From positions 1-64,000 of the forward strand of contig JAFGJX010000070.1 of assembly GCA_016928865.1 (NCBI GenBank): a DNA stretch of 64,000 nt. The letters are read 5' to 3'. This document shows positions 1 to 64,000 of the stretch, one piece after another (the stretch's first letter is position 1; each line of letters begins with the position of its first letter). Under the pieces are notes generated by a model. The model was not told the origin of the DNA. It made no database searches and was given only the letters and a program-made list of their open reading frames with translations. This stretch comes from Spirochaetota bacterium (GTDB lineage: Bacteria; Spirochaetota; UBA4802; UBA5550). Position numbers and translations under genes: made by a program.

Positions 1-101
1 CTGCCAAAATTTTAAAAACTTGAATCAGAGATATTTGAATTGTATTAAATATACAAAGCAGAGGGTATAAATCAATCACTTTTTTTCATTTTTGGTCATT
101 A

Positions 102-1943
102 CTATTCAACCGTAACGCTTTTAGCCAGATTGCGCGGTTGATCGACATCACAACCTCTGAACACGGCAATATGATACGCAAGCAGTTGCAGAGGGATGAC
201 CGTCAGAAGCGGAGAGAGAAGTTTTCGAACCTCAGGGATATAGATAATGTGATCGCTATAGCGTTTTATCTCCTCGTCGCCATGGGTGGCAATGGCGATG
301 ATTTTGCCGCCGCGCGCCTTGACCTCTTCCATGTTGCTGATGATTTTCTCATAGGTAAAATCCCGGGGAGCGATAAAAACAACAGGCATGTTCTCATCGA
401 TGAGGGCGATGGGACCGTGCTTCATCTCCGCTGCAGGATAACCCTCGGCATGTATGTATGAAATCTCCTTGAGCTTCAGGGCCCCCTCCAGTGCGACAGG
501 AAAATTAACTCCGCGCCCCAGATACAGGAAATTCTTGTTCTCCTTGTGGATTTCGGCAATCTTTCGTATATATTCACTGCTCCGCAATACCTCGTTGACC
601 TTATCCGGCATCGAATGGAGGTGCTCGATGTAGATCCGCGATTCTTCCGCATTCATATCGTGACGACGCGCAAGCATCAGGGCCAGCATGATCAGGACGG
701 TCACCTGAGAGGTAAAAGCCTTGGTAGAAGCGACGCCGATTTCAGGACCGGCGTGAATGTAAATTCCGCCGTCACTTTCTCGCGCGATGGTGCTCCCGAC
801 AACATTGGTTATACCCAGCACCTTTATCCCTTTTGATTTAGCCTCGCGAAGCGCTGCAAGCGTGTCGGCGGTCTCACCGGACTGGCTGATTACGATGACG
901 AGGTCTCCCTTTTTCAGAATGGGCTTGCGGTAGCGGAATTCTGAGGCGTATTCCACCTCAACCGGGACGCGGGCGTACTCCTCAATGAGGTATTCGCCGA
1001 TAAGTCCCGCGTGCCAGGAAGTACCGCAGGCAATGAATATAACGCGATGTATGTCATTGAGATCGTCCTCGGTAAGCCTGAGGCCGTCGAGCCTGATAGA
1101 CCCGGTGTCGAGAATTGCGCGTCCGCGGAAGGCGTTGTGTATGGTCTCGGGCTGTTCGAATATCTCCTTCAGCATGAAGTGGCTGAAACCGGCTTTTTCA
1201 ATCGCCTGTATGTCCCAGTCGATGTCCTCTATAATCTTGTCGACTTTTTTCAGATCAAGATCGTAGGTTTTGAACCCGTCCTTGTTGACGTCAGCAATCT
1301 CGCCGTCCTCAAGGTATATGACTTTATTCGTGTGCTCTACTATCGCGCTCGCGTCAGAGGCGATGATCATCTCGCCGTCGCCGGCGCCGAGAAGGAGAGG
1401 GCTCCCGTTTCGGGCGGCGATGATGCGTCCCGGCTCGTTCTTTGAAACGATGCAGAGCCCGTAGGTGCCCTCAAGCTCGGCAACGGTCTTCATCACCGCG
1501 GAGAGGAGGTCGCTATTTTTTGTGTAATGATATTCGATAAGATGGGCGATCATCTCCGTGTCGGTTTCGGTCCGAATAACATGGCCCTTCTCGATCAGCA
1601 TTTTCTTCAGTACGGCGTAGTTCTCAATTATACCGTTGTGCACTACAGCGATTTCATTGTGACAGTCCATGTGCGGGTGGGCGTTTACATCCGAAGGAGC
1701 GCCATGGGTGGCCCAGCGGGTATGGCCGATGCCCGCATGATACGATCCCGTGTCGGAAGGAAGTGCTTCGGCCAGGGATTGTTCAAGCGCTGATATTTTT
1801 CCGTTTTTTTTATGCACGAGGAGATTCTCGCCGGAAAGGGCGATACCTGCCGAATCGTATCCGCGGTACTCAAGGCGTTTCAGCCCGCTCAGGATAACAT
1901 CGACAGCATTTTTACAACCAGCATATCCGACAATGCCGCACAT
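102..1943 (-). CDS. glmS: Glutamine-fructose-6-phosphate aminotransferase (isomerizing)
   Basis: Cytoplasmic enzyme making glucosamine-6-phosphate from fructose-6-phosphate and glutamine, the entry step to UDP-GlcNAc for peptidoglycan and LPS. The N-terminus MCGIVGYAG supplies the Cys2 nucleophile of a class II glutaminase domain; HTRWATHG and HNGIIENY follow as in the family. Two SIS sugar-isomerase domains fill the C-terminal half, with SQSGETADT near residue 352, and the protein ends in the usual DQPRNLAKSVTVE tail. At 613 residues it is full length. It is transcribed divergently from the cyclase gene, with 266 bp between them. No hairpin terminator is obvious in the 101 bp before the left edge. 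Confidence 0.97.
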   Translation of the reverse strand: MCGIVGYAGCKNAVDVILSGLKRLEYRGYDSAGIALSGENLLVHKKNGKISALEQSLAEALPSDTGSYHAGIGHTRWATHGAPSDVNAHPHMDCHNEIAVVHNGIIENYAVLKKMLIEKGHVIRTETDTEMIAHLIEYHYTKNSDLLSAVMKTVAELEGTYGLCIVSKNEPGRIIAARNGSPLLLGAGDGEMIIASDASAIVEHTNKVIYLEDGEIADVNKDGFKTYDLDLKKVDKIIEDIDWDIQAIEKAGFSHFMLKEIFEQPETIHNAFRGRAILDTGSIRLDGLRLTEDDLNDIHRVIFIACGTSWHAGLIGEYLIEEYARVPVEVEYASEFRYRKPILKKGDLVIVISQSGETADTLAALREAKSKGIKVLGITNVVGSTIARESDGGIYIHAGPEIGVASTKAFTSQVTVLIMLALMLARRHDMNAEESRIYIEHLHSMPDKVNEVLRSSEYIRKIAEIHKENKNFLYLGRGVNFPVALEGALKLKEISYIHAEGYPAAEMKHGPIALIDENMPVVFIAPRDFTYEKIISNMEEVKARGGKIIAIATHGDEEIKRYSDHIIYIPEVRKLLSPLLTVIPLQLLAYHIAVFRGCDVDQPRNLAKSVTVE

Positions 1944-2164
1944 TGCTTATGGACCTCCGAGAAAATTGGTATAAATAATAATGCACGCATGGAAAGTCAA
2001 GCCCTAATCTCCGGAAAATATTACATGCCTGTTAACTTGTCTGAAAGAAATATCGGCAAATCATTATTTTTCATGCGTTACTATCCGATATTGTATAATG
2101 AGATGGTGGCATTTCCCAGTATCTGACCCGGGCATTATAAATTTGACAATTTTTTGTAAAAAAT

Positions 2165-2194
2165 ATGACATATTGTAACTATATTATTTATACT
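2165..2194 (+). promoter_or_regulatory. Putative sigma-70 promoter of the cyclase/FecR pair
   Basis: ATGACA (2165-2170) and TATACT (2189-2194) are separated by 18 bp in an AT-rich stretch just upstream of the cyclase start. The predicted transcript would begin about 2201, giving a very short leader. It is a match to the general bacterial consensus only. Confidence 0.4.
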
Positions 2195-2209
2195 TGCGTG
2201 GTGTGATGA

Positions 2210-5113
2210 TTGTCTGATATGAACAAGTCAGGAACCTATTCTCGTCGCCTTATACTGGAACGCCTTTCGCCAAACGGACCTGAAAGAAAGAGCATGTATT
2301 TGTCTGACGGAAAGATAACCACCCTGAAGCAGGATGACGTCGCCACAGTCTTCATTATAGCATCAGCAATAAAGGATCTCGATGCATACCTGGAGCTGGT
2401 AAATCACTACAAGCAGGAAGGATTTCGGGTCAGGAATATCCACCTGGATACCCTTGATGATACCGCAATACCGGCCGTTCATGATATCGTGGAGGAGATA
2501 CGCTCCTCATTTGAGAGGGAAAGCTGCCTCGTCCTTTCCTACGGGAGGAGTCTTGCACCGATGGTGGTCGCCTGCTATCATGTTTATGCAGGGACAGCCC
2601 CCTCAAAGGCCATAAGCCGACTCAGGAAGATAGATGACACCAATATAAGGGCTGCTGATGAGATAGCGTTCATCTACAAGTTCAAGCGCTTTCTGGATAT
2701 CGTGCGGGGCGTGAATGAGGACGATTATATATTTCAGCCACTGGTACTTGCCGACCATCCTGAATTTATTAAGACTTCAGAGCCATTTGACGCAGCTGCT
2801 TTTCAGTCAAAAACATTGGGGCAGGTCCCGGTTGCTCCCGGTGCGCCGTCCGCGTTTGACAGTACCATCCAGTCTCTGAAAGAGGCAGAGAACGGCATGA
2901 TCGAGGCAGCAGATGCGGAGCCGGCGCTTCCTGAAACTCAACCTCCAACAGACGTCGCTGCCGCCGGCGCTCCGGAGGTGCGGCAGGAAGATATCGAAGA
3001 GACAATGAGGACCCGCGGGCTGGAGATCGATCTGGATGCGCTTGAAGCTGAGTCAATACGCGCGTCGGAACCTGGCGCCGCGCATCCCGCTGAATACACT
3101 GCTCCTGCTCCTCCGAAAGATGTCATACACGAGTCCCCTGCCGCGGCAGAGGCGGCCGTCATCGATGAGAAAACAGAGGCGGAAGTGAGGGAGCCCGGCC
3201 CATCCCGCAGAGAGACCAAAGCCGCCGCACCGCCTGCTCAAGCGGCAGGCGTGACGCCCAGGCTCGGAATATTCTCAATACGATTCAAGCTCGTATCAAT
3301 AATATCTGCGGTGATCATTGTCGCCCTGACAGGGATGATTTTTCTGGCAACCCATTTCTTCAAGCAGGACAATGAGCTCCGCGCATGGGAGAGCAATCAG
3401 AAATTTGCCGAAGTTACATCGATGAAGGTGAAATCGGATTTTGTCGGAATAATAGAGCGCGCCCGGATTATTCCTGACGTAATCAACAGGCTCTCTCCGG
3501 GGGAACGTGCAGCGATGTGGGAAAACGATGAGGATTTCCTCTTTATCGGAATTGCGGAACGGACGGCGAGACCGGGAAAGCTCCTGTTCGCAAGGTCGCT
3601 GTTCAATGGCGCGTTGATGGAAAAAAGCGGCGTCACCAGTGCGGACATCTTGAAGTCGCACAACATGTTCGGCAAACTCTTCGCAACGTCCTTCAACGGG
3701 GAAATCGCGGTGCATAACGTGTCGCAGGGGTTCCGGGTGCCGGTAACCGGGTTCAGCCTTCCAATGTATCATGGCGCGCGCGGGCTTTCGGACAGGATAC
3801 TGGTCTGCTATATCAGGCTTGATCGACTGCTGAAAGCATTCAAGACGGCGGGACTCATACATGTTTTTATGGTTAATGACCGTGGCGACATTATAGCGCA
3901 CCCCGATAGTTCGATGATCATTTCAGGGGGGAATTATCTGAATCTTCCGATTGTCAAGCTCATGATGAAAAGCCCCCTTGACAACGGCCAGATGCGCTAC
4001 GAGGATGAAAATGGTGTCGCGCGCCTCGGCTCCTTCAAAAAAATCGGGATCGGAGGATGCGGCGTTATCGCCACCGTTGACGAGGCGCGCGCGTATGAAC
4101 AGGTATACAGGATCCAGCGGTGGAACCTCTATCTCCTGGTCATTGTACTGACAATCTCGATACTGGTCATATACATTTTCGGCACGACCATAGCCAACCC
4201 TATTAAAAGCCTGGTGGCCGCAACGATGAAAATCAAGGAAGGACATTATGACATCGATATCAGGCCGACCACGCGCGATGAGATCGGTCTTCTGACCGGA
4301 TCGTTCGTCGAGATGGGACGTGGGCTGGAAGAGCGCGAAAAAATGAAAGAGGCGTTCGGGAAGTTTGTCAACAAGGACATTGCCGAGCGCGTCCTGAGGG
4401 GCGAGGTGGCGCTCGGGGGTGAACGGAAAGAGGTCGCCATCTTCTTCTCCGATATACGTAATTTTACCGCAATGTCTGAAAAGCTGCAGCCCGAGGAGGT
4501 CGTCGAGTTCCTCAACGAGTATATGACGCGAATGGTGAACTGCGTCAATGAAACCGGCGGAGTCGTTGACAAGTACATCGGCGACGCGATCATGGCGGTA
4601 TGGGGAGCCCCGGTTACCACGGGCAATGATACGATGAACGCGATTGAGGCGGCCCTGGCCATGCGCGCGGAGCTGATCCGATTCAATGCAGGACGCGGGG
4701 GCGACAAGAAGCCGGTCATTAAGATCGGCTGCGGCATCAACACCGGGCCCGTGCTTGCAGGCCAGATCGGTTCCGAGGAACGCATGGAGTATACCGTCAT
4801 CGGGGACCCGGTGAACCTTGCATCCCGTATTGAGACTCTGAACAAGCCTTTCGGTACTGATATTCTCATATCGGAGGATTCATACCTGCTGGTAAAAGAC
4901 GCCTATCACGCCATCCCGATGCAAAAGATTACCGTCAAGGGCAAGAAGGATCAGCAGCAGATTTACGCCGTGCTGGGCAGGGCCGGCGATGCGAAGGCGC
5001 CGCAAACCCTGGAAGAATTGCGGTTCATCCTGGGGACAAAGGAACAGCCATTCCGGCGCCGGAAGGACGATCTTGACGAGGAAGAAGTTAAGTATGAGAT
5101 TCACCAGGAGTGA
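2210..5113 (+). CDS. Membrane class III adenylate/guanylate cyclase with Cache-like sensor and HAMP
   Basis: A predicted inner-membrane receptor that makes a cyclic nucleotide. Visible order in 967 residues: a cytoplasmic N-terminal domain (about 40-170), an Ala/Pro/Glu-rich linker (about 205-350), transmembrane helix (about 357-385), a periplasmic Cache/CHASE-like sensor (about 386-635), second helix (about 638-662), HAMP (about 663-710) and a class III cyclase domain (about 735-925). The metal-binding aspartates are present in FSDIRNFT (about residue 748) and GDAIMAVWG (about 792). Substrate choice between ATP and GTP cannot be read with certainty. The start shown is TTG; an ATG three codons downstream at 2219 is equally possible and neither has a clear Shine-Dalgarno. 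Its last 20 bp overlap the FecR gene. A shorter paralogue with the same layout lies at 57716-60316. Confidence 0.9.
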   Translation: MSDMNKSGTYSRRLILERLSPNGPERKSMYLSDGKITTLKQDDVATVFIIASAIKDLDAYLELVNHYKQEGFRVRNIHLDTLDDTAIPAVHDIVEEIRSSFERESCLVLSYGRSLAPMVVACYHVYAGTAPSKAISRLRKIDDTNIRAADEIAFIYKFKRFLDIVRGVNEDDYIFQPLVLADHPEFIKTSEPFDAAAFQSKTLGQVPVAPGAPSAFDSTIQSLKEAENGMIEAADAEPALPETQPPTDVAAAGAPEVRQEDIEETMRTRGLEIDLDALEAESIRASEPGAAHPAEYTAPAPPKDVIHESPAAAEAAVIDEKTEAEVREPGPSRRETKAAAPPAQAAGVTPRLGIFSIRFKLVSIISAVIIVALTGMIFLATHFFKQDNELRAWESNQKFAEVTSMKVKSDFVGIIERARIIPDVINRLSPGERAAMWENDEDFLFIGIAERTARPGKLLFARSLFNGALMEKSGVTSADILKSHNMFGKLFATSFNGEIAVHNVSQGFRVPVTGFSLPMYHGARGLSDRILVCYIRLDRLLKAFKTAGLIHVFMVNDRGDIIAHPDSSMIISGGNYLNLPIVKLMMKSPLDNGQMRYEDENGVARLGSFKKIGIGGCGVIATVDEARAYEQVYRIQRWNLYLLVIVLTISILVIYIFGTTIANPIKSLVAATMKIKEGHYDIDIRPTTRDEIGLLTGSFVEMGRGLEEREKMKEAFGKFVNKDIAERVLRGEVALGGERKEVAIFFSDIRNFTAMSEKLQPEEVVEFLNEYMTRMVNCVNETGGVVDKYIGDAIMAVWGAPVTTGNDTMNAIEAALAMRAELIRFNAGRGGDKKPVIKIGCGINTGPVLAGQIGSEERMEYTVIGDPVNLASRIETLNKPFGTDILISEDSYLLVKDAYHAIPMQKITVKGKKDQQQIYAVLGRAGDAKAPQTLEELRFILGTKEQPFRRRKDDLDEEEVKYEIHQE

Positions 5114-7244
5114 TTATACCGTCTTTTCGGCTGCGGCCGTTGTCATCATCGTATTTTCCCTGCTCTTTTATTTTGATTTTACCGCCCCCTCGGCCGCCGG
5201 TCAGGAACGCGTTGTCGGTTCGATAATTTTTGCAAAGCATGTCGCTCAGAGGAAGTACGCCTCACAGGTTGTATGGGAGGACGTTGAGAAAAAGACTCCC
5301 GTGTACAATCATGACGCCATAAGAACCGCCGGCCAATCCGAAGCGGTACTGCGTCTGAACGACGGCACCGAGCTGACCCTGAATGAAAACAGCATGATAA
5401 TTCTTTCAATGGACACGGACGCGATTGATATCCAGTTCAGGGGAGGGACGCTCTCCACCAGGAGGGACGAGGAGAGCGGGGAGAGGCTCGGGGCGCTTAC
5501 CATTAGTTCCGGGGAATCGACGGTTACGATGAAAAATTCCGATCTCCAGGTATCCTCGGGAAAGGAAGATGAGATAAATGTTACGGTGAGCAGGGGAAGT
5601 GCGACGGTGGCATCGGGTGAAATCGTGCAGAACCTGGAGGAACGCCAGAAGGCTGTCACCAGACCCGGCAGTGAAGAGATCGCGGTCGAAAATATAACTC
5701 TTGTCCCTCTGGCTCCCCGGCCGGACGCCATAATCATCACTCCGGAGATAAAGGCGGCGATACAATTTGCATGGGCTCCTCTTGGCCCTGAAACGGGTGG
5801 TGTCATCGAAGTCTCAACAAACACACAATTTACCAGACTTGTCGAAAAGGGCAAAATTGACGGCTCAACCTTGAACGCAGCCTTTACACCCGGAATCTAT
5901 TACTGGCGCATGCAGGCCCGGAGCGGGAATGGCGGCAATACGATCACGGGCGAAACGAGAAAATTCAGAATAATCAGGGAGCTACCGGCATACCAGATGG
6001 CTCCCGCAGACGGGCAGGTGTTCCGTCATGCCGGTACGAACCCAATAATACATTTTAAGTGGACAGGGAGCGATCTGGTGCAGACATATCGCATTGACAT
6101 AGGAAAAGAGCCTTCCCTTAAAAGGATCTACGCGTCGTATGACACGCAGGGCTATGATATTGCGGTTGATTCGCTCAATTCCGGGATTTATTACTGGCGG
6201 GTAACTTCGATTATACTTGCGGGGGGATCGACGTACCGCATTCAGAGCAAGATCCGTTCCCTGAAAATTGAAAAGAGCCTGTCCCTGGCGCCGCCGCAAC
6301 CGGTATTCCCGCCCGATAGAGATGTTGTTAACCGTACAATTCTCCAGCGTAAGGGAATGGTCTTTTCCTGGGATCCCATGGGAAACATGACAGGATGCAG
6401 ACTTGACGTGTCGCGATCAATGGATTTCAGTACGACCATCCTTACCGCCAACAGCAAAACAAACTTCATCAATCTCAGGAGCAAACTTGAACCTGGCTGG
6501 TATTACTGGCGCGTCACGGGGATATATGCCGGCAACCGGCGGTCAGAGCCTTCCGGGATCATGCGATTCAGGGTCTCTGAAGGGAGCACCATCCGTCTTG
6601 TCGCTCCAGCCGATAAAGGACAGCTTGCGCCTGAAGCGGGCGCGAATGTCAGGTTTTCCTGGGAAAAGGCTGACCTGTACGGCGAATATGTTCTTCAAGT
6701 GTCAGCCGACAGGCGTTTCTCCGAATTCGAGCGGGAAACGATTGTGAATGATTCCCATGCATATGCTTCAGGTTTCAGGCCTGGAACGTATTACTGGCGG
6801 GTGATTATGAAAAATCCGGAAGGTGACATCGTTCTGAGCAGCGCTTCGCATTCATTTATCGTGCAGAATGTTTTATCCGAACCGATAATTCTGACTCCGA
6901 GAAACGGGGCCATTTTTGATTTTAAGAATATAAACGAGCTTGATCTCTCATGGAAGAGGCTCAAAGAAGCGAATCTATATAAAATACGCTTTTATCGCAT
7001 GGAAAAAAACAGGGCCGTGTTCATAGCAGAAAGGGACATCGGCAATACTCCGCTGGAGATCGACGATATAAATTTCCTCGGGGAGGGAAAAATCCTCTGG
7101 TCAATCCAGGCGTTTGAGACAGCTGATAACGGGAAAAGGATTGTTCGTAAAAGTCCGATTTCTCGCGCGTATTTCGAGGTCAGGATCCCTCAGGAGAGGA
7201 AAAAGATCAAGTTTCTTACCCCAAAGGTCCTGTATACCGAGTAG
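5094..7244 (+). CDS. FecR-domain protein with Fn3-like YYWR repeats
   Basis: A membrane-anchored envelope protein of 716 residues. An N-terminal hydrophobic helix (about 9-30) is followed by a FecR-type domain (about 45-190) containing DGTELTLNENS. The rest is a series of repeats of roughly 95-105 residues, each closing on a YYWR motif: GIYYWRM (about 267), GIYYWRV (about 364), GWYYWRV (about 468) and GTYYWRV (about 564). These look like fibronectin-type beta sandwiches. The reading frame is open further upstream, but the ATG at 5094 is chosen because it begins at the anchor helix and reproduces the 20-bp overlap and exact length of the paralogue at 55585-57735. The tight coupling to the cyclase suggests joint work, perhaps as a periplasmic scaffold or signal input; that is inference. 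Confidence 0.85.
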   Translation: MRFTRSDYTVFSAAAVVIIVFSLLFYFDFTAPSAAGQERVVGSIIFAKHVAQRKYASQVVWEDVEKKTPVYNHDAIRTAGQSEAVLRLNDGTELTLNENSMIILSMDTDAIDIQFRGGTLSTRRDEESGERLGALTISSGESTVTMKNSDLQVSSGKEDEINVTVSRGSATVASGEIVQNLEERQKAVTRPGSEEIAVENITLVPLAPRPDAIIITPEIKAAIQFAWAPLGPETGGVIEVSTNTQFTRLVEKGKIDGSTLNAAFTPGIYYWRMQARSGNGGNTITGETRKFRIIRELPAYQMAPADGQVFRHAGTNPIIHFKWTGSDLVQTYRIDIGKEPSLKRIYASYDTQGYDIAVDSLNSGIYYWRVTSIILAGGSTYRIQSKIRSLKIEKSLSLAPPQPVFPPDRDVVNRTILQRKGMVFSWDPMGNMTGCRLDVSRSMDFSTTILTANSKTNFINLRSKLEPGWYYWRVTGIYAGNRRSEPSGIMRFRVSEGSTIRLVAPADKGQLAPEAGANVRFSWEKADLYGEYVLQVSADRRFSEFERETIVNDSHAYASGFRPGTYYWRVIMKNPEGDIVLSSASHSFIVQNVLSEPIILTPRNGAIFDFKNINELDLSWKRLKEANLYKIRFYRMEKNRAVFIAERDIGNTPLEIDDINFLGEGKILWSIQAFETADNGKRIVRKSPISRAYFEVRIPQERKKIKFLTPKVLYTE

Positions 7245-7343
7245 GGTTGACGTGGCTCCAGGGAAGAACTGAAACGACCGGGTTACTTTTTTTTATTGTA
7301 AAAATATCCCCGTCTGCAGAATATTGTCGGCATTGAATAATTT

Positions 7344-7488
7344 AGCAGTTTGTTGAAAAACAACAAACTGCTGGCGATACAAGGATGTATTGCCATTTTT
7401 CGAGGCTCAAAGCCGAGAAAAATGCAAGGTTTTGCTGATTTACTTAGCAAAACCGTTCCTGAAAAACTCCACGGATGGAGTTTTTCAG
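7344..7488 (+). repeat. 145-bp five-hairpin repeat, copy 1
   Basis: Five stem-loops stand side by side. A: 7344-7355 with 7361-7372, 12 perfect pairs, AAAAA loop. B: 7373-7380 with 7387-7394, 8 pairs including one G-T. C: 7395-7407 with 7411-7423, interrupted stem. D: 7428-7436 with 7446-7454, 9 pairs. E: 7459-7470 with 7477-7488, 12 pairs. A copy in the opposite orientation lies at 35246-35390; over 142 aligned bases there are 18 mismatches and no gap. The element ends 22 bp before the hisI start, so it may sit in the hisIG leader. It has no coding capacity and looks like a MITE- or REP-like unit. Confidence 0.9.
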
Positions 7489-7510
7489 AAAACTCCTAGT
7501 GGATAAAAAC

Positions 7511-7894
7511 ATGGTAGCGATTGATTTTAAAAAACAGGACGGCCTGGTGCCGGTGATAGCGCAGGATTACGAAACAGGTGAAGTACTCATGCTGGCCTTC
7601 ATGAACCAGGAGACATGGGAGCTCACTCTTAAAACAGGGGTCGTTCATTACTGGAGCCGGTCGCGCAAAAAGGTATGGAAGAAAGGAGAGTCATCCGGCA
7701 ACGTGCAGGAAGTCAAAGAGATCAGGGTCGATTGCGACAATGACACCCTGCTTATCAAGGTTAATCAGATCGGGAAAGCGGCATGCCATGAGGGATATCG
7801 CAGTTGCTTTTTCCGCGTTATTAAAAACGGCGATGCTGTCGTCGATGGCGAGAGGATATTTAATCCCGATGAGGTGTATGGAGAAAAGAAATGA
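7511..7894 (+). CDS. hisI: Phosphoribosyl-AMP cyclohydrolase
   Basis: Third step of histidine synthesis: opens the adenine ring of phosphoribosyl-AMP. It is the stand-alone HisI form without a fused HisE domain (127 residues). Family signatures include [28 protein letters not shown] and the metal-binding Cys/Asp stretch [10 protein letters not shown], with a further Cys in [11 protein letters not shown]. The frame is open upstream to 7475, but that stretch lies in hairpin E of the repeat, so the ATG at 7511 ([11 protein letters not shown]) is chosen. Its stop overlaps the hisG start by four bases (ATGA), so the two are a translationally coupled pair. No other his genes are nearby. Confidence 0.95.
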
Positions 7895-8781
7895 CAAAGC
7901 AGATTAAGCTGGGGATCCCGAAAGGGAGCCTTGAAAACGCCACCATCGAGCTTTTCCAGAGAGCCGGATGGAAGATTACCGTCTCGTCGCGCAACTATTT
8001 TCCCGTCATCGACGACCCAGAAATCGTATGCTCTCTCGTGCGCGCTCAGGAGATGGCGCGGTATGTCGAAAGCGGCGTCCTTGATCTCGGTTTGACCGGC
8101 CTTGACTGGATACTTGAAAACGAAGCGGATGTGGAGATTATATCAGACCTGGTGTACTCAAAAGTCAGCACCAGGAAGGCAAAATGGGTGCTCGCGGTGC
8201 CGGAAGATTCCCCTATTGCGAGCGTTCATGATTGCGCCGGCAAGACAATCTCGACAGAGCTCGTGAATTTCACGAAAAGTTATTTTAACAGGCTGGACAT
8301 TCCCGTTCAGGTGGAATTTTCCTGGGGCGCGACCGAGGCTAAAGTCGTTGAAGGGCTTGTGGATGCGATTGTGGAGGTTACCGAGACCGGTTCAACCATT
8401 CGAGCGCATGGCCTGAAAATCATCGAAACGCTGCTGGAAACAAATACCAAGCTGATTGCAAATAAGAAGAGCTATGCCGACGTTTGGAAGAAGAAAAAGA
8501 TTTCACAGGCGGCCCTTCTGCTCCGTGGCGCCCTGAACGCCGACAAGCTGATAGGCCTCAAGATGAACGTTCCGAAAGACCGCATGGAACAGGTGGTGGC
8601 GATATTGCCCAGCCTTACCTCGCCGACCATTGCCCAGCTGTACAAATCGGAATGGCTCTCAGTGGAGACGGTCATAGAAGAATCGGTGGCGCGCGAGGTC
8701 ATCCCCCGTCTTATCGAAGCAGGAGCTGACGGGATCATAGAATACCCTCTTAACAAGGTGGTCAATAAAAATGACGTATGA
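7891..8781 (+). CDS. hisG: ATP phosphoribosyltransferase, long form
   Basis: Catalyses the committed first step of histidine synthesis, joining PRPP and ATP. At 296 residues it is the long form: a periplasmic-binding-protein-like catalytic core, with LGLTGLDWI and the PRPP-binding segment [15 protein letters not shown], followed by a C-terminal ACT-like regulatory domain (about 215-290) ending [12 protein letters not shown]. This form normally works without HisZ and is feedback inhibited by histidine. It starts on an ATGA overlap with hisI. Confidence 0.96.
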
Positions 8782-8830
8782 CCACCGGAATTGTTCTTGA
8801 AAAAATTCCGTGCCGCAGGATAATCACGCT

Positions 8831-11068
8831 ATGAGATTCTTAAGAAATCTTTTAGTGTGCCTGATTTTCATTCTTCTGTACAACTGCCCATCCTTTGGCG
8901 ATGAAATAATCCTCAACAACAACAAAATATTTGTAAAGAAGGGCTTTAACCGGAGCTGGATACTCGCCACCCCATCCCCCGTGGATGAATCATGGGTGGT
9001 CATTTACCCGCAAGAGAGATACAGAAGCATAAGAATGCAGGAGATGCCATTCAGCAAAGGAACATCAAGAAAATTCCTTTCAGTGAACAGATATCCTCCG
9101 GAAACATATACGGTTATCACCAGCTTTACGGTCAGTGATGCAGAGGATATTGAGCACCATTTCAGAGGTTTTTATACAGATTTGCTGGGGGAAAACTGGG
9201 CAATATATCTGAACGGTACATTGATTAAAAATGAAGTACATCTCGGCGCCGACAATACTATAGCGGAATACCGCTCATATCGCCATGTGCTGGTATATCT
9301 CAACCCACGGCTCCTGAAGACCGGGGAAAACATTCTGGCCTTTAAGATCATCGGAGATCCTAATAATAGCGATACAGGTTTCGCCATGAACACCCCGCTG
9401 GTTGTCGGAGATTACAGCAGGCTCGCCCGAAATAAAATGAGATTGATCCCCATGATGCTTGTCGTTGTATACCTCATGGCAGGTCTGTACCACCTGGTTA
9501 TATTTATCTTCAGGCGGAGTGAACGCCACAACCTTTTTTTCGCACTCTTCTCAATAATGCTGTTCATTTATTTTGTCTGCAGGACCAGTAATATCTATTA
9601 TATCCTGCCTGATTCCAAGTGGGCGATGCTGCTGGAGCTTTGTTCGCTTTTTTCCCTGTTCCCTTTCATCATGTATTACATGGAATGGATTCTCTTCGGC
9701 AGGATACGAACTTTTGTCCATGCGTACGGGATTTTTTGCGCTGTTTTGATTGTGGCGATTTTTTTCGTGCCGCACATCACAAGGATAGACCTTCTCAGAA
9801 TATGGCAGTATGGCGCTATACTACCCGTGCTCTATTTCATATTTTTCCAGATAGGTATGGCGTTTTTTCTTGCCGTACGTGATTACAGAAGAACGGGCGG
9901 TGGGGGTAATGTCGGGATGTGCAGGGCGCTCGTCCAAACATTCGCCAATACCGTGCCGGGGAACCTGATGATCGGTGGACTGGTCACTGTTGCCTGTGCT
10001 GTTTTTGACGTGCTTGACGCGCTCTATTTCTCAACAGGAGTAGTGCTGACAAATTATGGATTTCTCTTTTTTGTCATCGGCGTCACCTTCGTCCTGTCTC
10101 ATCGTTTTGTTTATCTTTACAGCGAAATCGACGGCCTCACCATAGAATTGCGGCAGAAATCGAGCGATCTGAGCGAGACCAGGGTCAAATACGGCATCTC
10201 GCAGGAAAAATATCGCATGCTGGTAGAGGGTTCTTCCGACATCATCTTCTCTCTTGACGAGAAATTCAGGTTTATTACAGCAAACAGGAGAATGCGCGAG
10301 CTGGTGCGTCTTGATGACAGGGCATTTGGCATGAAAACACTTTTTGACGTACTCCATGAAACTGACCAGCGGTCGGTGACAATCCAGTTTATACAGAACA
10401 AGATGGAGCAGTTTATCGCGGACAAAAAACCTCTCAACATGAAGCTTGATTTTCGCACTCCTTACGGGAATGAGCCGACATCGCTTCAGGTGCGACTGGA
10501 ATATATCAATATCGAAGGGAGAAATGAGATATTCGGACGGGGAACGGGCGTCTCTGAAGACATGCTGAGCCAGTATCTTGAGGACGAGCGTCAGCATTAT
10601 CGCATCGGCAACCTGCTTCTGGTCGCTGACGACCTGAGTTTCCGGCTTACACGCAATCTCGAGCGGTTCATCGATAAGCGGGAATTGAATCTCCTCAGAA
10701 TGGCGCTCAGGGAGATTATTATAAACGCGATCGAGCATGGCAATCTCGCCATAACATTCGATGAGAAGACCAGGGAAACGCTTGACGGCGATTATTTTAC
10801 GTACCTCAACAGGCGACAGAAAGACCCCCGGTACAGAGACAGGACGGTTGACATCCAGTACCAGGTTGACGCTGATAGAGTTGAGTACACCGTCACCGAC
10901 GAGGGCTCAGGATTCGACTATGGTAAATTTTTACGCGACGAGGTGGATGTGAACGAATCCATGCTGCCGCATGGACGCGGAATCACTCTCGCTAAAAACG
11001 TTTTTGACGAGCTTCGCTATAATGAACTGGGCAACATCGTCACGCTTGTTAAATGGTTTAAAAAATAG
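8831..11068 (+). CDS. 7TM-DISM sensor with PAS and HATPase domains
   Basis: A membrane signalling protein of 745 residues. A signal peptide (about 1-24) precedes a periplasmic jelly-roll-like sensor (about 25-200) and seven hydrophobic segments (about 205-425) of the 7TMR-DISM type. The cytoplasmic part has a short coiled stretch, a PAS domain (about 455-570, beginning YRMLVEGSSDIIFSLD) and a GHKL ATPase (about 600-740) with N-box EIIINAIEHGN and G-box motifs DEGSGFDYG and GRGITLAKN. No phosphoacceptor histidine domain is obvious, so it resembles RsbW/SpoIIAB-type kinases more than classical histidine kinases. The ATG at 8831 is preferred over an upstream GTG at 8810 because GCAGGA lies at suitable spacing. 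Confidence 0.85.
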   Translation: MRFLRNLLVCLIFILLYNCPSFGDEIILNNNKIFVKKGFNRSWILATPSPVDESWVVIYPQERYRSIRMQEMPFSKGTSRKFLSVNRYPPETYTVITSFTVSDAEDIEHHFRGFYTDLLGENWAIYLNGTLIKNEVHLGADNTIAEYRSYRHVLVYLNPRLLKTGENILAFKIIGDPNNSDTGFAMNTPLVVGDYSRLARNKMRLIPMMLVVVYLMAGLYHLVIFIFRRSERHNLFFALFSIMLFIYFVCRTSNIYYILPDSKWAMLLELCSLFSLFPFIMYYMEWILFGRIRTFVHAYGIFCAVLIVAIFFVPHITRIDLLRIWQYGAILPVLYFIFFQIGMAFFLAVRDYRRTGGGGNVGMCRALVQTFANTVPGNLMIGGLVTVACAVFDVLDALYFSTGVVLTNYGFLFFVIGVTFVLSHRFVYLYSEIDGLTIELRQKSSDLSETRVKYGISQEKYRMLVEGSSDIIFSLDEKFRFITANRRMRELVRLDDRAFGMKTLFDVLHETDQRSVTIQFIQNKMEQFIADKKPLNMKLDFRTPYGNEPTSLQVRLEYINIEGRNEIFGRGTGVSEDMLSQYLEDERQHYRIGNLLLVADDLSFRLTRNLERFIDKRELNLLRMALREIIINAIEHGNLAITFDEKTRETLDGDYFTYLNRRQKDPRYRDRTVDIQYQVDADRVEYTVTDEGSGFDYGKFLRDEVDVNESMLPHGRGITLAKNVFDELRYNELGNIVTLVKWFKK

Positions 11069-11073
11069 GAATA

Positions 11074-11109
11074 AAAAAAGCCCGCGTCTGCTGCAGAGCG
11101 GGCTTTTTT
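11074..11109. terminator. Bidirectional rho-independent terminator
   Basis: AAAAAAGCCCGC (11074-11085) pairs perfectly with GCGGGCTTTTTT (11098-11109) around a 12-nt loop. It lies between two convergent genes and has T-tracts on both strands, so it can serve both. Confidence 0.9.
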
Positions 11110-11127
11110 GCTAAATTCCGTGATCGA

Positions 11128-12231
11128 CTATTTTTCAACAGTTTCAATCAGAGAATTCGGCGGGATGATGTCTACATACACGGTTAAGGTTGTGATGCCG
11201 GATATATTCCCAGCCTTGTCGATCGCGCGGGCATCAATCTGGTGCCTGCCGTTATTTTTGAACTCTATCTCTTTTGCATACGGAATGAAATCACCCTGGC
11301 CGTCCAGCCTGTAGAGGATAGTCGAAACTCCGGAATCCGCATCCTGCGCTGTTATCGTATATTTGGTATCGATCGTGGCGACATTCTGGTTGTTTATGGT
11401 CTGCATCTCCTTGTCCGGCTGTATCGCGACTGTAGGTGCGACCTCATCCACGACCAGGTTCACGATCGAGTCTTTCAGCTCGATTTCCTGTCCTGATTCG
11501 TCCAGCACGCGGAAGGAGAACAGCTCGGTCACGTTGCCGACATTGTCGATTCCCCTGGCCTTGAGATTTACCGTGCCGGTGGAAGGCATCCCGAACGGAG
11601 CTACATATTCCTGATAGGAACTCCCGTCTGTGGTATACTCGACCTTTTTTACTCCGGAAAGCGCATCGTTCGAGCTGATGCTGAACTGTACGTTTTTCTG
11701 GTAATAGATCTTGTCCCCGATTTTTTTGACAGGGCTGCTGGTGGTGATCACCATGGATGGGCCGGTATTGTCTACCGCGACATTGTATGCCTTTTCAGCT
11801 TCCTTGTTGCCGACCTTGTCGATGCCATAGTATTTGATCGTGTGGTATCCTTCTTCTGCTATTGAAAAAGGGTCCTGATAGGTTGCAACGCCGCCTTCGT
11901 CAATTTTATACTCAATTCTGTCCATTTGAAGATCGTCGGTTGATGTTAATTTGAAATGGACTCTTGAATTAACGAAAATCGTCTTGCCGTCAGAATAAGT
12001 CATGGCATCCGCGGCGGCGATGGTGGTCTCACCCGTTGTGCCGGTGTATGACTCGGCGCTAGATGGCTCTTCAGCTTTAATATCGTCATTTAACGTCGAT
12101 TTGCTTTCATCAGGAGCATTTTCAATTTTATCAGGGTCGGTGGTGGAAGGATCGTCCTGAGAAAATGCCATGCTGGTCAACGAAAGCCCCAGAATAAGGC
12201 AAAAAGAAATAATTGAAAATCTTCTAAGCAT
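11128..12231 (-). CDS. Secreted protein with OmpL47-like beta repeats
   Basis: A 367-residue exported protein. A signal peptide (MLRRFSIISFCLILGLSLTS, cleavage near AFS-Q) is followed by a Ser/Thr/Asp/Glu-rich low-complexity segment (about 25-75) and at least three repeats of about 85-95 residues. Each repeat carries the pattern YxxDG...Y..PF......G.H.I....DK.GN, as in EEGYHTIKYYGIDKVGNKEA and GRHQIDARAIDKAGN. This is the pattern of OmpL47-type domains of Leptospira surface proteins. A surface or periplasmic role is inferred; no enzymatic motif is seen. It shares a bidirectional terminator with the upstream sensor gene. Confidence 0.75.
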   Translation of the reverse strand: MLRRFSIISFCLILGLSLTSMAFSQDDPSTTDPDKIENAPDESKSTLNDDIKAEEPSSAESYTGTTGETTIAAADAMTYSDGKTIFVNSRVHFKLTSTDDLQMDRIEYKIDEGGVATYQDPFSIAEEGYHTIKYYGIDKVGNKEAEKAYNVAVDNTGPSMVITTSSPVKKIGDKIYYQKNVQFSISSNDALSGVKKVEYTTDGSSYQEYVAPFGMPSTGTVNLKARGIDNVGNVTELFSFRVLDESGQEIELKDSIVNLVVDEVAPTVAIQPDKEMQTINNQNVATIDTKYTITAQDADSGVSTILYRLDGQGDFIPYAKEIEFKNNGRHQIDARAIDKAGNISGITTLTVYVDIIPPNSLIETVEK

Positions 12232-12482
12232 ACAGTACCTCCATTAGTTTATGTATGAGTAGACGCTTTTTTATTACAATTACCGTTAATAGAATGGTAT
12301 TAATAATTATTAATAGTTTAATGTCAATAGATATTTGGCATAAGACATAACAAATTTTTATTTTTATGGAAATTTACGGGTGTATATCGGGTCCGCATGT
12401 GACACCATGTTCGGCTTGACTTATCTCTGATGCCTGATAATCTGATGCCATATTAATCAAATAATTTAAAAGGAGATACCTT

Positions 12483-12983
12483 ATGATCGCACGGACAATC
12501 GCAGTGATTACGGTTTTATTATTTTTTATTTCAGGCGTGGCATACGCTCATCCCGGCAGACTCGATGCTGAAGGCGGGCATTTCGATCATCAGAAAAAAG
12601 AGTACCATTATCACAGGGACGGAAAGGTTGTCGCCGACAGATCTAAGTCATCCAGATATGATGAACTGGCCGACAAACACGAGCGATATGATGATGGAAA
12701 TAAAGTAAAAAAAAGCACCAAGAAGATTAAAAAAGATAGCAATGATGCAGAAAAAGAGAGTAAAATTACGAAGGACAAAAAAAAGAAAACAAAGAAAGAC
12801 AAGGACGCCGTTGAAAAGAAGAAAAAGGATAAGAGCGGTAAAAAAAAGGTAAAATCGAATACGAACAAAGATACTAAAGAAAAGAAAGTAGGGAAGAAAG
12901 ATACCAAGAAAAAATCCATAAAAAAGACGGCCAGCAAGAAAAAGTCGTCTAAAGAGAAAAAAGTGAAGTCACAAAAAAAATAA
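12483..12983 (+). CDS. Exported YHYH-motif protein with lysine-rich tail
   Basis: A 166-residue protein with a signal peptide ending near VAYA, then HPGRLDAEGGHFDHQKKEYHYH, a compact His-rich module of the type found in YHYH/excalibur-like exported proteins. From about residue 75 to the end nearly every second residue is lysine, mixed with Ser, Thr, Asp and Glu, resembling a histone H1 tail. An AAGGAG ribosome site precedes the ATG. A basic tail on an exported protein could bind anionic envelope polymers, nucleic acid or polyphosphate; the sequence does not decide between these. It is flanked by its own terminator. Confidence 0.75.
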   Translation: MIARTIAVITVLLFFISGVAYAHPGRLDAEGGHFDHQKKEYHYHRDGKVVADRSKSSRYDELADKHERYDDGNKVKKSTKKIKKDSNDAEKESKITKDKKKKTKKDKDAVEKKKKDKSGKKKVKSNTNKDTKEKKVGKKDTKKKSIKKTASKKKSSKEKKVKSQKK

Positions 12984-13010
12984 TCGGACGCGCTGAAATC
13001 GAAAATCGAT

Positions 13011-13043
13011 AAAAATAGCGGAGCCGCCGGCCCCGCTATTTTT
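13011..13043. terminator. Bidirectional rho-independent terminator
   Basis: AAAAATAGCGG (13011-13021) and CCGCTATTTTT (13033-13043) form a perfect 11-bp stem with a GC-rich 11-nt loop between two convergent genes. A/T tracts at the stem base fit termination in both directions. Confidence 0.85.
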
Positions 13044-13054
13044 AGAATAATACG

Positions 13055-14236
13055 TCAATCGCACTTCTGAAGAATCGCGCCATACGGTATTTTTAATAGA
13101 ATCGGCTGGTATATGGCCGGATGAATATATATGGCATAGATGGCATCTCCCGTATGGAAAATCTCCTTGCCAGAGTAATAGAACATGTTTGGCCGCGATG
13201 CAATCTGCGGCAGGGAAGCAGGCGTGTAAACAACGCGCGGCCTGGCATTTTTAAGCTGCCGGAAGTCCTTAAAACACACCATTTTGATTGTTCCGTCAAG
13301 ACTGCAATAGATGACTACATAGCGTTTCAGAAATTCATTGTAGGAAAGGGAAAGCTCGCCCATTACATCATCAATGAACGGGTGAGCATCATGCAGATTG
13401 CGCGACCAGGCGCCCCGCGCATCAAGAAATTCGTATGCGGCGCGGATTTTTATCGATGATGCAGGTACTTTGGCGATGTATGCCGGCACGCGTCCACCGG
13501 AGGCCGGGCCGTGGCCGATAAGGTAGAGCGAATCGCCAATCCGTATAACAGAATCGCCAAAGACCGGGTCGCCGCCGCTGAAAAGCTTCACGGTCCTCCT
13601 GAAGCCTACCGGGTCGCCCGCCTTCCATGAGGGCGGCTTGCGCCATTCCGCGAGTCCGACCCCCATGACGCGTATGGGCATAAGGTTCCCCTCGCTTCCG
13701 GTGATATTTTTGTTGATGTAGACAATGATATAATATACGTATACCGTGGAGTCGAGCTGAATGCCGTCAATGGCCCAGAAACGCCAGACCTGAGGATCTT
13801 CTCCGGGAAAAGGCTTGATGAATTGGGCAACCCTTTCTTTTTCTTTATAGAAAGTGAACTCGAGCGATGCCACGGTCTGATCGTCCGGGACGGGCGAGAA
13901 GGCGAGGGAATTGCTGATCATGCCCTTCATAACGGCGGTATCTTCAAATGTCGAGTTGACAGAAAGGTCTCCCTTCCATGAGCCGAGGATCGTGTCGCCG
14001 AAGGTCCACATCATGGTGTCGCCGAGGGATATCGGGGTGCAGCCATCCTGTCCCAGGACACTCATCTTTCTGCTTTCGCCGAATATTCCCATATTGCGGA
14101 TCTTTTCCGGCCGATCGCAGGAGAGGAATATACTAATCAGGATTAATAGAATAAGGGATTGCGCTGCAAGATATGTTGAAGGGTTTCGTTCTTTCATGAC
14201 CAATGTCAACGCCATAACGCAGTAGTTATTATTCAT
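13055..14236 (-). CDS. DUF4185-like lipoprotein
   Basis: A 393-residue predicted lipoprotein. The N-terminal hydrophobic stretch LILLILISIFLSC contains a lipobox, making the Cys of SCDRPEK the likely lipidated residue. The body has the DUF4185 signature LGDTMMWTFGDTI and later RIGDSLYLIG, suggesting a five-bladed propeller related to glycoside-acting proteins; activity is unknown. The start at 14236 gives a long N-terminus; an internal ATG at 14197 (MKERNPS) gives a more typical lipoprotein signal. Neither has a strong ribosome site. Confidence 0.65.
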   Translation of the reverse strand: MNNNYCVMALTLVMKERNPSTYLAAQSLILLILISIFLSCDRPEKIRNMGIFGESRKMSVLGQDGCTPISLGDTMMWTFGDTILGSWKGDLSVNSTFEDTAVMKGMISNSLAFSPVPDDQTVASLEFTFYKEKERVAQFIKPFPGEDPQVWRFWAIDGIQLDSTVYVYYIIVYINKNITGSEGNLMPIRVMGVGLAEWRKPPSWKAGDPVGFRRTVKLFSGGDPVFGDSVIRIGDSLYLIGHGPASGGRVPAYIAKVPASSIKIRAAYEFLDARGAWSRNLHDAHPFIDDVMGELSLSYNEFLKRYVVIYCSLDGTIKMVCFKDFRQLKNARPRVVYTPASLPQIASRPNMFYYSGKEIFHTGDAIYAIYIHPAIYQPILLKIPYGAILQKCD

Positions 14237-14362
14237 GATCTTGCAGAACGGTCAAGAATATTATGAGTGCAGTATAAATCAATCTTGACAAAAACCGCGG
14301 ATGACATGTATCCCGAAAAGCCAGTGGTATTGACTCTGCGAGATGGATGAGACGTGCACGAT

Positions 14363-15580
14363 ATGAAAAAAAAGGTCGTCGTAACCGGAATTAATATTAT
14401 ATCCTCCCTCGGATTGAATATGGAGGAGAACTGGATCAATCTTAAGGCCGGGAAAAGCGGTGTCAGGACAATTGACCTGTTCGATCCTTCGGATTGCGAA
14501 ACACGCATAGCAGCTCAGGTCCCTTCCGGATTCGATGCGTACGCGTCACGTTTAATTAAGAAGCGCCTGTCAGGCCAGATGACCAGGGTTACACGCATGG
14601 CATACGTATGCGCTGTTGAGGCGATTGATAGATCGCGTTGTCTGGATTTTTCACGGAATGATCGCAGCCGGTGCGCTGTCATCATAGGGGCAGTGTCAGC
14701 GGGAAATTCAAGTGTTGAAACCGGAACGACAGAAAAAAATCGTATAATTAAAAACATGAGCAATGCAATTCCGGCATGGATATCGCTCCGCTACGGATTG
14801 GAAGGACCCAATTTCACGGTAAATACGGCGTGCGCCTCATCATCATACGCCGTAACGATTGGATACGAGATGATCCGGAACGGCACCGCTGATCTCGTGA
14901 TCACCGGCGGCGTCGATTCGACGATAAATCCCGAAGAGATCAAAGGCTTCAACGAGCTCTATGCACTGAGTGTTAGAAATCATGAGCCGGAACGGGCGAG
15001 CAGGCCGTTTACCCGTGACCGTGACGGCTTTGTTATCGGCGAAGGAGCGGGAATTATTATTCTTGAATCCGAGAAGACAGCGCGGGCGAGGGGAGCCGCC
15101 ATCCTTGCTGAAGTCGCCGGTTATGCCATCACCAGCGAGGCGTATAATATCATGGCGCCCAAAAAGGATGGAGAGGGGATGGCGGTCACCATGAGGCAGG
15201 CGCTCGAAAAATCGGGAATTGCCCCGGAGCGCGTGGATTACATCAATGCTCACGGGACCGGGACCCCGCTGAATGACCTGTATGAGACCATGGCCATCAA
15301 GAGTGTTTTTGGCGCCGGCGCACCCTCCATACCGGTTTCTTCGTCGAAATCGATGATCGGGCACACCATCGCGGCGGCAGGCGCCATTGAAGCCGCTATC
15401 ACCGTCATGAGCATCAGGGAACAGGTTATCACCCCGACGGTGAACCAGGATCTCCCTGACCCGTGCCTTGACCTGGATTTCGTGCCTAATTATTCGAGAC
15501 CCCACAAAATAAATGTTGCAATATCGAATTCTTTTGCTTTTGGTGGACACAATGCATGCATCGTATTTAAAAAATATTGA
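14363..15580 (+). CDS. Beta-ketoacyl-ACP synthase (KAS I/II, FabF-like)
   Basis: Condensing enzyme that extends an acyl chain on an acyl carrier protein with malonyl-ACP. The full catalytic triad is visible: Cys in NTACASSS, His in NAHGTGTPLND and His in KSMIGHTIAAAGAIEA. Length (about 405 residues) fits FabF or type II polyketide ketosynthases. The ATG at 14363 is preferred to the GTG at 14354 because GATGAG lies about 11 bases upstream of it. It heads a plus-strand run with an acyl carrier protein, an acyltransferase and a radical SAM enzyme. That setting and the absence of fabD/fabG neighbours suggest a specialised pathway rather than housekeeping fatty-acid synthesis. Confidence 0.9.
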   Translation: MKKKVVVTGINIISSLGLNMEENWINLKAGKSGVRTIDLFDPSDCETRIAAQVPSGFDAYASRLIKKRLSGQMTRVTRMAYVCAVEAIDRSRCLDFSRNDRSRCAVIIGAVSAGNSSVETGTTEKNRIIKNMSNAIPAWISLRYGLEGPNFTVNTACASSSYAVTIGYEMIRNGTADLVITGGVDSTINPEEIKGFNELYALSVRNHEPERASRPFTRDRDGFVIGEGAGIIILESEKTARARGAAILAEVAGYAITSEAYNIMAPKKDGEGMAVTMRQALEKSGIAPERVDYINAHGTGTPLNDLYETMAIKSVFGAGAPSIPVSSSKSMIGHTIAAAGAIEAAITVMSIREQVITPTVNQDLPDPCLDLDFVPNYSRPHKINVAISNSFAFGGHNACIVFKKY

Positions 15581-15644
15581 CAGGGCCGCGGTGTCCGGTA
15601 TGAACGTTTCCGGACGATTACCGTACTAATGCAGGGAGCGTGTT

Positions 15645-15950
15645 ATGGCGAAAATTGAGAGCGGCACCAGAGAAGAGGTGCGCAGGCTGGTTTACGAATT
15701 TTTTTCAGAGGAGTGCGAGGTGCCCGTCGATCAGCTGAATGACGGGACCAATGTGATCAGGGACCTGGAAGGGGACTCGCTCATGTTTCTCGAGCTCCTC
15801 GAAGTTTTCAAGAAAAAATACGGACTGAATGTAGAGCTTAAGACCGTGGGAAAATATGTCGTGAAGCACCCGGCGGAAACAATTGGCGCTATCATCGCCA
15901 TGACAATGCTTATTATCGAGCACGAGAACAGGATAGCGGAGCTCGACTGA
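15645..15950 (+). CDS. Acyl carrier protein 1
   Basis: A 101-residue carrier protein holding growing acyl chains on a phosphopantetheine arm. The attachment Ser lies in EGDSLMFLELLEVF (about residue 46), the DSL motif of ACPs. The C-terminal helix is longer than in FabF-partner ACPs. AGGGAG precedes the ATG. It sits 64 bp after the ketosynthase and 19 bp before the acyltransferase, so it is the probable dedicated carrier of this locus. Confidence 0.9.
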   Translation: MAKIESGTREEVRRLVYEFFSEECEVPVDQLNDGTNVIRDLEGDSLMFLELLEVFKKKYGLNVELKTVGKYVVKHPAETIGAIIAMTMLIIEHENRIAELD

Positions 15951-15969
15951 CCGGGACCGGGGGCTTATT

Positions 15970-16929
15970 TTGGAAAGAAAAAAAACAGCGGCGATTTTTC
16001 CTGCTTTCGGATGCAGATACCTTGGCTCAGAAAAAGAGATTCTGAATTCGATGTCGGGCGACCTTCGAGAATTGCTGTCGCGCGCCGAGGCGGCCGTTGA
16101 CTTCGACAGGGTTGAGTTCGAGCGGCGGGATAGTGGAGATTTTGAGGACGAGTTGCAGTCCCAGTACGCGGCCTACATAATAAGCTGCGCACTGTCAAAT
16201 ATCCTGAAACGAAGCGGTATACGCATCGATTACGCGGCCGGCTACAGCATGGGACTGTATGCGGCGCTGTTTCATGCCGAATCCGTTGCGTTCGAGCAGG
16301 GACTCGACCTGATAACTGTCGCATATGAAATGATACGCAGTGCGGCAACCGGCATCGATTTCGGCACCGGAGTAATCTCCGGACTCGACAATGGCGACAT
16401 CCGTTCGATAGTGTCCCGGCGAAAAGACCTGGAGATAATTAATGTCAACAATCGGCACAGCTTCCTCATCGCCGGTTTTTCTTCATCTGTGACCCGGGCG
16501 CTGAAGACCGCGAAAAAAATGGGCGCGCTCAATACAAAATTCCTGGACCTCAAACTGCCGTATCACTCCACTGCAATGCGGGATGTTTCGCGGGAGTTTT
16601 ACGGCTATTGTTCCGGCATGCGTATATATGATCCGTCATGCTGCATTATTTCCACCGTGGATGCCCGTGAGATAACCTCATGGGAGGATGTCCTCGGCGA
16701 TCTTGCCGACAATATCTATCGCAATATCAACTGGCTCGCGGCGATGGAGCGTATGGTTTCAGCCGGGGTGGATGCCTTTGTCGAATGCGGGCCCGGGAAA
16801 AGCCTCTACCGAATTTCTCAGTTCATCGAAGGCGGCTTTTCCGTGTACCATCTCGCCATGCTTCAGGATCTCCTCGCTTCGGACCGGGTCTGCAGCCACG
16901 AGGACGCCCTGGACCTGCGGCGCGCATGA
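15970..16929 (+). CDS. Malonyl/acyl-transferase-like protein (FabD/AT family)
   Basis: A 319-residue protein of the FabD/polyketide AT fold that would load acyl or malonyl units from CoA onto ACP. The nucleophile elbow is AGYSMGLYAAL (GxSxG), the catalytic His lies in LPYHSTAM and the C-terminal ECGPGKSLYR motif is present. The expected N-terminal Gln of GQG is replaced (FPAFGCRY), an oddity that may alter the oxyanion hole. The start is TTG at 15970. It overlaps the next gene by four bases (ATGA). Whether it is a true acyltransferase for malonyl-CoA is inferred. Confidence 0.8.
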   Translation: MERKKTAAIFPAFGCRYLGSEKEILNSMSGDLRELLSRAEAAVDFDRVEFERRDSGDFEDELQSQYAAYIISCALSNILKRSGIRIDYAAGYSMGLYAALFHAESVAFEQGLDLITVAYEMIRSAATGIDFGTGVISGLDNGDIRSIVSRRKDLEIINVNNRHSFLIAGFSSSVTRALKTAKKMGALNTKFLDLKLPYHSTAMRDVSREFYGYCSGMRIYDPSCCIISTVDAREITSWEDVLGDLADNIYRNINWLAAMERMVSAGVDAFVECGPGKSLYRISQFIEGGFSVYHLAMLQDLLASDRVCSHEDALDLRRA

Positions 16930-18266
16930 AAATCCTTCTTGTTAACCCGCCCCGGTCACCCCACAATGGAATACTCGATTTCGCGCCGGAAGAGGCGAGG
17001 CCTTTTATTCATAAAAAGCTGATCGGACCGCCCCTCGGGCTTCTTACCATTGCCTCCGCGGCGCGCGATCACGATGTCCTTCTTCTTGACATGAAGGGCG
17101 AGTATGACCTTGATCCAGACGCGGCAGATCCGGAAACTCTTGTCGGAACATATCTGAAATCGTTTAACCCGGACATGGTGGGAGTGACCTTCATAGCTTC
17201 CGAGTTCAGCCAGGGTATCGAGATCTTCAGGTGGGCAAAGCGTCATGATCCACGCATCCTGACCGTCGCGGGCGGCCTGCATGCCACGGCATGTCCGGCT
17301 GATTTTAATGACGGTTCAGTTGATCTCGTGATACCCGGCCAGTGCGCCGATATATTCATGAATGCCGTCAGGGCGCATGAAGAGGGAAAAAATCCCGGGT
17401 CAGCGCCGGGTGTTTATGCAAAATCCGAGGGCGGCCTGGTTTTTTCCGGCAGGGCGGATCGCAGATGGGAGGCGGCCGGCAAGGACTTCATCATGCCGGA
17501 CCGGTCGCATCTCAGGCGATGGATATCGGCTTATCGCGCCGGAGGATCGCCTGATCCGAGCACCTATATTTTCACCTCGCTCGGGTGCCCGTACCGCTGC
17601 ACATTCTGCTCCATCTGGCCGCTCTTCGATGGACGCTACCACCAGCGGGACATCGAGAGCGTGATCGAAGAGCTGAAATCAATGGATGAATACCCGGTGG
17701 TTCGGTTTGCGGACGCGAACACGATAGTGAACGAGGACTTTATCAATGCGCTCTTCGACCGGATTGCGGAGGAGGGAATCAGGAAATTCTTCATCATGGA
17801 TATCCGGTTCGACACAGCGGTCAAGTATCCGGGACTTATCGAAAAGCTGGCCAGAAACGGGCTCAGGGTCGTGATCTGCGGCTTTGAGTCCTACCGCGAG
17901 GAGGAACTGCGCAGGTACCGGAAGGAAGCGCCGGCAAGGCTCATCGAAGAGGCCATATCGATCTTTCACGCGAACGGCATCATGGTGCGGGGAAACTACG
18001 TGATCCCCGCCGATTACACCCGGGACGACTTCAGCGCCATGGCTGACTATGCGGGGTCACACCGGGTGGTGTATGCCGGGTATACGATCCTGACGCCCAT
18101 GCCGGGAACGAGTTTTTACGAAAGCGTCCGGGAGCGGATCGTCGACCATGACCTTTCCCGATACAATTTCTTCAACTGCGTGTTCCGTACGGTCCTTCCA
18201 CTTGAGAAGTTCTATGAGAGCGTGGGCAGGCTCTGGCTTATCAAGGAAGGGACGGACGTTATCTGA
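16926..18266 (+). CDS. B12-binding-domain radical SAM protein 1
   Basis: A 446-residue enzyme with an N-terminal cobalamin-binding-like Rossmann domain (about 1-160, opening MKILLVNPP and PPLGLLTIASAA) and a radical SAM core. The [4Fe-4S] cysteines are in CPYRCTFC. Members of this class methylate unactivated carbons or remodel lipids. The frame is open upstream to 16680, but the ATG at 16926, overlapping the acyltransferase stop, begins the conserved domain. It is the last gene of the first plus-strand run, ending 10 bp before a convergent operon. Substrate is unknown; an ACP- or CoA-bound acyl chain is likely from context. Confidence 0.88.
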   Translation: MKILLVNPPRSPHNGILDFAPEEARPFIHKKLIGPPLGLLTIASAARDHDVLLLDMKGEYDLDPDAADPETLVGTYLKSFNPDMVGVTFIASEFSQGIEIFRWAKRHDPRILTVAGGLHATACPADFNDGSVDLVIPGQCADIFMNAVRAHEEGKNPGSAPGVYAKSEGGLVFSGRADRRWEAAGKDFIMPDRSHLRRWISAYRAGGSPDPSTYIFTSLGCPYRCTFCSIWPLFDGRYHQRDIESVIEELKSMDEYPVVRFADANTIVNEDFINALFDRIAEEGIRKFFIMDIRFDTAVKYPGLIEKLARNGLRVVICGFESYREEELRRYRKEAPARLIEEAISIFHANGIMVRGNYVIPADYTRDDFSAMADYAGSHRVVYAGYTILTPMPGTSFYESVRERIVDHDLSRYNFFNCVFRTVLPLEKFYESVGRLWLIKEGTDVI

Positions 18267-18275
18267 GGCATCCGG

Positions 18276-19403
18276 TCAAGCGTGATAGCGCATGGCGTAC
18301 CCGGCCTGCATGAATTTGCTCACCTCCGTGACGAAGCTCAGGATGAGGTCTTTGTCGTTCAGTGTTTCTTCCCTGAGAATCGTATCAAGGCAGATAAGGG
18401 CCATGGGAGGGCCGGGATAGCCGGTAGAAGACATTTTCGTATAGACCGTTTCAGCCGGGATCCCGAGAGCCAGGCACTCCTCTAGAACCAGATCGGCAAT
18501 GTGTTTCGACGGGAGGTTAACCTGGAAAAACCTGAGTCCGGACAGATCGATTGCCTCCGTGTCGATCATTCGTTTCAGTCCCTTGAAGAAAACCGTTCCG
18601 TCAGGATCATGAAAGTGCGTCCTGAGCTGCTCCTGGAACATCTGCGCCAGATGGTGATAGCCCTTCTCAAACTCATCGCGGGGGTTCATCCAGTAAGCGG
18701 GACGACGGTTGTACATGGGCGACGGCTTTTTTCCCCCGACGGATTCCATGTAGGCATGCTCGAGGAAAAGACCGGCTTCAGGCGCGTCTCGTCCCTCAAG
18801 CAGGAGCGCGCCGGCGCCGTCGCAGAGGAACCAACGGAGGAACACGTCCTCCTTTTTTATAAGGGGCTGGTTGTAATACTCGGCGCGGAGCTCCGAAGAG
18901 GAGACGCTCGAAGAGAGTACGAGGGCGTTCCGGTATCTTCCATTACGTATGAGATCGCCGGCCAGAAGGAGGGCCTTGTACGCCGAGGTGCAGTTCGCGT
19001 GTATGGAAAGCTCGGCGCACCGTTCGATGCCAAGCGCCTCCTGAATTCGTACGGTAGGTGTCGGCATCTGGTCCATGTGTGCGCTACCGTACACGATAAG
19101 CTCGATATCGCCTGCGTCCATCCCCGCAGATTCAAGAGCCAGCCGCGCCGCGTGTACAGCCATGGTGACGTTGTCATCGATGAACTCCCGGGTAAGCGGA
19201 TCTATCGCATAGTGGTAATGGGTGATATCGAGCATCTCCTTCATGAGCGGCTTGATGCGGCGCATCCATTTCATGACCGGAGCGGGCGCGTCAGTTATTT
19301 CGCCCAGGTAGCGGTCTATATCGTCAAAGGATACAGGCGCGCCCGGCAGGTACGTGCCGGAGCCGGTTACCCGTATATGGCGTTTATCCTTCATCTGTCT
19401 CAT
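18276..19403 (-). CDS. KAS III-like protein lacking catalytic His and Asn
   Basis: A 375-residue thiolase-fold protein of the FabH superfamily. The nucleophile Cys138 is kept in IHANCTSAYKALLLAG and CDGAGALLLE matches the GDGAGA loop. Aligned by eye with E. coli FabH, the catalytic His of PHQAN falls on Phe293 (RFFQVN) and the Asn of GNTSA on Ser326 (SSTGYPG). A conventional Claisen condensation is therefore doubtful; related atypical KAS III proteins act as acyltransferases through the Cys. A nearby His301 might substitute. It is the last gene of a tightly overlapped minus-strand operon, overlapping the crotonase before it by 20 bp. Confidence 0.82.
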   Translation of the reverse strand: MRQMKDKRHIRVTGSGTYLPGAPVSFDDIDRYLGEITDAPAPVMKWMRRIKPLMKEMLDITHYHYAIDPLTREFIDDNVTMAVHAARLALESAGMDAGDIELIVYGSAHMDQMPTPTVRIQEALGIERCAELSIHANCTSAYKALLLAGDLIRNGRYRNALVLSSSVSSSELRAEYYNQPLIKKEDVFLRWFLCDGAGALLLEGRDAPEAGLFLEHAYMESVGGKKPSPMYNRRPAYWMNPRDEFEKGYHHLAQMFQEQLRTHFHDPDGTVFFKGLKRMIDTEAIDLSGLRFFQVNLPSKHIADLVLEECLALGIPAETVYTKMSSTGYPGPPMALICLDTILREETLNDKDLILSFVTEVSKFMQAGYAMRYHA

Positions 19404-20033
19404 GCCTCCCGGAAGACTGTATGCCGGCAGAACCGGCGGTGATGCGTTCTATCATCTCAACTGCCCCGGCTATGACGTGTTTTCTGGGCGTCACAACATC
19501 AACGAGGTTCCATGCGAGCGCCTCTTCAGCGGTGAAGGTGGCACCAGAAAGCACTAGCTCCAGCGTGCGCGCCCTGCCGGCGAGCGAAAGCATCCTGGTT
19601 ATGCCGCCGCAGCCAGGCATCAGCCCGAAGGTCGACTCAGGCAGTCCGAGCACCGATCCCGCGCCGCACACGCGCGCGTGGCAGGCAAGGGCAAGCTCGA
19701 AAGCGGATCCGAGGCAGACCCCCTGAATCGCGGCTACCACGGGTACGCCGCAGTTTTCGAAAAAACCGAATGCCGAAAGATTGTTGCGCAGAAGGGCCGG
19801 AGCCCGGGCACCGCGATCGGAAACAGCGTTCCTGAGATCATCGAGGTCCGCGCCCGAGGAGAAATGCCTGCCCGCGCCGCGGATAACGATGCCTCTCACG
19901 CCGGAAGCGGATATCACTCCGTCAGTGAGGCGCTTCAGTTCAGAAAAAAAAAGCGGTCCATGCTGTTGGCAGGCGGGTCGTTAAGGACAAGGTGCCCTAT
20001 TGAACCGCGCACAATGTAGCTCGGGTTATTCAT
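19384..20033 (-). CDS. Enoyl-CoA hydratase/isomerase 2, frameshifted at a nine-base homopolymer
   Basis: A crotonase-family protein that would hydrate or isomerise an enoyl thioester. The reading frame breaks at nine A on the plus strand (19944-19952). Upstream of it, the ATG at 20033 gives MNNPSYIVRGSIGHLVLNDP, a normal crotonase N-terminus. Downstream, a shifted frame gives SELKRLTDG and then the oxyanion and active-site segments RGAGRHFSSGADL, GSAFELALAC and GLPESTFGLMPGCGG, with both catalytic Glu positions. Joining them needs one more or two fewer A. If the sequence is right, only a truncated product from a GTG at 19917 would be made. The start overlaps the preceding crotonase by 8 bp, so the gene was built into the operon. 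Confidence 0.75.
19944..19952. repeat. A9 homopolymer breaking a crotonase gene
   Basis: Nine consecutive A on the plus strand (T9 in the coding strand). The frame changes exactly here. Such tracts are prone to replication slippage, transcriptional slippage and sequencing error. Confidence 0.85.
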
Positions 20034-20760
20034 CCGCTGCTGCCGCCAGTCTGCAAAACATTATCGTCTCCTCTTCAATGGCTTCGTGCGGTGACATGAC
20101 GCGCGCGTTGTTGATGGCCCGGACTATCGAATTAATGGCGGTAAGCGGCCTGTCAGCAACCATTTTTTTTATAAGTGATACGGAAAAATCGACGGCCGCG
20201 CGGGCCGGAACAAGATGGTCCACAAGCTTCAGCTCCAGCGCGCGTGAGGCGTCGATGATATCGCCGGAGAGGAGGATCTGCAGCGCCGTGCTCCGGCCCA
20301 ACGCGGCCGCAATGCGTGACGCTCCGCCAAGGCCGGGTACGAGCCCGTGGTTTATTTCCGGGAACGCGAATATGGCGTTTTCGCAGCAGACCCGGATATG
20401 ACAGGCGAGGGCAATCTCGAGGCCGGCTCCGAAGCAGGCGCCGCGTATGGCGGCTATAACGGGAAGCTCGATCGCATCAAGATGTCCAAGAATGCGCAAT
20501 CCCTTTTCCATCTCTGACAGGAGAGACGACTCACTGGCAGCCAGATCCCTGATGCGGGAGAGATCGCCGCCTGCTGAAAAATGGCGCCCCGCGCCGGTGA
20601 TGATTATTCCGCGGAGGGACGATTCTGACGTCCATTCGCGGAGACGGTCGATTTCGACGAAAGCGGGATCGGTTATGTAATTCTGGGGCGGATTGTCGAG
20701 GGTCAGGATCCCGATGCCGTCATCGACCTCCCATGTCGTCATAATTGATCGCTCCATCAT
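20026..20760 (-). CDS. Enoyl-CoA hydratase/isomerase 1
   Basis: A 244-residue crotonase-family protein. The oxyanion-hole segments are ITGAGRHFSAGGDL and ACFGAGLEIALAC; the two catalytic Glu positions are filled in GLEIALAC and FPEINHGLVPGLGG, so hydratase activity is possible. The start at 20760 overlaps the thioesterase stop (ATGA); an internal ATG at 20742 has GGAG at good spacing and may be the true start. It is followed by the frameshifted second crotonase. In this locus it would provide the dehydration or hydration step of chain processing on CoA or ACP. Confidence 0.88.
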   Translation of the reverse strand: MMERSIMTTWEVDDGIGILTLDNPPQNYITDPAFVEIDRLREWTSESSLRGIIITGAGRHFSAGGDLSRIRDLAASESSLLSEMEKGLRILGHLDAIELPVIAAIRGACFGAGLEIALACHIRVCCENAIFAFPEINHGLVPGLGGASRIAAALGRSTALQILLSGDIIDASRALELKLVDHLVPARAAVDFSVSLIKKMVADRPLTAINSIVRAINNARVMSPHEAIEEETIMFCRLAAAADE

Positions 20761-21161
20761 GCCCCCGGGAAGAAGGCTGGGATGTCGTGGGGAATACGGT
20801 CCCGGTCTACGAGGAGCGTTTTAATGCTACCGCGCGCTATCAGCTCCCCCGTACGAGCGGTTCTGATGGCATGGCTGAATACCAGGTAGGGCGGATCGCG
20901 CGATATATCAGTGCCGCAGACGAGTTCGTCAAAGACTTTTGCCTCGCGCGAATAACGGATGGACGCTTCGGCAACAACCAGGATAAGCCCATTCTGGGAG
21001 AAATAGCCGAAGAGGTCCGCTGACCTGAGGATCTCCCATCGGGCCTGCTCAAGGTAGTTGAGATATACCGCGTTGTTTACGTGACCGAAGGAATCGATCT
21101 CGTATCCACGCACCATGAACCTGAATTCGTATTGCATGGGAAGCTTGTCCATGACATACAC
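20757..21161 (-). CDS. Hotdog-fold acyl-CoA/ACP thioesterase (4HBT/YbgC type)
   Basis: A 134-residue single hotdog domain. The signature GYEIDSFGHVNNAVYLNYLEQ contains the Asp and the HVNN segment of the 4-hydroxybenzoyl-CoA thioesterase/YbgC family. It would release or edit the acyl chain. It is the first gene of a four-gene minus-strand operon (thioesterase, two crotonases, KAS III-like) in which every junction overlaps. The operon is divergent from the dehydrogenase gene at 21255, with 93 bp between. Confidence 0.85.
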   Translation of the reverse strand: MYVMDKLPMQYEFRFMVRGYEIDSFGHVNNAVYLNYLEQARWEILRSADLFGYFSQNGLILVVAEASIRYSREAKVFDELVCGTDISRDPPYLVFSHAIRTARTGELIARGSIKTLLVDRDRIPHDIPAFFPGA

Positions 21162-21212
21162 TTTTTCATAAGGATTCAGATCCTGTCAATCAGGATGTGA
21201 ATCTTTTTTTTA

Positions 21213-21242
21213 TTGCAATATTTTAAAGGCAAAAATGATACT
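21213..21242 (+). promoter_or_regulatory. Possible promoter for the dehydrogenase/radical SAM pair
   Basis: TTGCAA (21213-21218) and GATACT (21237-21242) at 18-bp spacing lie in the short divergent gap. The start codon at 21255 follows closely, so the transcript would be nearly leaderless. Weak consensus match. Confidence 0.3.
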
Positions 21243-21254
21243 GATATCTAAATC

Positions 21255-22445
21255 ATGTCGGAAAAACGACCTTACAGCATTGGCATTATCGGAAGCGGAC
21301 GCATGGGTCTGGATATTTTCGAGTACCTGTCTGATTTCATGTTCCCGCTGACTTTGATATGCATCTCGGATCAGGAACGGCTGGCTGCGCAAAAGTCCAT
21401 CGCGCGAAGGATGGAACGGCGCCGCCGGAACGGTCTTATAGGAGAGGAGCAGTTCGACTTCAGAAAAATGAACTGCGTTATATCCTCATCACTGAAAGAT
21501 TGCAGCGGGTGCGATATCATTATCGAGGCGATATACGAGGATGAGGAGGCAAAACGGACGCTGTACCGGAACCTCGAAGCGATCGTGCGGGAAGACGCGG
21601 TCATCGTTTCAAACTCTTCATCCATTTCCCCGTCTCGTATCGCTGACAGCGGCATCAGCAGGGGTCGCTGTGCAGGACTCCACTTTTTCTTCCCCGTAAG
21701 GTACAAGAATGTCGCGGAGCTGATACGCATGGATCATACCGATGACGCCGTCATGCGTAGACTCAGGGAATTTCTTGCGGAGATCAACAGGTTTTATCTC
21801 GAAATGGGGGAGGATGATGCGTTTATCCTCAATCGCATTGTTCTTGACTGCCAGGCTCAGGCATGCCGTTTTTTAACCGAGGACCGCTATACTGCCAGGG
21901 AGATTGACCGCATCATGCAACGAAGGCTCTTTACTCATGGCATTTTTGAGTTTTTCGACAGCGTGGGCATAGATGTGGCCGCTCGCGCGGTAGACAACTA
22001 CGCCACCTTGCGCGGGGATATTGAATTCTACCGGCCCCTGCTGATGTCGCTGAGAAAATTGATGTCGGAAAACAGGCTGGGGAAGAAAACCGGGGCGGGA
22101 TTCCATGACTATGCCCGGCAGGGAGAGGCGGAGATCGCCGGCGCGATCAAGGGAGCCGAGCGGGTCGAGCTGGTGCTCACGGCGCTCTATATCAACTCGG
22201 CATTCAAGGCATGCGAGCGCGGGAAATGGTCACCGGAGGACCTGGAATACGCGCTCACAGAATATACGGGTTGCCCTGAGGGACCATTTGCACTCGCGCA
22301 GGAAATCGGGACGTCGGAGTTGCGTGATCTGCTTTCAGAGCATCACATGACGACAGGCTTTGAGGCATTCAGGCCGTCGCGGCTTCTCGATAGGGCAGGC
22401 AACGACTCTCAGCATGAAAGGGGTGACGGCGAAGAGGTTTTATAA
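21255..22445 (+). CDS. 3-hydroxyacyl-CoA dehydrogenase family protein
   Basis: A 396-residue NAD(P)-dependent enzyme interconverting 3-hydroxyacyl and 3-ketoacyl thioesters. The Rossmann motif is GIIGSGRMG at the N-terminus. The catalytic region GLHFFFPVRYKNVAELI keeps the His and the Glu of the family, with Phe where the family often has Asn. The C-terminal 3HCDH domain contains GKKTGAGFHDYA. No FabG-type reductase is nearby, so this CoA-type enzyme may provide the ketoreduction of the locus. Its stop lies 4 bp before the next ATG, indicating an operon with the radical SAM gene. Confidence 0.85.
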   Translation: MSEKRPYSIGIIGSGRMGLDIFEYLSDFMFPLTLICISDQERLAAQKSIARRMERRRRNGLIGEEQFDFRKMNCVISSSLKDCSGCDIIIEAIYEDEEAKRTLYRNLEAIVREDAVIVSNSSSISPSRIADSGISRGRCAGLHFFFPVRYKNVAELIRMDHTDDAVMRRLREFLAEINRFYLEMGEDDAFILNRIVLDCQAQACRFLTEDRYTAREIDRIMQRRLFTHGIFEFFDSVGIDVAARAVDNYATLRGDIEFYRPLLMSLRKLMSENRLGKKTGAGFHDYARQGEAEIAGAIKGAERVELVLTALYINSAFKACERGKWSPEDLEYALTEYTGCPEGPFALAQEIGTSELRDLLSEHHMTTGFEAFRPSRLLDRAGNDSQHERGDGEEVL

Positions 22446-22449
22446 CCGT

Positions 22450-23874
22450 ATGATGAAAAAAGTCCTTCTCGTAAACACGAACATGGAGATGCGGCCGTAC
22501 CCGGTGCCGCCGCTGGGACTCTGTCTTGTCGCGTCCTCGCTCGGGAGCGAATACGATGTATGCATATATGATCCCGCGGATGACCGCGGTGCGGCACTTC
22601 CCGGCGTCGTGGAGGCCTTCCGCCCGGATTACGTGGGGGTGTCGGTCAGGAACATAGACGACATGAACTTCGTAAATCCGACAAGCTATAAAGAGACGAT
22701 ACGCGATTTGTTCATAACGCCTATACGCGATATCACGCGCGCTCCGATGATCCTCGGCGGAAGCGGATTCAGCATTTTCCCCGAATACTTTCTCGATTAC
22801 TACGGCGCTGACTTTGGGATCTTCGGCGAGGGAGAAGCGGCCTTGGCACAGCTTCTGCAATGTCTTGACAATCGAGGGGACCCTCGCTCAGTGCCGGGGA
22901 TCGTCATGCCGGGCGCCGGACGCGCCAAACGTCCCGACGGTTACTTAAACCTTTCAGACCTGCCTTTTTCTGAAATCGATTTAAGGATCGATTATAAACC
23001 GTATCGCGCTCGGGGATCGTATCCGGTGCAGACAAAGCGGGGATGCGCTCACAGCTGTATATACTGCACCTATAACTGCATCGAAGGTTACCGGTATCGG
23101 GTCAGGCCCCCGGAGCAGGTCGCTGATGAGATAGAGCAGGCCGCGGCGCGGCTCGGCAATGTCACCTTCGAGTTCGTAGACTCCACCTTCAACGATCCCC
23201 CGGGCCACGCGGAGGGCATCTGCGCCGAAATCGTCCGGCGCGGTCTCGGGGTACGGCTCAGAACCATGGGCATCAATCCCGTCAACGTCAACCGGCACCT
23301 CTTCGACCTGATGCTCGAAGCCGGGTTTGCGCAGATCGACTGCACGCCTGACAGCGCGTCTCCGCGCATGCTCGCAAGCCTTGGAAAGAATTTCACCATT
23401 GATGATCTTGAGAGAACCGCGCGTATCGTGCGCGATGCAGATATCCCCACCATGTGGTTTTTTCTTTTCGGCGGCCCGGGAGAGACCGAAGAGACGATGC
23501 GCGAGACTTTCGATTTCATTGACCGCTCGATCAGCGGCAGGGACATGGTCCACATGACCTGCGGGCTTCGCATCTATCCCGGAACCGGCCTGTTCAGGCG
23601 CGCCCTCGAGGACGGGACGCTGTCCCCGGGTGATCCCGCCACTGAAGCACGCTTTTACATCTCAAAGGACCTCGGGAAAGAGCGGCTCTTCGAGTTGGTC
23701 CACGAGGCATCGCGCGCGCGCCCCAACTGCGTGCCGGTCATGGAAACCGAGCCGTCACCCGAAATGATGCGTGAGGCGCTGGAGTTGCGCCGCGCGCGCG
23801 GCCTTACCGAGCCGATGTTCAGGACGCTTTTGCGTGTCAGATACCGGATGCTCGGCTGCGAGATGCGTGGATAA
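22450..23874 (+). CDS. B12-binding-domain radical SAM protein 2
   Basis: A 474-residue protein with an N-terminal cobalamin-binding-like domain (KKVLLVNTNME, PVPPLGLCLVASSL) and a radical SAM core with cysteines in CAHSCIYC. A later GGPGETEETM segment is typical of the class. The frame is open from 22360, but MMKKVLLVN at 22450 begins the domain and follows the dehydrogenase stop directly. It may act on the same thioester-bound chain as the neighbouring enzymes; the substrate cannot be read from sequence. Confidence 0.86.
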   Translation: MMKKVLLVNTNMEMRPYPVPPLGLCLVASSLGSEYDVCIYDPADDRGAALPGVVEAFRPDYVGVSVRNIDDMNFVNPTSYKETIRDLFITPIRDITRAPMILGGSGFSIFPEYFLDYYGADFGIFGEGEAALAQLLQCLDNRGDPRSVPGIVMPGAGRAKRPDGYLNLSDLPFSEIDLRIDYKPYRARGSYPVQTKRGCAHSCIYCTYNCIEGYRYRVRPPEQVADEIEQAAARLGNVTFEFVDSTFNDPPGHAEGICAEIVRRGLGVRLRTMGINPVNVNRHLFDLMLEAGFAQIDCTPDSASPRMLASLGKNFTIDDLERTARIVRDADIPTMWFFLFGGPGETEETMRETFDFIDRSISGRDMVHMTCGLRIYPGTGLFRRALEDGTLSPGDPATEARFYISKDLGKERLFELVHEASRARPNCVPVMETEPSPEMMREALELRRARGLTEPMFRTLLRVRYRMLGCEMRG

Positions 23875-23892
23875 GAACGATATAAAAAGATT

Positions 23893-23922
23893 TTGACAAA
23901 AATACGATGCTTCCGGTATGGT
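23893..23922 (+). promoter_or_regulatory. Sigma-70-like promoter of the Deg protease pair
   Basis: TTGACA (23893-23898) and TATGGT (23917-23922) are 18 bp apart, just upstream of the protease start. This placement rules out the more upstream TTG start for the protease. Confidence 0.55.
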
Positions 23923-23940
23923 TTAACGAATATGCTTTGC

Positions 23941-25425
23941 ATGAAGGGTAACAGATTGAACGGAATCCGCCAGATCATTGTAACTGTACTTGCGCTGTTT
24001 GTTGCGCTGCCGTGCGCCGGCGCTGAATCACGGCTTGACGTGAGCCGGGCGACGGTCAAGATAATTCGCACCGCCATACAGCCGGACTACAATCTTCCGT
24101 GGAAGATGAAGGAGCCGGAAACATCGGTCGGATCGGGCGCCATCATTGCAGGTAAAAAGATCCTCACCAACGCGCATGTCGTTTCCGACGCGACCTATAT
24201 TCAGGTCAAAAAGGAGAGCGACCCGGAATTATACGACGCCACTATTCTCTTCATAGCGCATGATTGCGATCTTGCCCTGCTCGACGTCTCCGATCCGAAT
24301 TTTTACCGGGATACGGTTCAGCTCGCGCTGGGCGGACTCCCGGAGCTGCGCTCGAAAGTGACCACGTACGGCTACCCGATGGGGGGGAGCCGCATATCGA
24401 TAACCGAAGGCGTGACCTCGCGGATCGAAATCGGCGAGTACGCCCACAGCGGAAGCATGTCGTTTCTCCTGATTCAGACGGACGCCGCGATAAATCCGGG
24501 AAACAGCGGCGGACCTGTCATGCAGGGCGACGCCATTGCAGGGATCGCCTTCCAGGCCAATATACACTCCGACAACATCGGCTACCTGATTCCGACCCCA
24601 ATCATCAGGCATTTCCTTGACGATGTCCGCGACGGCAGGTATGACGGATTTCCCATGCTCGGCGCTTTTACCGATTCCCTTGAAAACATCAGCTTCAGGA
24701 GATATCTCGGCATGAAGGACGGACAGAGCGGCGTCATCGTAACCGTTGTAGTTCCCGGAGGCGGCGCAGAGGGACACCTCCGGCCGGGAGATGTTATAAC
24801 CGGCATCGATTCCGTTCCGATCGCCAGTGACGGCACCATTCGCTTCAAACAGGGAAGAATATACTACTCGTATGTAATCGACACGAAACAGGTTGGCGAA
24901 CCGGTCACCCTTGACGTCCTGAGAAAAGGAAAGTCATTCACCGTCAGGTATCCCATGCGTTCATATCCCTTCAGAATATCATGGTTCAATGAATACGAGA
25001 CGATGCCGCGCTATTGCATCTTCGGGGGCCTGGTATTCCAGCCGCTTTCGAAGGAATATCTCATGACATGGGACAAGTGGTGGCATAACGCCGACCGGCG
25101 CCTTCTCTATTATTATCAATACCATATAAGCGACGCGCTGTTTCCAGAGCGGAAGGAATTCGTCGTGCTGAACCGCGTGCTGCCGGACCAGGCCAATACC
25201 TACCTCACGGACCTTCACGACAAGGCGGTGGATGAGATAAACGGCGTGAAGATAATGCGTCTTGAGGATGTGCCGGAGGCCTTTAAAAAACCGAGGAACG
25301 GATACCATGTCATACGCCTGGACGGCACGACATTTCCCCTGGTGCTGAAAGCTTCGGAAATGGATGCGGCCAATCGGAGAATATGCGAAAAATACAGCAT
25401 CCCGTCGCTGATACGGTTGCAGTGA
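23941..25425 (+). CDS. Deg9-type trypsin-like serine protease with PDZ domains (active)
   Basis: An exported HtrA/Deg protease of about 494 residues. A signal peptide (LPCAGA cleavage) precedes the chymotrypsin-fold domain with an intact triad: His79 in TNAHVVSDA, Asp110 in HDCDLALLD and Ser189 in NPGNSGGPV. A PDZ domain follows (about 255-335), then a C-terminal region (PRYCIFGGLVFQPLS onward) like the second PDZ of plant Deg9 and yeast Nma111 proteases. ATGs at 23932 and 23941 and a TTG at 23956 are all possible starts; 23941 is chosen. It is followed 34 bp later by an inactive paralogue. Role: probably periplasmic protein quality control or processing. Confidence 0.88.
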   Translation: MKGNRLNGIRQIIVTVLALFVALPCAGAESRLDVSRATVKIIRTAIQPDYNLPWKMKEPETSVGSGAIIAGKKILTNAHVVSDATYIQVKKESDPELYDATILFIAHDCDLALLDVSDPNFYRDTVQLALGGLPELRSKVTTYGYPMGGSRISITEGVTSRIEIGEYAHSGSMSFLLIQTDAAINPGNSGGPVMQGDAIAGIAFQANIHSDNIGYLIPTPIIRHFLDDVRDGRYDGFPMLGAFTDSLENISFRRYLGMKDGQSGVIVTVVVPGGGAEGHLRPGDVITGIDSVPIASDGTIRFKQGRIYYSYVIDTKQVGEPVTLDVLRKGKSFTVRYPMRSYPFRISWFNEYETMPRYCIFGGLVFQPLSKEYLMTWDKWWHNADRRLLYYYQYHISDALFPERKEFVVLNRVLPDQANTYLTDLHDKAVDEINGVKIMRLEDVPEAFKKPRNGYHVIRLDGTTFPLVLKASEMDAANRRICEKYSIPSLIRLQ

Positions 25426-25459
25426 TGACCGCGGCCGGATGAAGGGAAGAGTGATCAGG

Positions 25460-26938
25460 ATGGCACGAGTGAGAAATATTATAATACTGCTGGCGGCCTG
25501 GTCCGGCCTGTGCGCGTCGTTATCCCCGGCCGCGCACGCCATGGACGACCGCGTGGTTTATCTGCTCGTCACATCGCAGAAATACGATTACGCCTCGCCC
25601 TGGCAGATGGGTGATATCTCGCGTTCGAACGCAACCGGATGCGTCATTGACGGCAATATGATACTGACATCCGCGTATGCGATAACCGATCATTCAGGCA
25701 TTGAAGTGATGAAGAAGGGCGAAAGCCGCAAGTATCAGGCGGAAGTATATATCAAGGACTATCATTGCGGTCTCGCGCTCCTCAGGGTGAAAGACAGGAG
25801 CTTTTTCAAAGGGCTCAAGCCGGTTGAATTCGGACCGTCCGGCAAAATTCCGGGCAGGGCGGCCGTCGTGTACCGCTGGGACTCGCTCAGCAGCCTGAAG
25901 GAATATTCAGCCAACCTGACGAAAGCATCAATCCGTTTTTACGAACCGGGATGCTCTGCCCTCATGTACCAGTTCTCAACCAGCATGAACGAAGGCGGAA
26001 ACGGCGAGCCGGTCTTCATCGACGGCAGGCTCGCAGGCGTCGCGGCGGCGCTCAGCGGCGAATCGAAGACGCTCTACGTTCTGGGGATAGACGTGGTGCT
26101 GCGCATGCTGAAAGACGCGGGCGACGGCGACTATCGCGGCGTTCCATTTTTCTGGATCGACGGGGTGGAGCTCAGGAGCGACGTTAATCTCCGCGACTAC
26201 TTCGGCGTCGCGGCGGGTGACGGCGGCGTACTCGTTACCGGTGTCCCCGCCATAAGCAGCGGGGGAGAATCCCTCAGGATAAACGATATCATACAATCAA
26301 TCGACGGACATCGCATCGATGACAGCGGCATGTACGATTCGCCCTATGGCAAATTGTACTATTACGGCCTGGTTCAGCTCGATCATCAGGTAGGGGATTC
26401 GATCTCCATGGTGGTCCTGCGCGACAGGCGGCAGACGACCCTGCGGTTCACGCTCAAGCCGGTTCCGGACGAGTGCTGCGCGATTCCGCTTATATCGCAC
26501 GACCGGGGACCCCGCTACTGCGTTGTCGGCGGCCTGGTTTTCCAGGAGCTCAGCGCCGGATACCTCGAGCTCTACGGGAGAGACTGGAAGAAGAAAGCTG
26601 ACAAGCGGCTGGTCTATTATTATGATTCAGTCAAGTCGCTTGTAGAGAAGGGGCCGGAGGTCAGGGTGGTCGTTCTCACGCGGGTCCTTCCCGACACCGT
26701 GAATAAGGGCTACCAGCAGTACCACAGCCTGGTTCTAAACAGCGTGAACGGCGTAAGCGTGAAAAACCTTACACAGATGAAAAAACTGGTCGATAGAGCA
26801 GCGGGCGATTACCTCGTGTTTTCGTTTGTGGGTGAGACAACTGTGGTGCTCGATAAAAATGAGGCATCACGCGGAGAAAGCGAATTGATGCAGAAATACA
26901 ACGTGACCGCGCCGCATAATATACCAGACGTCAATTAA
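25460..26938 (+). CDS. Catalytically dead Deg9-type protease paralogue
   Basis: An exported protein of about 492 residues with the same plan as the protease before it: signal peptide (SLSPAAHA), protease fold, PDZ and Deg9-like C-terminal domain (PRYCVVGGLVFQELS). All three catalytic positions have changed: His to Tyr73 (TSAYAITD), Asp to Gly104 (YHCGLALL) and Ser to Asn181 (NEGGNGEPV). The fold landmarks around them remain, and the frame is intact over its whole length, so it is kept as a pseudoprotease and is not decaying. The ATG at 25460 has GGGAAGAG upstream; an ATG at 25439 is an alternative. It may regulate or form mixed oligomers with the active enzyme. Confidence 0.87.
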   Translation: MARVRNIIILLAAWSGLCASLSPAAHAMDDRVVYLLVTSQKYDYASPWQMGDISRSNATGCVIDGNMILTSAYAITDHSGIEVMKKGESRKYQAEVYIKDYHCGLALLRVKDRSFFKGLKPVEFGPSGKIPGRAAVVYRWDSLSSLKEYSANLTKASIRFYEPGCSALMYQFSTSMNEGGNGEPVFIDGRLAGVAAALSGESKTLYVLGIDVVLRMLKDAGDGDYRGVPFFWIDGVELRSDVNLRDYFGVAAGDGGVLVTGVPAISSGGESLRINDIIQSIDGHRIDDSGMYDSPYGKLYYYGLVQLDHQVGDSISMVVLRDRRQTTLRFTLKPVPDECCAIPLISHDRGPRYCVVGGLVFQELSAGYLELYGRDWKKKADKRLVYYYDSVKSLVEKGPEVRVVVLTRVLPDTVNKGYQQYHSLVLNSVNGVSVKNLTQMKKLVDRAAGDYLVFSFVGETTVVLDKNEASRGESELMQKYNVTAPHNIPDVN

Positions 26939-26951
26939 GAGCGGTGGCTAA

Positions 26952-26968
26952 ACGCGCTCTATGCGCGT
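26952..26968. terminator. Small GC-rich hairpin after the Deg pair
   Basis: ACGCGC (26952-26957) and GCGCGT (26963-26968) form a perfect 6-bp stem with a TCTAT loop; a five-T run follows about nine bases later. It could be a weak terminator. Confidence 0.35.
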
Positions 26969-27098
26969 CATAAGCCTTTTTCAACAGGTTTATCACGCGA
27001 TGAAAAATCAAACGGTCCTCTGCCGCTCAGTTTATTATTCTATGCTTCATTGGCCTAACGGAACAGAGTGTGATTATTAATAGTTTATGGAGTCCATG

Positions 27099-28109
27099 AT
27101 GATCGTTCGTACCGTCGTATGTGTATGCCTGATTCTCATGCCTGTGGTGCTCGGCGCGCAGGAAAAACGTGAGATGAGATCTGACGTTCTGGCACAGGCA
27201 GCGGTCCCGGCGACACGAAATATAAAAGCGCCTGAAGCCGACGTGATGAAGAATGACGGAGATGCGTCTGCCCGGAAAAAGGAAGGGATCGCCATAATGA
27301 AAAAATCGATCCGGTATTCCATTCTCGCGGCCCTTCCCATAAACACCTATGTCGTTTCCCTCCTGACGTGGGACTGGGGCAAAACAACGAAATTCAGGGT
27401 GGGGCATGAAGGGTGGTTCGGGCATAACACCTATACCGGCGGCTCGGACAAGGTCGCGCACATGTTCTCATTTTACACGCTGATGAGGATACTCTATAAC
27501 GTATATGACTACACCGAGGACGGCGCGGACTCGAAATGGGCCTTTTCGGCAGGCCTTGCCACATTCATGGCGCTCGGCATCGAGATCGGGGACGGGTTCT
27601 GCAAAAACCAGAACGGGTTCGGGTATGCCGACCTTACCATGGGGCTGATCGGCATAGGGATAGCCTCGCTGCTTGAAGCGTTCCCGGCGGTCGATGCCTT
27701 CGTCAGCCTGAGCGCCCAGTACATCCCTACGAAATATTTCAGGAAGCATCCGCAGCGTCTGAAATGGTTCATGGACGACTACAGCGGATGGCGCTTTATG
27801 GCTAACATCAAGCTCGCCGGTTTCCGCTACCTCGGCATCAACATCCCGGAATTTCTCCGGTACGTGCAGTTCGATATCGGCTATTACACGACCGGGTATA
27901 CCACATACGATTATGCCTGGGGCGAGCTCGAACGCACCTTCAACATAAAGGGTAAGGAGCGGAACGTGTTTATCGGGATATCGGTCAACCTGACGGAATT
28001 CATCAAGGACTTCTTTGACGACAAGGAGAGCCTTGCCTGCAGGGCGCTGCAGCAGCCGTTCAAGTATTACCATGTTCCGCTCGGCGTCGATCATCGATTC
28101 AGGCTATAG
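27099..28109 (+). CDS. DUF2279 (YfiM-like) envelope protein
   Basis: A 336-residue exported protein. A signal peptide (VVLGAQ cleavage) is followed by a charged segment, a hydrophobic stretch and the DUF2279 core GGSDKVAHMFSFYTLMRI, with further membrane-like segments (about 145-220). The C-terminal half has alternating aromatic strands ending LGVDHRFRL, as in outer-membrane beta structures. Three in-frame ATGs lie at 27087, 27096 and 27099; ATGGAG at 27087 itself looks like the ribosome site, which favours 27099. Function is unknown. It lies 11 bp before the HTH gene and probably shares its transcript. Confidence 0.72.
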   Translation: MIVRTVVCVCLILMPVVLGAQEKREMRSDVLAQAAVPATRNIKAPEADVMKNDGDASARKKEGIAIMKKSIRYSILAALPINTYVVSLLTWDWGKTTKFRVGHEGWFGHNTYTGGSDKVAHMFSFYTLMRILYNVYDYTEDGADSKWAFSAGLATFMALGIEIGDGFCKNQNGFGYADLTMGLIGIGIASLLEAFPAVDAFVSLSAQYIPTKYFRKHPQRLKWFMDDYSGWRFMANIKLAGFRYLGINIPEFLRYVQFDIGYYTTGYTTYDYAWGELERTFNIKGKERNVFIGISVNLTEFIKDFFDDKESLACRALQQPFKYYHVPLGVDHRFRL

Positions 28110-28120
28110 GGGGCGTCATT

Positions 28121-28588
28121 ATGAAGGAAAAAGACGTACGGGTCGATTACCGGAAGCACCAGGTTGTCCTCTACGCTGAAAAAAGGGACGGATCGTACGG
28201 ACCGGTGCGGACCGGCTCTTATATCACGAAGAATTATCTCGATGACTACTGGCTCAAGAGAAACAATCTCGAGCGTGAGTATCTCGAAAAGGTTCGCGGG
28301 GGAGAAATAAGTCCCATCGCCTATTACATGGTCCTCGAGGAGCTGACGCCGTCAGAGCTGGCGTCACGCGTGAAGCTGTCGACCCGGAAAGTGAAGCGAC
28401 ACATGACGCCTGAGCACTTCGGCGAGGCAACGGTGGAGCAGCTGCGTCGCTACTGCGAGGTATTCAACGTGCCGATTGCAGGCATGTTCCAGGCGGTTGT
28501 CACCAGGAAGAAGGGCGTCAGGGTTGAGGAATTGAAAACAGATAATCCTTATTTCAGCATATATACCATCGCGACGGAGAAAAAATGA
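28121..28588 (+). CDS. Small HTH-like regulatory protein
   Basis: A 155-residue protein. Residues about 75-125 (LTPSELASRVKLSTRKVKRH, then TVEQLRRYCEVFNVPIAGMF) have the helix-turn-helix layout of Cro/XRE repressors. The N-terminal 70 residues (VVLYAEKRDGSYGPV onward) are unrecognised. It overlaps the BtrH-like gene by four bases (ATGA), so the two proteins are made together. It may be the local regulator of the acyl-transfer cassette. Confidence 0.65.
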   Translation: MKEKDVRVDYRKHQVVLYAEKRDGSYGPVRTGSYITKNYLDDYWLKRNNLEREYLEKVRGGEISPIAYYMVLEELTPSELASRVKLSTRKVKRHMTPEHFGEATVEQLRRYCEVFNVPIAGMFQAVVTRKKGVRVEELKTDNPYFSIYTIATEKK

Positions 28589-29589
28589 CGTTCAAGCATA
28601 CCATGGCGGCGCACTGCGAGTCCGGCACGGTCGCCGCTCTGTTGAAGCACGAGGGAATGGACATCTCCGAGCCGCTTGTGTTCGGCATGTCCGCCGGCAT
28701 ATTCTTCGGCTATTTCGAATCAAGGAAATTCCCTTTCCCGACATTCGTGGTGAGGAACCGTCCCGGACAGATCAGGACCGGCATGGCGAGCCGCATCGGG
28801 GTGAAATTCAGGGAACAGAAGTTCCGTGATCCGGGAGCGGGGGAAAGGGCTCTTGACGATCTTCTTGCCCGGGAGATCCCTGTCGCGTGCCAGACTGATT
28901 TTTTCTACATGAACTACCTGCCCGGCCATGTGCGGGTGCATATCAATGTCCATTTTATCATCGCGGTTGAAAAGAAAGACGGCGTCTACCTGGTGAGCGA
29001 CTGCTATTCGCCCGATATCGCTCCGCTCGACAGGGATTCGATGATGAAGGCCCGCTTCGCCGGGGGCAGCTTCGCGCCGCGCGGCTTCATGTTTTATCCG
29101 GTATCGGTGCCGGAGCGAATCGATTACCGGACAGCGATATGGAAGGGAATCCGCAGCGCGGCCTTCAACATGGTCAGGCTGCCCATGCCGTTCCTGGGGG
29201 TCAGGGGGATACGGCTCTTTGCGAAAAAAGTCGTTGACTGGCCGCGTCTCGCCCGCGACACCGAGCACCTGTCTCACGAAATCATGAAGATAAACATCCT
29301 GCTCGAAGACCAGGGCACCGGCGGGGCCGGATTCAGGTTCATGTACGCGACCTTCCTGCGCGAAGCGGCCGAGCGTCTCAAAGACCCGGATCTCCACGAT
29401 ATGTCGAAGCGTATCATGGAGATAGGAGACAGATGGCGCGAGATATCCCTTTTTGCCGCCCGCATCGGAAAGCGGCGCGATCTCGGACAGGACCGTCTCA
29501 GGGAGCTGAGCTCCCTGATATATGAACGCGCTGACGCGGAAGAGTCATTTTTCAGGGATCTGCTGGCTATGAGTAAAAAAAAGATATGA
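28585..29589 (+). CDS. BtrH-like (BtrH_N/DUF4872) acyltransferase
   Basis: A 334-residue protein related to butirosin biosynthesis protein H, which moves an acyl group from an acyl carrier protein to an amine. The N-terminal papain-like motif is AAHCESGTVAALLKHEG, with the nucleophile Cys in HCES, followed by LVFGMSAGIFFGY. The region VHINVHFIIAVEKKDGVYLV carries a candidate catalytic His. The C-terminal part (about 200-334) is helical as in DUF4872. An acyl carrier gene follows 15 bp downstream, which fits the family's known partner. Confidence 0.78.
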   Translation: MTFKHTMAAHCESGTVAALLKHEGMDISEPLVFGMSAGIFFGYFESRKFPFPTFVVRNRPGQIRTGMASRIGVKFREQKFRDPGAGERALDDLLAREIPVACQTDFFYMNYLPGHVRVHINVHFIIAVEKKDGVYLVSDCYSPDIAPLDRDSMMKARFAGGSFAPRGFMFYPVSVPERIDYRTAIWKGIRSAAFNMVRLPMPFLGVRGIRLFAKKVVDWPRLARDTEHLSHEIMKINILLEDQGTGGAGFRFMYATFLREAAERLKDPDLHDMSKRIMEIGDRWREISLFAARIGKRRDLGQDRLRELSSLIYERADAEESFFRDLLAMSKKKI

Positions 29590-29604
29590 AGACATGGTGA
29601 GGCT

Positions 29605-29883
29605 ATGACGGCAAACATTCCAGATGCGTTAAAAAACGAGATCAAGCTCCTGATCATTGACGCGCTCAATATCGATGATGTGGGCCCGGAAGAGGTGGGG
29701 GATGATGATGCCCTGTTCGGCGACGGGAACGTGCTCGGACTGGATTCGATTGATGCGCTTGAGATTGTCATGGCGCTCCAGGAGAAATACGGAGTGCGGA
29801 TCGACGACAAGAACCAGGCGCGTTTCATTCTCAAATCAATAACCACGATCGCAGAATATATCGAGGCAAACAGGACGAGATAA
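29605..29883 (+). CDS. Acyl carrier protein 2
   Basis: A 92-residue carrier protein with the phosphopantetheine site LGLDSIDALEIVMALQEKYG (Ser about residue 48). GGTGAGG precedes the ATG. It directly follows the BtrH-like gene, so the loaded form is its probable acyl donor. It differs clearly from acyl carrier protein 1, suggesting separate channels in the pathway. Confidence 0.9.
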   Translation: MTANIPDALKNEIKLLIIDALNIDDVGPEEVGDDDALFGDGNVLGLDSIDALEIVMALQEKYGVRIDDKNQARFILKSITTIAEYIEANRTR

Positions 29884-29887
29884 GCCG

Positions 29888-29913
29888 GAAGGCAAATGCG
29901 TGTATCGGCCTTC
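29888..29913. terminator. Hairpin between convergent genes
   Basis: GAAGGC (29888-29893) and GCCTTC (29908-29913) form a 6-bp stem with a 14-nt loop between acyl carrier protein 2 and the convergent radical SAM gene. There is no long T-tract, so termination would be weak. Confidence 0.4.
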
Positions 29914-29918
29914 TTCGG

Positions 29919-31289
29919 TCATGCGCCGGTATAGAATTCGTCCTTTGACACGTCAATGGCCCCGCGCAGTTTCGACTGGAGCACGAGTGAGAATATTGTC
30001 CTGTGTATCCGTTCGTTGGGAAATCTGGGCAGGTGATAGAGGGTTCGCCTTACGATTTCCCTGAAGGAATATCCCCGATCGCCTATTCGCTTGAGCGCAT
30101 CGAATATATCCGCGTCTCTGATGGTCGGGTGCACAAAATTAACCAGCTTGCTGTCGTCAAGTTTTCCCTCCCGCTCCAGGCGTTCGTACAGCCGCGTCCC
30201 GGGGAGCGCCTTTATGGGAAATATAACCGGGATGATGCTCGTTTCCCGGCAGAATTCAAGGGTGCGGAAATAGGTGTCGATATCGTCATCCTCGTAGCCG
30301 ATAACGAACCATCCCGATACAAGTATGCCCTGGTCCTGTATGAACCGGATATGCTCCTTCATGACGGCGATCACGTCGCCTCCCTTCCGGGCGCCCATTT
30401 TGTTAATGGCTCCGGATCCGGCAAGGGTCTTCGGGTTGACCGACTCCATGCCGATCGCCGCGTATATGAGACCGGCCTCCGCCGCTTTTTTTATGACAGC
30501 CCTCCCTTTTTGATCTGCCGCAGCATCGAGATTGGCCTGTCCCGTCCAGAAGCGCCTTTTCTTCAGATTTGAGATCGCCCCGTACAGATCGAGGTAGTAG
30601 TCATAGGACGCCTTCTTCCCGAACACGGAGTCATCGAGCAGGTAATAGTAATTACTGAACGAATTGATCTCAGCAACGACGTCCGAAACGGACCTGGTCC
30701 TGAAGCCGGGGCCAAACAGCTCCGTCACAGTGCAGAAATCGCAGTTGATCGGACAGCCGCGCACTGCATAGACCGTGTCAAAAACATATTTTTTCCTGTA
30801 GGGGCGCCTCAACGGCAGCGGCACGTGATTCAGGTCGGGATAGCGGTTGATCTGGTGAAGGGTACGTCCCCGCGGATCAAAGGGCTTCGGCGAGCAAACG
30901 TAAAAGTCTTTCAGTGAATTATGCTCTGCATCGCGGACAATTACAGGCCAGAGCTCCTCCGCCTCTCCAATCGCCACCGCATCAGCGTGCATGATCGCGC
31001 GAAAGGGCACCACTGACGGCTGGGGCCCACCCATGACGACAGTGACGCCCCGCCTGCGGAACTGATCCGCGATCTCGTATGCTCTGTTTTCCGCGGTATA
31101 GCGCACGCTTATCCCCACGAGGTCCACGGGCTCGTCGAAGCGTTCATCGTCCTCCCAGAGGAGGTCGATGAACTGGTAGTCGTGCCCGGGAGCGCTTCCA
31201 GCCAGGATCGGCAAAGAGAGCGGCATGAACGGGTCATTCTTGCGAAGCGGGTCACGAAGGGAAGCCGCGAGTATCAGTTTTATTCTCAT
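29919..31289 (-). CDS. B12-binding-domain radical SAM protein 3
   Basis: A 456-residue protein with an N-terminal cobalamin-binding-like domain (VDLVGISVRYTAENRAYEIA, VVMGGPQPSVVP) and a radical SAM core with cysteines in CPINCDFC. LPGTRLYERLEREGKL near residue 375 is typical of the HpnJ/HpnP-like lipid-modifying group and its relatives. It is the last gene of a minus-strand run: MBL hydrolase, methyltransferase, this gene, with gaps of about 74 to 80 bp. The substrate is unknown. Confidence 0.86.
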   Translation of the reverse strand: MRIKLILAASLRDPLRKNDPFMPLSLPILAGSAPGHDYQFIDLLWEDDERFDEPVDLVGISVRYTAENRAYEIADQFRRRGVTVVMGGPQPSVVPFRAIMHADAVAIGEAEELWPVIVRDAEHNSLKDFYVCSPKPFDPRGRTLHQINRYPDLNHVPLPLRRPYRKKYVFDTVYAVRGCPINCDFCTVTELFGPGFRTRSVSDVVAEINSFSNYYYLLDDSVFGKKASYDYYLDLYGAISNLKKRRFWTGQANLDAAADQKGRAVIKKAAEAGLIYAAIGMESVNPKTLAGSGAINKMGARKGGDVIAVMKEHIRFIQDQGILVSGWFVIGYEDDDIDTYFRTLEFCRETSIIPVIFPIKALPGTRLYERLEREGKLDDSKLVNFVHPTIRDADIFDALKRIGDRGYSFREIVRRTLYHLPRFPNERIHRTIFSLVLQSKLRGAIDVSKDEFYTGA

Positions 31290-31363
31290 GGTGTCATAGT
31301 ACGGGTTACCGGGTGTTTACCGCAATAATTATATCATTTGCAGCTGTTGCAATCCATCAATAT

Positions 31364-32407
31364 TCACGGCTTGGTGGCCGTAATGATGCCAAGACCAGGG
31401 GAATGATTGATGGCGTGGTAGCGCGTGCGGCTGAATCCGGACTGATCCAGAAAGTCGGCTATCTCGGCATGTGTGTATATCCTTCCTTCAGTCGAGTTGA
31501 ATAGTTCAAGGAGGACAAAGTAGGCGTTGGCCTTCATGAACCGGGAAGGGGATGCCTTTCCGATATGATCCATGATGACAAGCAGACCGCCGTGATTGAG
31601 TGAGCGGCATATCTTGACGAGGATTGTTTTTAAAATGACCGGATCAAATATACGGATGGTATTGAACATGAGAATGATATCCTGGCCGTCAGGAAGCTCG
31701 TCTTTCAGAAAATCTCCTGCCATAAACGATATCCGTCCAGAAAGTCCGGTTGACAATATGTTCTCCATGGCAATTCGTGAGGCCGAAGGCCAGTCATACA
31801 CCACGCCGGTTAACCGCGGATAGCGTTTGCAAAATTCGATTGAGTACTGGCCATGGCTGCCGCCCAGGTCAAGGAGGTGTTCTGCGGTCCGGGGGATTCG
31901 AATTCTCTTTAGGATTTCCGGCGATAACATCATGGCCGCGCTTTTAAGACCTGCATGGTACGCGTCCCATCTCTTCTGGTCCTGATCGAGCCATTCGTAG
32001 CCAAGACGAGGCGGTCGTCCGTGTCGCATGGATTCGTCCAGATATTCCCAGCGGGCCGATATGTCGTTGAATTGATCGAACATGGCCGAAATATTTGATG
32101 GAGAATCGTGCAGGAGCCAATTCTGCGTCATGAACGTATTTCTGATTTTATTTCGCCTGATGCGCACGTATCCAAGGCTTTCAAGGGCGCCTATAAGAAG
32201 ACCGAGGCCGGCGCGGTCAGTCCCGGTTGCCGAGGTGATCTGATCGATAGTTTTTGCATCGCGGCCTATTGCGTCGAACAAGCCGAGCCGGAGGGCCGTC
32301 ATGACCGCTTTGAAAGCCAGCACGCCCATGAGGTCTGCCATCGGACCGGGTCCCTTCCCCAGGCGCAGGAGGGCTATGCGCTCAAACAGGTTTAGCTGAA
32401 CCGGCAT
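31364..32407 (-). CDS. SAM-dependent O-methyltransferase with dimerisation domain
   Basis: About 347 residues. A winged-helix dimerisation domain (about 20-105, with LRLGLFDAIG and GLLIGALESLGYVRI) is followed by a class I methyltransferase fold whose SAM loop is LLDLGGSHGQYSIEFC. This is the layout of plant caffeate-type and polyketide O-methyltransferases. The ATG at 32407 has GGAGAA at good spacing; a GTG six bases upstream is less likely. It probably methylates a hydroxyl on the product of the locus. Confidence 0.82.
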   Translation of the reverse strand: MPVQLNLFERIALLRLGKGPGPMADLMGVLAFKAVMTALRLGLFDAIGRDAKTIDQITSATGTDRAGLGLLIGALESLGYVRIRRNKIRNTFMTQNWLLHDSPSNISAMFDQFNDISARWEYLDESMRHGRPPRLGYEWLDQDQKRWDAYHAGLKSAAMMLSPEILKRIRIPRTAEHLLDLGGSHGQYSIEFCKRYPRLTGVVYDWPSASRIAMENILSTGLSGRISFMAGDFLKDELPDGQDIILMFNTIRIFDPVILKTILVKICRSLNHGGLLVIMDHIGKASPSRFMKANAYFVLLELFNSTEGRIYTHAEIADFLDQSGFSRTRYHAINHSPGLGIITATKP

Positions 32408-32487
32408 TCGCACTTCTCCGGGGATTCATGCATCCTTATCCCAGTATTGCATCGCGTCATGCTGATACCCTCGCCATGGCTTTCCGT

Positions 32488-33336
32488 TTATTCAAAGCGA
32501 TAGTACACGTGCTGTTGCGCGAGGCCGGCAAAACCGTACGCGGCGGCTTTTTTTTCGAACTGCTCCCAATTGTCCCCGTAATGCGCCAGGTAGGTTTTCT
32601 TCTTTATATCACCGGGGAGTTCTTTCAGCTCATCAATGCCGGCATGCACGCCGCCCGTGAAAAACTGACAGTCATGGAATATCGTTTCAAAGTTGAATTC
32701 CCTGTCGTACACGGTCACCAGGTCTTCGTCGTACCTGGTGTCGCTTGTGAACAGAACCCGGTCGTCAATAATGGCCCCGCAGCTCCAGAAAGAACTCTGC
32801 CAGTCCGGCGCCGAATCGGGGATGTGCTTGGTCCGCACCATTTTTATGTCGATTGATCCCACTTTTGCATGGAGCGTCTCGCGACGGTATTCGGGAAGTC
32901 TGCTGGGACGAAGAACATCAAAATAATCTTCAAAAGTCAGGACGGTATGTGCGGTTTTTTCATTATGCCCGCATCCGCCGCGGAGTGACATTTCCCATAA
33001 AAAATGCTGGTAGGTAGCATTGATGACCATGCGCGGCTTTCGCTTTGACACATACCTTCCGTTGATAGCGATCTCTTCAAGACCGCCGATATGGTCCGAA
33101 TGTGAATGCGTTATGAGGAGATTCTGTATTTCAGTGACCGGTATGCCGAGTTCGCTGAGCGCCTGCGGGCATCGGGTGCCGCAATCAATGAGTAGATGAT
33201 CGTTACCTTTTATGACGAGTAGATTTGTCTGATAGTGCCTTCGGGAAAACGCGCTTCCGACACCGATAAAAAAAAGCTCAAGCTTTCCGCTGTTTGACAG
33301 CACGACCTTTTTTTTCTTCAATGCATTGATCTTCAT
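32488..33336 (-). CDS. Metallo-beta-lactamase-fold hydrolase
   Basis: A 282-residue hydrolase with the metal site THSHSDHIGG, a preceding LIDCGTRCP, and later FHDCQFFTGG and TYLAHYGDNW. The set fits RNase Z/phosphodiesterase-like members of the superfamily better than true lactamases. GGAG precedes the ATG. It is the first gene of a minus-strand run with the methyltransferase and a radical SAM gene. In biosynthetic loci such enzymes often cleave thioesters or lactones; that is inference here. Confidence 0.8.
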   Translation of the reverse strand: MKINALKKKKVVLSNSGKLELFFIGVGSAFSRRHYQTNLLVIKGNDHLLIDCGTRCPQALSELGIPVTEIQNLLITHSHSDHIGGLEEIAINGRYVSKRKPRMVINATYQHFLWEMSLRGGCGHNEKTAHTVLTFEDYFDVLRPSRLPEYRRETLHAKVGSIDIKMVRTKHIPDSAPDWQSSFWSCGAIIDDRVLFTSDTRYDEDLVTVYDREFNFETIFHDCQFFTGGVHAGIDELKELPGDIKKKTYLAHYGDNWEQFEKKAAAYGFAGLAQQHVYYRFE

Positions 33337-33525
33337 TAAGGACTCCGTCAGTTTGAACAGAATGAAGTGGCATCTGATTATACGGGCATGAGGATAAAAA
33401 AGTCAAGTGTAATAGTGGAAAATCTTTGCATTGAAACATGGAGATCCATCTGCTGCCGGCGCAGCATCCTATTATTATTGACAGCGCGGGATATTAATAC
33501 AATAGTGCGCCATCACGAGCGCAGG

Positions 33526-34095
33526 ATGGTTCAGATGGGGGCATACAGGCCGGTCACAGTTTTGGATTCATTAAAAACCGTAGTTTTCATTCTTCTCGTG
33601 CTCTGGATGATGCTTGTCCTCGGATACATCCTGCCGCTTGCCGATTTTGGAATACAACCGCGCACCGCGCCGGGTCTCATCGGAATACTGTGCGCGCCTT
33701 TTATACATGCCGGACCGGACCACCTGGTGACAAATTCAATAAGCCTCCTCATCCTGGGACCGATTTTCATGGTGATGGAACGCCGGCTTTCATTTGAGAT
33801 CATCCTGTATATTATACTGCTTTCAGGCCTCGGGACATGGCTGATCGGACGCGCCGAATTCACCCACATTGGCGCAAGCGGCGTGGTGTACGGCCTGCTG
33901 GGGTATCTTCTTGCCGCAGGCATTTTCAAGAGAAACATAAAGGAAATCCTTGTGTCGATCCTCGTGTTTGTTTTATACGGAGGGGCAATCTGGGGAATTT
34001 TCCCGACAACCGGCTTTGTTTCCTGGGAAAGCCACCTTTCCGGTTTTCTCTCCGGTATTGCCGTGGCAAAAATATATTCGGATCGCTGCCGGTAG
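33526..34095 (+). CDS. Rhomboid family intramembrane serine protease 1
   Basis: An integral membrane protein of about 189 residues with six hydrophobic segments. The nucleophile Ser is in HIGASGVVYGLLGY and the catalytic His in SWESHLSGFLSG. HAGPDHLVTNSISLLILGP corresponds to the conserved second-helix HxxxN region. The frame is open from 33367, but the ATG at 33526 follows GAGCGCAGG and starts near the first membrane segment. Cleaves transmembrane substrates; its target is unknown. A second rhomboid lies at 63253-63957. Confidence 0.82.
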   Translation: MVQMGAYRPVTVLDSLKTVVFILLVLWMMLVLGYILPLADFGIQPRTAPGLIGILCAPFIHAGPDHLVTNSISLLILGPIFMVMERRLSFEIILYIILLSGLGTWLIGRAEFTHIGASGVVYGLLGYLLAAGIFKRNIKEILVSILVFVLYGGAIWGIFPTTGFVSWESHLSGFLSGIAVAKIYSDRCR

Positions 34096-34142
34096 TGTAA
34101 CGCCTCAGAAGCTGTTAAAGTCTATCTCAATAGGTTTCTCAC

Positions 34143-34219
34143 GCGCCGGAAAAAAGAACTGTCTGAGTTTTCAATGTTTTTGTCCGAGTTCCGCAGGCCG
34201 CGAGGCTTTTTTCCGGCGC
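34143..34219. terminator. Long stem-loop between convergent genes
   Basis: GCGCCGGAAAAAAG (34143-34156) pairs perfectly with CTTTTTTCCGGCGC (34206-34219), 14 bp, enclosing 49 nt. It fills the gap between the rhomboid and the convergent downstream gene. It may act as a terminator in both directions, though the large loop is atypical. Confidence 0.55.
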
Positions 34220-34220
34220 T

Positions 34221-35099
34221 TCATCGGCCTATCGTGACAGGCTCTTTGTGTGGAGCTTTTACGTCTCCTGCCGGAATAATTGTCACGTGGTAGCACTTCT
34301 GTCGCTTTTCAAGGATTGCGTAGAGAAGGCCTTCCTCCTGCAGCCTGACAAGAGTTTCTGCCAGTACCGAACGGAATTGGCTTCGAAGCGAGTCGCCGAG
34401 CATAAACCCGATCCTTGTGCGCATCATTTCGATTATGGCCGCAGACAGGGTATTCACGTTCTCGGGGTAGGGCAACACCACGTAATAATCGTCATAGAAA
34501 ACATCAAAACTGACGCTGTAGCTGTGCGTGGTGATCGGCACGGCGTTCTCATTTAAATCCCTGAGGACGGACTGGTACGAGGCGGGCCTGAGGGCCGAAG
34601 AGATGGCGATCTTCACTGGCGGAAGATCGCCACGGGACATGATGGAATCCTGAAAGCGATGCGCGAGCCTGTCGAGGCCGCGGGCCGTATCCAGGTCCAG
34701 GGCGCGATAGAGTTTCCTGACATTGTAAAAGTAATACGGCGCGTCTGCGCCAGATTCGAGGCTGACCAGCCTGCCGCTCTCAAGTGCGGGCTCAATATCT
34801 TCATCACGCTCAAGCGGTTTGTTGCCAGAGCCGAGAGCAATTCGCATGTGGTCCTGGAAGAGCCTTGTCCTCAATTGTTTTTCTATAATTGTGGTAGCGT
34901 AATCTTCATAGAGAGGGATCAGCTCTATATAGCGATGCTCCATCTTCTGTATTGTTTCCAGATATGAGTAAACGTCTCGAACCGTCCGTGAGAGGATATA
35001 CCGGTAAGAGAGGAATATCGATACTGCGGATGCGATTATGACCGCAACCATGATTGTTAGAATATGGGCTCGTTTGTTTGACGGAATATCGGTTTTCAT
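34221..35099 (-). CDS. Membrane-anchored DUF5715-like protein
   Basis: A 292-residue protein with an N-terminal anchor (about 12-33, ILTIMVAVIIASAVSIFL) and a periplasmic domain. Residues about 165-215 (SSALRPASYQSVLRDLNENA, then THSYSVSFDV) resemble the DUF5715 pattern related to M15-type D-Ala peptidases, including the candidate metal His and Asp. A cell-wall-related role is plausible but the assignment rests on this short pattern. GGATG upstream could act as ribosome site. Confidence 0.55.
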   Translation of the reverse strand: MKTDIPSNKRAHILTIMVAVIIASAVSIFLSYRYILSRTVRDVYSYLETIQKMEHRYIELIPLYEDYATTIIEKQLRTRLFQDHMRIALGSGNKPLERDEDIEPALESGRLVSLESGADAPYYFYNVRKLYRALDLDTARGLDRLAHRFQDSIMSRGDLPPVKIAISSALRPASYQSVLRDLNENAVPITTHSYSVSFDVFYDDYYVVLPYPENVNTLSAAIIEMMRTRIGFMLGDSLRSQFRSVLAETLVRLQEEGLLYAILEKRQKCYHVTIIPAGDVKAPHKEPVTIGR

Positions 35100-35245
35100 T
35101 GCTACATCCGGATCAATGCGAAATACAGCGCCTTAAAAAATGTGTCAATAGATAATTTATCACCAAAATTTTTAAGCCGTTTTATTATGCGACGGTATTG
35201 AAAGATCACAATAAATTTAGTATATTAAAATATACTTAACAGATT

Positions 35246-35390
35246 CCTGAAAAACTCCATCCTTGGAGTTTTTCAGGGACGGTGTTGCTAAGTAAATTAG
35301 TAACACCTTGCATTTTTCTCGGCTACGTACCTCGAAAAATGGCGATATGTCCATGTATCGCTGACAGTTTGCTGTTTTTCAACAAACTGT
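35246..35390 (-). repeat. 145-bp five-hairpin repeat, copy 2 (inverted)
   Basis: The same element as at 7344-7488, in reverse orientation. Stems on the plus strand: E 35246-35258 with 35265-35277; D 35281-35289 with 35299-35307; C 35312-35318 with 35334-35340; B 35342-35347 with 35356-35361; A 35364-35374 with 35380-35390. The stem D change from T-A in copy 1 to G-C here is compensatory, and most other differences fall in loops. Just outside, ACTTAACAG (35234-35242) and CTGTTAAAGT (35387-35396) form imperfect terminal inverted repeats. It fills most of the 321 bp without a gene between 35100 and 35420. Confidence 0.9.
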
Positions 35391-35420
35391 TAAAGTTAGA
35401 TTGTTTATTTATCCTGGATC

Positions 35421-35627
35421 ATGAGTGGACATATGGGGTTTATACGAATTAACGGGCTTGAGGCAAAAATCTTTATTCCGGAAGACCCTGAGATGAATGC
35501 CAAAAAGCACAATTGCCGGGACTGTTTTGCATGCCAGATGTGCAGTGATGAGCGTTGTGAACAATGCCTGAAAAGGGCCCGAACAGGAGGAAGGAAAGCA
35601 GAGTTGCAAAACAGTGATTCTGAATAG
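35421..35627 (+). CDS. Cysteine-rich miniprotein
   Basis: A 68-residue protein with six Cys in a short span, HNCRDCFACQMCSDERCEQC, a spacing that could bind one or two zinc ions or an iron-sulphur cluster. The N-terminus MSGHMGFIRINGLEAKIF is not a signal peptide. The cluster pattern reads as a conserved small metal-binding family rather than chance coding, but the family is not named here. It follows the inverted repeat and precedes the cyclic-nucleotide-binding gene by 90 bp. Confidence 0.55.
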   Translation: MSGHMGFIRINGLEAKIFIPEDPEMNAKKHNCRDCFACQMCSDERCEQCLKRARTGGRKAELQNSDSE

Positions 35628-35717
35628 AATATCTCTTCACGTTATCATTAAATTGATCGATAATTTAGATGAAGCACTCTGCCCATAGGCAACAATAATC
35701 CAGGAGGCCGGACTTTT

Positions 35718-36113
35718 ATGGCGAAGAGCATAGTTTATTTTCAAAATGGCGAGAAAATAATCGAAGCCGGCAAGGTGGAGACGCGCATGTATATCATCCT
35801 GGATGGGAAGGTGCAGATATCCCTGTCTGATAAGATAGAAAAGGTTATAGTCGCCCAGCTGGAAAAGGGGGATTTTTTCGGTGAAATATCGCTCTTTAAC
35901 AAGATTCCGCGAAGCGCTACCGCAACTGCTATTGGCAATGTCAAGCTGGCATATATCGACAGTGTTGAAATGCTCAGGCAATTTCTTATCAAAAACCCTG
36001 TTTTTGCTGCAAAGATGGTTCATACACTGGCACAGAGGCTTGCAAAAACAGATGAGATTCTAGTAGGCAAGATTAGCGAATTAAACCGGATAAAGATAAC
36101 GCGTGATATATAA
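35718..36113 (+). CDS. Single-domain cyclic-nucleotide-binding protein
   Basis: A 131-residue protein consisting of one cNMP-binding domain. The phosphate-binding cassette is GDFFGEISLFNKIPRSATATA, with the Glu that contacts ribose and the Arg that contacts phosphate. There is no DNA-binding domain, so it is a signalling adaptor, not a CRP-like regulator. A strong AGGAGG lies at good spacing before the ATG. With two class III cyclases in the window it is a natural receiver of their product, though the partner is unproven. A strong terminator follows. Confidence 0.9.
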   Translation: MAKSIVYFQNGEKIIEAGKVETRMYIILDGKVQISLSDKIEKVIVAQLEKGDFFGEISLFNKIPRSATATAIGNVKLAYIDSVEMLRQFLIKNPVFAAKMVHTLAQRLAKTDEILVGKISELNRIKITRDI

Positions 36114-36230
36114 GTTGCATGCGAAAAAAAATTTTATTATTATTTTGAAAAAGCTGTAACTTTCTGTAAATTGAGTCAACATATAAACCAAGTAAAGTAA
36201 ATTTTCATAAAACCCTCCACAAATTTTTTT

Positions 36231-36269
36231 AAGACAAAAGACCCTTTTAAAAAAAGGGTCTTTTGTCTT
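36231..36269. terminator. Strong 18-bp-stem terminator
   Basis: AAGACAAAAGACCCTTTT (36231-36248) pairs perfectly with its complement at 36252-36269 across an AAA loop, followed by further T to 36274 and preceded by seven T on the other side. It ends the cyclic-nucleotide-binding gene. The rest of 36114-36417 is AT-rich with no gene seen. Confidence 0.93.
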
Positions 36270-36417
36270 TTTTTACTATTTGCCACTTTTAAAGGATTCA
36301 ACCCCGTACTCCTTATAAACTTCCGGCTGTAACCCGATAATTAATAAAAGCGTTATCTGTCGCTTGTAATGTCCATGGCCGTTCCGCACAGGGATTGCCG
36401 CAGTGGGGAGAAAAGAC

Positions 36418-37122
36418 GTGAAAAATTGCGGGCTTACTCTTCTAGTCATTCTCACAATGGCTGGTTATGCAGCGCCGGGGCACGGAAGCGAGCAGCCGGG
36501 AGATGATCTGATAACAGAAATCGTCTATCATGATGGATCAAAATATATCGGTGCCATGATGAACGGCCGGAAACATGGCGCGGGCAGGTTCATCGGCGCC
36601 AATGGATCAGAATACAAAGGCGAATTCTCGAATGATGTGCCGCACGGCACCGGGACGTATACCCATGCGGACGGGGAAAGGAAGCGTGTTGTTTTCAAAG
36701 ATGGCCGTCTGATATCATCATCCCTCATGCCGCATCTGGTTACCTCCGATGGCTGCCGATTCGGTGTTTTCGAAAGCATCGGCAGGTATAAGGGCTGGTT
36801 CAAGGGAAACCGGATCAAGGGATTTATTCCTCACGGAAGGGGAATAATGCGCTACGTAAACGGTTCGGTGTATACCGGTCAGTGGGATAATGGAACCATG
36901 CACGGGAATGGAACAATCGAATGGAGCGAGGGGTCAGTGTATACCGGTCAGTGGGTGAGGGGAAAGAGAACCGGCTTCGGCACCTACACCTGGGCGAACG
37001 GGGACCGATACATCGGCCAGTGGAAAGACAACCAGATATGCGGCACCGGTATTTTCTATCACAGAGATGGCAGAATCGAGCGGGGGTCGTGGAAGGAAAA
37101 AACAATATTCGCTAATGAATAG
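36418..37122 (+). CDS. Exported MORN-repeat protein
   Basis: A 234-residue protein with a signal peptide (LTLLVILTMAGYAAPGHG) and about seven MORN repeats of the form YxGxxxxGxxHGxGxxxxxxG, for example SVYTGQWDNGTMHGNGTIEW and RYIGQWKDNQICGTG. MORN repeats form extended beta structures that bind lipids or serve as scaffolds. The GTG at 36418 has GGGGAG eight bases upstream and begins the signal peptide; an upstream GTG at 36403 overlaps that ribosome site. Envelope location is inferred. Confidence 0.85.
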   Translation: MKNCGLTLLVILTMAGYAAPGHGSEQPGDDLITEIVYHDGSKYIGAMMNGRKHGAGRFIGANGSEYKGEFSNDVPHGTGTYTHADGERKRVVFKDGRLISSSLMPHLVTSDGCRFGVFESIGRYKGWFKGNRIKGFIPHGRGIMRYVNGSVYTGQWDNGTMHGNGTIEWSEGSVYTGQWVRGKRTGFGTYTWANGDRYIGQWKDNQICGTGIFYHRDGRIERGSWKEKTIFANE

Positions 37123-37124
37123 AG

Positions 37125-37152
37125 AAGCCGGCAAATGCGCTGCCGCCGGCTT
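37125..37152. terminator. Hairpin terminator after the MORN gene
   Basis: AAGCCGGC (37125-37132) and GCCGGCTT (37145-37152) form a perfect 8-bp stem with a 12-nt loop, three bases after the MORN stop and ahead of a convergent small ORF. There is little T-tract. Confidence 0.6.
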
Positions 37153-37162
37153 ATCCGGAGGA

Positions 37163-37339
37163 CTAACTGCACGATATAATGGTTTTTACTACTTTCTCCA
37201 CCCTGTTGCTGAAATCATGTCCGTGATACTTTCTCGTCTCTGACATCAGATCATCAAGACTTACGCCGAGTTGGACGGCAGAGCATACCATTTCAGAATA
37301 ATGCATGACACTCATCCCTGAAAAACGTTTCTGATGCAT
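37163..37339 (-). CDS. Small hypothetical protein
   Basis: A possible 58-residue protein, MHQKRFSGMSVMHYSEMVCS onward, with a helical, amphipathic C-terminal half ending VEKVVKTIISCS. AGAGGAAG precedes the ATG at 37339. The open frame runs further upstream to 37627, but that part would overlap the helicase promoter and start, so it is discounted. No family is recognised. The stop lies 10 bp from the MORN terminator. Confidence 0.4.
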   Translation of the reverse strand: MHQKRFSGMSVMHYSEMVCSAVQLGVSLDDLMSETRKYHGHDFSNRVEKVVKTIISCS

Positions 37340-37411
37340 GGGGCTTCCTCTCATCTGTATTGTTGTTATTACTATCGGAAATCTTGAGATACTGGTTGAA
37401 TGAATTTTAGT

Positions 37412-37434
37412 AACGGGCAATCTCAGCCCGTTAA
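37412..37434. other. Hairpin upstream of the repair operon
   Basis: TAACGGGC (37412-37419) and GCCCGTTA (37427-37434) form a perfect 8-bp stem with a 7-nt loop in the 250-bp divergent gap before the helicase gene. Function not evident. Confidence 0.5.
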
Positions 37435-37503
37435 TACTTCGCAATTGGATATATGTAGACCAGCAACAAATTTGATACCCGTTATAAATATAGCAAACAT
37501 TTG

Positions 37504-37531
37504 TTGACATATTATTTATATCGTGTATGCT
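37504..37531 (+). promoter_or_regulatory. Promoter of the helicase/exonuclease/Pol IV operon
   Basis: TTGACA (37504-37509, perfect -35) and TATGCT (37526-37531) at 16-bp spacing, about 58 bp upstream of the helicase ATG. Confidence 0.5.
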
Positions 37532-37548
37532 ATGACCGTAATGGTCAT
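37532..37548. promoter_or_regulatory. Palindrome abutting the -10 box, candidate operator
   Basis: ATGACC (37532-37537), GTAAT spacer, GGTCAT (37543-37548): a perfect 6+6 palindrome across the expected transcription start of a DNA-repair operon. The position is that of a repressor operator. Which repressor binds is not known. Confidence 0.45.
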
Positions 37549-37589
37549 TTTCATATGCCGGCGAATACCTGAACCAGAGGTCAGACAAC

Positions 37590-40031
37590 ATGGAGCGTAT
37601 TAAAAGATTCATCGAATCCAGTTTCACCAGGGACGTCCGGGCTAATTTTACTGTAAACGGTACTCCGGGCTCTTATGTCGATTTTCCTGATAACGTGAAT
37701 TCCGAGATACGGGATATTCTGGCCGAACAGGGCATTACCCGCCTCTATGAACACCAGGCTGAGGCGTTTCGATCCATTGAGAGCGATATCCATACCCTTA
37801 TCGTGTCGCGGACAGCGAGCGGTAAGACACTGTCGTTCTTTCTTCCCATAATTAACGAATACATACGATCAGATCAGCCTTTTACCGTGATGCTTCTCTA
37901 TCCCACCAAGGCCCTTTCGCGCGACCAGGAAAAGACCTTTGGCAAGCTTATGAGCGTGGTGGACAGGAGCGGCAGGCTGGGTACATTTGACGGCGATACG
38001 CCGCGGGACGAGCGAGAGCGCATCCAGCGTTCAGCTGATTTCATCGTGACCAACCCTGATATGCTGCACAGCGGAATCCTCCCGAATCATAACAGAAAAT
38101 GGCGCGGCTTTCTCTCGAGGCTCAGGTATGTGGTTGTCGACGAAGTACACATGTACCGGGGCGCGTTCGGATCGCATGTTTCCAACGTCTTCAGAAGGCT
38201 TCAGCGCGTCTGCTCTATTCACGGCAGCGATCCGGTGTTCGTCTGTTCTTCTGCGACAATACGGAATCCGGAGGAGCACGCCCGTCTCCTGTTCCACCGT
38301 GATTTCAAGGTAATTGACTATGATTCTTCTCCTCAGCCAGAAAAGTATTTTTACTTTATAAATCCCGCCCTGCAGGAGAGCCACGGCCACGCAGTGTACC
38401 GGAAAGGTCCGGCATCGGTCTCAATCCCGCTCATCCGTGAGGCGGTACGCAACAATATCCGAACGATATGCTTCTGCCGTGCGCGCCAGGAGGTGGAGCG
38501 GCTGTATCGCGCCGTTGCGGATGATTATCCTGAACTGCGGGAAAAGGTCAAGCCATATCGCGGCGGGCTGCTTCCGAACGAACGACGCCGCATTGAACGC
38601 GACCTCGCCGAAGGACGCATTCTCGCCATCATCACGACGAACGCACTTGAGCTGGGGATTGATATCGGCGATCTTGACCTGTGCATCCTGTCAGGTCATC
38701 CCGGAACTATCGCCAGCTTCTGGCAGCAGGCGGGCAGGGTTGGAAGAAAGGGAAAGTCGCCGGTCATCGTGTATGCTGCCAAGGACAGGCCGATCGACCA
38801 GTTCCTCGTTCATCACCCTGACTTTATCACGAATACGCCCATTGAACAAGCGCTTCTGAACCCGGACAATCCCTATATCATACTCCAACATCTCCCCTGT
38901 GCCGCGCAGGAGCATCCCCTGCGAGAAACAGAAGACGGTTTTGATGACACAATCTATAACGAAGCGCTGAACATTCTCAGGAATGAAAAAGTCGTGGTGC
39001 CATACCACGACGCGCTGCGATACGCGCTCCAGGATTATCCGGCCCGGGGGGTAAATATACGAGGCATGACCGATTACAATATCGAGATCTTTTGCGGGAC
39101 GGAGGTGATCGGCGAGCTCGATCCCATCGGCGCCCGCGGCACCCTGTATAAAGACGCCATCTACCAGCACCTCGGACGCAAATACATGTCGATGGACCTT
39201 GATCTGGATAAAAAGCTCTGCCGCGTGGAGCCGGTTGAAGTGGATTACTACACCGAGGCGGTATGGGAGGGAAGGGTCGATCTTGTCGAGTCTGAAGGTG
39301 TGCACATTTTCAACAATGCGCGGATCGAATTCGGATCTATCAGGGTCAACCGTCAGCCCAAGCTCTATAAAAAGATACGCGAACGCACGTATGAAAATAT
39401 CGGGTACGGACCAATAACGCTCGCCGCATTTGAATACGACACGACCGGGTTCAACATCGTGGCGCCGCCGGAGTGGAGCGCGTCAATGGACGCTAAAAAC
39501 AAGCTCATCGGCGGCGCAGCATATTACGGCCTGGGCTATATCCTGCGTCATGCGTCAACGGTCTTTTGCATGTCAGACATCAAGGACATAAATACCGATA
39601 TCTCGCTCTACGAGGCGGATCCCGGCCTGTGGAAAAGCGCACTGTATCTCTATGATACGATCGAAGGCGGTGTCGGATATGCAGAGCGGGTTTTTGAGCG
39701 CATTGAAGAGGTATTACGGTTTTGCAGGGACCTGATGGACAACTGCGAATGCGAATCCGGGTGCCCTTCGTGCGTCCCGCCCCTTCCTCCCGGTGTTGAC
39801 AGCAGGGAACTGGAGGAGTTTCTGATCGAATCAAACGCGGCGGTGGAATGCACCGCAAGCCTGCTCGCCGCGCTTCTGGAAAAGAGAATCGTTATACCGG
39901 ATATATTAATCAGCAAAAAGCCGATTGAACATTTTTCTGCCCCGCCCGAAGATATCGAGAAAAAACGGGTTCTCCAGAAGCTTGGACGCGCGGCACGCAT
40001 TCTCAGGGACAAAAGGGAGCGCCTTCATTGA
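37590..40031 (+). CDS. mrfA: MrfA-like DEAD/DEAH helicase with DUF1998 Zn domain
   Basis: An 813-residue SF2 helicase of the YprA/MrfA family. Motif I region SRTASGKTLSFFLPI, motif II DEVHMYRG, motif III CSSATIRNP and motif VI QQAGRVGRKGKS are all present. The C-terminal DUF1998 region has the metal-binding Cys cluster CECESGCPSCV. In Bacillus subtilis MrfA works with MrfB in excision of mitomycin C lesions. The stop overlaps the following exonuclease gene by four bases (TTGA), so the pair is coupled here too. A promoter and palindrome lie upstream. Confidence 0.9.
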   Translation: MERIKRFIESSFTRDVRANFTVNGTPGSYVDFPDNVNSEIRDILAEQGITRLYEHQAEAFRSIESDIHTLIVSRTASGKTLSFFLPIINEYIRSDQPFTVMLLYPTKALSRDQEKTFGKLMSVVDRSGRLGTFDGDTPRDERERIQRSADFIVTNPDMLHSGILPNHNRKWRGFLSRLRYVVVDEVHMYRGAFGSHVSNVFRRLQRVCSIHGSDPVFVCSSATIRNPEEHARLLFHRDFKVIDYDSSPQPEKYFYFINPALQESHGHAVYRKGPASVSIPLIREAVRNNIRTICFCRARQEVERLYRAVADDYPELREKVKPYRGGLLPNERRRIERDLAEGRILAIITTNALELGIDIGDLDLCILSGHPGTIASFWQQAGRVGRKGKSPVIVYAAKDRPIDQFLVHHPDFITNTPIEQALLNPDNPYIILQHLPCAAQEHPLRETEDGFDDTIYNEALNILRNEKVVVPYHDALRYALQDYPARGVNIRGMTDYNIEIFCGTEVIGELDPIGARGTLYKDAIYQHLGRKYMSMDLDLDKKLCRVEPVEVDYYTEAVWEGRVDLVESEGVHIFNNARIEFGSIRVNRQPKLYKKIRERTYENIGYGPITLAAFEYDTTGFNIVAPPEWSASMDAKNKLIGGAAYYGLGYILRHASTVFCMSDIKDINTDISLYEADPGLWKSALYLYDTIEGGVGYAERVFERIEEVLRFCRDLMDNCECESGCPSCVPPLPPGVDSRELEEFLIESNAAVECTASLLAALLEKRIVIPDILISKKPIEHFSAPPEDIEKKRVLQKLGRAARILRDKRERLH

Positions 40032-40813
40032 TACATGGTTGTTTTCGCCATTTTACCGGAATCGGGCCCAGGACGGCAGAGGTCCTTAATGGATCCGGGT
40101 TCCACACCTGGGAAGACTGCATCTCGCGTCAGGATGATCTTCCCTTCAATGGAAGGAGACGGAAGAGGTTCATGCGCGAGCTCAGGGAAAGCGCGGGCGC
40201 GCTCGATTCTCATGATCTGGGGTATTTCACATCATCGTTTCCGGCTGCGGAACAGTGGCGTATTCTTGCTGAATACTTTGACGTCGCTGCGTTCATCGAT
40301 CTCGAATCGACAGGGCTCTCCCGGTATTCGTGCCATGCCTCGGTCATAGCCGCCTATTGCCGCGGTGAACTCTATTCCTTCGTTTACGGCGAGAATCTGG
40401 ACGACTTCCTGGTCTATGCCGATGATGCCGAACTCATTGTTACCTTTAATGGCAAGGCATTCGATATTCCCTTTATTGAAAAGACGTTCAATATACCCTC
40501 TTTGGATCGCCCTCATCTCGATCTTCGCTGGATTGCCTGGCACCTGGGATACAGGGGAGGGCTCAAATCGATTGAGCGACAGATGGGGATTCGCAGGCCC
40601 TCCAATATAGATGGCATTGACGGCTTTGAAGCGGTCGACCTGTTTCACAGATGGCAGTATGGAGACATCAGTGCGAAGGAAACACTCGTGGCCTATTGCA
40701 AGGCCGATGTCATTGCAACAGCGCTTGTATCCGATCGACTTCTTGCTGAAACGGCAGGGCGGAAGCAGCGTCTGGATCCTGAAACCGAATTTAAAAAGAT
40801 TGGATTGCGATGA
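40028..40813 (+). CDS. mrfB: MrfB-like (YprB) ribonuclease H-like exonuclease
   Basis: A 261-residue protein of the YprB/MrfB family. The DEDD-type exonuclease starts with FIDLESTGLSRYS (first two acidic residues), followed by ELIVTFNGKAFDIPFIEKTF and a third acidic site near AYCKADVIATALV. The N-terminal 60 residues (FTGIGPRTAEVLNGSGFHTW) look like a helix-hairpin-helix DNA-binding segment. The start is TTG at 40028 overlapping the helicase stop. Its own stop overlaps the Pol IV ATG. Predicted to trim DNA during helicase-dependent excision repair. Confidence 0.85.
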   Translation: MIHGCFRHFTGIGPRTAEVLNGSGFHTWEDCISRQDDLPFNGRRRKRFMRELRESAGALDSHDLGYFTSSFPAAEQWRILAEYFDVAAFIDLESTGLSRYSCHASVIAAYCRGELYSFVYGENLDDFLVYADDAELIVTFNGKAFDIPFIEKTFNIPSLDRPHLDLRWIAWHLGYRGGLKSIERQMGIRRPSNIDGIDGFEAVDLFHRWQYGDISAKETLVAYCKADVIATALVSDRLLAETAGRKQRLDPETEFKKIGLR

Positions 40814-41937
40814 TCGACCGGGGCATTTACAGAAAGATCATACACGTCGACATGGACGCTTTTTTCGCGTCAGTCGAACAGAGGAACAACCCCGGGCTCA
40901 AAGGCAGACCGGTCATAGTAGGCGGCGATCCTGACCGCCGAGGCGTGGTTGCTGCATGCTCGTACGAGGCGCGACGGTACGGGATCCATTCAGCAATGGC
41001 GTCACGTATCGCCTCACGGCTCTGTCCGCATGCCGTGTTCATTCGCGGGAACTTCGAGGAGTACATGAGGGTATCCGACGAAATCAACGAAATATTTCAT
41101 GAATATACCGATCTCGTTGAGCCCCTGTCCCTTGACGAGGCCTATCTGGACGTTACGGAAAACAAGAGAGGAATACCTTCAGCGACTCTTATCGCAAAGG
41201 AGATACGAAATAAAATTCTTGAGAGAACAATGCTCACGGCCTCGGCCGGAGTCTCATACTGCAAGTTCCTCGCCAAGGTCGCCTCGGATTATAAAAAACC
41301 TGACGGTCTGACCGTGATACCTCCTGATCGTGCCGCCGACTTCATTGATGCGCTCCCGATAGGAAAGTTTTTCGGCATAGGAAGGGTAACGGAAAAGAAG
41401 ATGATCCGGCTCGGGATACAAACAGGCGCCGATCTCAAGCAGGTCCCGCGAGATGACCTTGGCAGAATTTTTGGCAGGGTCGGTCACTACTATTATGACA
41501 TTGCACACGGACATGACGATCGGCCTGTTGAGCCTGATTCTATAAGAAAATCCATCGGTAAAGAAATTACCCTCGAAACAGACATCGATGAGATTGATCG
41601 CATGCGGGATATACTCGCTCATCTTGCCCGACGGGTTGCGGATGCGCTTGAGAGCCATGAAACGAAGGGACGAACCATAACACTCAAGGTAAAATTTGCT
41701 GATTTCTCGAGTGTCACCAGGAGCATTACCATCAACGATCCCTGCGACGATGCCGACATCATATCCATGCACGCACGCCATCTGCTTGCCAGAACAGAGG
41801 CCGGCATGAAAAGGATACGGCTCCTGGGAATCTCGGTATCGAATCTCGAAATGCAGGAAGACAATCAGCCTGACCGACAGCTCGTACTTCCTTTCAATGA
41901 CGGGAATTGCCGGGGTAGTGCACGGATTGTTCTCTGA
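40810..41937 (+). CDS. dinB: DNA polymerase IV (Y-family)
   Basis: A 375-residue translesion polymerase. The catalytic acidic residues are in HVDMDAFFASVEQ and PLSLDEAYLDVT, with the conserved SYEARRYGI between them. A helix-hairpin-helix and little-finger domain follow (about 170-340). The C-terminal RQLVLPF looks like a beta-clamp-binding motif. It starts on an ATGA overlap with the exonuclease gene, completing a three-gene repair operon. Excision by the first two products and gap filling by this one is a plausible division of labour. Confidence 0.95.
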   Translation: MIDRGIYRKIIHVDMDAFFASVEQRNNPGLKGRPVIVGGDPDRRGVVAACSYEARRYGIHSAMASRIASRLCPHAVFIRGNFEEYMRVSDEINEIFHEYTDLVEPLSLDEAYLDVTENKRGIPSATLIAKEIRNKILERTMLTASAGVSYCKFLAKVASDYKKPDGLTVIPPDRAADFIDALPIGKFFGIGRVTEKKMIRLGIQTGADLKQVPRDDLGRIFGRVGHYYYDIAHGHDDRPVEPDSIRKSIGKEITLETDIDEIDRMRDILAHLARRVADALESHETKGRTITLKVKFADFSSVTRSITINDPCDDADIISMHARHLLARTEAGMKRIRLLGISVSNLEMQEDNQPDRQLVLPFNDGNCRGSARIVL

Positions 41938-41981
41938 TCAATCCGGTTCATAAGATGTAATATAAAATCGGCTAGATGCGA

Positions 41982-43367
41982 TCAGAATTCGAGCGTTTTT
42001 ACCGCGCGAGGATACGGTATCACGTCCCTGATGTTCTGCATCCCGGTGACAAACTGTATGAGGCGCTCAAAACCGAGGCCGAAGCCAGAATGAGGAACGG
42101 TGCCGAATTTCCTCAGGTCAAGGTACCACCAGTAGTCGTCTGGATCGAGGCCGCACTCGAGTATCCTGGCTTTAAGGGTATCGTGGTCAGACTCACGCTC
42201 GCTCCCGCCGACAATTTCACCGAGCCGTGGCACCAGGATATCCATTGCCCGGACCGTCTTATTGTCCTCGTTGACCTTCATGTAAAATGCCTTTATCGCC
42301 TTCGGATAATCGGTTATTATAACAGGAAGGCGATAAACCTTTTCCGTCAGGAATTTTTCATGCTCGCTCTGAAGATCTATGCCCCATGAGACCGGGAATT
42401 CGAACGTCATTCCAGAGGATACAAGCTCGTTTACCGCCTCGGTATAGGTGATCCTCTTGAATTCGCTCGTCACGATGTGCTGCAGGTTGTCGATGATCCC
42501 CTTGTTGATCCTCGAATCGAAAAATTCCATATCATCGGGACACTGTTCAAGGATATGCCTGAAAATATACTTGAGGAACTCTTCCGCTACATCCATGTTC
42601 CCATGGATATCGCAAAAGGCCATTTCCGGTTCGATCATCCAGAACTCGGCAAGGTGGCGCGACGTGTTTGAATTTTCGGCTCTGAAGGTAGGGCCGAAGG
42701 TATATATCTTTTTCAGGGCACAGGCGTACGTTTCGCCCTCAAGCTGTCCACTGACGGTCAGGGAGGCCTTCTTGCCGAAAAAATCCTGGGAATAATCGAC
42801 CTGTCCGTTAATGAGCGGGGGTTTTTCGATGGGCAGGGTGGTGACCTGAAACATCTCCCCGGCCCCCTCGCAATCGCTGCCGGTAATGATGGGCGTGTGA
42901 ACGTAGATGAAGCCGCGTTCCTGAAAAAAACTGTGGATCGCGTAACTCATGGCGCTGCGAACGCGGGCGACAGCACCGAAGGAATTGGTTCGCGCCCGTA
43001 GGTGGGCAATCTCACGGAGAAATTCGAACGAATGCCTCTTCTTCTGGAGCGCATATCCATCAACTGGCGCCGTCCCTACAACATCCACGCGATCGGCGCT
43101 GATTTCAACCGCCTGTCCCTGGCCGGGGGATTGTATCAGCATCCCGCTCACCACCACGCTGCTGCCGGTGGTAAGGTCGCCAGGTGCTTTTATAACGCCA
43201 GGTTTATCGTCGTCGATCACCACCTGCAGATTTTTTATTGTAGAGCCGTCATTGATCTCGAGAAAGGTCACGCCCTTGGATTCGCGTTTTGTGCGCACCC
43301 ATCCCTTGACAGTGATTGCCGTGCCGTCTCCCGGCATTGCCAGTATTTGCTTAATATCGCCGCCCAT
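41982..43367 (-). CDS. asnS: Asparaginyl-tRNA synthetase
   Basis: A 461-residue class IIb synthetase charging tRNA-Asn. An N-terminal OB-fold anticodon-binding domain (about 15-105, with [21 protein letters not shown]) precedes the catalytic core: motif 2 [21 protein letters not shown] and motif 3 [21 protein letters not shown] lies upstream of the ATG. It starts 8 bp after the stop of the asparagine synthetase-like gene, so the two share an operon that both makes asparagine and loads it on tRNA. Confidence 0.96.
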
Positions 43368-43375
43368 ATCACACC

Positions 43376-44611
43376 TTAGTAAAGATAAATCGGATGAGAA
43401 TCAGGATTTTTACCGAAGAACGTTATATCGTCGATTTTTGCGATTCGATCGCCGCGCAGGATGGAATAGAGAGCACGCTCGACGCCTATACCCCCGCCCA
43501 TGGTTTCAGGGAAGACCTGCTTCCCGTCGGGATTTTTCATGTGAGTAAAATAGAGGAACGGGCCATACCCGCCGAGCTCGTTAATGTTTTCAATATTGCC
43601 GTCTCTGATGACCGGGCGTGCCGGGAGGACCTTGTTGTCAATGATACGCTCGATGATCGGCTCAAAGAGCCATTCCCTGATGGCGCCTGAAAGGATCTCG
43701 ATCGCGGGCGAATGCTTGCCGGTGCGGGCATCGATGCTTTTCGCCAGGATGTCGTAATTGAAGATGTTCGCGGAGGATATATGCTGCAGATCAATCTTCT
43801 TTTCATGCGGAAGAAGGTATGGATACACGAGGTCATAATTCTCGCGAAGCAGGCCCGTGATCCAATAAAACTGAGATGAGCTTTCTTCACCGGTTTTTTC
43901 TTCGTAATGGCGCGCGCCATGCTTCTTGACGCATGCGTCCTTCGGATAGGCAGGGAAGGGCGACGATGGCACCTCCAGGACAACGCCGAGTCGCTTGAGG
44001 CTGTCCGCATTCTTTTTGTTGATTTCTTCGCAGGCCGCGATTATCATACGCTCGAAAAAGCCCATTATTATTTTCATGTCTTCGTTGAGAATTTCAATGA
44101 CTTTCTCGCGGTTATAATAGTAATCGTCAAGGGTGAGATTGCGATTTCTCCTCAATTCCACGTCTATCTGTGAAAAGTCGGCAAGGTAGCGCCCCCGCTG
44201 GATGCGCATGGGACTCTCAATTTCAAGCCTGATATTTGGTGAATCGACGAAGATGCCTCGTATCTCCGGGTTCGCGCAGGCAAGGAACTTGCTGTAGATC
44301 ATGCTGTGCGTTGTCAGGTACGTGTGCCCCTTGTATTGAATGGACGGTGTATGCTCGATATCGTGTGCCAGCGGATCGGTGATGATGCTCAGCATTACCC
44401 GCTCGAGGTTGAAGAGACCTTCCTGTATCAGGAAATTGGTCGCTGCATTCACGAAGGTCGTCCTGATGGCGGAAACGTGATACATGTCCTCCGAGAGCCA
44501 CTTGTTAAGATAGTGCTCCCTGATGTAATCTTCCATTGAGGATCCGTTTTCATTTATCGCAGACTGGAACCGATACAGACTTTCGCCGATTTTTTTTATG
44601 TTGTCTTCCAT
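43376..44611 (-). CDS. Archaeal-type asparagine synthetase (AsnRS-like, no anticodon domain)
   Basis: A 411-residue class II synthetase-fold protein lacking the OB-fold anticodon domain of Asn[37 protein letters not shown] and [13 protein letters not shown] correspond to the core of the archaeal asparagine synthetase described from Pyrococcus abyssi, which makes Asn from Asp. Motif 3 is [16 protein letters not shown]. The enzyme would activate aspartate with ATP and add ammonia. Its position directly before asnS supports the assignment. AspRS-like or HisZ-like regulatory paralogues are less likely given the aspartate-pocket motifs. Confidence 0.8.
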
Positions 44612-44876
44612 GGTTTATTTAGTCCCGCTAAACAGTATTGTGGTTTCCAGGAGGTTTTGTATAGCACTAATAAAAAAGCATGCAGATAACACAATCTCCC
44701 GGTTAATGCAAACTCCGATTATTTAAACACATTGTCAAATATATTTTTCGGATACCGGTAGTCTTATTTTACCATGCCGTAACACGATGAGCAGGAATTT
44801 CGTTTACACTATTCATGAAAAATCGTATGTAAGTTATGCGTGATAAAATGTGATCTATATCATGGAGTTTGCGGCT

Positions 44877-45143
44877 ATGAGCAGCAGGCTTTTTATCGAG
44901 AACCTGGATCATATGGCCACGGAAGAAAACCTCGAAAGTATCTTCTCAACGTACGGTGATGTAGACAGGGTCATGGTGAGAAGGGATAGAGGGTATGTGG
45001 ACATGATGTCGGCTCCCGAGGCGAAGCGGGCCCGGGAGATTCTGGACGGTTCGACCCTGTGGGGCAGGTCGATGAAGATACACGCGATGGATGACACGCT
45101 CCGCTACCGGTTGATGTATCTGTTCAGCAGGCTGTTCAAGTAG
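44877..45143 (+). CDS. RRM-type RNA-binding protein
   Basis: An 88-residue single RNA-recognition motif. RNP2 is RLFIENL and the RNP1-like strand is RRDRGYVDMM; it is shorter than the common cyanobacterial Rbp type and lacks a glycine-rich tail. GGAG nine bases upstream supports the ATG at 44877 over ATG 44862 and GTG 44850. It stands alone between divergent and convergent housekeeping genes. RNA target unknown. Confidence 0.82.
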   Translation: MSSRLFIENLDHMATEENLESIFSTYGDVDRVMVRRDRGYVDMMSAPEAKRAREILDGSTLWGRSMKIHAMDDTLRYRLMYLFSRLFK

Positions 45144-45194
45144 CTGAAGGCCCGGTTTACGGGGCAGGACAGGGATACTATCGCCATCAATTTA

Positions 45195-46493
45195 TCAGGT
45201 TATCAATCCTATCTTTTCATAGATCGCCGGGATATTCTTCAGAAAACGTTTTAAATCGAATACGGAATCGATTTCTTGTCGAGAGAGCGTCTTCTTCACA
45301 ACCGGATCAGCAATACAGAGCTCATGCAGTGTTCCCTCGCGGGCCCAGACGCGCATGGCCAGGTCCTGGACCAGGCGGTACGATTCTTCACGCGAAATTC
45401 CTTTTTCAACAAGGGCGAGAAGCAGTGTTTGGGAATAAAAAAGCCCCCCGGTCCTGCTTATGTTCTCCATCATGGCCTGCGGATACACATTGAGGTTTTC
45501 AATAATAAAGATCATCCGGTGAATAAGGTAATCAAGGGCTATTGTTGAGTCGGGGAAAATGATTCTTTCAGCCGAAGAATGGGAAATATCCCGCTCGTGC
45601 CACAGAGTCATGTTGTCGAGCGCGACATTCATGTTGGCCTTGATAACGCGTGATATTCCGGTGACCCGCTCGCACAGAATCGGATTGCGCTTGTGCGGCA
45701 TGGCCGATGAGCCTTTCTGCCCCTTCTGGAAGGGCTCTTCAGCTTCCCTGACCTCGGTCCGCTGGAGGTGGCGTATTTCGGTGGCGAGCTGGTCAAGGCT
45801 TCCCGCGCAGATCGCGAGAGCGGACATGAATTCCGCATGACGGTCGCGCTGTATCACCTGTGTTGAGATGGGGTCCGGCTCAAGCCCCAGGCGCCTGCAT
45901 ACCCGTTTTTCGAGTTCGGGCGATATATTGCTGAAGGTCCCCACTGCTCCGGAAAATTTTCCGAACGAGACTGATTGTATGGCCCTGGCGAGTCGTTCAT
46001 GGTTCCGCCTGAATTCCTGATAGTAAAGAGCCATCTTTACCCCGAAGGTGGTCGGCTCGGCATGCACACCATGGGAACGTCCCATGCACGGGGTGTCTTT
46101 GTATTTTAGCGCCTTGTCTTTAAGTGAGACGATAAGACGGTCAAGGCCCTTGATGATGATCTCTCCCGCCTGCCGGAGCTGTATAGAAAGGGCGGTGTCG
46201 ACGATATCGCTCGATGTGAGCCCGTAATGGATATATCGGCTCGAGGGGCCGACCCTTTCGCCCACGGCGGTGAGGAAGGCTATGACATCATGATGGACCT
46301 CGTTCTCGATCTCGAGAATGCGTTCAACATCAAACGATGCTTTTTCCTTGATATTTTGCAGGTCTCCTGAAGGGATAAGACCATCTTCCGCCTGGACCTC
46401 GCATACGGCCAGCTCTATTTCGAGCCAAATCCGGAATTTGTTTTCAAGTTCCCAGATCTCCGCTATCTCTTTTCTCGAATACCTCTCGATCAT
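45195..46493 (-). CDS. purB: Adenylosuccinate lyase
   Basis: Catalyses two beta-eliminations of purine synthesis, yielding AICAR and AMP. The superfamily signature is SSAMPHKRNPILCE; the catalytic His regions are RSHGVHAEPTTFG and HYGLTSSDIVDTALS. About 432 residues, typical for the bacterial PurB. MIERYSRKEI at 46493 is the usual family start; an in-frame codon at 46505 adds four residues. No other pur genes are adjacent. Confidence 0.95.
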   Translation of the reverse strand: MIERYSRKEIAEIWELENKFRIWLEIELAVCEVQAEDGLIPSGDLQNIKEKASFDVERILEIENEVHHDVIAFLTAVGERVGPSSRYIHYGLTSSDIVDTALSIQLRQAGEIIIKGLDRLIVSLKDKALKYKDTPCMGRSHGVHAEPTTFGVKMALYYQEFRRNHERLARAIQSVSFGKFSGAVGTFSNISPELEKRVCRRLGLEPDPISTQVIQRDRHAEFMSALAICAGSLDQLATEIRHLQRTEVREAEEPFQKGQKGSSAMPHKRNPILCERVTGISRVIKANMNVALDNMTLWHERDISHSSAERIIFPDSTIALDYLIHRMIFIIENLNVYPQAMMENISRTGGLFYSQTLLLALVEKGISREESYRLVQDLAMRVWAREGTLHELCIADPVVKKTLSRQEIDSVFDLKRFLKNIPAIYEKIGLIT

Positions 46494-46534
46494 AGAACCT
46501 CGCACATAATTATTAAATTTGTTGCCATACTCTA

Positions 46535-46572
46535 TTTTTTAAGGGGGTTTTAGGGACGAAGCCCCTAAAAAA
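46535..46572. other. Hairpin upstream of purB
   Basis: TTTTTTAAGGGG (46535-46546) can pair with CCCCTAAAAAA (46562-46572); an alternative inner hairpin pairs TTTTAGGG (46548-46555) with CCCTAAAA (46563-46570). It lies 42-79 bp upstream of purB on the minus strand. It could be leader structure or the terminator of an older transcript. Confidence 0.5.
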
Positions 46573-46691
46573 GTGCTCACCATGACTTCCCGGCGAGCGA
46601 GAGACGCAGTTTCGCAATAAATCTATTGTTACATTGTTTTCTATACAGAAATCAGCAAATATGTCAAATAATAATGTTCTCATAATGGAAA

Positions 46692-47651
46692 TTATGGCAG
46701 AATATCCTCAGGAGGCATATAGAGCCTCCGGCATCTGGCGCAAAGCGAGTTAGCAACCCTGTTCGAATCAAATTCCTCGCGCAGAAGCTTCATTGGAAGG
46801 CCATTCCATATTTCAGATAGTGATGATTTTCTCATATTACCCAGGATATACTTTTTGTCATAATCAAAGCAGCAGGGCACGACATCTCCGTCCCAGGTAA
46901 TCGTCATTTGTTCCCAGGGGAAGGTGCACCGAACACGCGAGCGGTCAATTCGCGTAGCTGAACGTTCGCTGTCCAGCGCATTCACGTCCGGCGCGTTTCC
47001 GTCCCAGGTGGTAAAGCTCTTGGGTAAAAATTGATCTATACCAGGCATTGACTCCCAGTAGCTGCGTAAAATTTCGATGCTCTGCCGGTTCAGATCAAAA
47101 TCTATCATTGACAGGATTGTGGTGATAGTGCTCGATGCCGTTTTCTTCCTGGCGAGAAAATCCAGGAGACGGCGCCTGGACGGCTCATAAGCCATTTCAA
47201 TGCCGCGAATTTTTTGAAAGGATTCATCGTCATGCCCATCCAGGGAGAGATAGAGTATCTTCAGTCCAGCTGAGAGCAGCTCATCGATAACGGATTCCCT
47301 GAGCATAATCGGATTTACCGACAGCCCGGTGCGTATGTTTTTGGACGAGGCATACCGTATGAAGGAGCCGAATTCCGGGTGGAGCAGGCTTTCGCCGAAA
47401 TGATGGAGCCAGAGCACCTGATTTGCTCCGAAATCGGGGTTGCACGATGACAACTCATCGATTGCTGCACGGTACAGATCGAACTCCATGAAACCGAGTG
47501 GCCGGCTCATGTTGTTTGTCCTGGGGCACATGACGCATCTCATGACGCAGTGATTGGTAAGCTCTATATTGAAAAGGGAAAAGGGCCTGTTCATAGAGTC
47601 ATCATCAGGACAATGCGGATGAAATTCAAGATGTTTTGGGAACCCTCGCAC
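46692..47651 (-). CDS. Radical SAM/SPASM protein
   Basis: A 319-residue radical SAM enzyme. The cluster cysteines are in CVMRCVMCPR near the N-terminus; a C-terminal SPASM-like domain is shown by CTFPWEQMTITWDGDVVPCC and a late CARCRRL, giving auxiliary cluster ligands. Such proteins modify peptides, sugars or act in cofactor and lipopolysaccharide chemistry. The listed start is GTG; an ATG at 47594 (MNRPFSLFNIELTNHC) is a good alternative. No partner peptide gene is seen next to it. Confidence 0.83.
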   Translation of the reverse strand: MRGFPKHLEFHPHCPDDDSMNRPFSLFNIELTNHCVMRCVMCPRTNNMSRPLGFMEFDLYRAAIDELSSCNPDFGANQVLWLHHFGESLLHPEFGSFIRYASSKNIRTGLSVNPIMLRESVIDELLSAGLKILYLSLDGHDDESFQKIRGIEMAYEPSRRRLLDFLARKKTASSTITTILSMIDFDLNRQSIEILRSYWESMPGIDQFLPKSFTTWDGNAPDVNALDSERSATRIDRSRVRCTFPWEQMTITWDGDVVPCCFDYDKKYILGNMRKSSLSEIWNGLPMKLLREEFDSNRVANSLCARCRRLYMPPEDILP

Positions 47652-47756
47652 TAAAAAATACCAGCGTCAATGATAAATGTATTGCATAAATTTTCAGGTT
47701 GAAGTTTCTATTGTCAATTGCCGTCATTACGCTATAGTACGGCCGCATTCCTGATC

Positions 47757-49412
47757 ATGAAATTTACGCTTGTAACAACCATAATAGGAGGCATCGGTCT
47801 GTTCATCCTAGGGATGATACTTATGACCGAGGGCCTCAAATCCCTTGCCGGAGACAGGCTCCGACGCATCCTCAGCCGCTTTACCGGCGGAACATTCTCA
47901 TCTATTCTTTCAGGCGCTGGCATCACGGCCATCGTCCAGTCGTCGCATGCCACCATTCTTACAACAATTGGATTTGTAAGCGCCGGTCTGATCACGTTCC
48001 AGCAGTCGCTCGGCATAATACTCGGCGCGCATCTCGGGACCACCAGCACCGGCTGGCTGGTGTCATTGCTCGGAATGAAGCTGAAAATCGGCGCATTTGC
48101 CCTGCCGATCGCAGGCCTGGGAGCGTTCCTGCGCCTGCTCGGCAGGGACCGGCTGGCAAGTGCCGGGATCGTTATCGCCGGGTTTGGCCTGATCTTTTTC
48201 GGCATTGACATCATGCAACTGGCCATGAAGGACCTTTCGGGTCTAATCGTACTCAAGCAGTTTGTCGGAACCGGGATTCTCAACCGTCTTCTCCTGATCG
48301 GGCTTGGTGTCGCGATGACCATCATCACCCAGTCTTCGAGCGCTGCGGTAGCCATAACCATGACCGCGCTGAACACAGGGAACATTGATCTGTGCCAGGC
48401 CTCGGCCCTTGTTATTGGACAGAACATCGGCACAACGCTCACAGCCGGGATCGCGGCAGTTGGAGCGACATCAGCGGCCCGGCGTACCGCAGCGGCTCAT
48501 ATTCTTTTTAATCTCATAACTGGCACGGTCGCGTTCATAATTTTGCCCTACTTCATCTCCTTTGTGGGATTGATCACCCATATTTTTGGCGTTTCTGATG
48601 ATACCATCACTCTCGCAGGCTTCCACAGTGCGTTCAATATTCTCGGGATAATAATCCTTGTCCCTTTTCTTGATCCGCTTTCAAAATTCCTTACCCGGAT
48701 CATTCCAGAGCGAGGCCTCTATCTCATCAGGCACCTCGACAGCTCGCTTATTAACATCCCGTCCGTTGCGCTGGAAACGATCCGTCGCACCATCATTGAT
48801 ATAACCATAGCCTCTATCGATATTGTTCGCGAGATGATAACGTCTCAGTACCTGTCAATTTCAATGAAGACGAGGCTCGATGAAGCGGGTCAGGCGCTGA
48901 ACGAGACGCGGCGCTTTCTTGGAAAGATACGAACTGTCAAGGGGGCATCGCAAAACTTCACAGAGCGCTTCATTTCGATCATGCATGCCGTTGACCATGT
49001 GGACCAGCTTATCATAGCGTGCTGGGAATTCAGGAAGCTGATAACCATGCGCAATTACACCGGGTTGAACCATCTTGCGCTCATGCTCGCTGAAAACGTC
49101 GAGCCGGTGCTGATCCGGCTGGAAAGCCTCAAGAAGATGGAATCGCTCACGGCGATGGAAAGCACATCGCAGTACATGAAGGAATTAAGGGATCGCTACC
49201 GGGAAGAAATACTCAAGAACACCGCGATCGGGACCATCGACGCAGACACGGCGATGCGCCAGATCGAGGCGATTCGCTGGCTTGACAGAGTAACCTACCG
49301 CATATTCCGGGCATTTTATTATCTTGGCTATCATGCGGAAAACAACGGCGGCGATGGTCATGATGGTACTATTGATTCCAAGCATGACGGCGAAGTGGCG
49401 CATGTTACATGA
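47757..49412 (+). CDS. Na/Pi cotransporter II family protein with PhoU-like tail
   Basis: A 551-residue membrane protein. Two repeated hydrophobic units carry the QSS signatures of the family: TAIVQSSHATILTTIGFVSA and IITQSSSAAVAITMTALNTG. FNLITGTVAF and later FHSAFNILGI match the inverted repeat. The C-terminal 200 residues are helical and PhoU-like. It probably imports phosphate with sodium, or regulates it. MKFTLVTT at 47757 is preferred to the ATG at 47718, which adds an unlikely 13-residue lead. Confidence 0.88.
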   Translation: MKFTLVTTIIGGIGLFILGMILMTEGLKSLAGDRLRRILSRFTGGTFSSILSGAGITAIVQSSHATILTTIGFVSAGLITFQQSLGIILGAHLGTTSTGWLVSLLGMKLKIGAFALPIAGLGAFLRLLGRDRLASAGIVIAGFGLIFFGIDIMQLAMKDLSGLIVLKQFVGTGILNRLLLIGLGVAMTIITQSSSAAVAITMTALNTGNIDLCQASALVIGQNIGTTLTAGIAAVGATSAARRTAAAHILFNLITGTVAFIILPYFISFVGLITHIFGVSDDTITLAGFHSAFNILGIIILVPFLDPLSKFLTRIIPERGLYLIRHLDSSLINIPSVALETIRRTIIDITIASIDIVREMITSQYLSISMKTRLDEAGQALNETRRFLGKIRTVKGASQNFTERFISIMHAVDHVDQLIIACWEFRKLITMRNYTGLNHLALMLAENVEPVLIRLESLKKMESLTAMESTSQYMKELRDRYREEILKNTAIGTIDADTAMRQIEAIRWLDRVTYRIFRAFYYLGYHAENNGGDGHDGTIDSKHDGEVAHVT

Positions 49413-49498
49413 ATTTATCGGGATTGAGTGAGACAATCGCGGCAAACCTTCATTCACGCCTCTCATGACCGCTTGAATAAATTTCTACGGAGAAACAG

Positions 49499-50314
49499 AT
49501 GAACCAGGACCAGATAAAGGATCTGCTGCTAAAAATTGAGCCAGAGGCCGAAGATTTTACCGTCATCCTTTCGGGTAAAACGAGTAAAAAGGTGGATGGG
49601 TTATACTATCCTGACCGGAGGGAAATAATCATACACAACAAGAATTTCAATGATGACAATCAGCTTATATATACGGCCATCCACGAGTTCGCACACCATA
49701 TACACCATACCCGGTCAAGCATACCTGTCTCCAGCAGGGCTCATACGATAGCTTTCTGGGACATCTTTCACAAGCTATTGTTTCAGGCGGAAAAGAAAGG
49801 GCTTTACGCCAACATCTTCAAAACTGACCGTCGATTCATTGACCTTACCGCAAAGATCAGGAACAATTATCTTACTGCAAACGGACAGCTCATGAAAGAG
49901 CTCGGCACACTCCTGGGAGAAGCGGCGTCACTCTGTAATGAGCTTAATGTCAGCTTCGATGATTATGTGGACCGGGAGCTTCTTCTGCATCGCGGCGCTG
50001 CAAAAATGCTGGTAAAGATACGATCGATGGATATCGATCCCCGTATCGGTTATGAGAACATGAAGACCGTAGCCGGGATACGCGATGAAGCGGCGCGTGC
50101 GCTCGCTGCAGATGCGTTTGCCGAAGGAAAGAGCCCCGACATGGTGCGTGCCGAGTTCACGGCTCGCAAGAAGCCCGGAGGAACTCTTGCCATTCTCATG
50201 GAGGAGAGGGATAAAATTGAGCGGTCTATAGACACCCTTACCAGAAAGCTCGCCAAAATTGAACGACGCATCAATGATTTAAAATACGAAGAGCCGTCTC
50301 GGGCAGGCAAGTGA
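49499..50314 (+). CDS. HEXXH zinc-metalloprotease-like protein
   Basis: A 271-residue protein with the zincin motif HEFAHHIHH (His-Glu-Phe-Ala-His) around residue 63, followed by helices and a C-terminal coiled coil (about 235-268). There is no signal peptide, so it is cytoplasmic. CGGAGAAACAG precedes the ATG. A third zinc ligand is not certain. Its substrate is unknown, and it lies between the phosphate transporter and recO without overlap. Confidence 0.65.
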   Translation: MNQDQIKDLLLKIEPEAEDFTVILSGKTSKKVDGLYYPDRREIIIHNKNFNDDNQLIYTAIHEFAHHIHHTRSSIPVSSRAHTIAFWDIFHKLLFQAEKKGLYANIFKTDRRFIDLTAKIRNNYLTANGQLMKELGTLLGEAASLCNELNVSFDDYVDRELLLHRGAAKMLVKIRSMDIDPRIGYENMKTVAGIRDEAARALAADAFAEGKSPDMVRAEFTARKKPGGTLAILMEERDKIERSIDTLTRKLAKIERRINDLKYEEPSRAGK

Positions 50315-50331
50315 CGTACCGAACCATCATC

Positions 50332-51099
50332 TCATCGATACCGTGCGGACAGTATAAAGGATTTCGACTTCAGTTCCCAGTGGAAATAATTCTCCATGAA
50401 TAGAGAATACGTAAATATAAGATTCAGCACGTCCTCCTCCTGATAGCGGCCAAGATCGATCATGCTGAACTTTTTTACATTGCATTCATTGACATAGACG
50501 ATCATGTCCCGTGAGAGGAGGGCGCTACCCTGCACTGGCCCGCCACGATCATCAGCCAGGCATATTCCGCATACCGGCCTCAGATCGATGAGATCGAGGG
50601 TGAACTGGGATGAGATTTTCTTCCCGCAGATTTTGCAAGTGGCGAGATCGGGAAGGATTCCATGTCCTTTCAGAAGGCGCAGCGTGAAAAACGCCGTGAG
50701 GTGTGCCGGATAATTCGTTTTCGAGAGGACCTCTATCGCGGCGATAAGAAGCCTGAAAAGCGACTCGTCCCGCGCCTCATAACCGGTGGTCTTTTCTACG
50801 CATTCGAGTATAAAATACAGATGGAAGATCTTTTTAAGGTCGGCGCTGAATGAAGAATAATATTTTTCTATGCTGACATCGTTGACGATAAAGGATCCCC
50901 GGTCCTCCCGGTGATAATAGACGATGTTGGCCACGGTGCCAGGTTCAGTCGCGGAAAGCGAACGCTTTCTGCTCTTGCGGAGCCCCTTGAAGACAAATTT
51001 GCGCTTTCCGGAATCTATGGTGTAATAATTACAGATTATATCAGCTTCGCCTGAAACATGCGAGGAAAGGGCTATGCCGGTCGTTTTGAGAATTTCCAT
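50332..51099 (-). CDS. recO: DNA repair protein RecO
   Basis: A 255-residue recombination mediator that anneals DNA and loads RecA at gaps together with RecF/RecR. The N-terminal OB-fold (about 1-80), with ETGIAL-like opening LKTTGIALSSHVSGEADIIC, precedes a helical domain and a Cys4 zinc site: CKICGKK and CGICL. The upstream CorC-like gene ends 6 bp before it, so the two form an operon. Confidence 0.92.
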   Translation of the reverse strand: MEILKTTGIALSSHVSGEADIICNYYTIDSGKRKFVFKGLRKSRKRSLSATEPGTVANIVYYHREDRGSFIVNDVSIEKYYSSFSADLKKIFHLYFILECVEKTTGYEARDESLFRLLIAAIEVLSKTNYPAHLTAFFTLRLLKGHGILPDLATCKICGKKISSQFTLDLIDLRPVCGICLADDRGGPVQGSALLSRDMIVYVNECNVKKFSMIDLGRYQEEDVLNLIFTYSLFMENYFHWELKSKSFILSARYR

Positions 51100-51105
51100 G
51101 CCGCG

Positions 51106-51942
51106 CTATTTGTGGTTTGACAGTGTCACGGTAATACGATTGATAATGGTGCCGCTGATGTCCTTAATCGCGAATTGAATGCGGCCCTCTTTGATCGTCT
51201 CTCCCTTCTTCGGGATCTTCCCGAACAGGTCAAGCACATATCCTCCGATGGTGTCAAATTCATCCTGAGAAAGGTCGAGGCCAAGGGTTTCATTGAAGTC
51301 GGCGATAGTCATGCGGGAATCTACTTCGTAGGTATTCTTTGACAGCTTCTCAATTTCGGGAAGTTCGACGGTGTCATACTCATCGCGTATATCGCCGACG
51401 ATTTCCTCGAGGATATCCTCGAGCGTAACGAGCCCGCTGATGCCGCCATATTCATCGACCACAACGGCAAGGTGCAGGTTGCGCTTCTTGAATTCCAGAA
51501 GAAGTTCATCCAGCGTCATTGTTTCCGGCACGAAGTATGTCTCGTGCAATATTTTTTTAAGTTGAAATTTCCTTCTTGATGGATCAATCAGGAGCTTGAG
51601 CAAATCCTTTACGTAAAGAATCCCGACAATGTTGTCAATAGTGTCTTTGTAAACGGGAACCCGCGAATGGCCCGCTTTGCACATGGTCTTGACAAGGGGC
51701 TTTAATTCAGTCTCCGAATCAACGGCAAAGACGTCCACCCGGGGAATCATAATGTCACGCGCATTGAGTTCGGGAAGTTTTATAATCCCGCGAATCATAT
51801 CCTTGCGGATGACGTCCAGCTTCTCGTAATCGCATGATTCGAGCGGGTCTTTTCTTTTTCTGGTAAACTTTTTTTTCAAGCTGTTAAATAGTGTAGTTTT
51901 TTTTTCTGGTCGATCGCCTGAAGCGGAATTATCTGATATCAT
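51106..51942 (-). CDS. CorC/HlyC-like CBS-domain protein
   Basis: About 278 residues. A CBS pair (about 60-190, starting ARDIMIPRVDVFAVD and including HLAVVVDEYGGISGLVTLEDI) is followed by a CorC_HlyC transporter-associated domain (VDSRMTIADFNETLGLDL onward). The membrane DUF21 domain of full transporters is absent, as in CorC, linked to magnesium/cobalt efflux. A TTGACA lies upstream on this strand and an open frame extends to 51996, so the ATG at 51942 is the likelier start. In Leptospira and others, homologues are often called hemolysin-like; that name is not evidence of toxicity. Confidence 0.87.
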   Translation of the reverse strand: MISDNSASGDRPEKKTTLFNSLKKKFTRKRKDPLESCDYEKLDVIRKDMIRGIIKLPELNARDIMIPRVDVFAVDSETELKPLVKTMCKAGHSRVPVYKDTIDNIVGILYVKDLLKLLIDPSRRKFQLKKILHETYFVPETMTLDELLLEFKKRNLHLAVVVDEYGGISGLVTLEDILEEIVGDIRDEYDTVELPEIEKLSKNTYEVDSRMTIADFNETLGLDLSQDEFDTIGGYVLDLFGKIPKKGETIKEGRIQFAIKDISGTIINRITVTLSNHK

Positions 51943-52234
51943 TCTGATGTGGATATTACCTTCCTGTACATTGCTGATATTAAACAGTATCATCACCCGT
52001 AATTTGTCAACAGTATTTTTTATGCGGGTAATCGCCGTCCAATGAGCATTCGTTGCGTATAATAAAATTTATGATAGTACACGGAAAGCCCGGATGGGCC
52101 TATTAATCTTCGTTTTTTATAAACATTAACAATTTGTCTGTAAAAAAAGGAAAAAATGTAGTTTACAGCTAATATCCTATCTGTGATTTGATTTTATCAT
52201 ATGGATACTAAAGCCGCTAGCAAGGATAGAGTGA

Positions 52235-53038
52235 ATGAAGCAATTTTTTGAAAACGAGCCGGTTATTTTTTCAACTGGAGGGGGGACACCGGGCCGTTTA
52301 CAGGACACAATCCAGAACATGAACCAAGCCATCTCGCTTGGCGCAGACGTGCTCCGTTCGAACGTGGCAATGACGGCTGATAAAAAAATCATCCTGTATT
52401 CAGATGACGTTTTCAAAAACCAGCAGATGTTAAAATCCGGATTCGTTTCTCTGTCCTTAACCGCTCTGAGGGGAATGCATAAGCAATTCATGAGTGAAAA
52501 CGCCGATGATGATGAATGTGAAGATGCTGACGGAATATTCCCCGAGCTTGCGGATGTTCTCTCCGCCTATCCTGGTCAAAGGTTCAACCTGAATTTCCCC
52601 GATCCGTCGGCTGAAACGGTTGAAACTGCCGCTGTAATTATCTCAGAACTCAATGCGGATCAGCTGATACTGGCATCATCGATGCATGGCAGGTTGATAA
52701 AAAAGATTCGGAGTCTGCTGCCGGAAACACCAACGACATTTTCGTTCCCGGGAATCGTTGGCTTCTACGCCCTGTATCGTTCAGGATTTTTGTATTTCTT
52801 CAAAAAGTTCGCTGCCGATGCCCTTGTCATACATGAGATGATTGGCGCATCGTTCATTGGAAGCCAGGGTTTGATTGGCGAAGCAAAAAAACGTGGAATG
52901 CGTGTATATATGCTCAATGTGAACGCAGAGGATCAGACACGACGCTTTCAGGATGCAGGTGCGGACGGCTATGTTACCGGCTCTATAGAAATGGTTTTAC
53001 AGGCGCTGGGCCAATCCCGTTTCGAAAGCCGGGGCTGA
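52235..53038 (+). CDS. Degenerate glycerophosphodiester phosphodiesterase-like protein
   Basis: A 267-residue TIM-barrel protein resembling GDPD enzymes along its whole length: AISLGADVLRSNVAMTADKKIILYSDD near the N-terminus and DAGADGYVTGSIEMVLQAL at the end. The catalytic residues are gone: the HRG motif reads TGG, the ExD pair reads RSN, and the HD pair reads SD. It is therefore probably a non-catalytic relative or has a new role. AAGGA precedes the ATG. It is 42 bp before a radical SAM gene and likely co-transcribed. Confidence 0.7.
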   Translation: MKQFFENEPVIFSTGGGTPGRLQDTIQNMNQAISLGADVLRSNVAMTADKKIILYSDDVFKNQQMLKSGFVSLSLTALRGMHKQFMSENADDDECEDADGIFPELADVLSAYPGQRFNLNFPDPSAETVETAAVIISELNADQLILASSMHGRLIKKIRSLLPETPTTFSFPGIVGFYALYRSGFLYFFKKFAADALVIHEMIGASFIGSQGLIGEAKKRGMRVYMLNVNAEDQTRRFQDAGADGYVTGSIEMVLQALGQSRFESRG

Positions 53039-53080
53039 TTCAATCGTTATTTCATTCTTCAATCAAGGAGAATATCTTCA

Positions 53081-54673
53081 ATGCAAAAAATCCTTTTAAT
53101 AAATCCTCCTTACCCGATGGAGGAATCACCTTCTCCTCCATTCGGACTCATGTCTCTTGCGGCATATCTTATTGAAAATAATTTTGATGTGATCATTGAA
53201 GATTATATTGTAAATCCGTATTCGCCTCAGAGGATAAAAAAGGTAATAAAGGATTTTAAACCTGGCATAATAGGCGCGACAGGCGTCACCATGAACATCA
53301 ACAGGGCGCTTGAGATCCTTGGAGAATGCAGGCGTGAATCCCCGGAATCGGCTATTGTCATGGGAGGACCGCATGTTACCTTCGATGCCCAGAACATCCT
53401 TGCGGAGAATGAGTTCGTTGACTTTGTCGTGCGGGGCGAGGGTGAAATAACATCGGTGGAGTTGTTCTCGAACCTTGGCGAGCCCGGGGTCTATCGCGGA
53501 ATCGACGGAATATCGTACCGTGAGAATGGATCGGTAACTCATAATCCGATGAGAGACTTTATCCCCGATATCAATATCCTTCCGTATCCCGCCCGCCATC
53601 TCGTGCAGCTGAGCAAATACCGCGCTCTCAATTTTCCGCTGAATATGGTAACCTCGCGCGGATGTCCATTCGAGTGCATCTTTTGCGTCGGTTCGAAGAT
53701 GGTGGGACGGCGCGTAAGATATTTTGATGTGAGGCGCGTCGTGGACGAATTCGAAATGCTGTCAACAATCGGCACCCGGCAGATTAACATCGTGGACGAT
53801 CTTTTCACCTCTCATAAAAAACGCTGCACCGCTATCTGCGAGGAGATAATCGGGCGCGGATTGAAGCAGGACTGGACCGCGTTTGCCCGTGTTGACACGG
53901 TGTCTACCGATCTGCTTGAAATTATGAAATCCGCCGGCTGCACAACGCTCTGCTTTGGAATAGAAAGCGGCAACCAGGAGATTCTGGACCGTGTAAAGAA
54001 AAAGATCACCCTGGACAAAATCGAGAATGCAATTGAAATGTGCAAACGAGCCGGTATCATGCCCATGGCGTCCTACATAATGGGGCTTCCCGGAGAAACG
54101 CCTGAAACCGTTCAACAAACAATGGATTTTGCGAAGAAGCTCTGCAGCAGTTACGGATATCACATTCTTGCTCCCTTCCCGGGTACGGAAGTGAGGGAAA
54201 AGTCTGATGAATACGGAATGCGCATACTGACAAACAACTGGGACAAATACGACGCCAATCAGTCGGTCTGTGAATCAATATTCCTGGCGCACGAAGAAGT
54301 CGATCGTATCGTAAATGATTTCAACGGGGGAATTAACCGAATGATCATGGGCGAGCTCAAAAAATACGAACGCGGGGAGAGCCTTTCGCCCGGAAGTCTC
54401 TCCATGGTTAAAAATATCATTTCATTCGATTTCAACATGAAATTGATAAACGATGAGCTCGTTGAGCGCTATGAGCAACATGAAGGGGAGGGAAAATTTT
54501 TCGAAACTTTCGTTGAATTTGTCGCTTCAAATCTTGGCATAGAAAAGGAAGCGGTAACAACCGAAGTGAGGCGGCTCATCGAAATGGGATGTCTCACCAG
54601 CGGTGAAGGAAGCCGCGGGCGGCTTTCATGGTCTTCCATCCAGGGCCCCATACCGGAACAAAAGCCGGCATGA
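53081..54673 (+). CDS. B12-binding-domain radical SAM protein 4
   Basis: A 530-residue protein with an N-terminal cobalamin-binding-like domain (KILLINPPYPMEESPSPPFG, IVMGGPHVTFDAQN) and radical SAM cysteines in CPFECIFC. IMGLPGETPETV is typical of the group. The C-terminal 130 residues form a helical extension (FVEFVASNLGIEKEAVTTEV) that may be a winged helix. AAGGAG precedes the ATG. Its stop and that of the convergent gene abut in a shared TGATCA with no intergenic base. Confidence 0.87.
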   Translation: MQKILLINPPYPMEESPSPPFGLMSLAAYLIENNFDVIIEDYIVNPYSPQRIKKVIKDFKPGIIGATGVTMNINRALEILGECRRESPESAIVMGGPHVTFDAQNILAENEFVDFVVRGEGEITSVELFSNLGEPGVYRGIDGISYRENGSVTHNPMRDFIPDINILPYPARHLVQLSKYRALNFPLNMVTSRGCPFECIFCVGSKMVGRRVRYFDVRRVVDEFEMLSTIGTRQINIVDDLFTSHKKRCTAICEEIIGRGLKQDWTAFARVDTVSTDLLEIMKSAGCTTLCFGIESGNQEILDRVKKKITLDKIENAIEMCKRAGIMPMASYIMGLPGETPETVQQTMDFAKKLCSSYGYHILAPFPGTEVREKSDEYGMRILTNNWDKYDANQSVCESIFLAHEEVDRIVNDFNGGINRMIMGELKKYERGESLSPGSLSMVKNIISFDFNMKLINDELVERYEQHEGEGKFFETFVEFVASNLGIEKEAVTTEVRRLIEMGCLTSGEGSRGRLSWSSIQGPIPEQKPA

Positions 54674-55582
54674 TCATATTCGCACCCCCAGCATCGCATA
54701 ATAACGCAGGCTTTGAAAAAACTGATCGCGATAAAATATGATGTAATAATCAACCCCGATGTCAAGGCTGAGCGCGAATAGAAAATTCAACTCTATCGCG
54801 ACACCGGCCCTGGCGTATGGATCGAGCGTCAGTATTTGACCATCTATCGGCAACTTGAATTTCAGCTTCGTATATTCCTGCTTTGAATATGATACACCGC
54901 CACCAAATCTGAAATAGAAATTCAGGGGGATATTCAATTGTGTCTTGATAAACAGCGCCGGTCCTGCGAGGATATTTGTGAGTTTTGACCTGAAGTCAAT
55001 CGAGTTGTTGCCGGCATAATTGCAATAACTGCCTTCAAGCTCTATGCCCATGAAACGAAGAAAATTTTTCGGGGAGATGTACCTGGAGTTGCCGAAATGA
55101 AACCCTATTGAACCCATATAATTGAGGTGCGTCAGATCAAACGACGTGTTTTTGTACTGGGTGCTCCATGGCGGCAGCAGCATGTTGTATGATGCGCCCG
55201 CTCTTATCTTCAACCCGACCCCGGCCGCATAATCATTCGTGAAAAACCTGGATTTGACGGATTTGCGTATCTCGAAAACGTCCCACTCGGTCCAGAAGCT
55301 TATTTTTTGAAACTTGTTGATAGCGCCGATGCGTATCCTGTATTTTCCCGGGGGCAGAAGAAAATCGATAAAGCTGGTTTCAACCGTCCTGTCAACGAGC
55401 AGGGTATCAGCTTCATCCTTTATCTGCACGTTGAATTTGACAATCCCTTCAATTGTCGCCCATTTGATGCGCAACGATTTTTCTTTTTTATCATTCTCCT
55501 GCGCATGGGCAATAGTACCCGACCATGAGAACAATGCAAAGATAATAACTGCCGCATTAATTGTGCTACATATCTTCATCAT
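54674..55582 (-). CDS. Predicted outer-membrane beta protein
   Basis: A 302-residue exported protein with a signal peptide (VIIFALFSWSGTIAHAQ). Residues about 25-110 form a beta domain with a DVFEIRKS-type segment like those in the FecR neighbours. The rest has alternating strands (RAGASYNMLLPPW, FYFRFGGGVSYSKQEYTKLK, LDIGVDYYIIFYRD) and ends LGVRI, suggesting an eight-strand or similar barrel. It starts 2 bp after the FecR stop and completes a three-gene operon: cyclase, FecR protein, this protein. Confidence 0.7.
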   Translation of the reverse strand: MMKICSTINAAVIIFALFSWSGTIAHAQENDKKEKSLRIKWATIEGIVKFNVQIKDEADTLLVDRTVETSFIDFLLPPGKYRIRIGAINKFQKISFWTEWDVFEIRKSVKSRFFTNDYAAGVGLKIRAGASYNMLLPPWSTQYKNTSFDLTHLNYMGSIGFHFGNSRYISPKNFLRFMGIELEGSYCNYAGNNSIDFRSKLTNILAGPALFIKTQLNIPLNFYFRFGGGVSYSKQEYTKLKFKLPIDGQILTLDPYARAGVAIELNFLFALSLDIGVDYYIIFYRDQFFQSLRYYAMLGVRI

Positions 55583-55584
55583 GG

Positions 55585-57735
55585 CTACTCTGTGTGCATA
55601 ATGTTAGGGGTATTGAGGTTTATGTCCCCCTTAATATCAAGGTTAATGTTAAATCCCATTTTTATCTCTTCACTCGATCTTCTGACACGATTGGTTGCTG
55701 GATCGATATCGACCGCCTGAAGCGTCCAGAGAAATTTGCCGACATCAAGTTTTGACAGGTCGCTGAAAACATAATAATTATTCCTTGTCTCAAGATTGGC
55801 TATCGAGTACTGCATCAGGCCCTTGACCTGATAAATGCCAATGCGGTAATATTTCGCGCCTTTAACGGGCTTCCAGTAGAAATTGAGGGTCTCTTTCTTT
55901 AGCATCTCCACAGAAGAGCCCGCGAGTGGCGATATGGGCACGGGTTTTTCCAGTACATTCATTATCTCGAATGAATGAGTGGGGCTGGAGACAAGAACCT
56001 CCTTACGGTCATCAAGAAGGGCAACACGCCAAAAATAACGTCCTTCCCTGATATCCGGAATTTCAGCAGAAAGATCGGGAACTGATGTCTCTTTGAGTAT
56101 CTTGCCGAATGATTTTTCAGTTGAGAGCTGGAGACGGTATGTTCCCTCAAGTTCCGTTTTTGACCATGAAAAATCAACACGCGATAGCCTTTCGACATTT
56201 TTATTTATGATGACTTCCCTGTCCTGCGGCTCTATGAGGCTAATTGTTCCTGTCCTGACAACCTTGAATCGACGTATGCTTGAATAATCTGTCATTGAAC
56301 CGTCCTTCATAACGCCCCTCAGGCCCCAGTAGTAATCACCTTCGGCAAGTCTGCCATTGTAAGTAACATTGTTCATACCGACTTTATTGGTAAATATAAT
56401 GTTTTTCAGATCACTGTCTTTTGCAAGGAATATTTCTGTTTCCTTGACCAGGGGAGCGTTGATCCAGTTGAACGTGAGTCCTTTCTGCACGATTATCATT
56501 GGATGGACAGTTTTGGATTCAGGCGGGTATACCGGAACAGGAGGCTCAATCTTTTCGGTCCTTGTCACAATGAAGCTGAAAACAGAAGATTCGGCCGTGC
56601 CTGTTATCCGTTCGGCATCGTTCATGTTGGCTACTTTCCAGAAATATTTACCCTGTCCCAGGTTGTTTAAAGCAATTCTGTTGCCTTCTACGACGGTATT
56701 GACGAGGGGAGCGGACATATCTGCCGATGCGGAAACAAGGAGCTTGTAACGCGATATTGATTCATTTTTTGACCAGAGAAAGTCTATCATCGGGTTTTCA
56801 TCGCGGAAACGTATCTCATCTTTATTGGCTGGCGATATGAGCACAACCGGCCTGTTATTGAAGATTGTCACCCTGCGTATTTCGCTCGATTCAATCTTGC
56901 CCGTGTCTTTGTTAACGGCATTGACGCGCCAGAAGTAGACGCCGTCGGCAAGGGGTATTCTTTTCTTTGATCCCCTGACTTTATCTGCTATAATCGGTTC
57001 TGTTACAGCAGGATTGTTCGCGATCTCGAGAGAAGTATCGTATTTGCCATCCAGCGGTTCCCATGAAAAATCCACTGCGGTTTGCCTGCCCCCGGAATCC
57101 ACGTACGCGTCGCTCTCGGGAGAGATTAGCCTGATGGTAAGATCGAACAGGCGCACACTCTCCTTTTCCGCGATTATATTCTGGTTTTCGTTGATTAGCT
57201 TTTCTTCTTTTCCGGTATTGAGAACCGCGGTACCGCGGTTAACCGTCATCTGGAGGCGATCGCCCCAATCCTGGGAAATGCTCACGTCGCCGTTTTTCAG
57301 TGACACGCTGGAATCGCCAGATTCAATGATGACCTTTCTTGCGGTGTCAGACACCGAAGTGCTCTGCTTCGCGTTCATGGTGCCCTGGATAAACTTTATA
57401 TCTACTTCGTCCTCGGTAAGCGCAAGAAGGATCATGCTATTTTCGTTGAGGGTTATTTCCGTGCCGTCATCCAGGCGGATGGTGGTCTCCGATTGATCGG
57501 CGGTACGAACGGTGTCATAATTGTAGAGTACGGAATCCTTGTAGACTTCTCCCCAGACGACACGGCTGGAATACTTTCGCTCTGTTGTGTTTCTCGCCGC
57601 CGTTATCTTTCCGATTTTTTTCGTGTTGCCTGGACCGGAGGCAGCCGTTATATCGGCATAGAGAAGATACCCGAGACCGGCAATAAGGGACAGACCGAGT
57701 ATGATGATAAAAAAATCACTTTTCGATAATCTCAT
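55585..57735 (-). CDS. FecR-domain protein with Fn3-like repeats, paralogue 2
   Basis: A 716-residue paralogue of the protein at 5094-7244, identical in length. An N-terminal helix (about 8-28) leads to a FecR domain with RLDDGTEITLNENSMILLAL. The repeats close on GVYFWRV, GKYFWKV, GDYYWGL and GRYFWRV. The gene begins inside the last 20 bp of the cyclase gene, as in the first pair. The two proteins differ widely in loops, so the duplication is old. Confidence 0.87.
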   Translation of the reverse strand: MRLSKSDFFIIILGLSLIAGLGYLLYADITAASGPGNTKKIGKITAARNTTERKYSSRVVWGEVYKDSVLYNYDTVRTADQSETTIRLDDGTEITLNENSMILLALTEDEVDIKFIQGTMNAKQSTSVSDTARKVIIESGDSSVSLKNGDVSISQDWGDRLQMTVNRGTAVLNTGKEEKLINENQNIIAEKESVRLFDLTIRLISPESDAYVDSGGRQTAVDFSWEPLDGKYDTSLEIANNPAVTEPIIADKVRGSKKRIPLADGVYFWRVNAVNKDTGKIESSEIRRVTIFNNRPVVLISPANKDEIRFRDENPMIDFLWSKNESISRYKLLVSASADMSAPLVNTVVEGNRIALNNLGQGKYFWKVANMNDAERITGTAESSVFSFIVTRTEKIEPPVPVYPPESKTVHPMIIVQKGLTFNWINAPLVKETEIFLAKDSDLKNIIFTNKVGMNNVTYNGRLAEGDYYWGLRGVMKDGSMTDYSSIRRFKVVRTGTISLIEPQDREVIINKNVERLSRVDFSWSKTELEGTYRLQLSTEKSFGKILKETSVPDLSAEIPDIREGRYFWRVALLDDRKEVLVSSPTHSFEIMNVLEKPVPISPLAGSSVEMLKKETLNFYWKPVKGAKYYRIGIYQVKGLMQYSIANLETRNNYYVFSDLSKLDVGKFLWTLQAVDIDPATNRVRRSSEEIKMGFNINLDIKGDINLNTPNIMHTE

Positions 57736-60316
57736 ACTTTTCTTCGCCGCGATTAATCATTTCGTCAAGCGCCTCTTCAGATATATCCTTAACTTCGATC
57801 CCGATGAGGGCCTGGAGTTCAGGCAGGGTTTTCGGCCGTGAAGGGTCGTCCATGCGGCCGAGCACCGCGTATATCTGCTGCGGTTCAATCTTTCCCTTAA
57901 CGCGGATCTGTTTCATCTTCTCAACTGCAAAAATATTTCTTATCAGTTTATATGTGTCTTCGCTTATGAGGATATCGGTCCCGAACGGCTTGTTGAGGGC
58001 TTCAATGCGCGAAGCGAGATTGACCGGGTCGCCTATCACGGTATACTCCATGCGGTCTTCAGATCCGATCTGCCCGGCCAGGACCTCGCCAGTGTTGATG
58101 CCACAGCCGATACGAATATACGGCTTTCGCGGACCGCCCCGTTCGCGGTTGAATTCTATCAGTTCCTTCCGCATCATGAGAGCGCCATTGATCGCGTTTT
58201 CCGTGTCGTTGCCCTTTGATATCGGCGTTCCCCATACCGCCATTATCGCGTCACCGATGAACTTGTCTACCACGCCTCCGGATTTTTCAACGCACGCGAC
58301 CATTTTTGTCATATACGCATTCAGGAACTCGACAACCTCCTCCGGCTCGAGTTTTTCCGATATCGCGGTAAAGGCTCGTATATCGGAAAAGAGAATGGTA
58401 ACGGTCTTCCGCTCGCCGCCGAGACGAAGCTCGCCGTGCAGCGCTGCTTCAGCAATCTCCTTGTTGACAAATTTACCAAATGCGGACTTGATCTTTTCCC
58501 TTTCTTCAAGACCCTTTCCCATCTCAATAAAGGTGCTGGTAAGCTCGCCGATCTCGTCTTTCGAGGTGGGCGCTATATCAACCCTGTACTGGCCCTCGAT
58601 GATTTTCTTGGTCGCGCCGACAAGGCGGATTATCGGATTGGTTATAGTCTTTCCAAAAAAGAATATAATCATTATCGCCGCGATCAGGATCATGGCGGTT
58701 ATAAGGATGTTCCGAAACTGAATATCGTAAACGGCCTGGAATGCCTTGCTTTCCTCTGCTGCGGCGATTATTCCAAACCCGCCGGTATCGATTTTTTTGA
58801 AAGAGCCGAGGTAATAGATGCCGCTTTCATCGCGATACCGCGTCTGTCCGTTGTCTGCTTTACTCTTCATCATCATGGCACAGATGGGAACCGAGGCCAT
58901 ATTCGTTGATGACTTGACAAGATTCTTATCCGGGTGGGCGATCACATCACCCTTGTAGTTCACCATGTATATAGTAGTAATTCCTTTAACGGTAAAGGTT
59001 TTAAGAATATTATCAAGCCGCACGTAGCTGACCATGACTGAATTGACTGTTCCGTCCAGACCCTTTTCATGGGGATATGAAATTACAAAGACCGGGCTGT
59101 TGAGAAGCTGAGACGCATTGTTTATTGCCGTCACGCCGGAAAATGACTGATCGTATATTTCCCGATATGACTCATGAGAGGCGGCGAGGTCATTGCGGGA
59201 CACGATGTACTTGTTCATCAGAGGCGCATTGTAAAAGGTCCGTATGAATTGCGATTGCCCGGTTTTCCGGTCTTTGACCAGTATGCCGGAGAAAAACAAT
59301 TCCTGACTGCCGCTTGTAATCAGGTTCTCATATCCGGTGAGGCTTTGATCCTTCTCTTTGAGCATGACAGAGCCGATGAGCTGGTATTTCTCAATCTCGG
59401 ATTTTATCTTCAGAGCGATGACTTCGGATATCTGCAAATTGCTTTCCTGGATCCGCACCAGGTTGTCATTCTTAAAAAAATAGCTGGCAAGGAAAATCAT
59501 TCCCGTCAGAGAAGCCATAATAATTATCGATATGATCGATATTAATTTAAACCGGATGGACCGGTAGAAGGGGCCCTTGCCGATAACCGGAATAACGTTC
59601 TTATATTCCCCTTTATCGGATTTTTGCGCGGCAGCTTCGGCAGTGTCAACGCGTGATTTTTTCTCTGAATCAATATGTTTGCGTTCGTTCTGTTTCGCTT
59701 TCAGTGCGGGAAGCGGTGTAACAGAAATATCAGTCGCTATTGCGGCGCCTGATCCGCCAGGGACGGCTTTTTCATATACGGAGGGATTAGCTATTTTTAT
59801 AGCGTTACGTATCTGCGCGTTTTTGGCGACAGGGAGGGTGTGGCGCGCAGCAAAACGCTCCAGCACCTGCAGGTACAGGTTCATTTCCGAAGAATCCCTC
59901 TTTATATTCCGTACTGATGCAACGGCTTCAGGAACGGATTTGCCTTTATAAATATGATAGCATGCCAAAAACGGGAGAGTAAACTTAGTACGGTATGATA
60001 TAAGAAGGCATGCGCCGCTGTTAAGGGCGTTGTCAAAGTCAACAATGGCGCCTTTCAATATGTCAATATGCTGTAGATCATCAGGATTAAAATACAGGCT
60101 GAGGACCCTGATCCCGGCCCTGCTGAAATTATTAATAATTGATAGATATGCCTGTGAATCAACCGGCTCAGAAGAAATTATGATCGTTGTTTTAATTTTG
60201 TTTTGTTTGAAGAGTTTTATCTTTTCTTTAGAAAAGTAATCGAATAATTGTTTCTGTGAGATGTTGTCAGACAGAAATTCTATGAAGATCTTGTTATTAG
60301 TCATGTTCTTTTTCAT
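57716..60316 (-). CDS. Membrane class III nucleotide cyclase, paralogue 2
   Basis: An 866-residue paralogue of the cyclase at 2210-5113. The N-terminal cytoplasmic domain (about 10-165) has LLISYRTKFTLPFLACYHIY in place of LVLSYGRSLAPMVVACYHVY. The low-complexity linker is about 100 residues shorter. Then follow a transmembrane helix (about 256-278), Cache-like sensor, second helix, HAMP and cyclase with FSDIRAFTAI (Asp about 644) and GDAIMAVWGTP. Catalytic residues look intact. An ATG at 60304 is an alternative start. The C-terminal tail (EEKYEIIEK) overlaps the FecR start by 20 bp. Confidence 0.9.
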   Translation of the reverse strand: MKKNMTNNKIFIEFLSDNISQKQLFDYFSKEKIKLFKQNKIKTTIIISSEPVDSQAYLSIINNFSRAGIRVLSLYFNPDDLQHIDILKGAIVDFDNALNSGACLLISYRTKFTLPFLACYHIYKGKSVPEAVASVRNIKRDSSEMNLYLQVLERFAARHTLPVAKNAQIRNAIKIANPSVYEKAVPGGSGAAIATDISVTPLPALKAKQNERKHIDSEKKSRVDTAEAAAQKSDKGEYKNVIPVIGKGPFYRSIRFKLISIISIIIMASLTGMIFLASYFFKNDNLVRIQESNLQISEVIALKIKSEIEKYQLIGSVMLKEKDQSLTGYENLITSGSQELFFSGILVKDRKTGQSQFIRTFYNAPLMNKYIVSRNDLAASHESYREIYDQSFSGVTAINNASQLLNSPVFVISYPHEKGLDGTVNSVMVSYVRLDNILKTFTVKGITTIYMVNYKGDVIAHPDKNLVKSSTNMASVPICAMMMKSKADNGQTRYRDESGIYYLGSFKKIDTGGFGIIAAAEESKAFQAVYDIQFRNILITAMILIAAIMIIFFFGKTITNPIIRLVGATKKIIEGQYRVDIAPTSKDEIGELTSTFIEMGKGLEEREKIKSAFGKFVNKEIAEAALHGELRLGGERKTVTILFSDIRAFTAISEKLEPEEVVEFLNAYMTKMVACVEKSGGVVDKFIGDAIMAVWGTPISKGNDTENAINGALMMRKELIEFNRERGGPRKPYIRIGCGINTGEVLAGQIGSEDRMEYTVIGDPVNLASRIEALNKPFGTDILISEDTYKLIRNIFAVEKMKQIRVKGKIEPQQIYAVLGRMDDPSRPKTLPELQALIGIEVKDISEEALDEMINRGEEKYEIIEK

Positions 60317-60757
60317 TCCAATAATTAAAATACTAATTTTAGCTGAATTTAAAGCACTTTTTATGAATAATAAAGTAAAAAATTAAAATTAATAAATATT
60401 TATTAAATAATGAATAGTAAAAAATACTGGGTTATTGTGTATTATATTAAATACAATATTGTTATGTCTTCTTATAATATAATCGGCATATCACATATAT
60501 TCCTTTTACAATATTGGCAGTTATAAATATTAATTTGAATATATAGGCGCCCAGGGAAATCGGCGAGGGATGACTCGCTAAAAGATTATGAGCGAGGTGG
60601 CCAGGAGAATAGACTGGTAATAGTATTGACACCAGCTCGAGTAATATGCTATATATCTGTGGCAAAGTACAGTCTTGAGCTGTTGCGTTAACCCAGAGGT
60701 TGTCAGGATCGTATTCGATATTAGAAAATCAGTTGCTCGTGCAAAACATGATCTGCC
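60317..60757. other. 441-bp AT-rich divergent intergenic region
   Basis: No gene is seen. The left 230 bp are very AT-rich and should hold the cyclase paralogue's promoter, though no single match stands out. At 60563-60596, CTCGC (60574-60578) can pair with GCGAG upstream (60563-60567) or downstream (60592-60596), giving two mutually exclusive small hairpins. Confidence 0.6.
60626..60655 (+). promoter_or_regulatory. Sigma-70-like promoter of the ATPase gene
   Basis: TTGACA (60626-60631) and TATATA (60650-60655) lie 18 bp apart, about 100 bp before the ATG at 60758. Confidence 0.5.
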
Positions 60758-61408
60758 ATGACATTGGATGAAGCGATAAATCAGAAAAAAAAGATACGGA
60801 TCCTTGCCTATTCTGTCAGCGATTATGTCGAACATCGCATGAAGGAGGTTCTTGCTCTTATATTCAACAAGTATAACAGGCCAGACCTGGTGCCTCCGGT
60901 ATACACCTGCCTCAAGGAGCTTCTTATAAATGCCGTCAAGGCAAATTTTAAAAATATTTATTTTGAGGGATACACCCCGAAAAATGATTCTGAAAGCATC
61001 ATCGATTACGAGCTTGCACTGAAATTATTCAAGCTTGAACTGAGCAGGGAAAATGCGCAGCATCTTGAACGACTTGCACGAAAGCTGGACATGAGGGCGG
61101 AAGTGGTCATACAGCACGGGGACCAGTGTCTTCACATCAGCGTCACAAATCCTGTCGGCATGACGGAGCGAGAAAAAAACAACGTGGATTACAAGCTTGC
61201 ATGTGCGAGCAGATATAACGATATTTCGGAATATTTCGCTGAAAACGAAGAAGATGTAAATACAGATGTTGATGAGGGCGCCGGACTGGGAATAATACTG
61301 ATATCCATGATGCTGAAAAACATGGGCGCTACGGCCCAGGATTTCGTGATAACTTCCGAGAATAAAAGGACAACTGCAACGCTCAAGGTTCCTATCATGC
61401 CCCGGTAA
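60758..61408 (+). CDS. HATPase-like protein
   Basis: A 216-residue cytoplasmic protein with GHKL-ATPase features: N-box-like CLKELLINAVKANFKN (about 49-64) and G-box EGAGLGIILISMMLKNMGA (about 172-190). The region between is longer than in RsbW-type kinases and contains a helical insert (about 75-110). There is no histidine phosphoacceptor or sensor, so it resembles an anti-sigma-factor kinase or a stand-alone signalling ATPase. No clear ribosome site precedes the ATG. Confidence 0.7.
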   Translation: MTLDEAINQKKKIRILAYSVSDYVEHRMKEVLALIFNKYNRPDLVPPVYTCLKELLINAVKANFKNIYFEGYTPKNDSESIIDYELALKLFKLELSRENAQHLERLARKLDMRAEVVIQHGDQCLHISVTNPVGMTEREKNNVDYKLACASRYNDISEYFAENEEDVNTDVDEGAGLGIILISMMLKNMGATAQDFVITSENKRTTATLKVPIMPR

Positions 61409-61509
61409 TGGCAGGAGTGATTAAATATCGTTTTTTTTAAAAAAATTCTTGTCATTTTTGTTCTTGTATTAATTTATATTGTCATTCTAACTTTACAAGA
61501 AGGTCGTGC

Positions 61510-62061
61510 ATGGTACCAAACAAATTATTTTTGACCAAGGGCGTCGGAGTACATAAAAATAAGCTTTCTTCTTTTGAGCTTGCATTGAGAAATGCCGGCA
61601 TTGAAAAATGCAATCTCGTGTATGTATCAAGCATTCTTCCTCCTAAATGTAAAATTGTATCAAAACAGGAAGGGACTAAAATGCTTCGTCCGGGTCAGAT
61701 CACGTACTGCGTCATGGCCCGCAATGAAACCAACGAACCGAATCGCCTCATTTCTGCGGCAATAGGCATAGCCATGCCGCGCGACCAGGAAAATTACGGA
61801 TACCTTTCAGAGCATCATTCATTCGGAGAGGTTGCGAAATTATCGGGTGATTTCGCAGAGGACCTTGCAGCAACCATGCTCGCATCGACACTGGGTATTC
61901 CCTTCGACTCCGACCAGGCATGGGACGAGCGGAAGCAGGTTTATCGCGCGAGCGGTCATATATTTAAAACCAGGAATATTTGCCAGTCTGCGGAGGGAAA
62001 CAAAAACGGTCTGTGGACTACAGTGATTGCCGCAGCGGTGCTGCTGATTGAAGAATGTTAG
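61510..62061 (+). CDS. Pyruvoyl-dependent arginine decarboxylase
   Basis: A 183-residue proenzyme that makes agmatine, the first step of one polyamine route. The self-cleavage site is [12 protein letters not shown]: cleavage between the two Ser gives a beta chain and an alpha chain whose new N-terminal Ser becomes the pyruvoyl group. [16 protein letters not shown] and the later [15 protein letters not shown] and [10 protein letters not shown] match the family. GAAGG precedes the ATG. No agmatinase or spermidine synthase gene is adjacent. Confidence 0.93.
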
Positions 62062-62107
62062 CGTCTTCAGCTTCTTGATGAATGAATAAGAGTATTCAGC
62101 CTGTAAA

Positions 62108-63136
62108 TCAGAACATAGAACCGACCGCATTTTTACCTTTGTCTTTTATGTAAAACATGGCGCGATCTGCGGCAGAGAGGAGGCGCGTAATGTTGGTCGC
62201 GTCTTCCGGATATGCGGCCACACCAAAACTCGCACTCAGGTTTGCATAAATACCTTTGTTGGAAAGGTATTTTGTTTTACTCATCAGAGAGCGTATCTCT
62301 TCAGCCTTTAGTATGCCCTGATTCTTATTGCATCCTGGAAGGACGATAACGAATTCATCGCCGCCATAACTGACACCGAACGCCTTCCCTGAAAGTGAAT
62401 CCCGTATTGTTGTCGCGACTTCCTGAATGGCCTGACTGCCGTTCAGGTGACCATATGTATCCACGATTTTCTTGAAATTGTCAAGATCCATAAAGACGAG
62501 AGCAAAAGGCGAACCCGAAATCTTGCCTGTCTCAAACAGCTCCGCAAGGGCATGATAGAGATATCGTGTATTGAAAAGGCCGGTGAGGTCATCTTTATTG
62601 GCCAGGGACTGTATATGCTGATAGCGGCGGGTGTTTTCAACAGCGATTGCCGCATAATCCGCGAAGAACATGAAGAGAGAGAGTGTCTTTTTGCTTGTCC
62701 TGCTGGGATTGATAGCCTCGATGACTCCTAGTGTCTGGTTCCCAAAAACCAGGGGGACGCATATGAGCGATCTTGTAATCTTTCCTGAAATCAGGTCAAT
62801 CTGGTCATTGAAGTATTGGCAGTCTCTGACGTCTTCAACCACCATCGGCTCCTGAATGGCGGCAACCCGCCCGGCTATACCCTGTCCGGATTTTATTCTG
62901 ATGTCCTTTATCTCTTCAATATTGAGATCAACGCTCAATTTGAAGCGGAGTTCCCTGGCGTCCGGGTCATACAGAAGCAATGACCAGGTCTCAGCCTGGA
63001 TGATTTCCGACAGCTTTCTAAGGATTGTGCCGTAGAGCCTGTTGGGATCAAGCTCCGAGGTCAGAGCTTTTCCCAGGTCCATTAGCGACCTCAGTTCGCG
63101 GCGTGACAGATGCATTTCGCCATACATTCTTGCCAT
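62108..63136 (-). CDS. GAF-domain diguanylate cyclase
   Basis: A 342-residue cytoplasmic protein. An N-terminal coiled helix and a GAF domain (about 25-165) precede a GGDEF domain (about 180-342) with the intact active-site motif SYGGDEFVIVLPG. It should make cyclic di-GMP in response to a small ligand or redox state sensed by GAF. No RxxD inhibitory site is obvious upstream of the motif. It converges with the arginine decarboxylase with 46 bp between stops. Confidence 0.92.
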   Translation of the reverse strand: MARMYGEMHLSRRELRSLMDLGKALTSELDPNRLYGTILRKLSEIIQAETWSLLLYDPDARELRFKLSVDLNIEEIKDIRIKSGQGIAGRVAAIQEPMVVEDVRDCQYFNDQIDLISGKITRSLICVPLVFGNQTLGVIEAINPSRTSKKTLSLFMFFADYAAIAVENTRRYQHIQSLANKDDLTGLFNTRYLYHALAELFETGKISGSPFALVFMDLDNFKKIVDTYGHLNGSQAIQEVATTIRDSLSGKAFGVSYGGDEFVIVLPGCNKNQGILKAEEIRSLMSKTKYLSNKGIYANLSASFGVAAYPEDATNITRLLSAADRAMFYIKDKGKNAVGSMF

Positions 63137-63252
63137 CTCACATTTATGATTAAAATTCTCGTTTAGTTCAGAAATACACGAAAAATTTTACAAGAATTAT
63201 TTTTTAATTGCGGGTTAAAATGCTAAAAGATTCGATCTTTTTTAACATGGGC

Positions 63253-63957
63253 CTACCTGGGGTCACGGAGGCGGATGCAAGGCAGGGCCAGAAAGCCCAG
63301 CATGCACCCGAAAAGGAACCCGAGTCCATGGGCAAGATAGCTTACCTGCGCCTCAAAGGTGGTCGGTATCAGCATGATCAATGAAAAGCCGATAGCCCTG
63401 AATATACGAACAGGGATGGAGTGGTCTGTATCATGACGTATGTAAAAGACAAGCCATAATCCCACCATCCCGTATGCCATACCTGACGCGCCGACCAGCC
63501 GTATGTCAGGGCTGTAGAGCAACACTGTCAGGATGTTGGTCACAATGCCTATACCGAAGGAGAGGCCGGGGAAGGCGAGCATGCCGAAATAGGATTTCAA
63601 CATCCATCCAAAAACAAGAAAAATCAGCGCGTTGGATATGAGGTGATGCAGGTCGGCATGGGTCAGAAGAGCGGTTACAACCCTCCAGTATTCATGACGA
63701 TGGAAAAAGGCTTCGCCGCTGAGCCAGAGATAGTCGCCTTCCGGATATTTCATATAAGCAACAGTTGCCAGGTAAAAAATAAAAAAAGCGATTAGTGCCG
63801 GAATGGCATGGTGAAACGATGGAAATTTAGCGAGCGGGCCCGGCGGACGCCTAGGCTCATCTCGGAAGTCCTCCGGATCCGGTTCTTGCACGTGTTCAGG
63901 ATCATCCATTCGGTCTTCGTAAAAGCGATTATCTTGATCTTCTCCGCCTTGCTTCAT
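63253..63957 (-). CDS. Rhomboid family intramembrane serine protease 2
   Basis: A 234-residue membrane protein. An acidic, Pro-rich cytoplasmic N-terminus (about 1-45) is followed by six hydrophobic helices. HADLHHLISNALIFLVFG is the conserved HxxxN loop, the nucleophile is in VGASGMAYGMVG and the catalytic His in YLAHGLGFLFG. GGGAAAGAG lies upstream of the ATG. Together with the protein at 33526 the window holds two dissimilar rhomboids. Confidence 0.88.
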   Translation of the reverse strand: MKQGGEDQDNRFYEDRMDDPEHVQEPDPEDFRDEPRRPPGPLAKFPSFHHAIPALIAFFIFYLATVAYMKYPEGDYLWLSGEAFFHRHEYWRVVTALLTHADLHHLISNALIFLVFGWMLKSYFGMLAFPGLSFGIGIVTNILTVLLYSPDIRLVGASGMAYGMVGLWLVFYIRHDTDHSIPVRIFRAIGFSLIMLIPTTFEAQVSYLAHGLGFLFGCMLGFLALPCIRLRDPR

Positions 63958-63972
63958 ATTGCTCTTTCCCGC

Positions 63973-64000
63973 TTACGAATGGGTCGCGATGTAGTCTTCG
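63973..64000 (-). CDS. 3' end of a CDS cut by the window edge
   Basis: Reading the minus strand from the right edge, an open frame gives EDYIATHS then TAA, 15 bp before the rhomboid ATG. The distance and a ribosome site between them fit an operon partner. Too short to identify; it may also be chance. Confidence 0.3.

Follow-up and report, generated by a model that had tools for sequence, protein, structure and literature searches.

What does an acyltransferase of the BtrH type do outside an antibiotic cluster, when it is preceded by a small HTH-like protein and followed by a carrier protein? The question is raised by three adjoining genes in the 64,000-nucleotide stretch of contig JAFGJX010000070.1 (Spirochaetota bacterium, assembly GCA_016928865.1) that was analysed here and is called the window (Table 1). 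The initial annotation had described an ATGA overlap between the HTH-like and the BtrH-like genes and an acyl carrier protein (ACP) gene 15 bp further on, and both are exact to the base: the overlap joins the stop of the first gene to the start of the second, and 15 bp lie between the stop at 29589 and the ACP start at 29605. The overlap likely reflects translational coupling. The first two proteins are referred to below as DarG and DarH, after the NCBIfam families DarG_fam and DarH_acyl, both of which were named from dialkylresorcinol/flexirubin clusters.

Table 1. The trio and its neighbouring genes in the window, with the profile matches on which each name rests.
Feature	Position	Strand	Basis or remark
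FabF-type ketosynthase (KS)	14354..15580	+	NF005589 428.5 bits, over cut-off 387; TIGR03150 437 bits, under cut-off
FabD/MdcH-like acyltransferase	15970..16929	+	TIGR03131 137, TIGR00128 131, PF00698 27.5 bits, all under cut-off
B12-binding radical SAM enzyme, HpnR-like (rSAM1)	16929..18266	+	start taken at 16929; TIGR04367 133 bits, under cut-off
Ketosynthase III, distant StlD/DarB type	18276..19403	-	NF005293 109 bits (cut-off 450); resorcinol_DarB 73 bits (cut-off 550)
Two crotonase (enoyl-CoA hydratase) genes	19384-19917 and 20026-20760	-	profile matches
Hotdog (YbgC/FadM-like) thioesterase (TE)	20757..21161	-	TIGR00051 50 bits, under cut-off
3-Hydroxyacyl-CoA dehydrogenase (HCDH)	21255..22445	+	PF02737 E 1.3e-36
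B12 radical SAM enzyme near ladderane-associated type (rSAM2)	22402..23874	+	TIGR04072 310 bits, cut-off 360
DarG-like gene, HTH-like protein	28121..28588	+	155 aa ORF
ATGA start/stop overlap	28585..28588	+	start of DarH gene and stop of DarG gene
DarH/BtrH-type acyltransferase gene	28585..29589	+	334 aa ORF; BtrH_N, DUF4872, NF053550
Acyl carrier protein (ACP) gene	29605..29883	+	92 aa ORF; PF00550, NF006617
B12 radical SAM enzyme (rSAM3), convergent with ACP gene	29919..31289	-	PF04055 E 6.1e-8
O-methyltransferase (OMT)	31364..32413	-	PF00891 E 2.3e-22

As judged from its sequence and predicted fold, DarH is probably a BtrH-type, carrier-dependent acyltransferase. It scores 313.5 bits against DarH_acyl (NF053550, cut-off 300) and has the architecture of that family, a BtrH_N domain (PF14399, E 2.9e-37) and a DUF4872 domain (PF16169, E 8.5e-45) with Cys, His and Asp residues, so that the BtrH_N assignment of the initial annotation holds in a profile search. 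All 42 aligned sequences keep Cys11, His123 and Asp139, a putative triad whose likeness to CtaG rests on order, numbering and fold; CtaG variants C11A, H128A and D144N are among the solved entries (PDB titles). In the predicted model the two-domain BtrH-type fold spans the whole protein, which superposes, best chain in each case, on CtaG (Z 24.5, 293 aligned residues, 3.1 A), AziU3 (Z 23.4, 306 residues) and CcbD (Z 21.9, 305 residues), the sequence identity to CtaG and CcbD being 13-15%. Residues 1-177 of the same model also superpose on the C39 domain of PCAT1 (Z 15.0), ABC-2 transporter-like genes were noted by reading, not by profile, near a pair at four loci (L051, L057, L089 and L102), and the arcuflavin homologue has been named a BtrH-like peptidase (PMC3949708, cited here, as are the other PMC articles, for its accessible portions). 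A C39-like peptidase working with an ABC exporter could be read from these points; however, the matches to CtaG, AziU3 and CcbD are far stronger and extend over about 300 residues, the conserved neighbour is an ACP, and we consider this the least probable of the readings discussed here.

AziU3 is itself a point against acyl transfer, since it has the same fold as DarH and yet is reported to be an aziridine synthase (PMC12559475). If DarH were likewise a non-acyl enzyme, carrying out an intramolecular substitution after sulfation with DarG as a small AziU2-like partner, then the place of AziU3 among the top fold matches, its occurrence as an AziU3/U2 complex, and the sulfotransferase gene (PF13469, E 4.5e-27) found directly 3' of the ACP gene in the Bacteroidales locus L102 would all be accounted for. 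In the window, however, no sulfotransferase was present among the 18 proteins of positions 14354-33336 that were scanned by profile, and a reaction of this kind seems very unlikely to us. AziU2 was absent from the sequence matches of DarG and from the 50 fold matches listed, an absence that carries no weight against a likeness of the two.

The third protein matches PF00550 (E 2.2e-7) and NF006617 (74.7 bits, cut-off 70), so that the pairing of a BtrH-like acyltransferase with an ACP, as originally proposed, agrees with the profiles, the conserved residues and the predicted fold. Its D47 and S48 are invariant in 22 of 22 aligned sequences; from knowledge of the family we take Asp47-Ser48 to be the phosphopantetheine site. 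A carrier protein is encoded alongside the BtrH-fold enzyme in the window and in its relatives. When the same trio was sought in other genomes, an ACP gene was found within 300 bp downstream of 40 of the 42 distinct DarH of the window type; in the remaining two, the contig ends 52 bp past DarH (L088) or the ACP lies 1.9 kb off (L091). The trio is a conserved cassette, beyond chance, and recurs in other phyla, in some of them adjoining pigment genes. An ACP gene directly downstream would also suit a DarH that shifts the chain from carrier to carrier (loading, or handover between FAS and cluster ACPs) or unloads it, with no small-molecule acceptor, and for CtaG the proposed reaction takes an acyl group off the carrier CtaH and puts it on an amine held by the carrier CtaE (PMC6772006). 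However, those BtrH-fold acyltransferases whose reaction has been assigned or proposed end on an amine (PMC10318531, PMC6772006), and the cluster already contains a hotdog thioesterase; we regard such a role as unlikely.

A DarG gene lies directly upstream of DarH in the window, as expected of DarG_fam, and upstream of all 42 window-type DarH as well as of every one of the 87 distinct DarH entered with more than 200 bits. Above that score DarG was located within 400 bp upstream in 18 of 18 cases in the same phylum, in 30 of 30 from a Bacteroidota sample and in 41 of 41 in genomes with window-type loci, as against none of the 14 weaker BtrH-type matches entered, nor the one fragment (0/1). Moreover, in tandem DarG-DarH-DarG-DarH arrays (L052, G298, G300, G305, G306 and G308) there is one DarG per DarH. 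For window-type copies whose DarH has at least 300 aa, the spacing of the two genes varies between -4 and +62 bp, script-chosen starts making these values uncertain, and not all of these copies show the exact ATGA overlap. In the DarH tree the window-type proteins form one clade (100/99) and the canonical, flexirubin-type proteins, represented by 11 rows, another (100/98). The window DarH falls outside the canonical clade and is classed as DarH-related by score.

By the same profile standard the first protein of the trio is classed as DarG-like only, its 60.3 bits against DarG_fam (NF053536) being under the cut-off of 70; the DarG proteins of two window-type relatives pass it narrowly (75.1 and 70.1 bits). 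Pfam gave a sole, sub-threshold match (HTH_24, E 0.061), and a sequence search with DarG was topped by designed dTor proteins (E 3e-12). The predicted layout comprises strands at 15-20 and 26-31, a long helix at 34-59, an HTH of Xre type at 64-126 and strands at 133-138 and 147-152. With a mean pLDDT of 82 for the AlphaFold2 model, 92-97 in 10-residue blocks over residues 51-120 and 48-67 over residues 1-40, we are confident that the modelled protein carries an Xre-type HTH fold, and in this respect structure prediction agrees with the initial annotation.

It is possible, and to our mind somewhat improbable, that DarG is a cluster-situated Xre-type transcription factor acting on its own operon, perhaps responsive to acyl-ACP or product, with the roles of DarH and ACP unchanged. 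The modelled HTH superposes on DdrO, SinR and P22 c2 with Z 10.1-10.9 (10.8-10.9 for the repressors DdrO and SinR), and its helix 3 is rich in Lys/Arg, with a basic residue at position 93 in all 55 sequences and the first positions, 88-89, variable (2.14 and 2.05 bits), as would be expected of base contacts with drifting sites. However, the same HTH gives Z 9.9 on HppE and HEPD, which are enzymes whose HTH-like domain is not known to read DNA. Candidate operators are similarly ambiguous. Three sets of upstream regions were aligned, namely the divergent TE/HCDH region in five clusters (the window and four of the same genus), the KS upstream region in four same-genus clusters and the region upstream of DarG in nine Bacteroidales loci, and all three show by eye conserved blocks holding short inverted repeats. 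TCAA-N2-TTGA stands upstream of the KS gene in 4/4 aligned same-genus clusters (window 14279-14288) and occurs five times in the window against 1.43 expected, the copy at 14279 alone lying within an aligned block, and in 14 Bacteroidales loci TTGC-N7-GCAA immediately precedes DarG. Against a regulatory reading, the blocks differ from each other and can also be read as promoter elements, for which TTGACA and TAnnTTTG are known sequences; only two of the five aligned clusters have the palindrome ATTGCAAT, which stands at 21212 in the window and is at chance level there (2 against 2.26 expected), as is TTGC-N7-GCAA (1 against 1.30). That one copy of TTGC-N7-GCAA falls in the gap separating OMT from rSAM3 (31338-31352), and no counterpart was seen at the same place in L047, L048 or L050. 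A promoter/terminator scan of 26900-30300 gave no excess over shuffles (1 versus 2.9; 4 versus 3.7).

The 1:1 pairing of DarG and DarH, kept even in tandem arrays, leads us to favour somewhat an enzyme partner over a regulator; such linkage would be no less expected if DarG were a cluster-situated regulator. It had been suggested that coupling to an HTH protein hints at feedback by the acylated carrier. The HTH fold stands as a prediction; feedback is the less likely of the two roles, the pairing fitting a partner somewhat better. The computed pI values (DarG 9.4, DarH 9.5, ACP 4.2) might seem to favour a partner as well, but residues 60-126 of DarG, which hold the HTH, come to pI 6.9, close to neutrality, and this leaves the charge argument weak.

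The genes around the trio bear on what is transferred and to what. Those for chain building stay with it in three same-genus clusters (L047, L048 and L050) and, all but rSAM3, in L049, where rSAM3 was not seen in the stretch examined; rSAM3 adjoins the trio in L047, L048, L050 and L051 at 65-77% identity, and rSAM1 is 60-66% identical in the Bacteroidales loci L072 (partial), L084, L097, L101 and L102. A standard flexirubin/dialkylresorcinol cluster was considered and rejected, DarB and FlxA being over cut-off in none of the seven spirochaete genomes searched. In the genome of the window itself, which is 90% complete, the best match to DarB reached 55.9 bits (cut-off 550) and the best to the tyrosine ammonia-lyase FlxA 296 bits (cut-off 700). 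As controls, the DarB model matched in nine of 14 named genomes with none over cut-off, FlxA in five with one over cut-off, and neither the DarG nor the DarH model in any of 14 control genomes; because of that one control genome, FlxA over cut-off is alone no proof of flexirubin. The DarG-DarH unit is also found in other genomes without DarB over cut-off. Since the trio sits in a ketosynthase/radical-SAM cluster of such a genome, the acceptor here is probably not a dialkylresorcinol. The setting outside antibiotic clusters, for which the initial annotation gave no acceptor, had already been charted to some degree (DarG_fam, DarH_acyl and the arcuflavin cluster). In the open-licence literature, where the name DarH was not a search term, accessible text gave no function for DarH or for NCBI's DarG, and the accessible part of PMC3949708 gives none for the BtrH-like gene of resorcinol clusters; in C. 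pinensis the polyene-resorcinol ester bond has been tentatively credited to a ligase-like protein (PMC3992019).

Taken as a whole, we lean towards the view that the cassette is an acyl-transfer unit ending a type II fatty-acid/polyketide-like pathway, in which, most likely, DarG works as the dedicated partner of DarH and not as a feedback regulator. Enzymes of the adjoining ketosynthase, acyltransferase, dehydrogenase and hydratase genes would make a chain, to be carried on Ser48 of the ACP after its phosphopantetheinylation, and the ACP would serve as donor. DarH would accept the chain on Cys11, activated by His123/Asp139, and then acylate a nucleophile, a transfer that has been described for BtrH and is a proposal for CtaG. 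By means of its Xre-type HTH fold, DarG may serve DarH as a subunit, as a chaperone or as an adaptor for carrier docking. A bolder version, which we put forward tentatively and rather doubt in its entirety, is that DarG has given up reading DNA and that helix 3 uses its conserved basic end to dock the acidic ACP or DarH, so that DarG and DarH together make an acyl-condensing enzyme of two subunits; with an ACP of its own, the window-type unit would then join radical-SAM-modified acyl chains to a non-resorcinol acceptor. To our knowledge, no such class of conjugates has been described so far. The dependence of DarH on a partner is now testable with three small proteins, and if DarG is an enzyme partner, annotation as a regulator from its HTH would mislead.

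By sequence profile the DarG and DarH families are already known (NCBIfam), and the window-type variant with its own ACP is a separate clade; the pair is linked here to solved carrier-dependent condensing enzymes and occurs outside DarB-bearing genomes as well. Among these enzymes CtaG of closthioamide biosynthesis has a fold common to DarH over nearly the whole length at 15% identity, and we know of no DarG-like partner for it. CcbD of celesticetin biosynthesis, the counterpart of LmbD in that of lincomycin, is alike over a similar length at 14% identity, has also been solved with a carrier domain (PDB title), and is presumably an acyl-transfer enzyme, going by PDB titles later than the 2015 study of the lincomycin gene. 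In that study the counterpart gene was required for the lincosamide condensation, in which the acceptor is an amino sugar, no catalytic motif was reported and another protein was proposed as catalyst (PMC4351081). AziU3 of azinomycin biosynthesis, which shares the fold over nearly its whole length, has a partner protein, AziU2, with which it is reported to work as an aziridine synthase (PMC11168924, PMC12559475). BtrH of butirosin biosynthesis has the BtrH_N domain in common with DarH and transfers an acyl group from a carrier to an aminoglycoside (PMC10318531), whereas no aminoglycoside genes were recognised among the window proteins scanned. With regard to the surroundings, FabF-type ketosynthases and radical SAM enzymes occur together in the ladderane/PUFA-type clusters of Kuenenia and Desulfotalea as in the window, where the rSAM2 gene is under the TIGR04072 cut-off, and the ladderane/PUFA pathway is itself a proposal (PMC2649909). 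In the arcuflavin dialkylresorcinol cluster of Azoarcus, a BtrH-like peptidase gene (darE) adjoins a conserved hypothetical gene (darD) and the cluster holds an ACP (darC), a likeness to the window trio by table description only (PMC3949708, Table 1); the darG and darH of that paper are other genes, and the product there is a polyene-resorcinol hybrid. The DarG/DarH pair of flexirubin/dialkylresorcinol clusters (NF053536, NF053545 and NF053550) belongs by profile to the same families, with DarG directly upstream; in contrast to it, the window DarG is under cut-off, the genome is without DarB over cut-off, and DarH has both its own clade and its own ACP.

In this analysis, we find that the DarG-like HTH protein, the DarH/BtrH-type acyltransferase and the acyl carrier protein (ACP) are encoded exactly at the position given in the initial annotation, all on the + strand, with the ATGA overlap between the first two genes and the 15 bp gap ahead of the ACP gene that it had described. 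The BtrH_N domain proposed for the second protein is borne out by profile search (Pfam BtrH_N, 2.9e-37; DUF4872, 8.5e-45), and in NCBIfam the protein exceeds the cut-off of 300 for DarH_acyl, 'BtrH-related acyltransferase DarH', at 313.5 bits. The third protein carries a phosphopantetheine domain (Pfam, 2.2e-7) and passes the cut-off of an NCBIfam phosphopantetheine-binding subfamily (74.7 bits, cut-off 70). The sole Pfam match of the first protein is HTH_24 at E 0.061, and its closest NCBIfam family is DarG, at 60.3 bits and under the cut-off of 70.

Features of the cassette and its surroundings in the window
Feature	Position	Strand	Length
Conserved block AAATCAATCTTGACAAAA, upstream of ketosynthase (KS) gene	14276-14293
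Cluster enclosing the cassette	~14354 to 32413
First crotonase	19384-19917		177 aa
Conserved block TTTTTATTGCAATATTTT, upstream of second operon	21207-21224
Two trypsin-like/PDZ_3 proteins	23893-26938
DarG-like HTH protein	28121-28588	+	155 aa
ATGA overlap	28585-28588
DarH/BtrH-type acyltransferase	28585-29589	+	334 aa
ACP	29605-29883	+	92 aa
Metallo-beta-lactamase-fold protein	32488-33336

A search for the same trio elsewhere, as had been suggested, shows that the DarH-ACP cassette recurs in Spirochaetes, Bacteroidales/Bacteroidetes and Fibrobacterota. With the window DarH as query, 41 loci were recovered from named genome contigs. Their sources are Spirochaetes, many Bacteroidales/Bacteroidetes, a single Fibrobacterota and a contig labelled Alphaproteobacteria (L092); the last is almost identical to the Bacteroidales locus L086 and probably misbinned. 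A tree was built from 62 distinct proteins related to DarH, and in it the window-type DarH form a single clade (42 rows, support 100/99), and the canonical, flexirubin-type DarH form a distinct one (11 rows, support 100/98). An ACP gene starts on the same strand within 300 bp downstream of 40 of the 42 window-type DarH and of 0 of the 11 canonical rows. At the two exceptions, the contig ends 52 bp past DarH (L088) or the ACP lies at 1.9 kb (L091). A DarH fragment adjoining two intact pairs (L053:7168-7383) is a sign of duplication and loss.

DarG and DarH pair one to one. At a threshold of E 0.001, DarH is matched in 31 of the 296 genomes from the same phylum (7 over the cut-off) and in 30 of 345 genomes of a Bacteroidota sample (29 over it). 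Among the hits entered, DarG lies at most 400 bp upstream of every DarH above 200 bits, that is, 18/18 in the phylum, 30/30 in the Bacteroidota sample and 41/41 in 19 genomes carrying window-type loci; the last two sets have two G312 pairs in common, giving 87 distinct pairs. Conversely, DarG was always found beside DarH (18/18, 30/30 and 41/41), the search for DarG being independent of DarH in the Bacteroidota sample only; in the phylum, the DarG family model was applied to 29 genomes, out of 31 with a DarH match. No DarG stands upstream of the weaker BtrH-type hits entered (0/10 and 0/4) or with a 54-bit DarH fragment in G301. The window DarG as query matched in 7 of 59 relatives, every one with DarH. 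Both genes are retained in tandem DarG-DarH-DarG-DarH arrays (locus L052; genomes G298, G300, G305, G306 and G308).

It had been proposed that the HTH protein provides feedback by the acylated carrier. Its fold stood, as an Xre-type HTH is predicted at residues 64-126, in a model that is confident for residues 51-120 (blocks 92-97) and weak for residues 1-40 (48-67). The regulator role is disfavoured by a modest margin, since the one-to-one pairing, kept in tandem arrays, argues for DarG being a protein partner. The fold matches include DdrO (Z 10.9) and SinR (Z 10.8), but also HppE and HEPD (Z 9.9), enzymes whose HTH-like domain is not known to read DNA. Of eight regions, helix 3 is the least variable by mean entropy (1.28 bits), and its constant end (position 93 basic in 55/55, position 94 His in 50/55) could be protein-facing; its start is variable (positions 88 and 89, 2.14 and 2.05 bits), as would be expected if it contacted DNA sites that drift. 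The overall pI is basic for DarG (9.4) and DarH (9.5) and acidic for the ACP (4.2), the HTH segment by itself being near neutral (pI 6.9). With regard to possible binding sites, AAATCAATCTTGACAAAA, which contains an inverted repeat, is identical in 4/4 aligned same-genus clusters, TTTTTATTGCAATATTTT is similar in 5 aligned clusters, and both look like promoters. Blocks upstream of DarG in Bacteroidales also resemble promoters: a TTGC-N7-GCAA core, a short inverted repeat, lies just 5' of DarG in 14 loci, and the 17-nt ATTGCTATTTTTGCAAA directly upstream of DarG is identical in 12 loci (among them L072:9428-9444). The latter apparently lies within the 3' end of an ABC permease gene, and its third codon positions hardly vary in 9 aligned loci. 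Taken together, we favour a protein partner of DarH, modestly, over a DNA-binding regulator.

The cluster enclosing the cassette encodes a FabF-type ketosynthase, a FabD/MdcH-like acyltransferase, three B12-binding radical SAM enzymes, one of them near the ladderane-associated family TIGR04072 (310 bits, cut-off 360), a ketosynthase III of distant StlD/DarB type, two crotonases, a hotdog thioesterase, a 3-hydroxyacyl-CoA dehydrogenase, an O-methyltransferase and a DUF2279 protein. Every gene from the KS to the O-methyltransferase is present around the trio in the same-genus loci L047, L048 and L050, and in L049 all except the third radical SAM gene; the trypsin-like/PDZ_3 proteins, encoded between a radical SAM gene and the trio, are retained in L047-L050. 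No FAS-type ketoreductase or dehydratase was named among 18 scanned proteins, and the dehydrogenase and crotonases could be candidates for these steps. The first crotonase is short, its profile match beginning at position 41/251, with two stops in frame within the range up to 20049. The metallo-beta-lactamase-fold protein strongly matches Anti-Pycsar Apyc1 (PF23023, 1.5e-40), and such a gene adjoins the cluster also in L048, L050, L067 and L068.

The source genome contains a further DarG-DarH pair on contig C94 (L057:8898-10330) with the same 4-base overlap, and both proteins exceed the NCBI cut-offs (114 and 352 bits). Two ketosynthase-like genes and then an ACP match follow on the opposite strand, and the genes beyond read like an ABC-2 transporter. 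The same contig carries a histidine-ammonia-lyase-like gene (31980-33446; 296 bits to the tyrosine ammonia-lyase FlxA), which may be a diverged starter enzyme; the same is seen in G042:C17, G102:C24 and G112:C35.

At locus L102, a tyrosine ammonia-lyase of flexirubin type (853.5 bits, cut-off 700) faces the trio head to head, in a cluster with a canonical DarH (462), TIGR04072 (421, cut-off 360), a ketosynthase and an LpxL-like acyltransferase (59 bits, under cut-off); a sulfotransferase gene directly follows the ACP. FlxA exceeds the cut-off in 18 of the 19 searched genomes that carry window-type loci (the G307 copy has an internal stop) and in 1/14 control genomes. DarG of at least 95 bits, taken as canonical, occurs in 17/19, and the resorcinol synthase DarB at 545 bits or more in only 8/19, 7 of them exceeding the cut-off of 550. 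Within 15 kb of FlxA lie 17/22 copies of canonical pairs versus 6/19 of window-type pairs. Neither FlxA nor DarB exceeds its cut-off in the 7 spirochaete genomes searched. These counts indicate, therefore, that flexirubin-like genes occur in the same Bacteroidota genomes as the cassette, and sometimes in its cluster, DarB not being needed, and that the spirochaete cassette probably serves another chain.

DarH is modelled with confidence (mean pLDDT 92.6), and the model matches CtaG (Z 24.5, 293 residues, 3.1 A), AziU3 (Z 23.4) and CcbD (Z 21.9) over nearly the whole length; the next-best matches are to C39 peptidase domains (Z 15, residues 1-177). His10-Cys11, His123 and Asp139 are invariant in 42/42 aligned DarH, and the CtaG PDB entries include C11A, H128A and D144N, in the same order as Cys11, His123 and Asp139 and with nearly the same numbering. 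Titles of PDB entries describe CcbD with methylthiolincosamide, CcbD with the PCP domain of CcbZ, and a C19S mutant; from these titles, we take CcbD to be the acyl-transfer enzyme. For CtaG, an acyl transfer between carriers that ends on an amine is proposed (PMC6772006); BtrH has been reported to be an ACP:aminoglycoside acyltransferase (PMC10318531); and LmbD, the CcbD counterpart, is required for lincosamide condensation, the same 2015 paper reporting no catalytic motif in LmbD/CcbD and putting LmbE forward as the catalyst (PMC4351081). AziU3/U2 is described as functionally an aziridine synthase (PMC12559475), and therefore the fold alone is insufficient to fix the DarH reaction.

The DarG and DarH families (NF053536 and NF053550) and their pairing are already known to curators. 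A published cluster table places a hypothetical gene next to a BtrH-like one and applies the names darG and darH to other genes (PMC3949708). Within the open-licence PMC literature, as far as our searches reach, the following are new: a distinct DarH clade accompanied by an ACP of its own, the counts of DarG-DarH pairing, the occurrence of the cassette in the absence of DarB, and the structural connection with CtaG, CcbD and AziU3.
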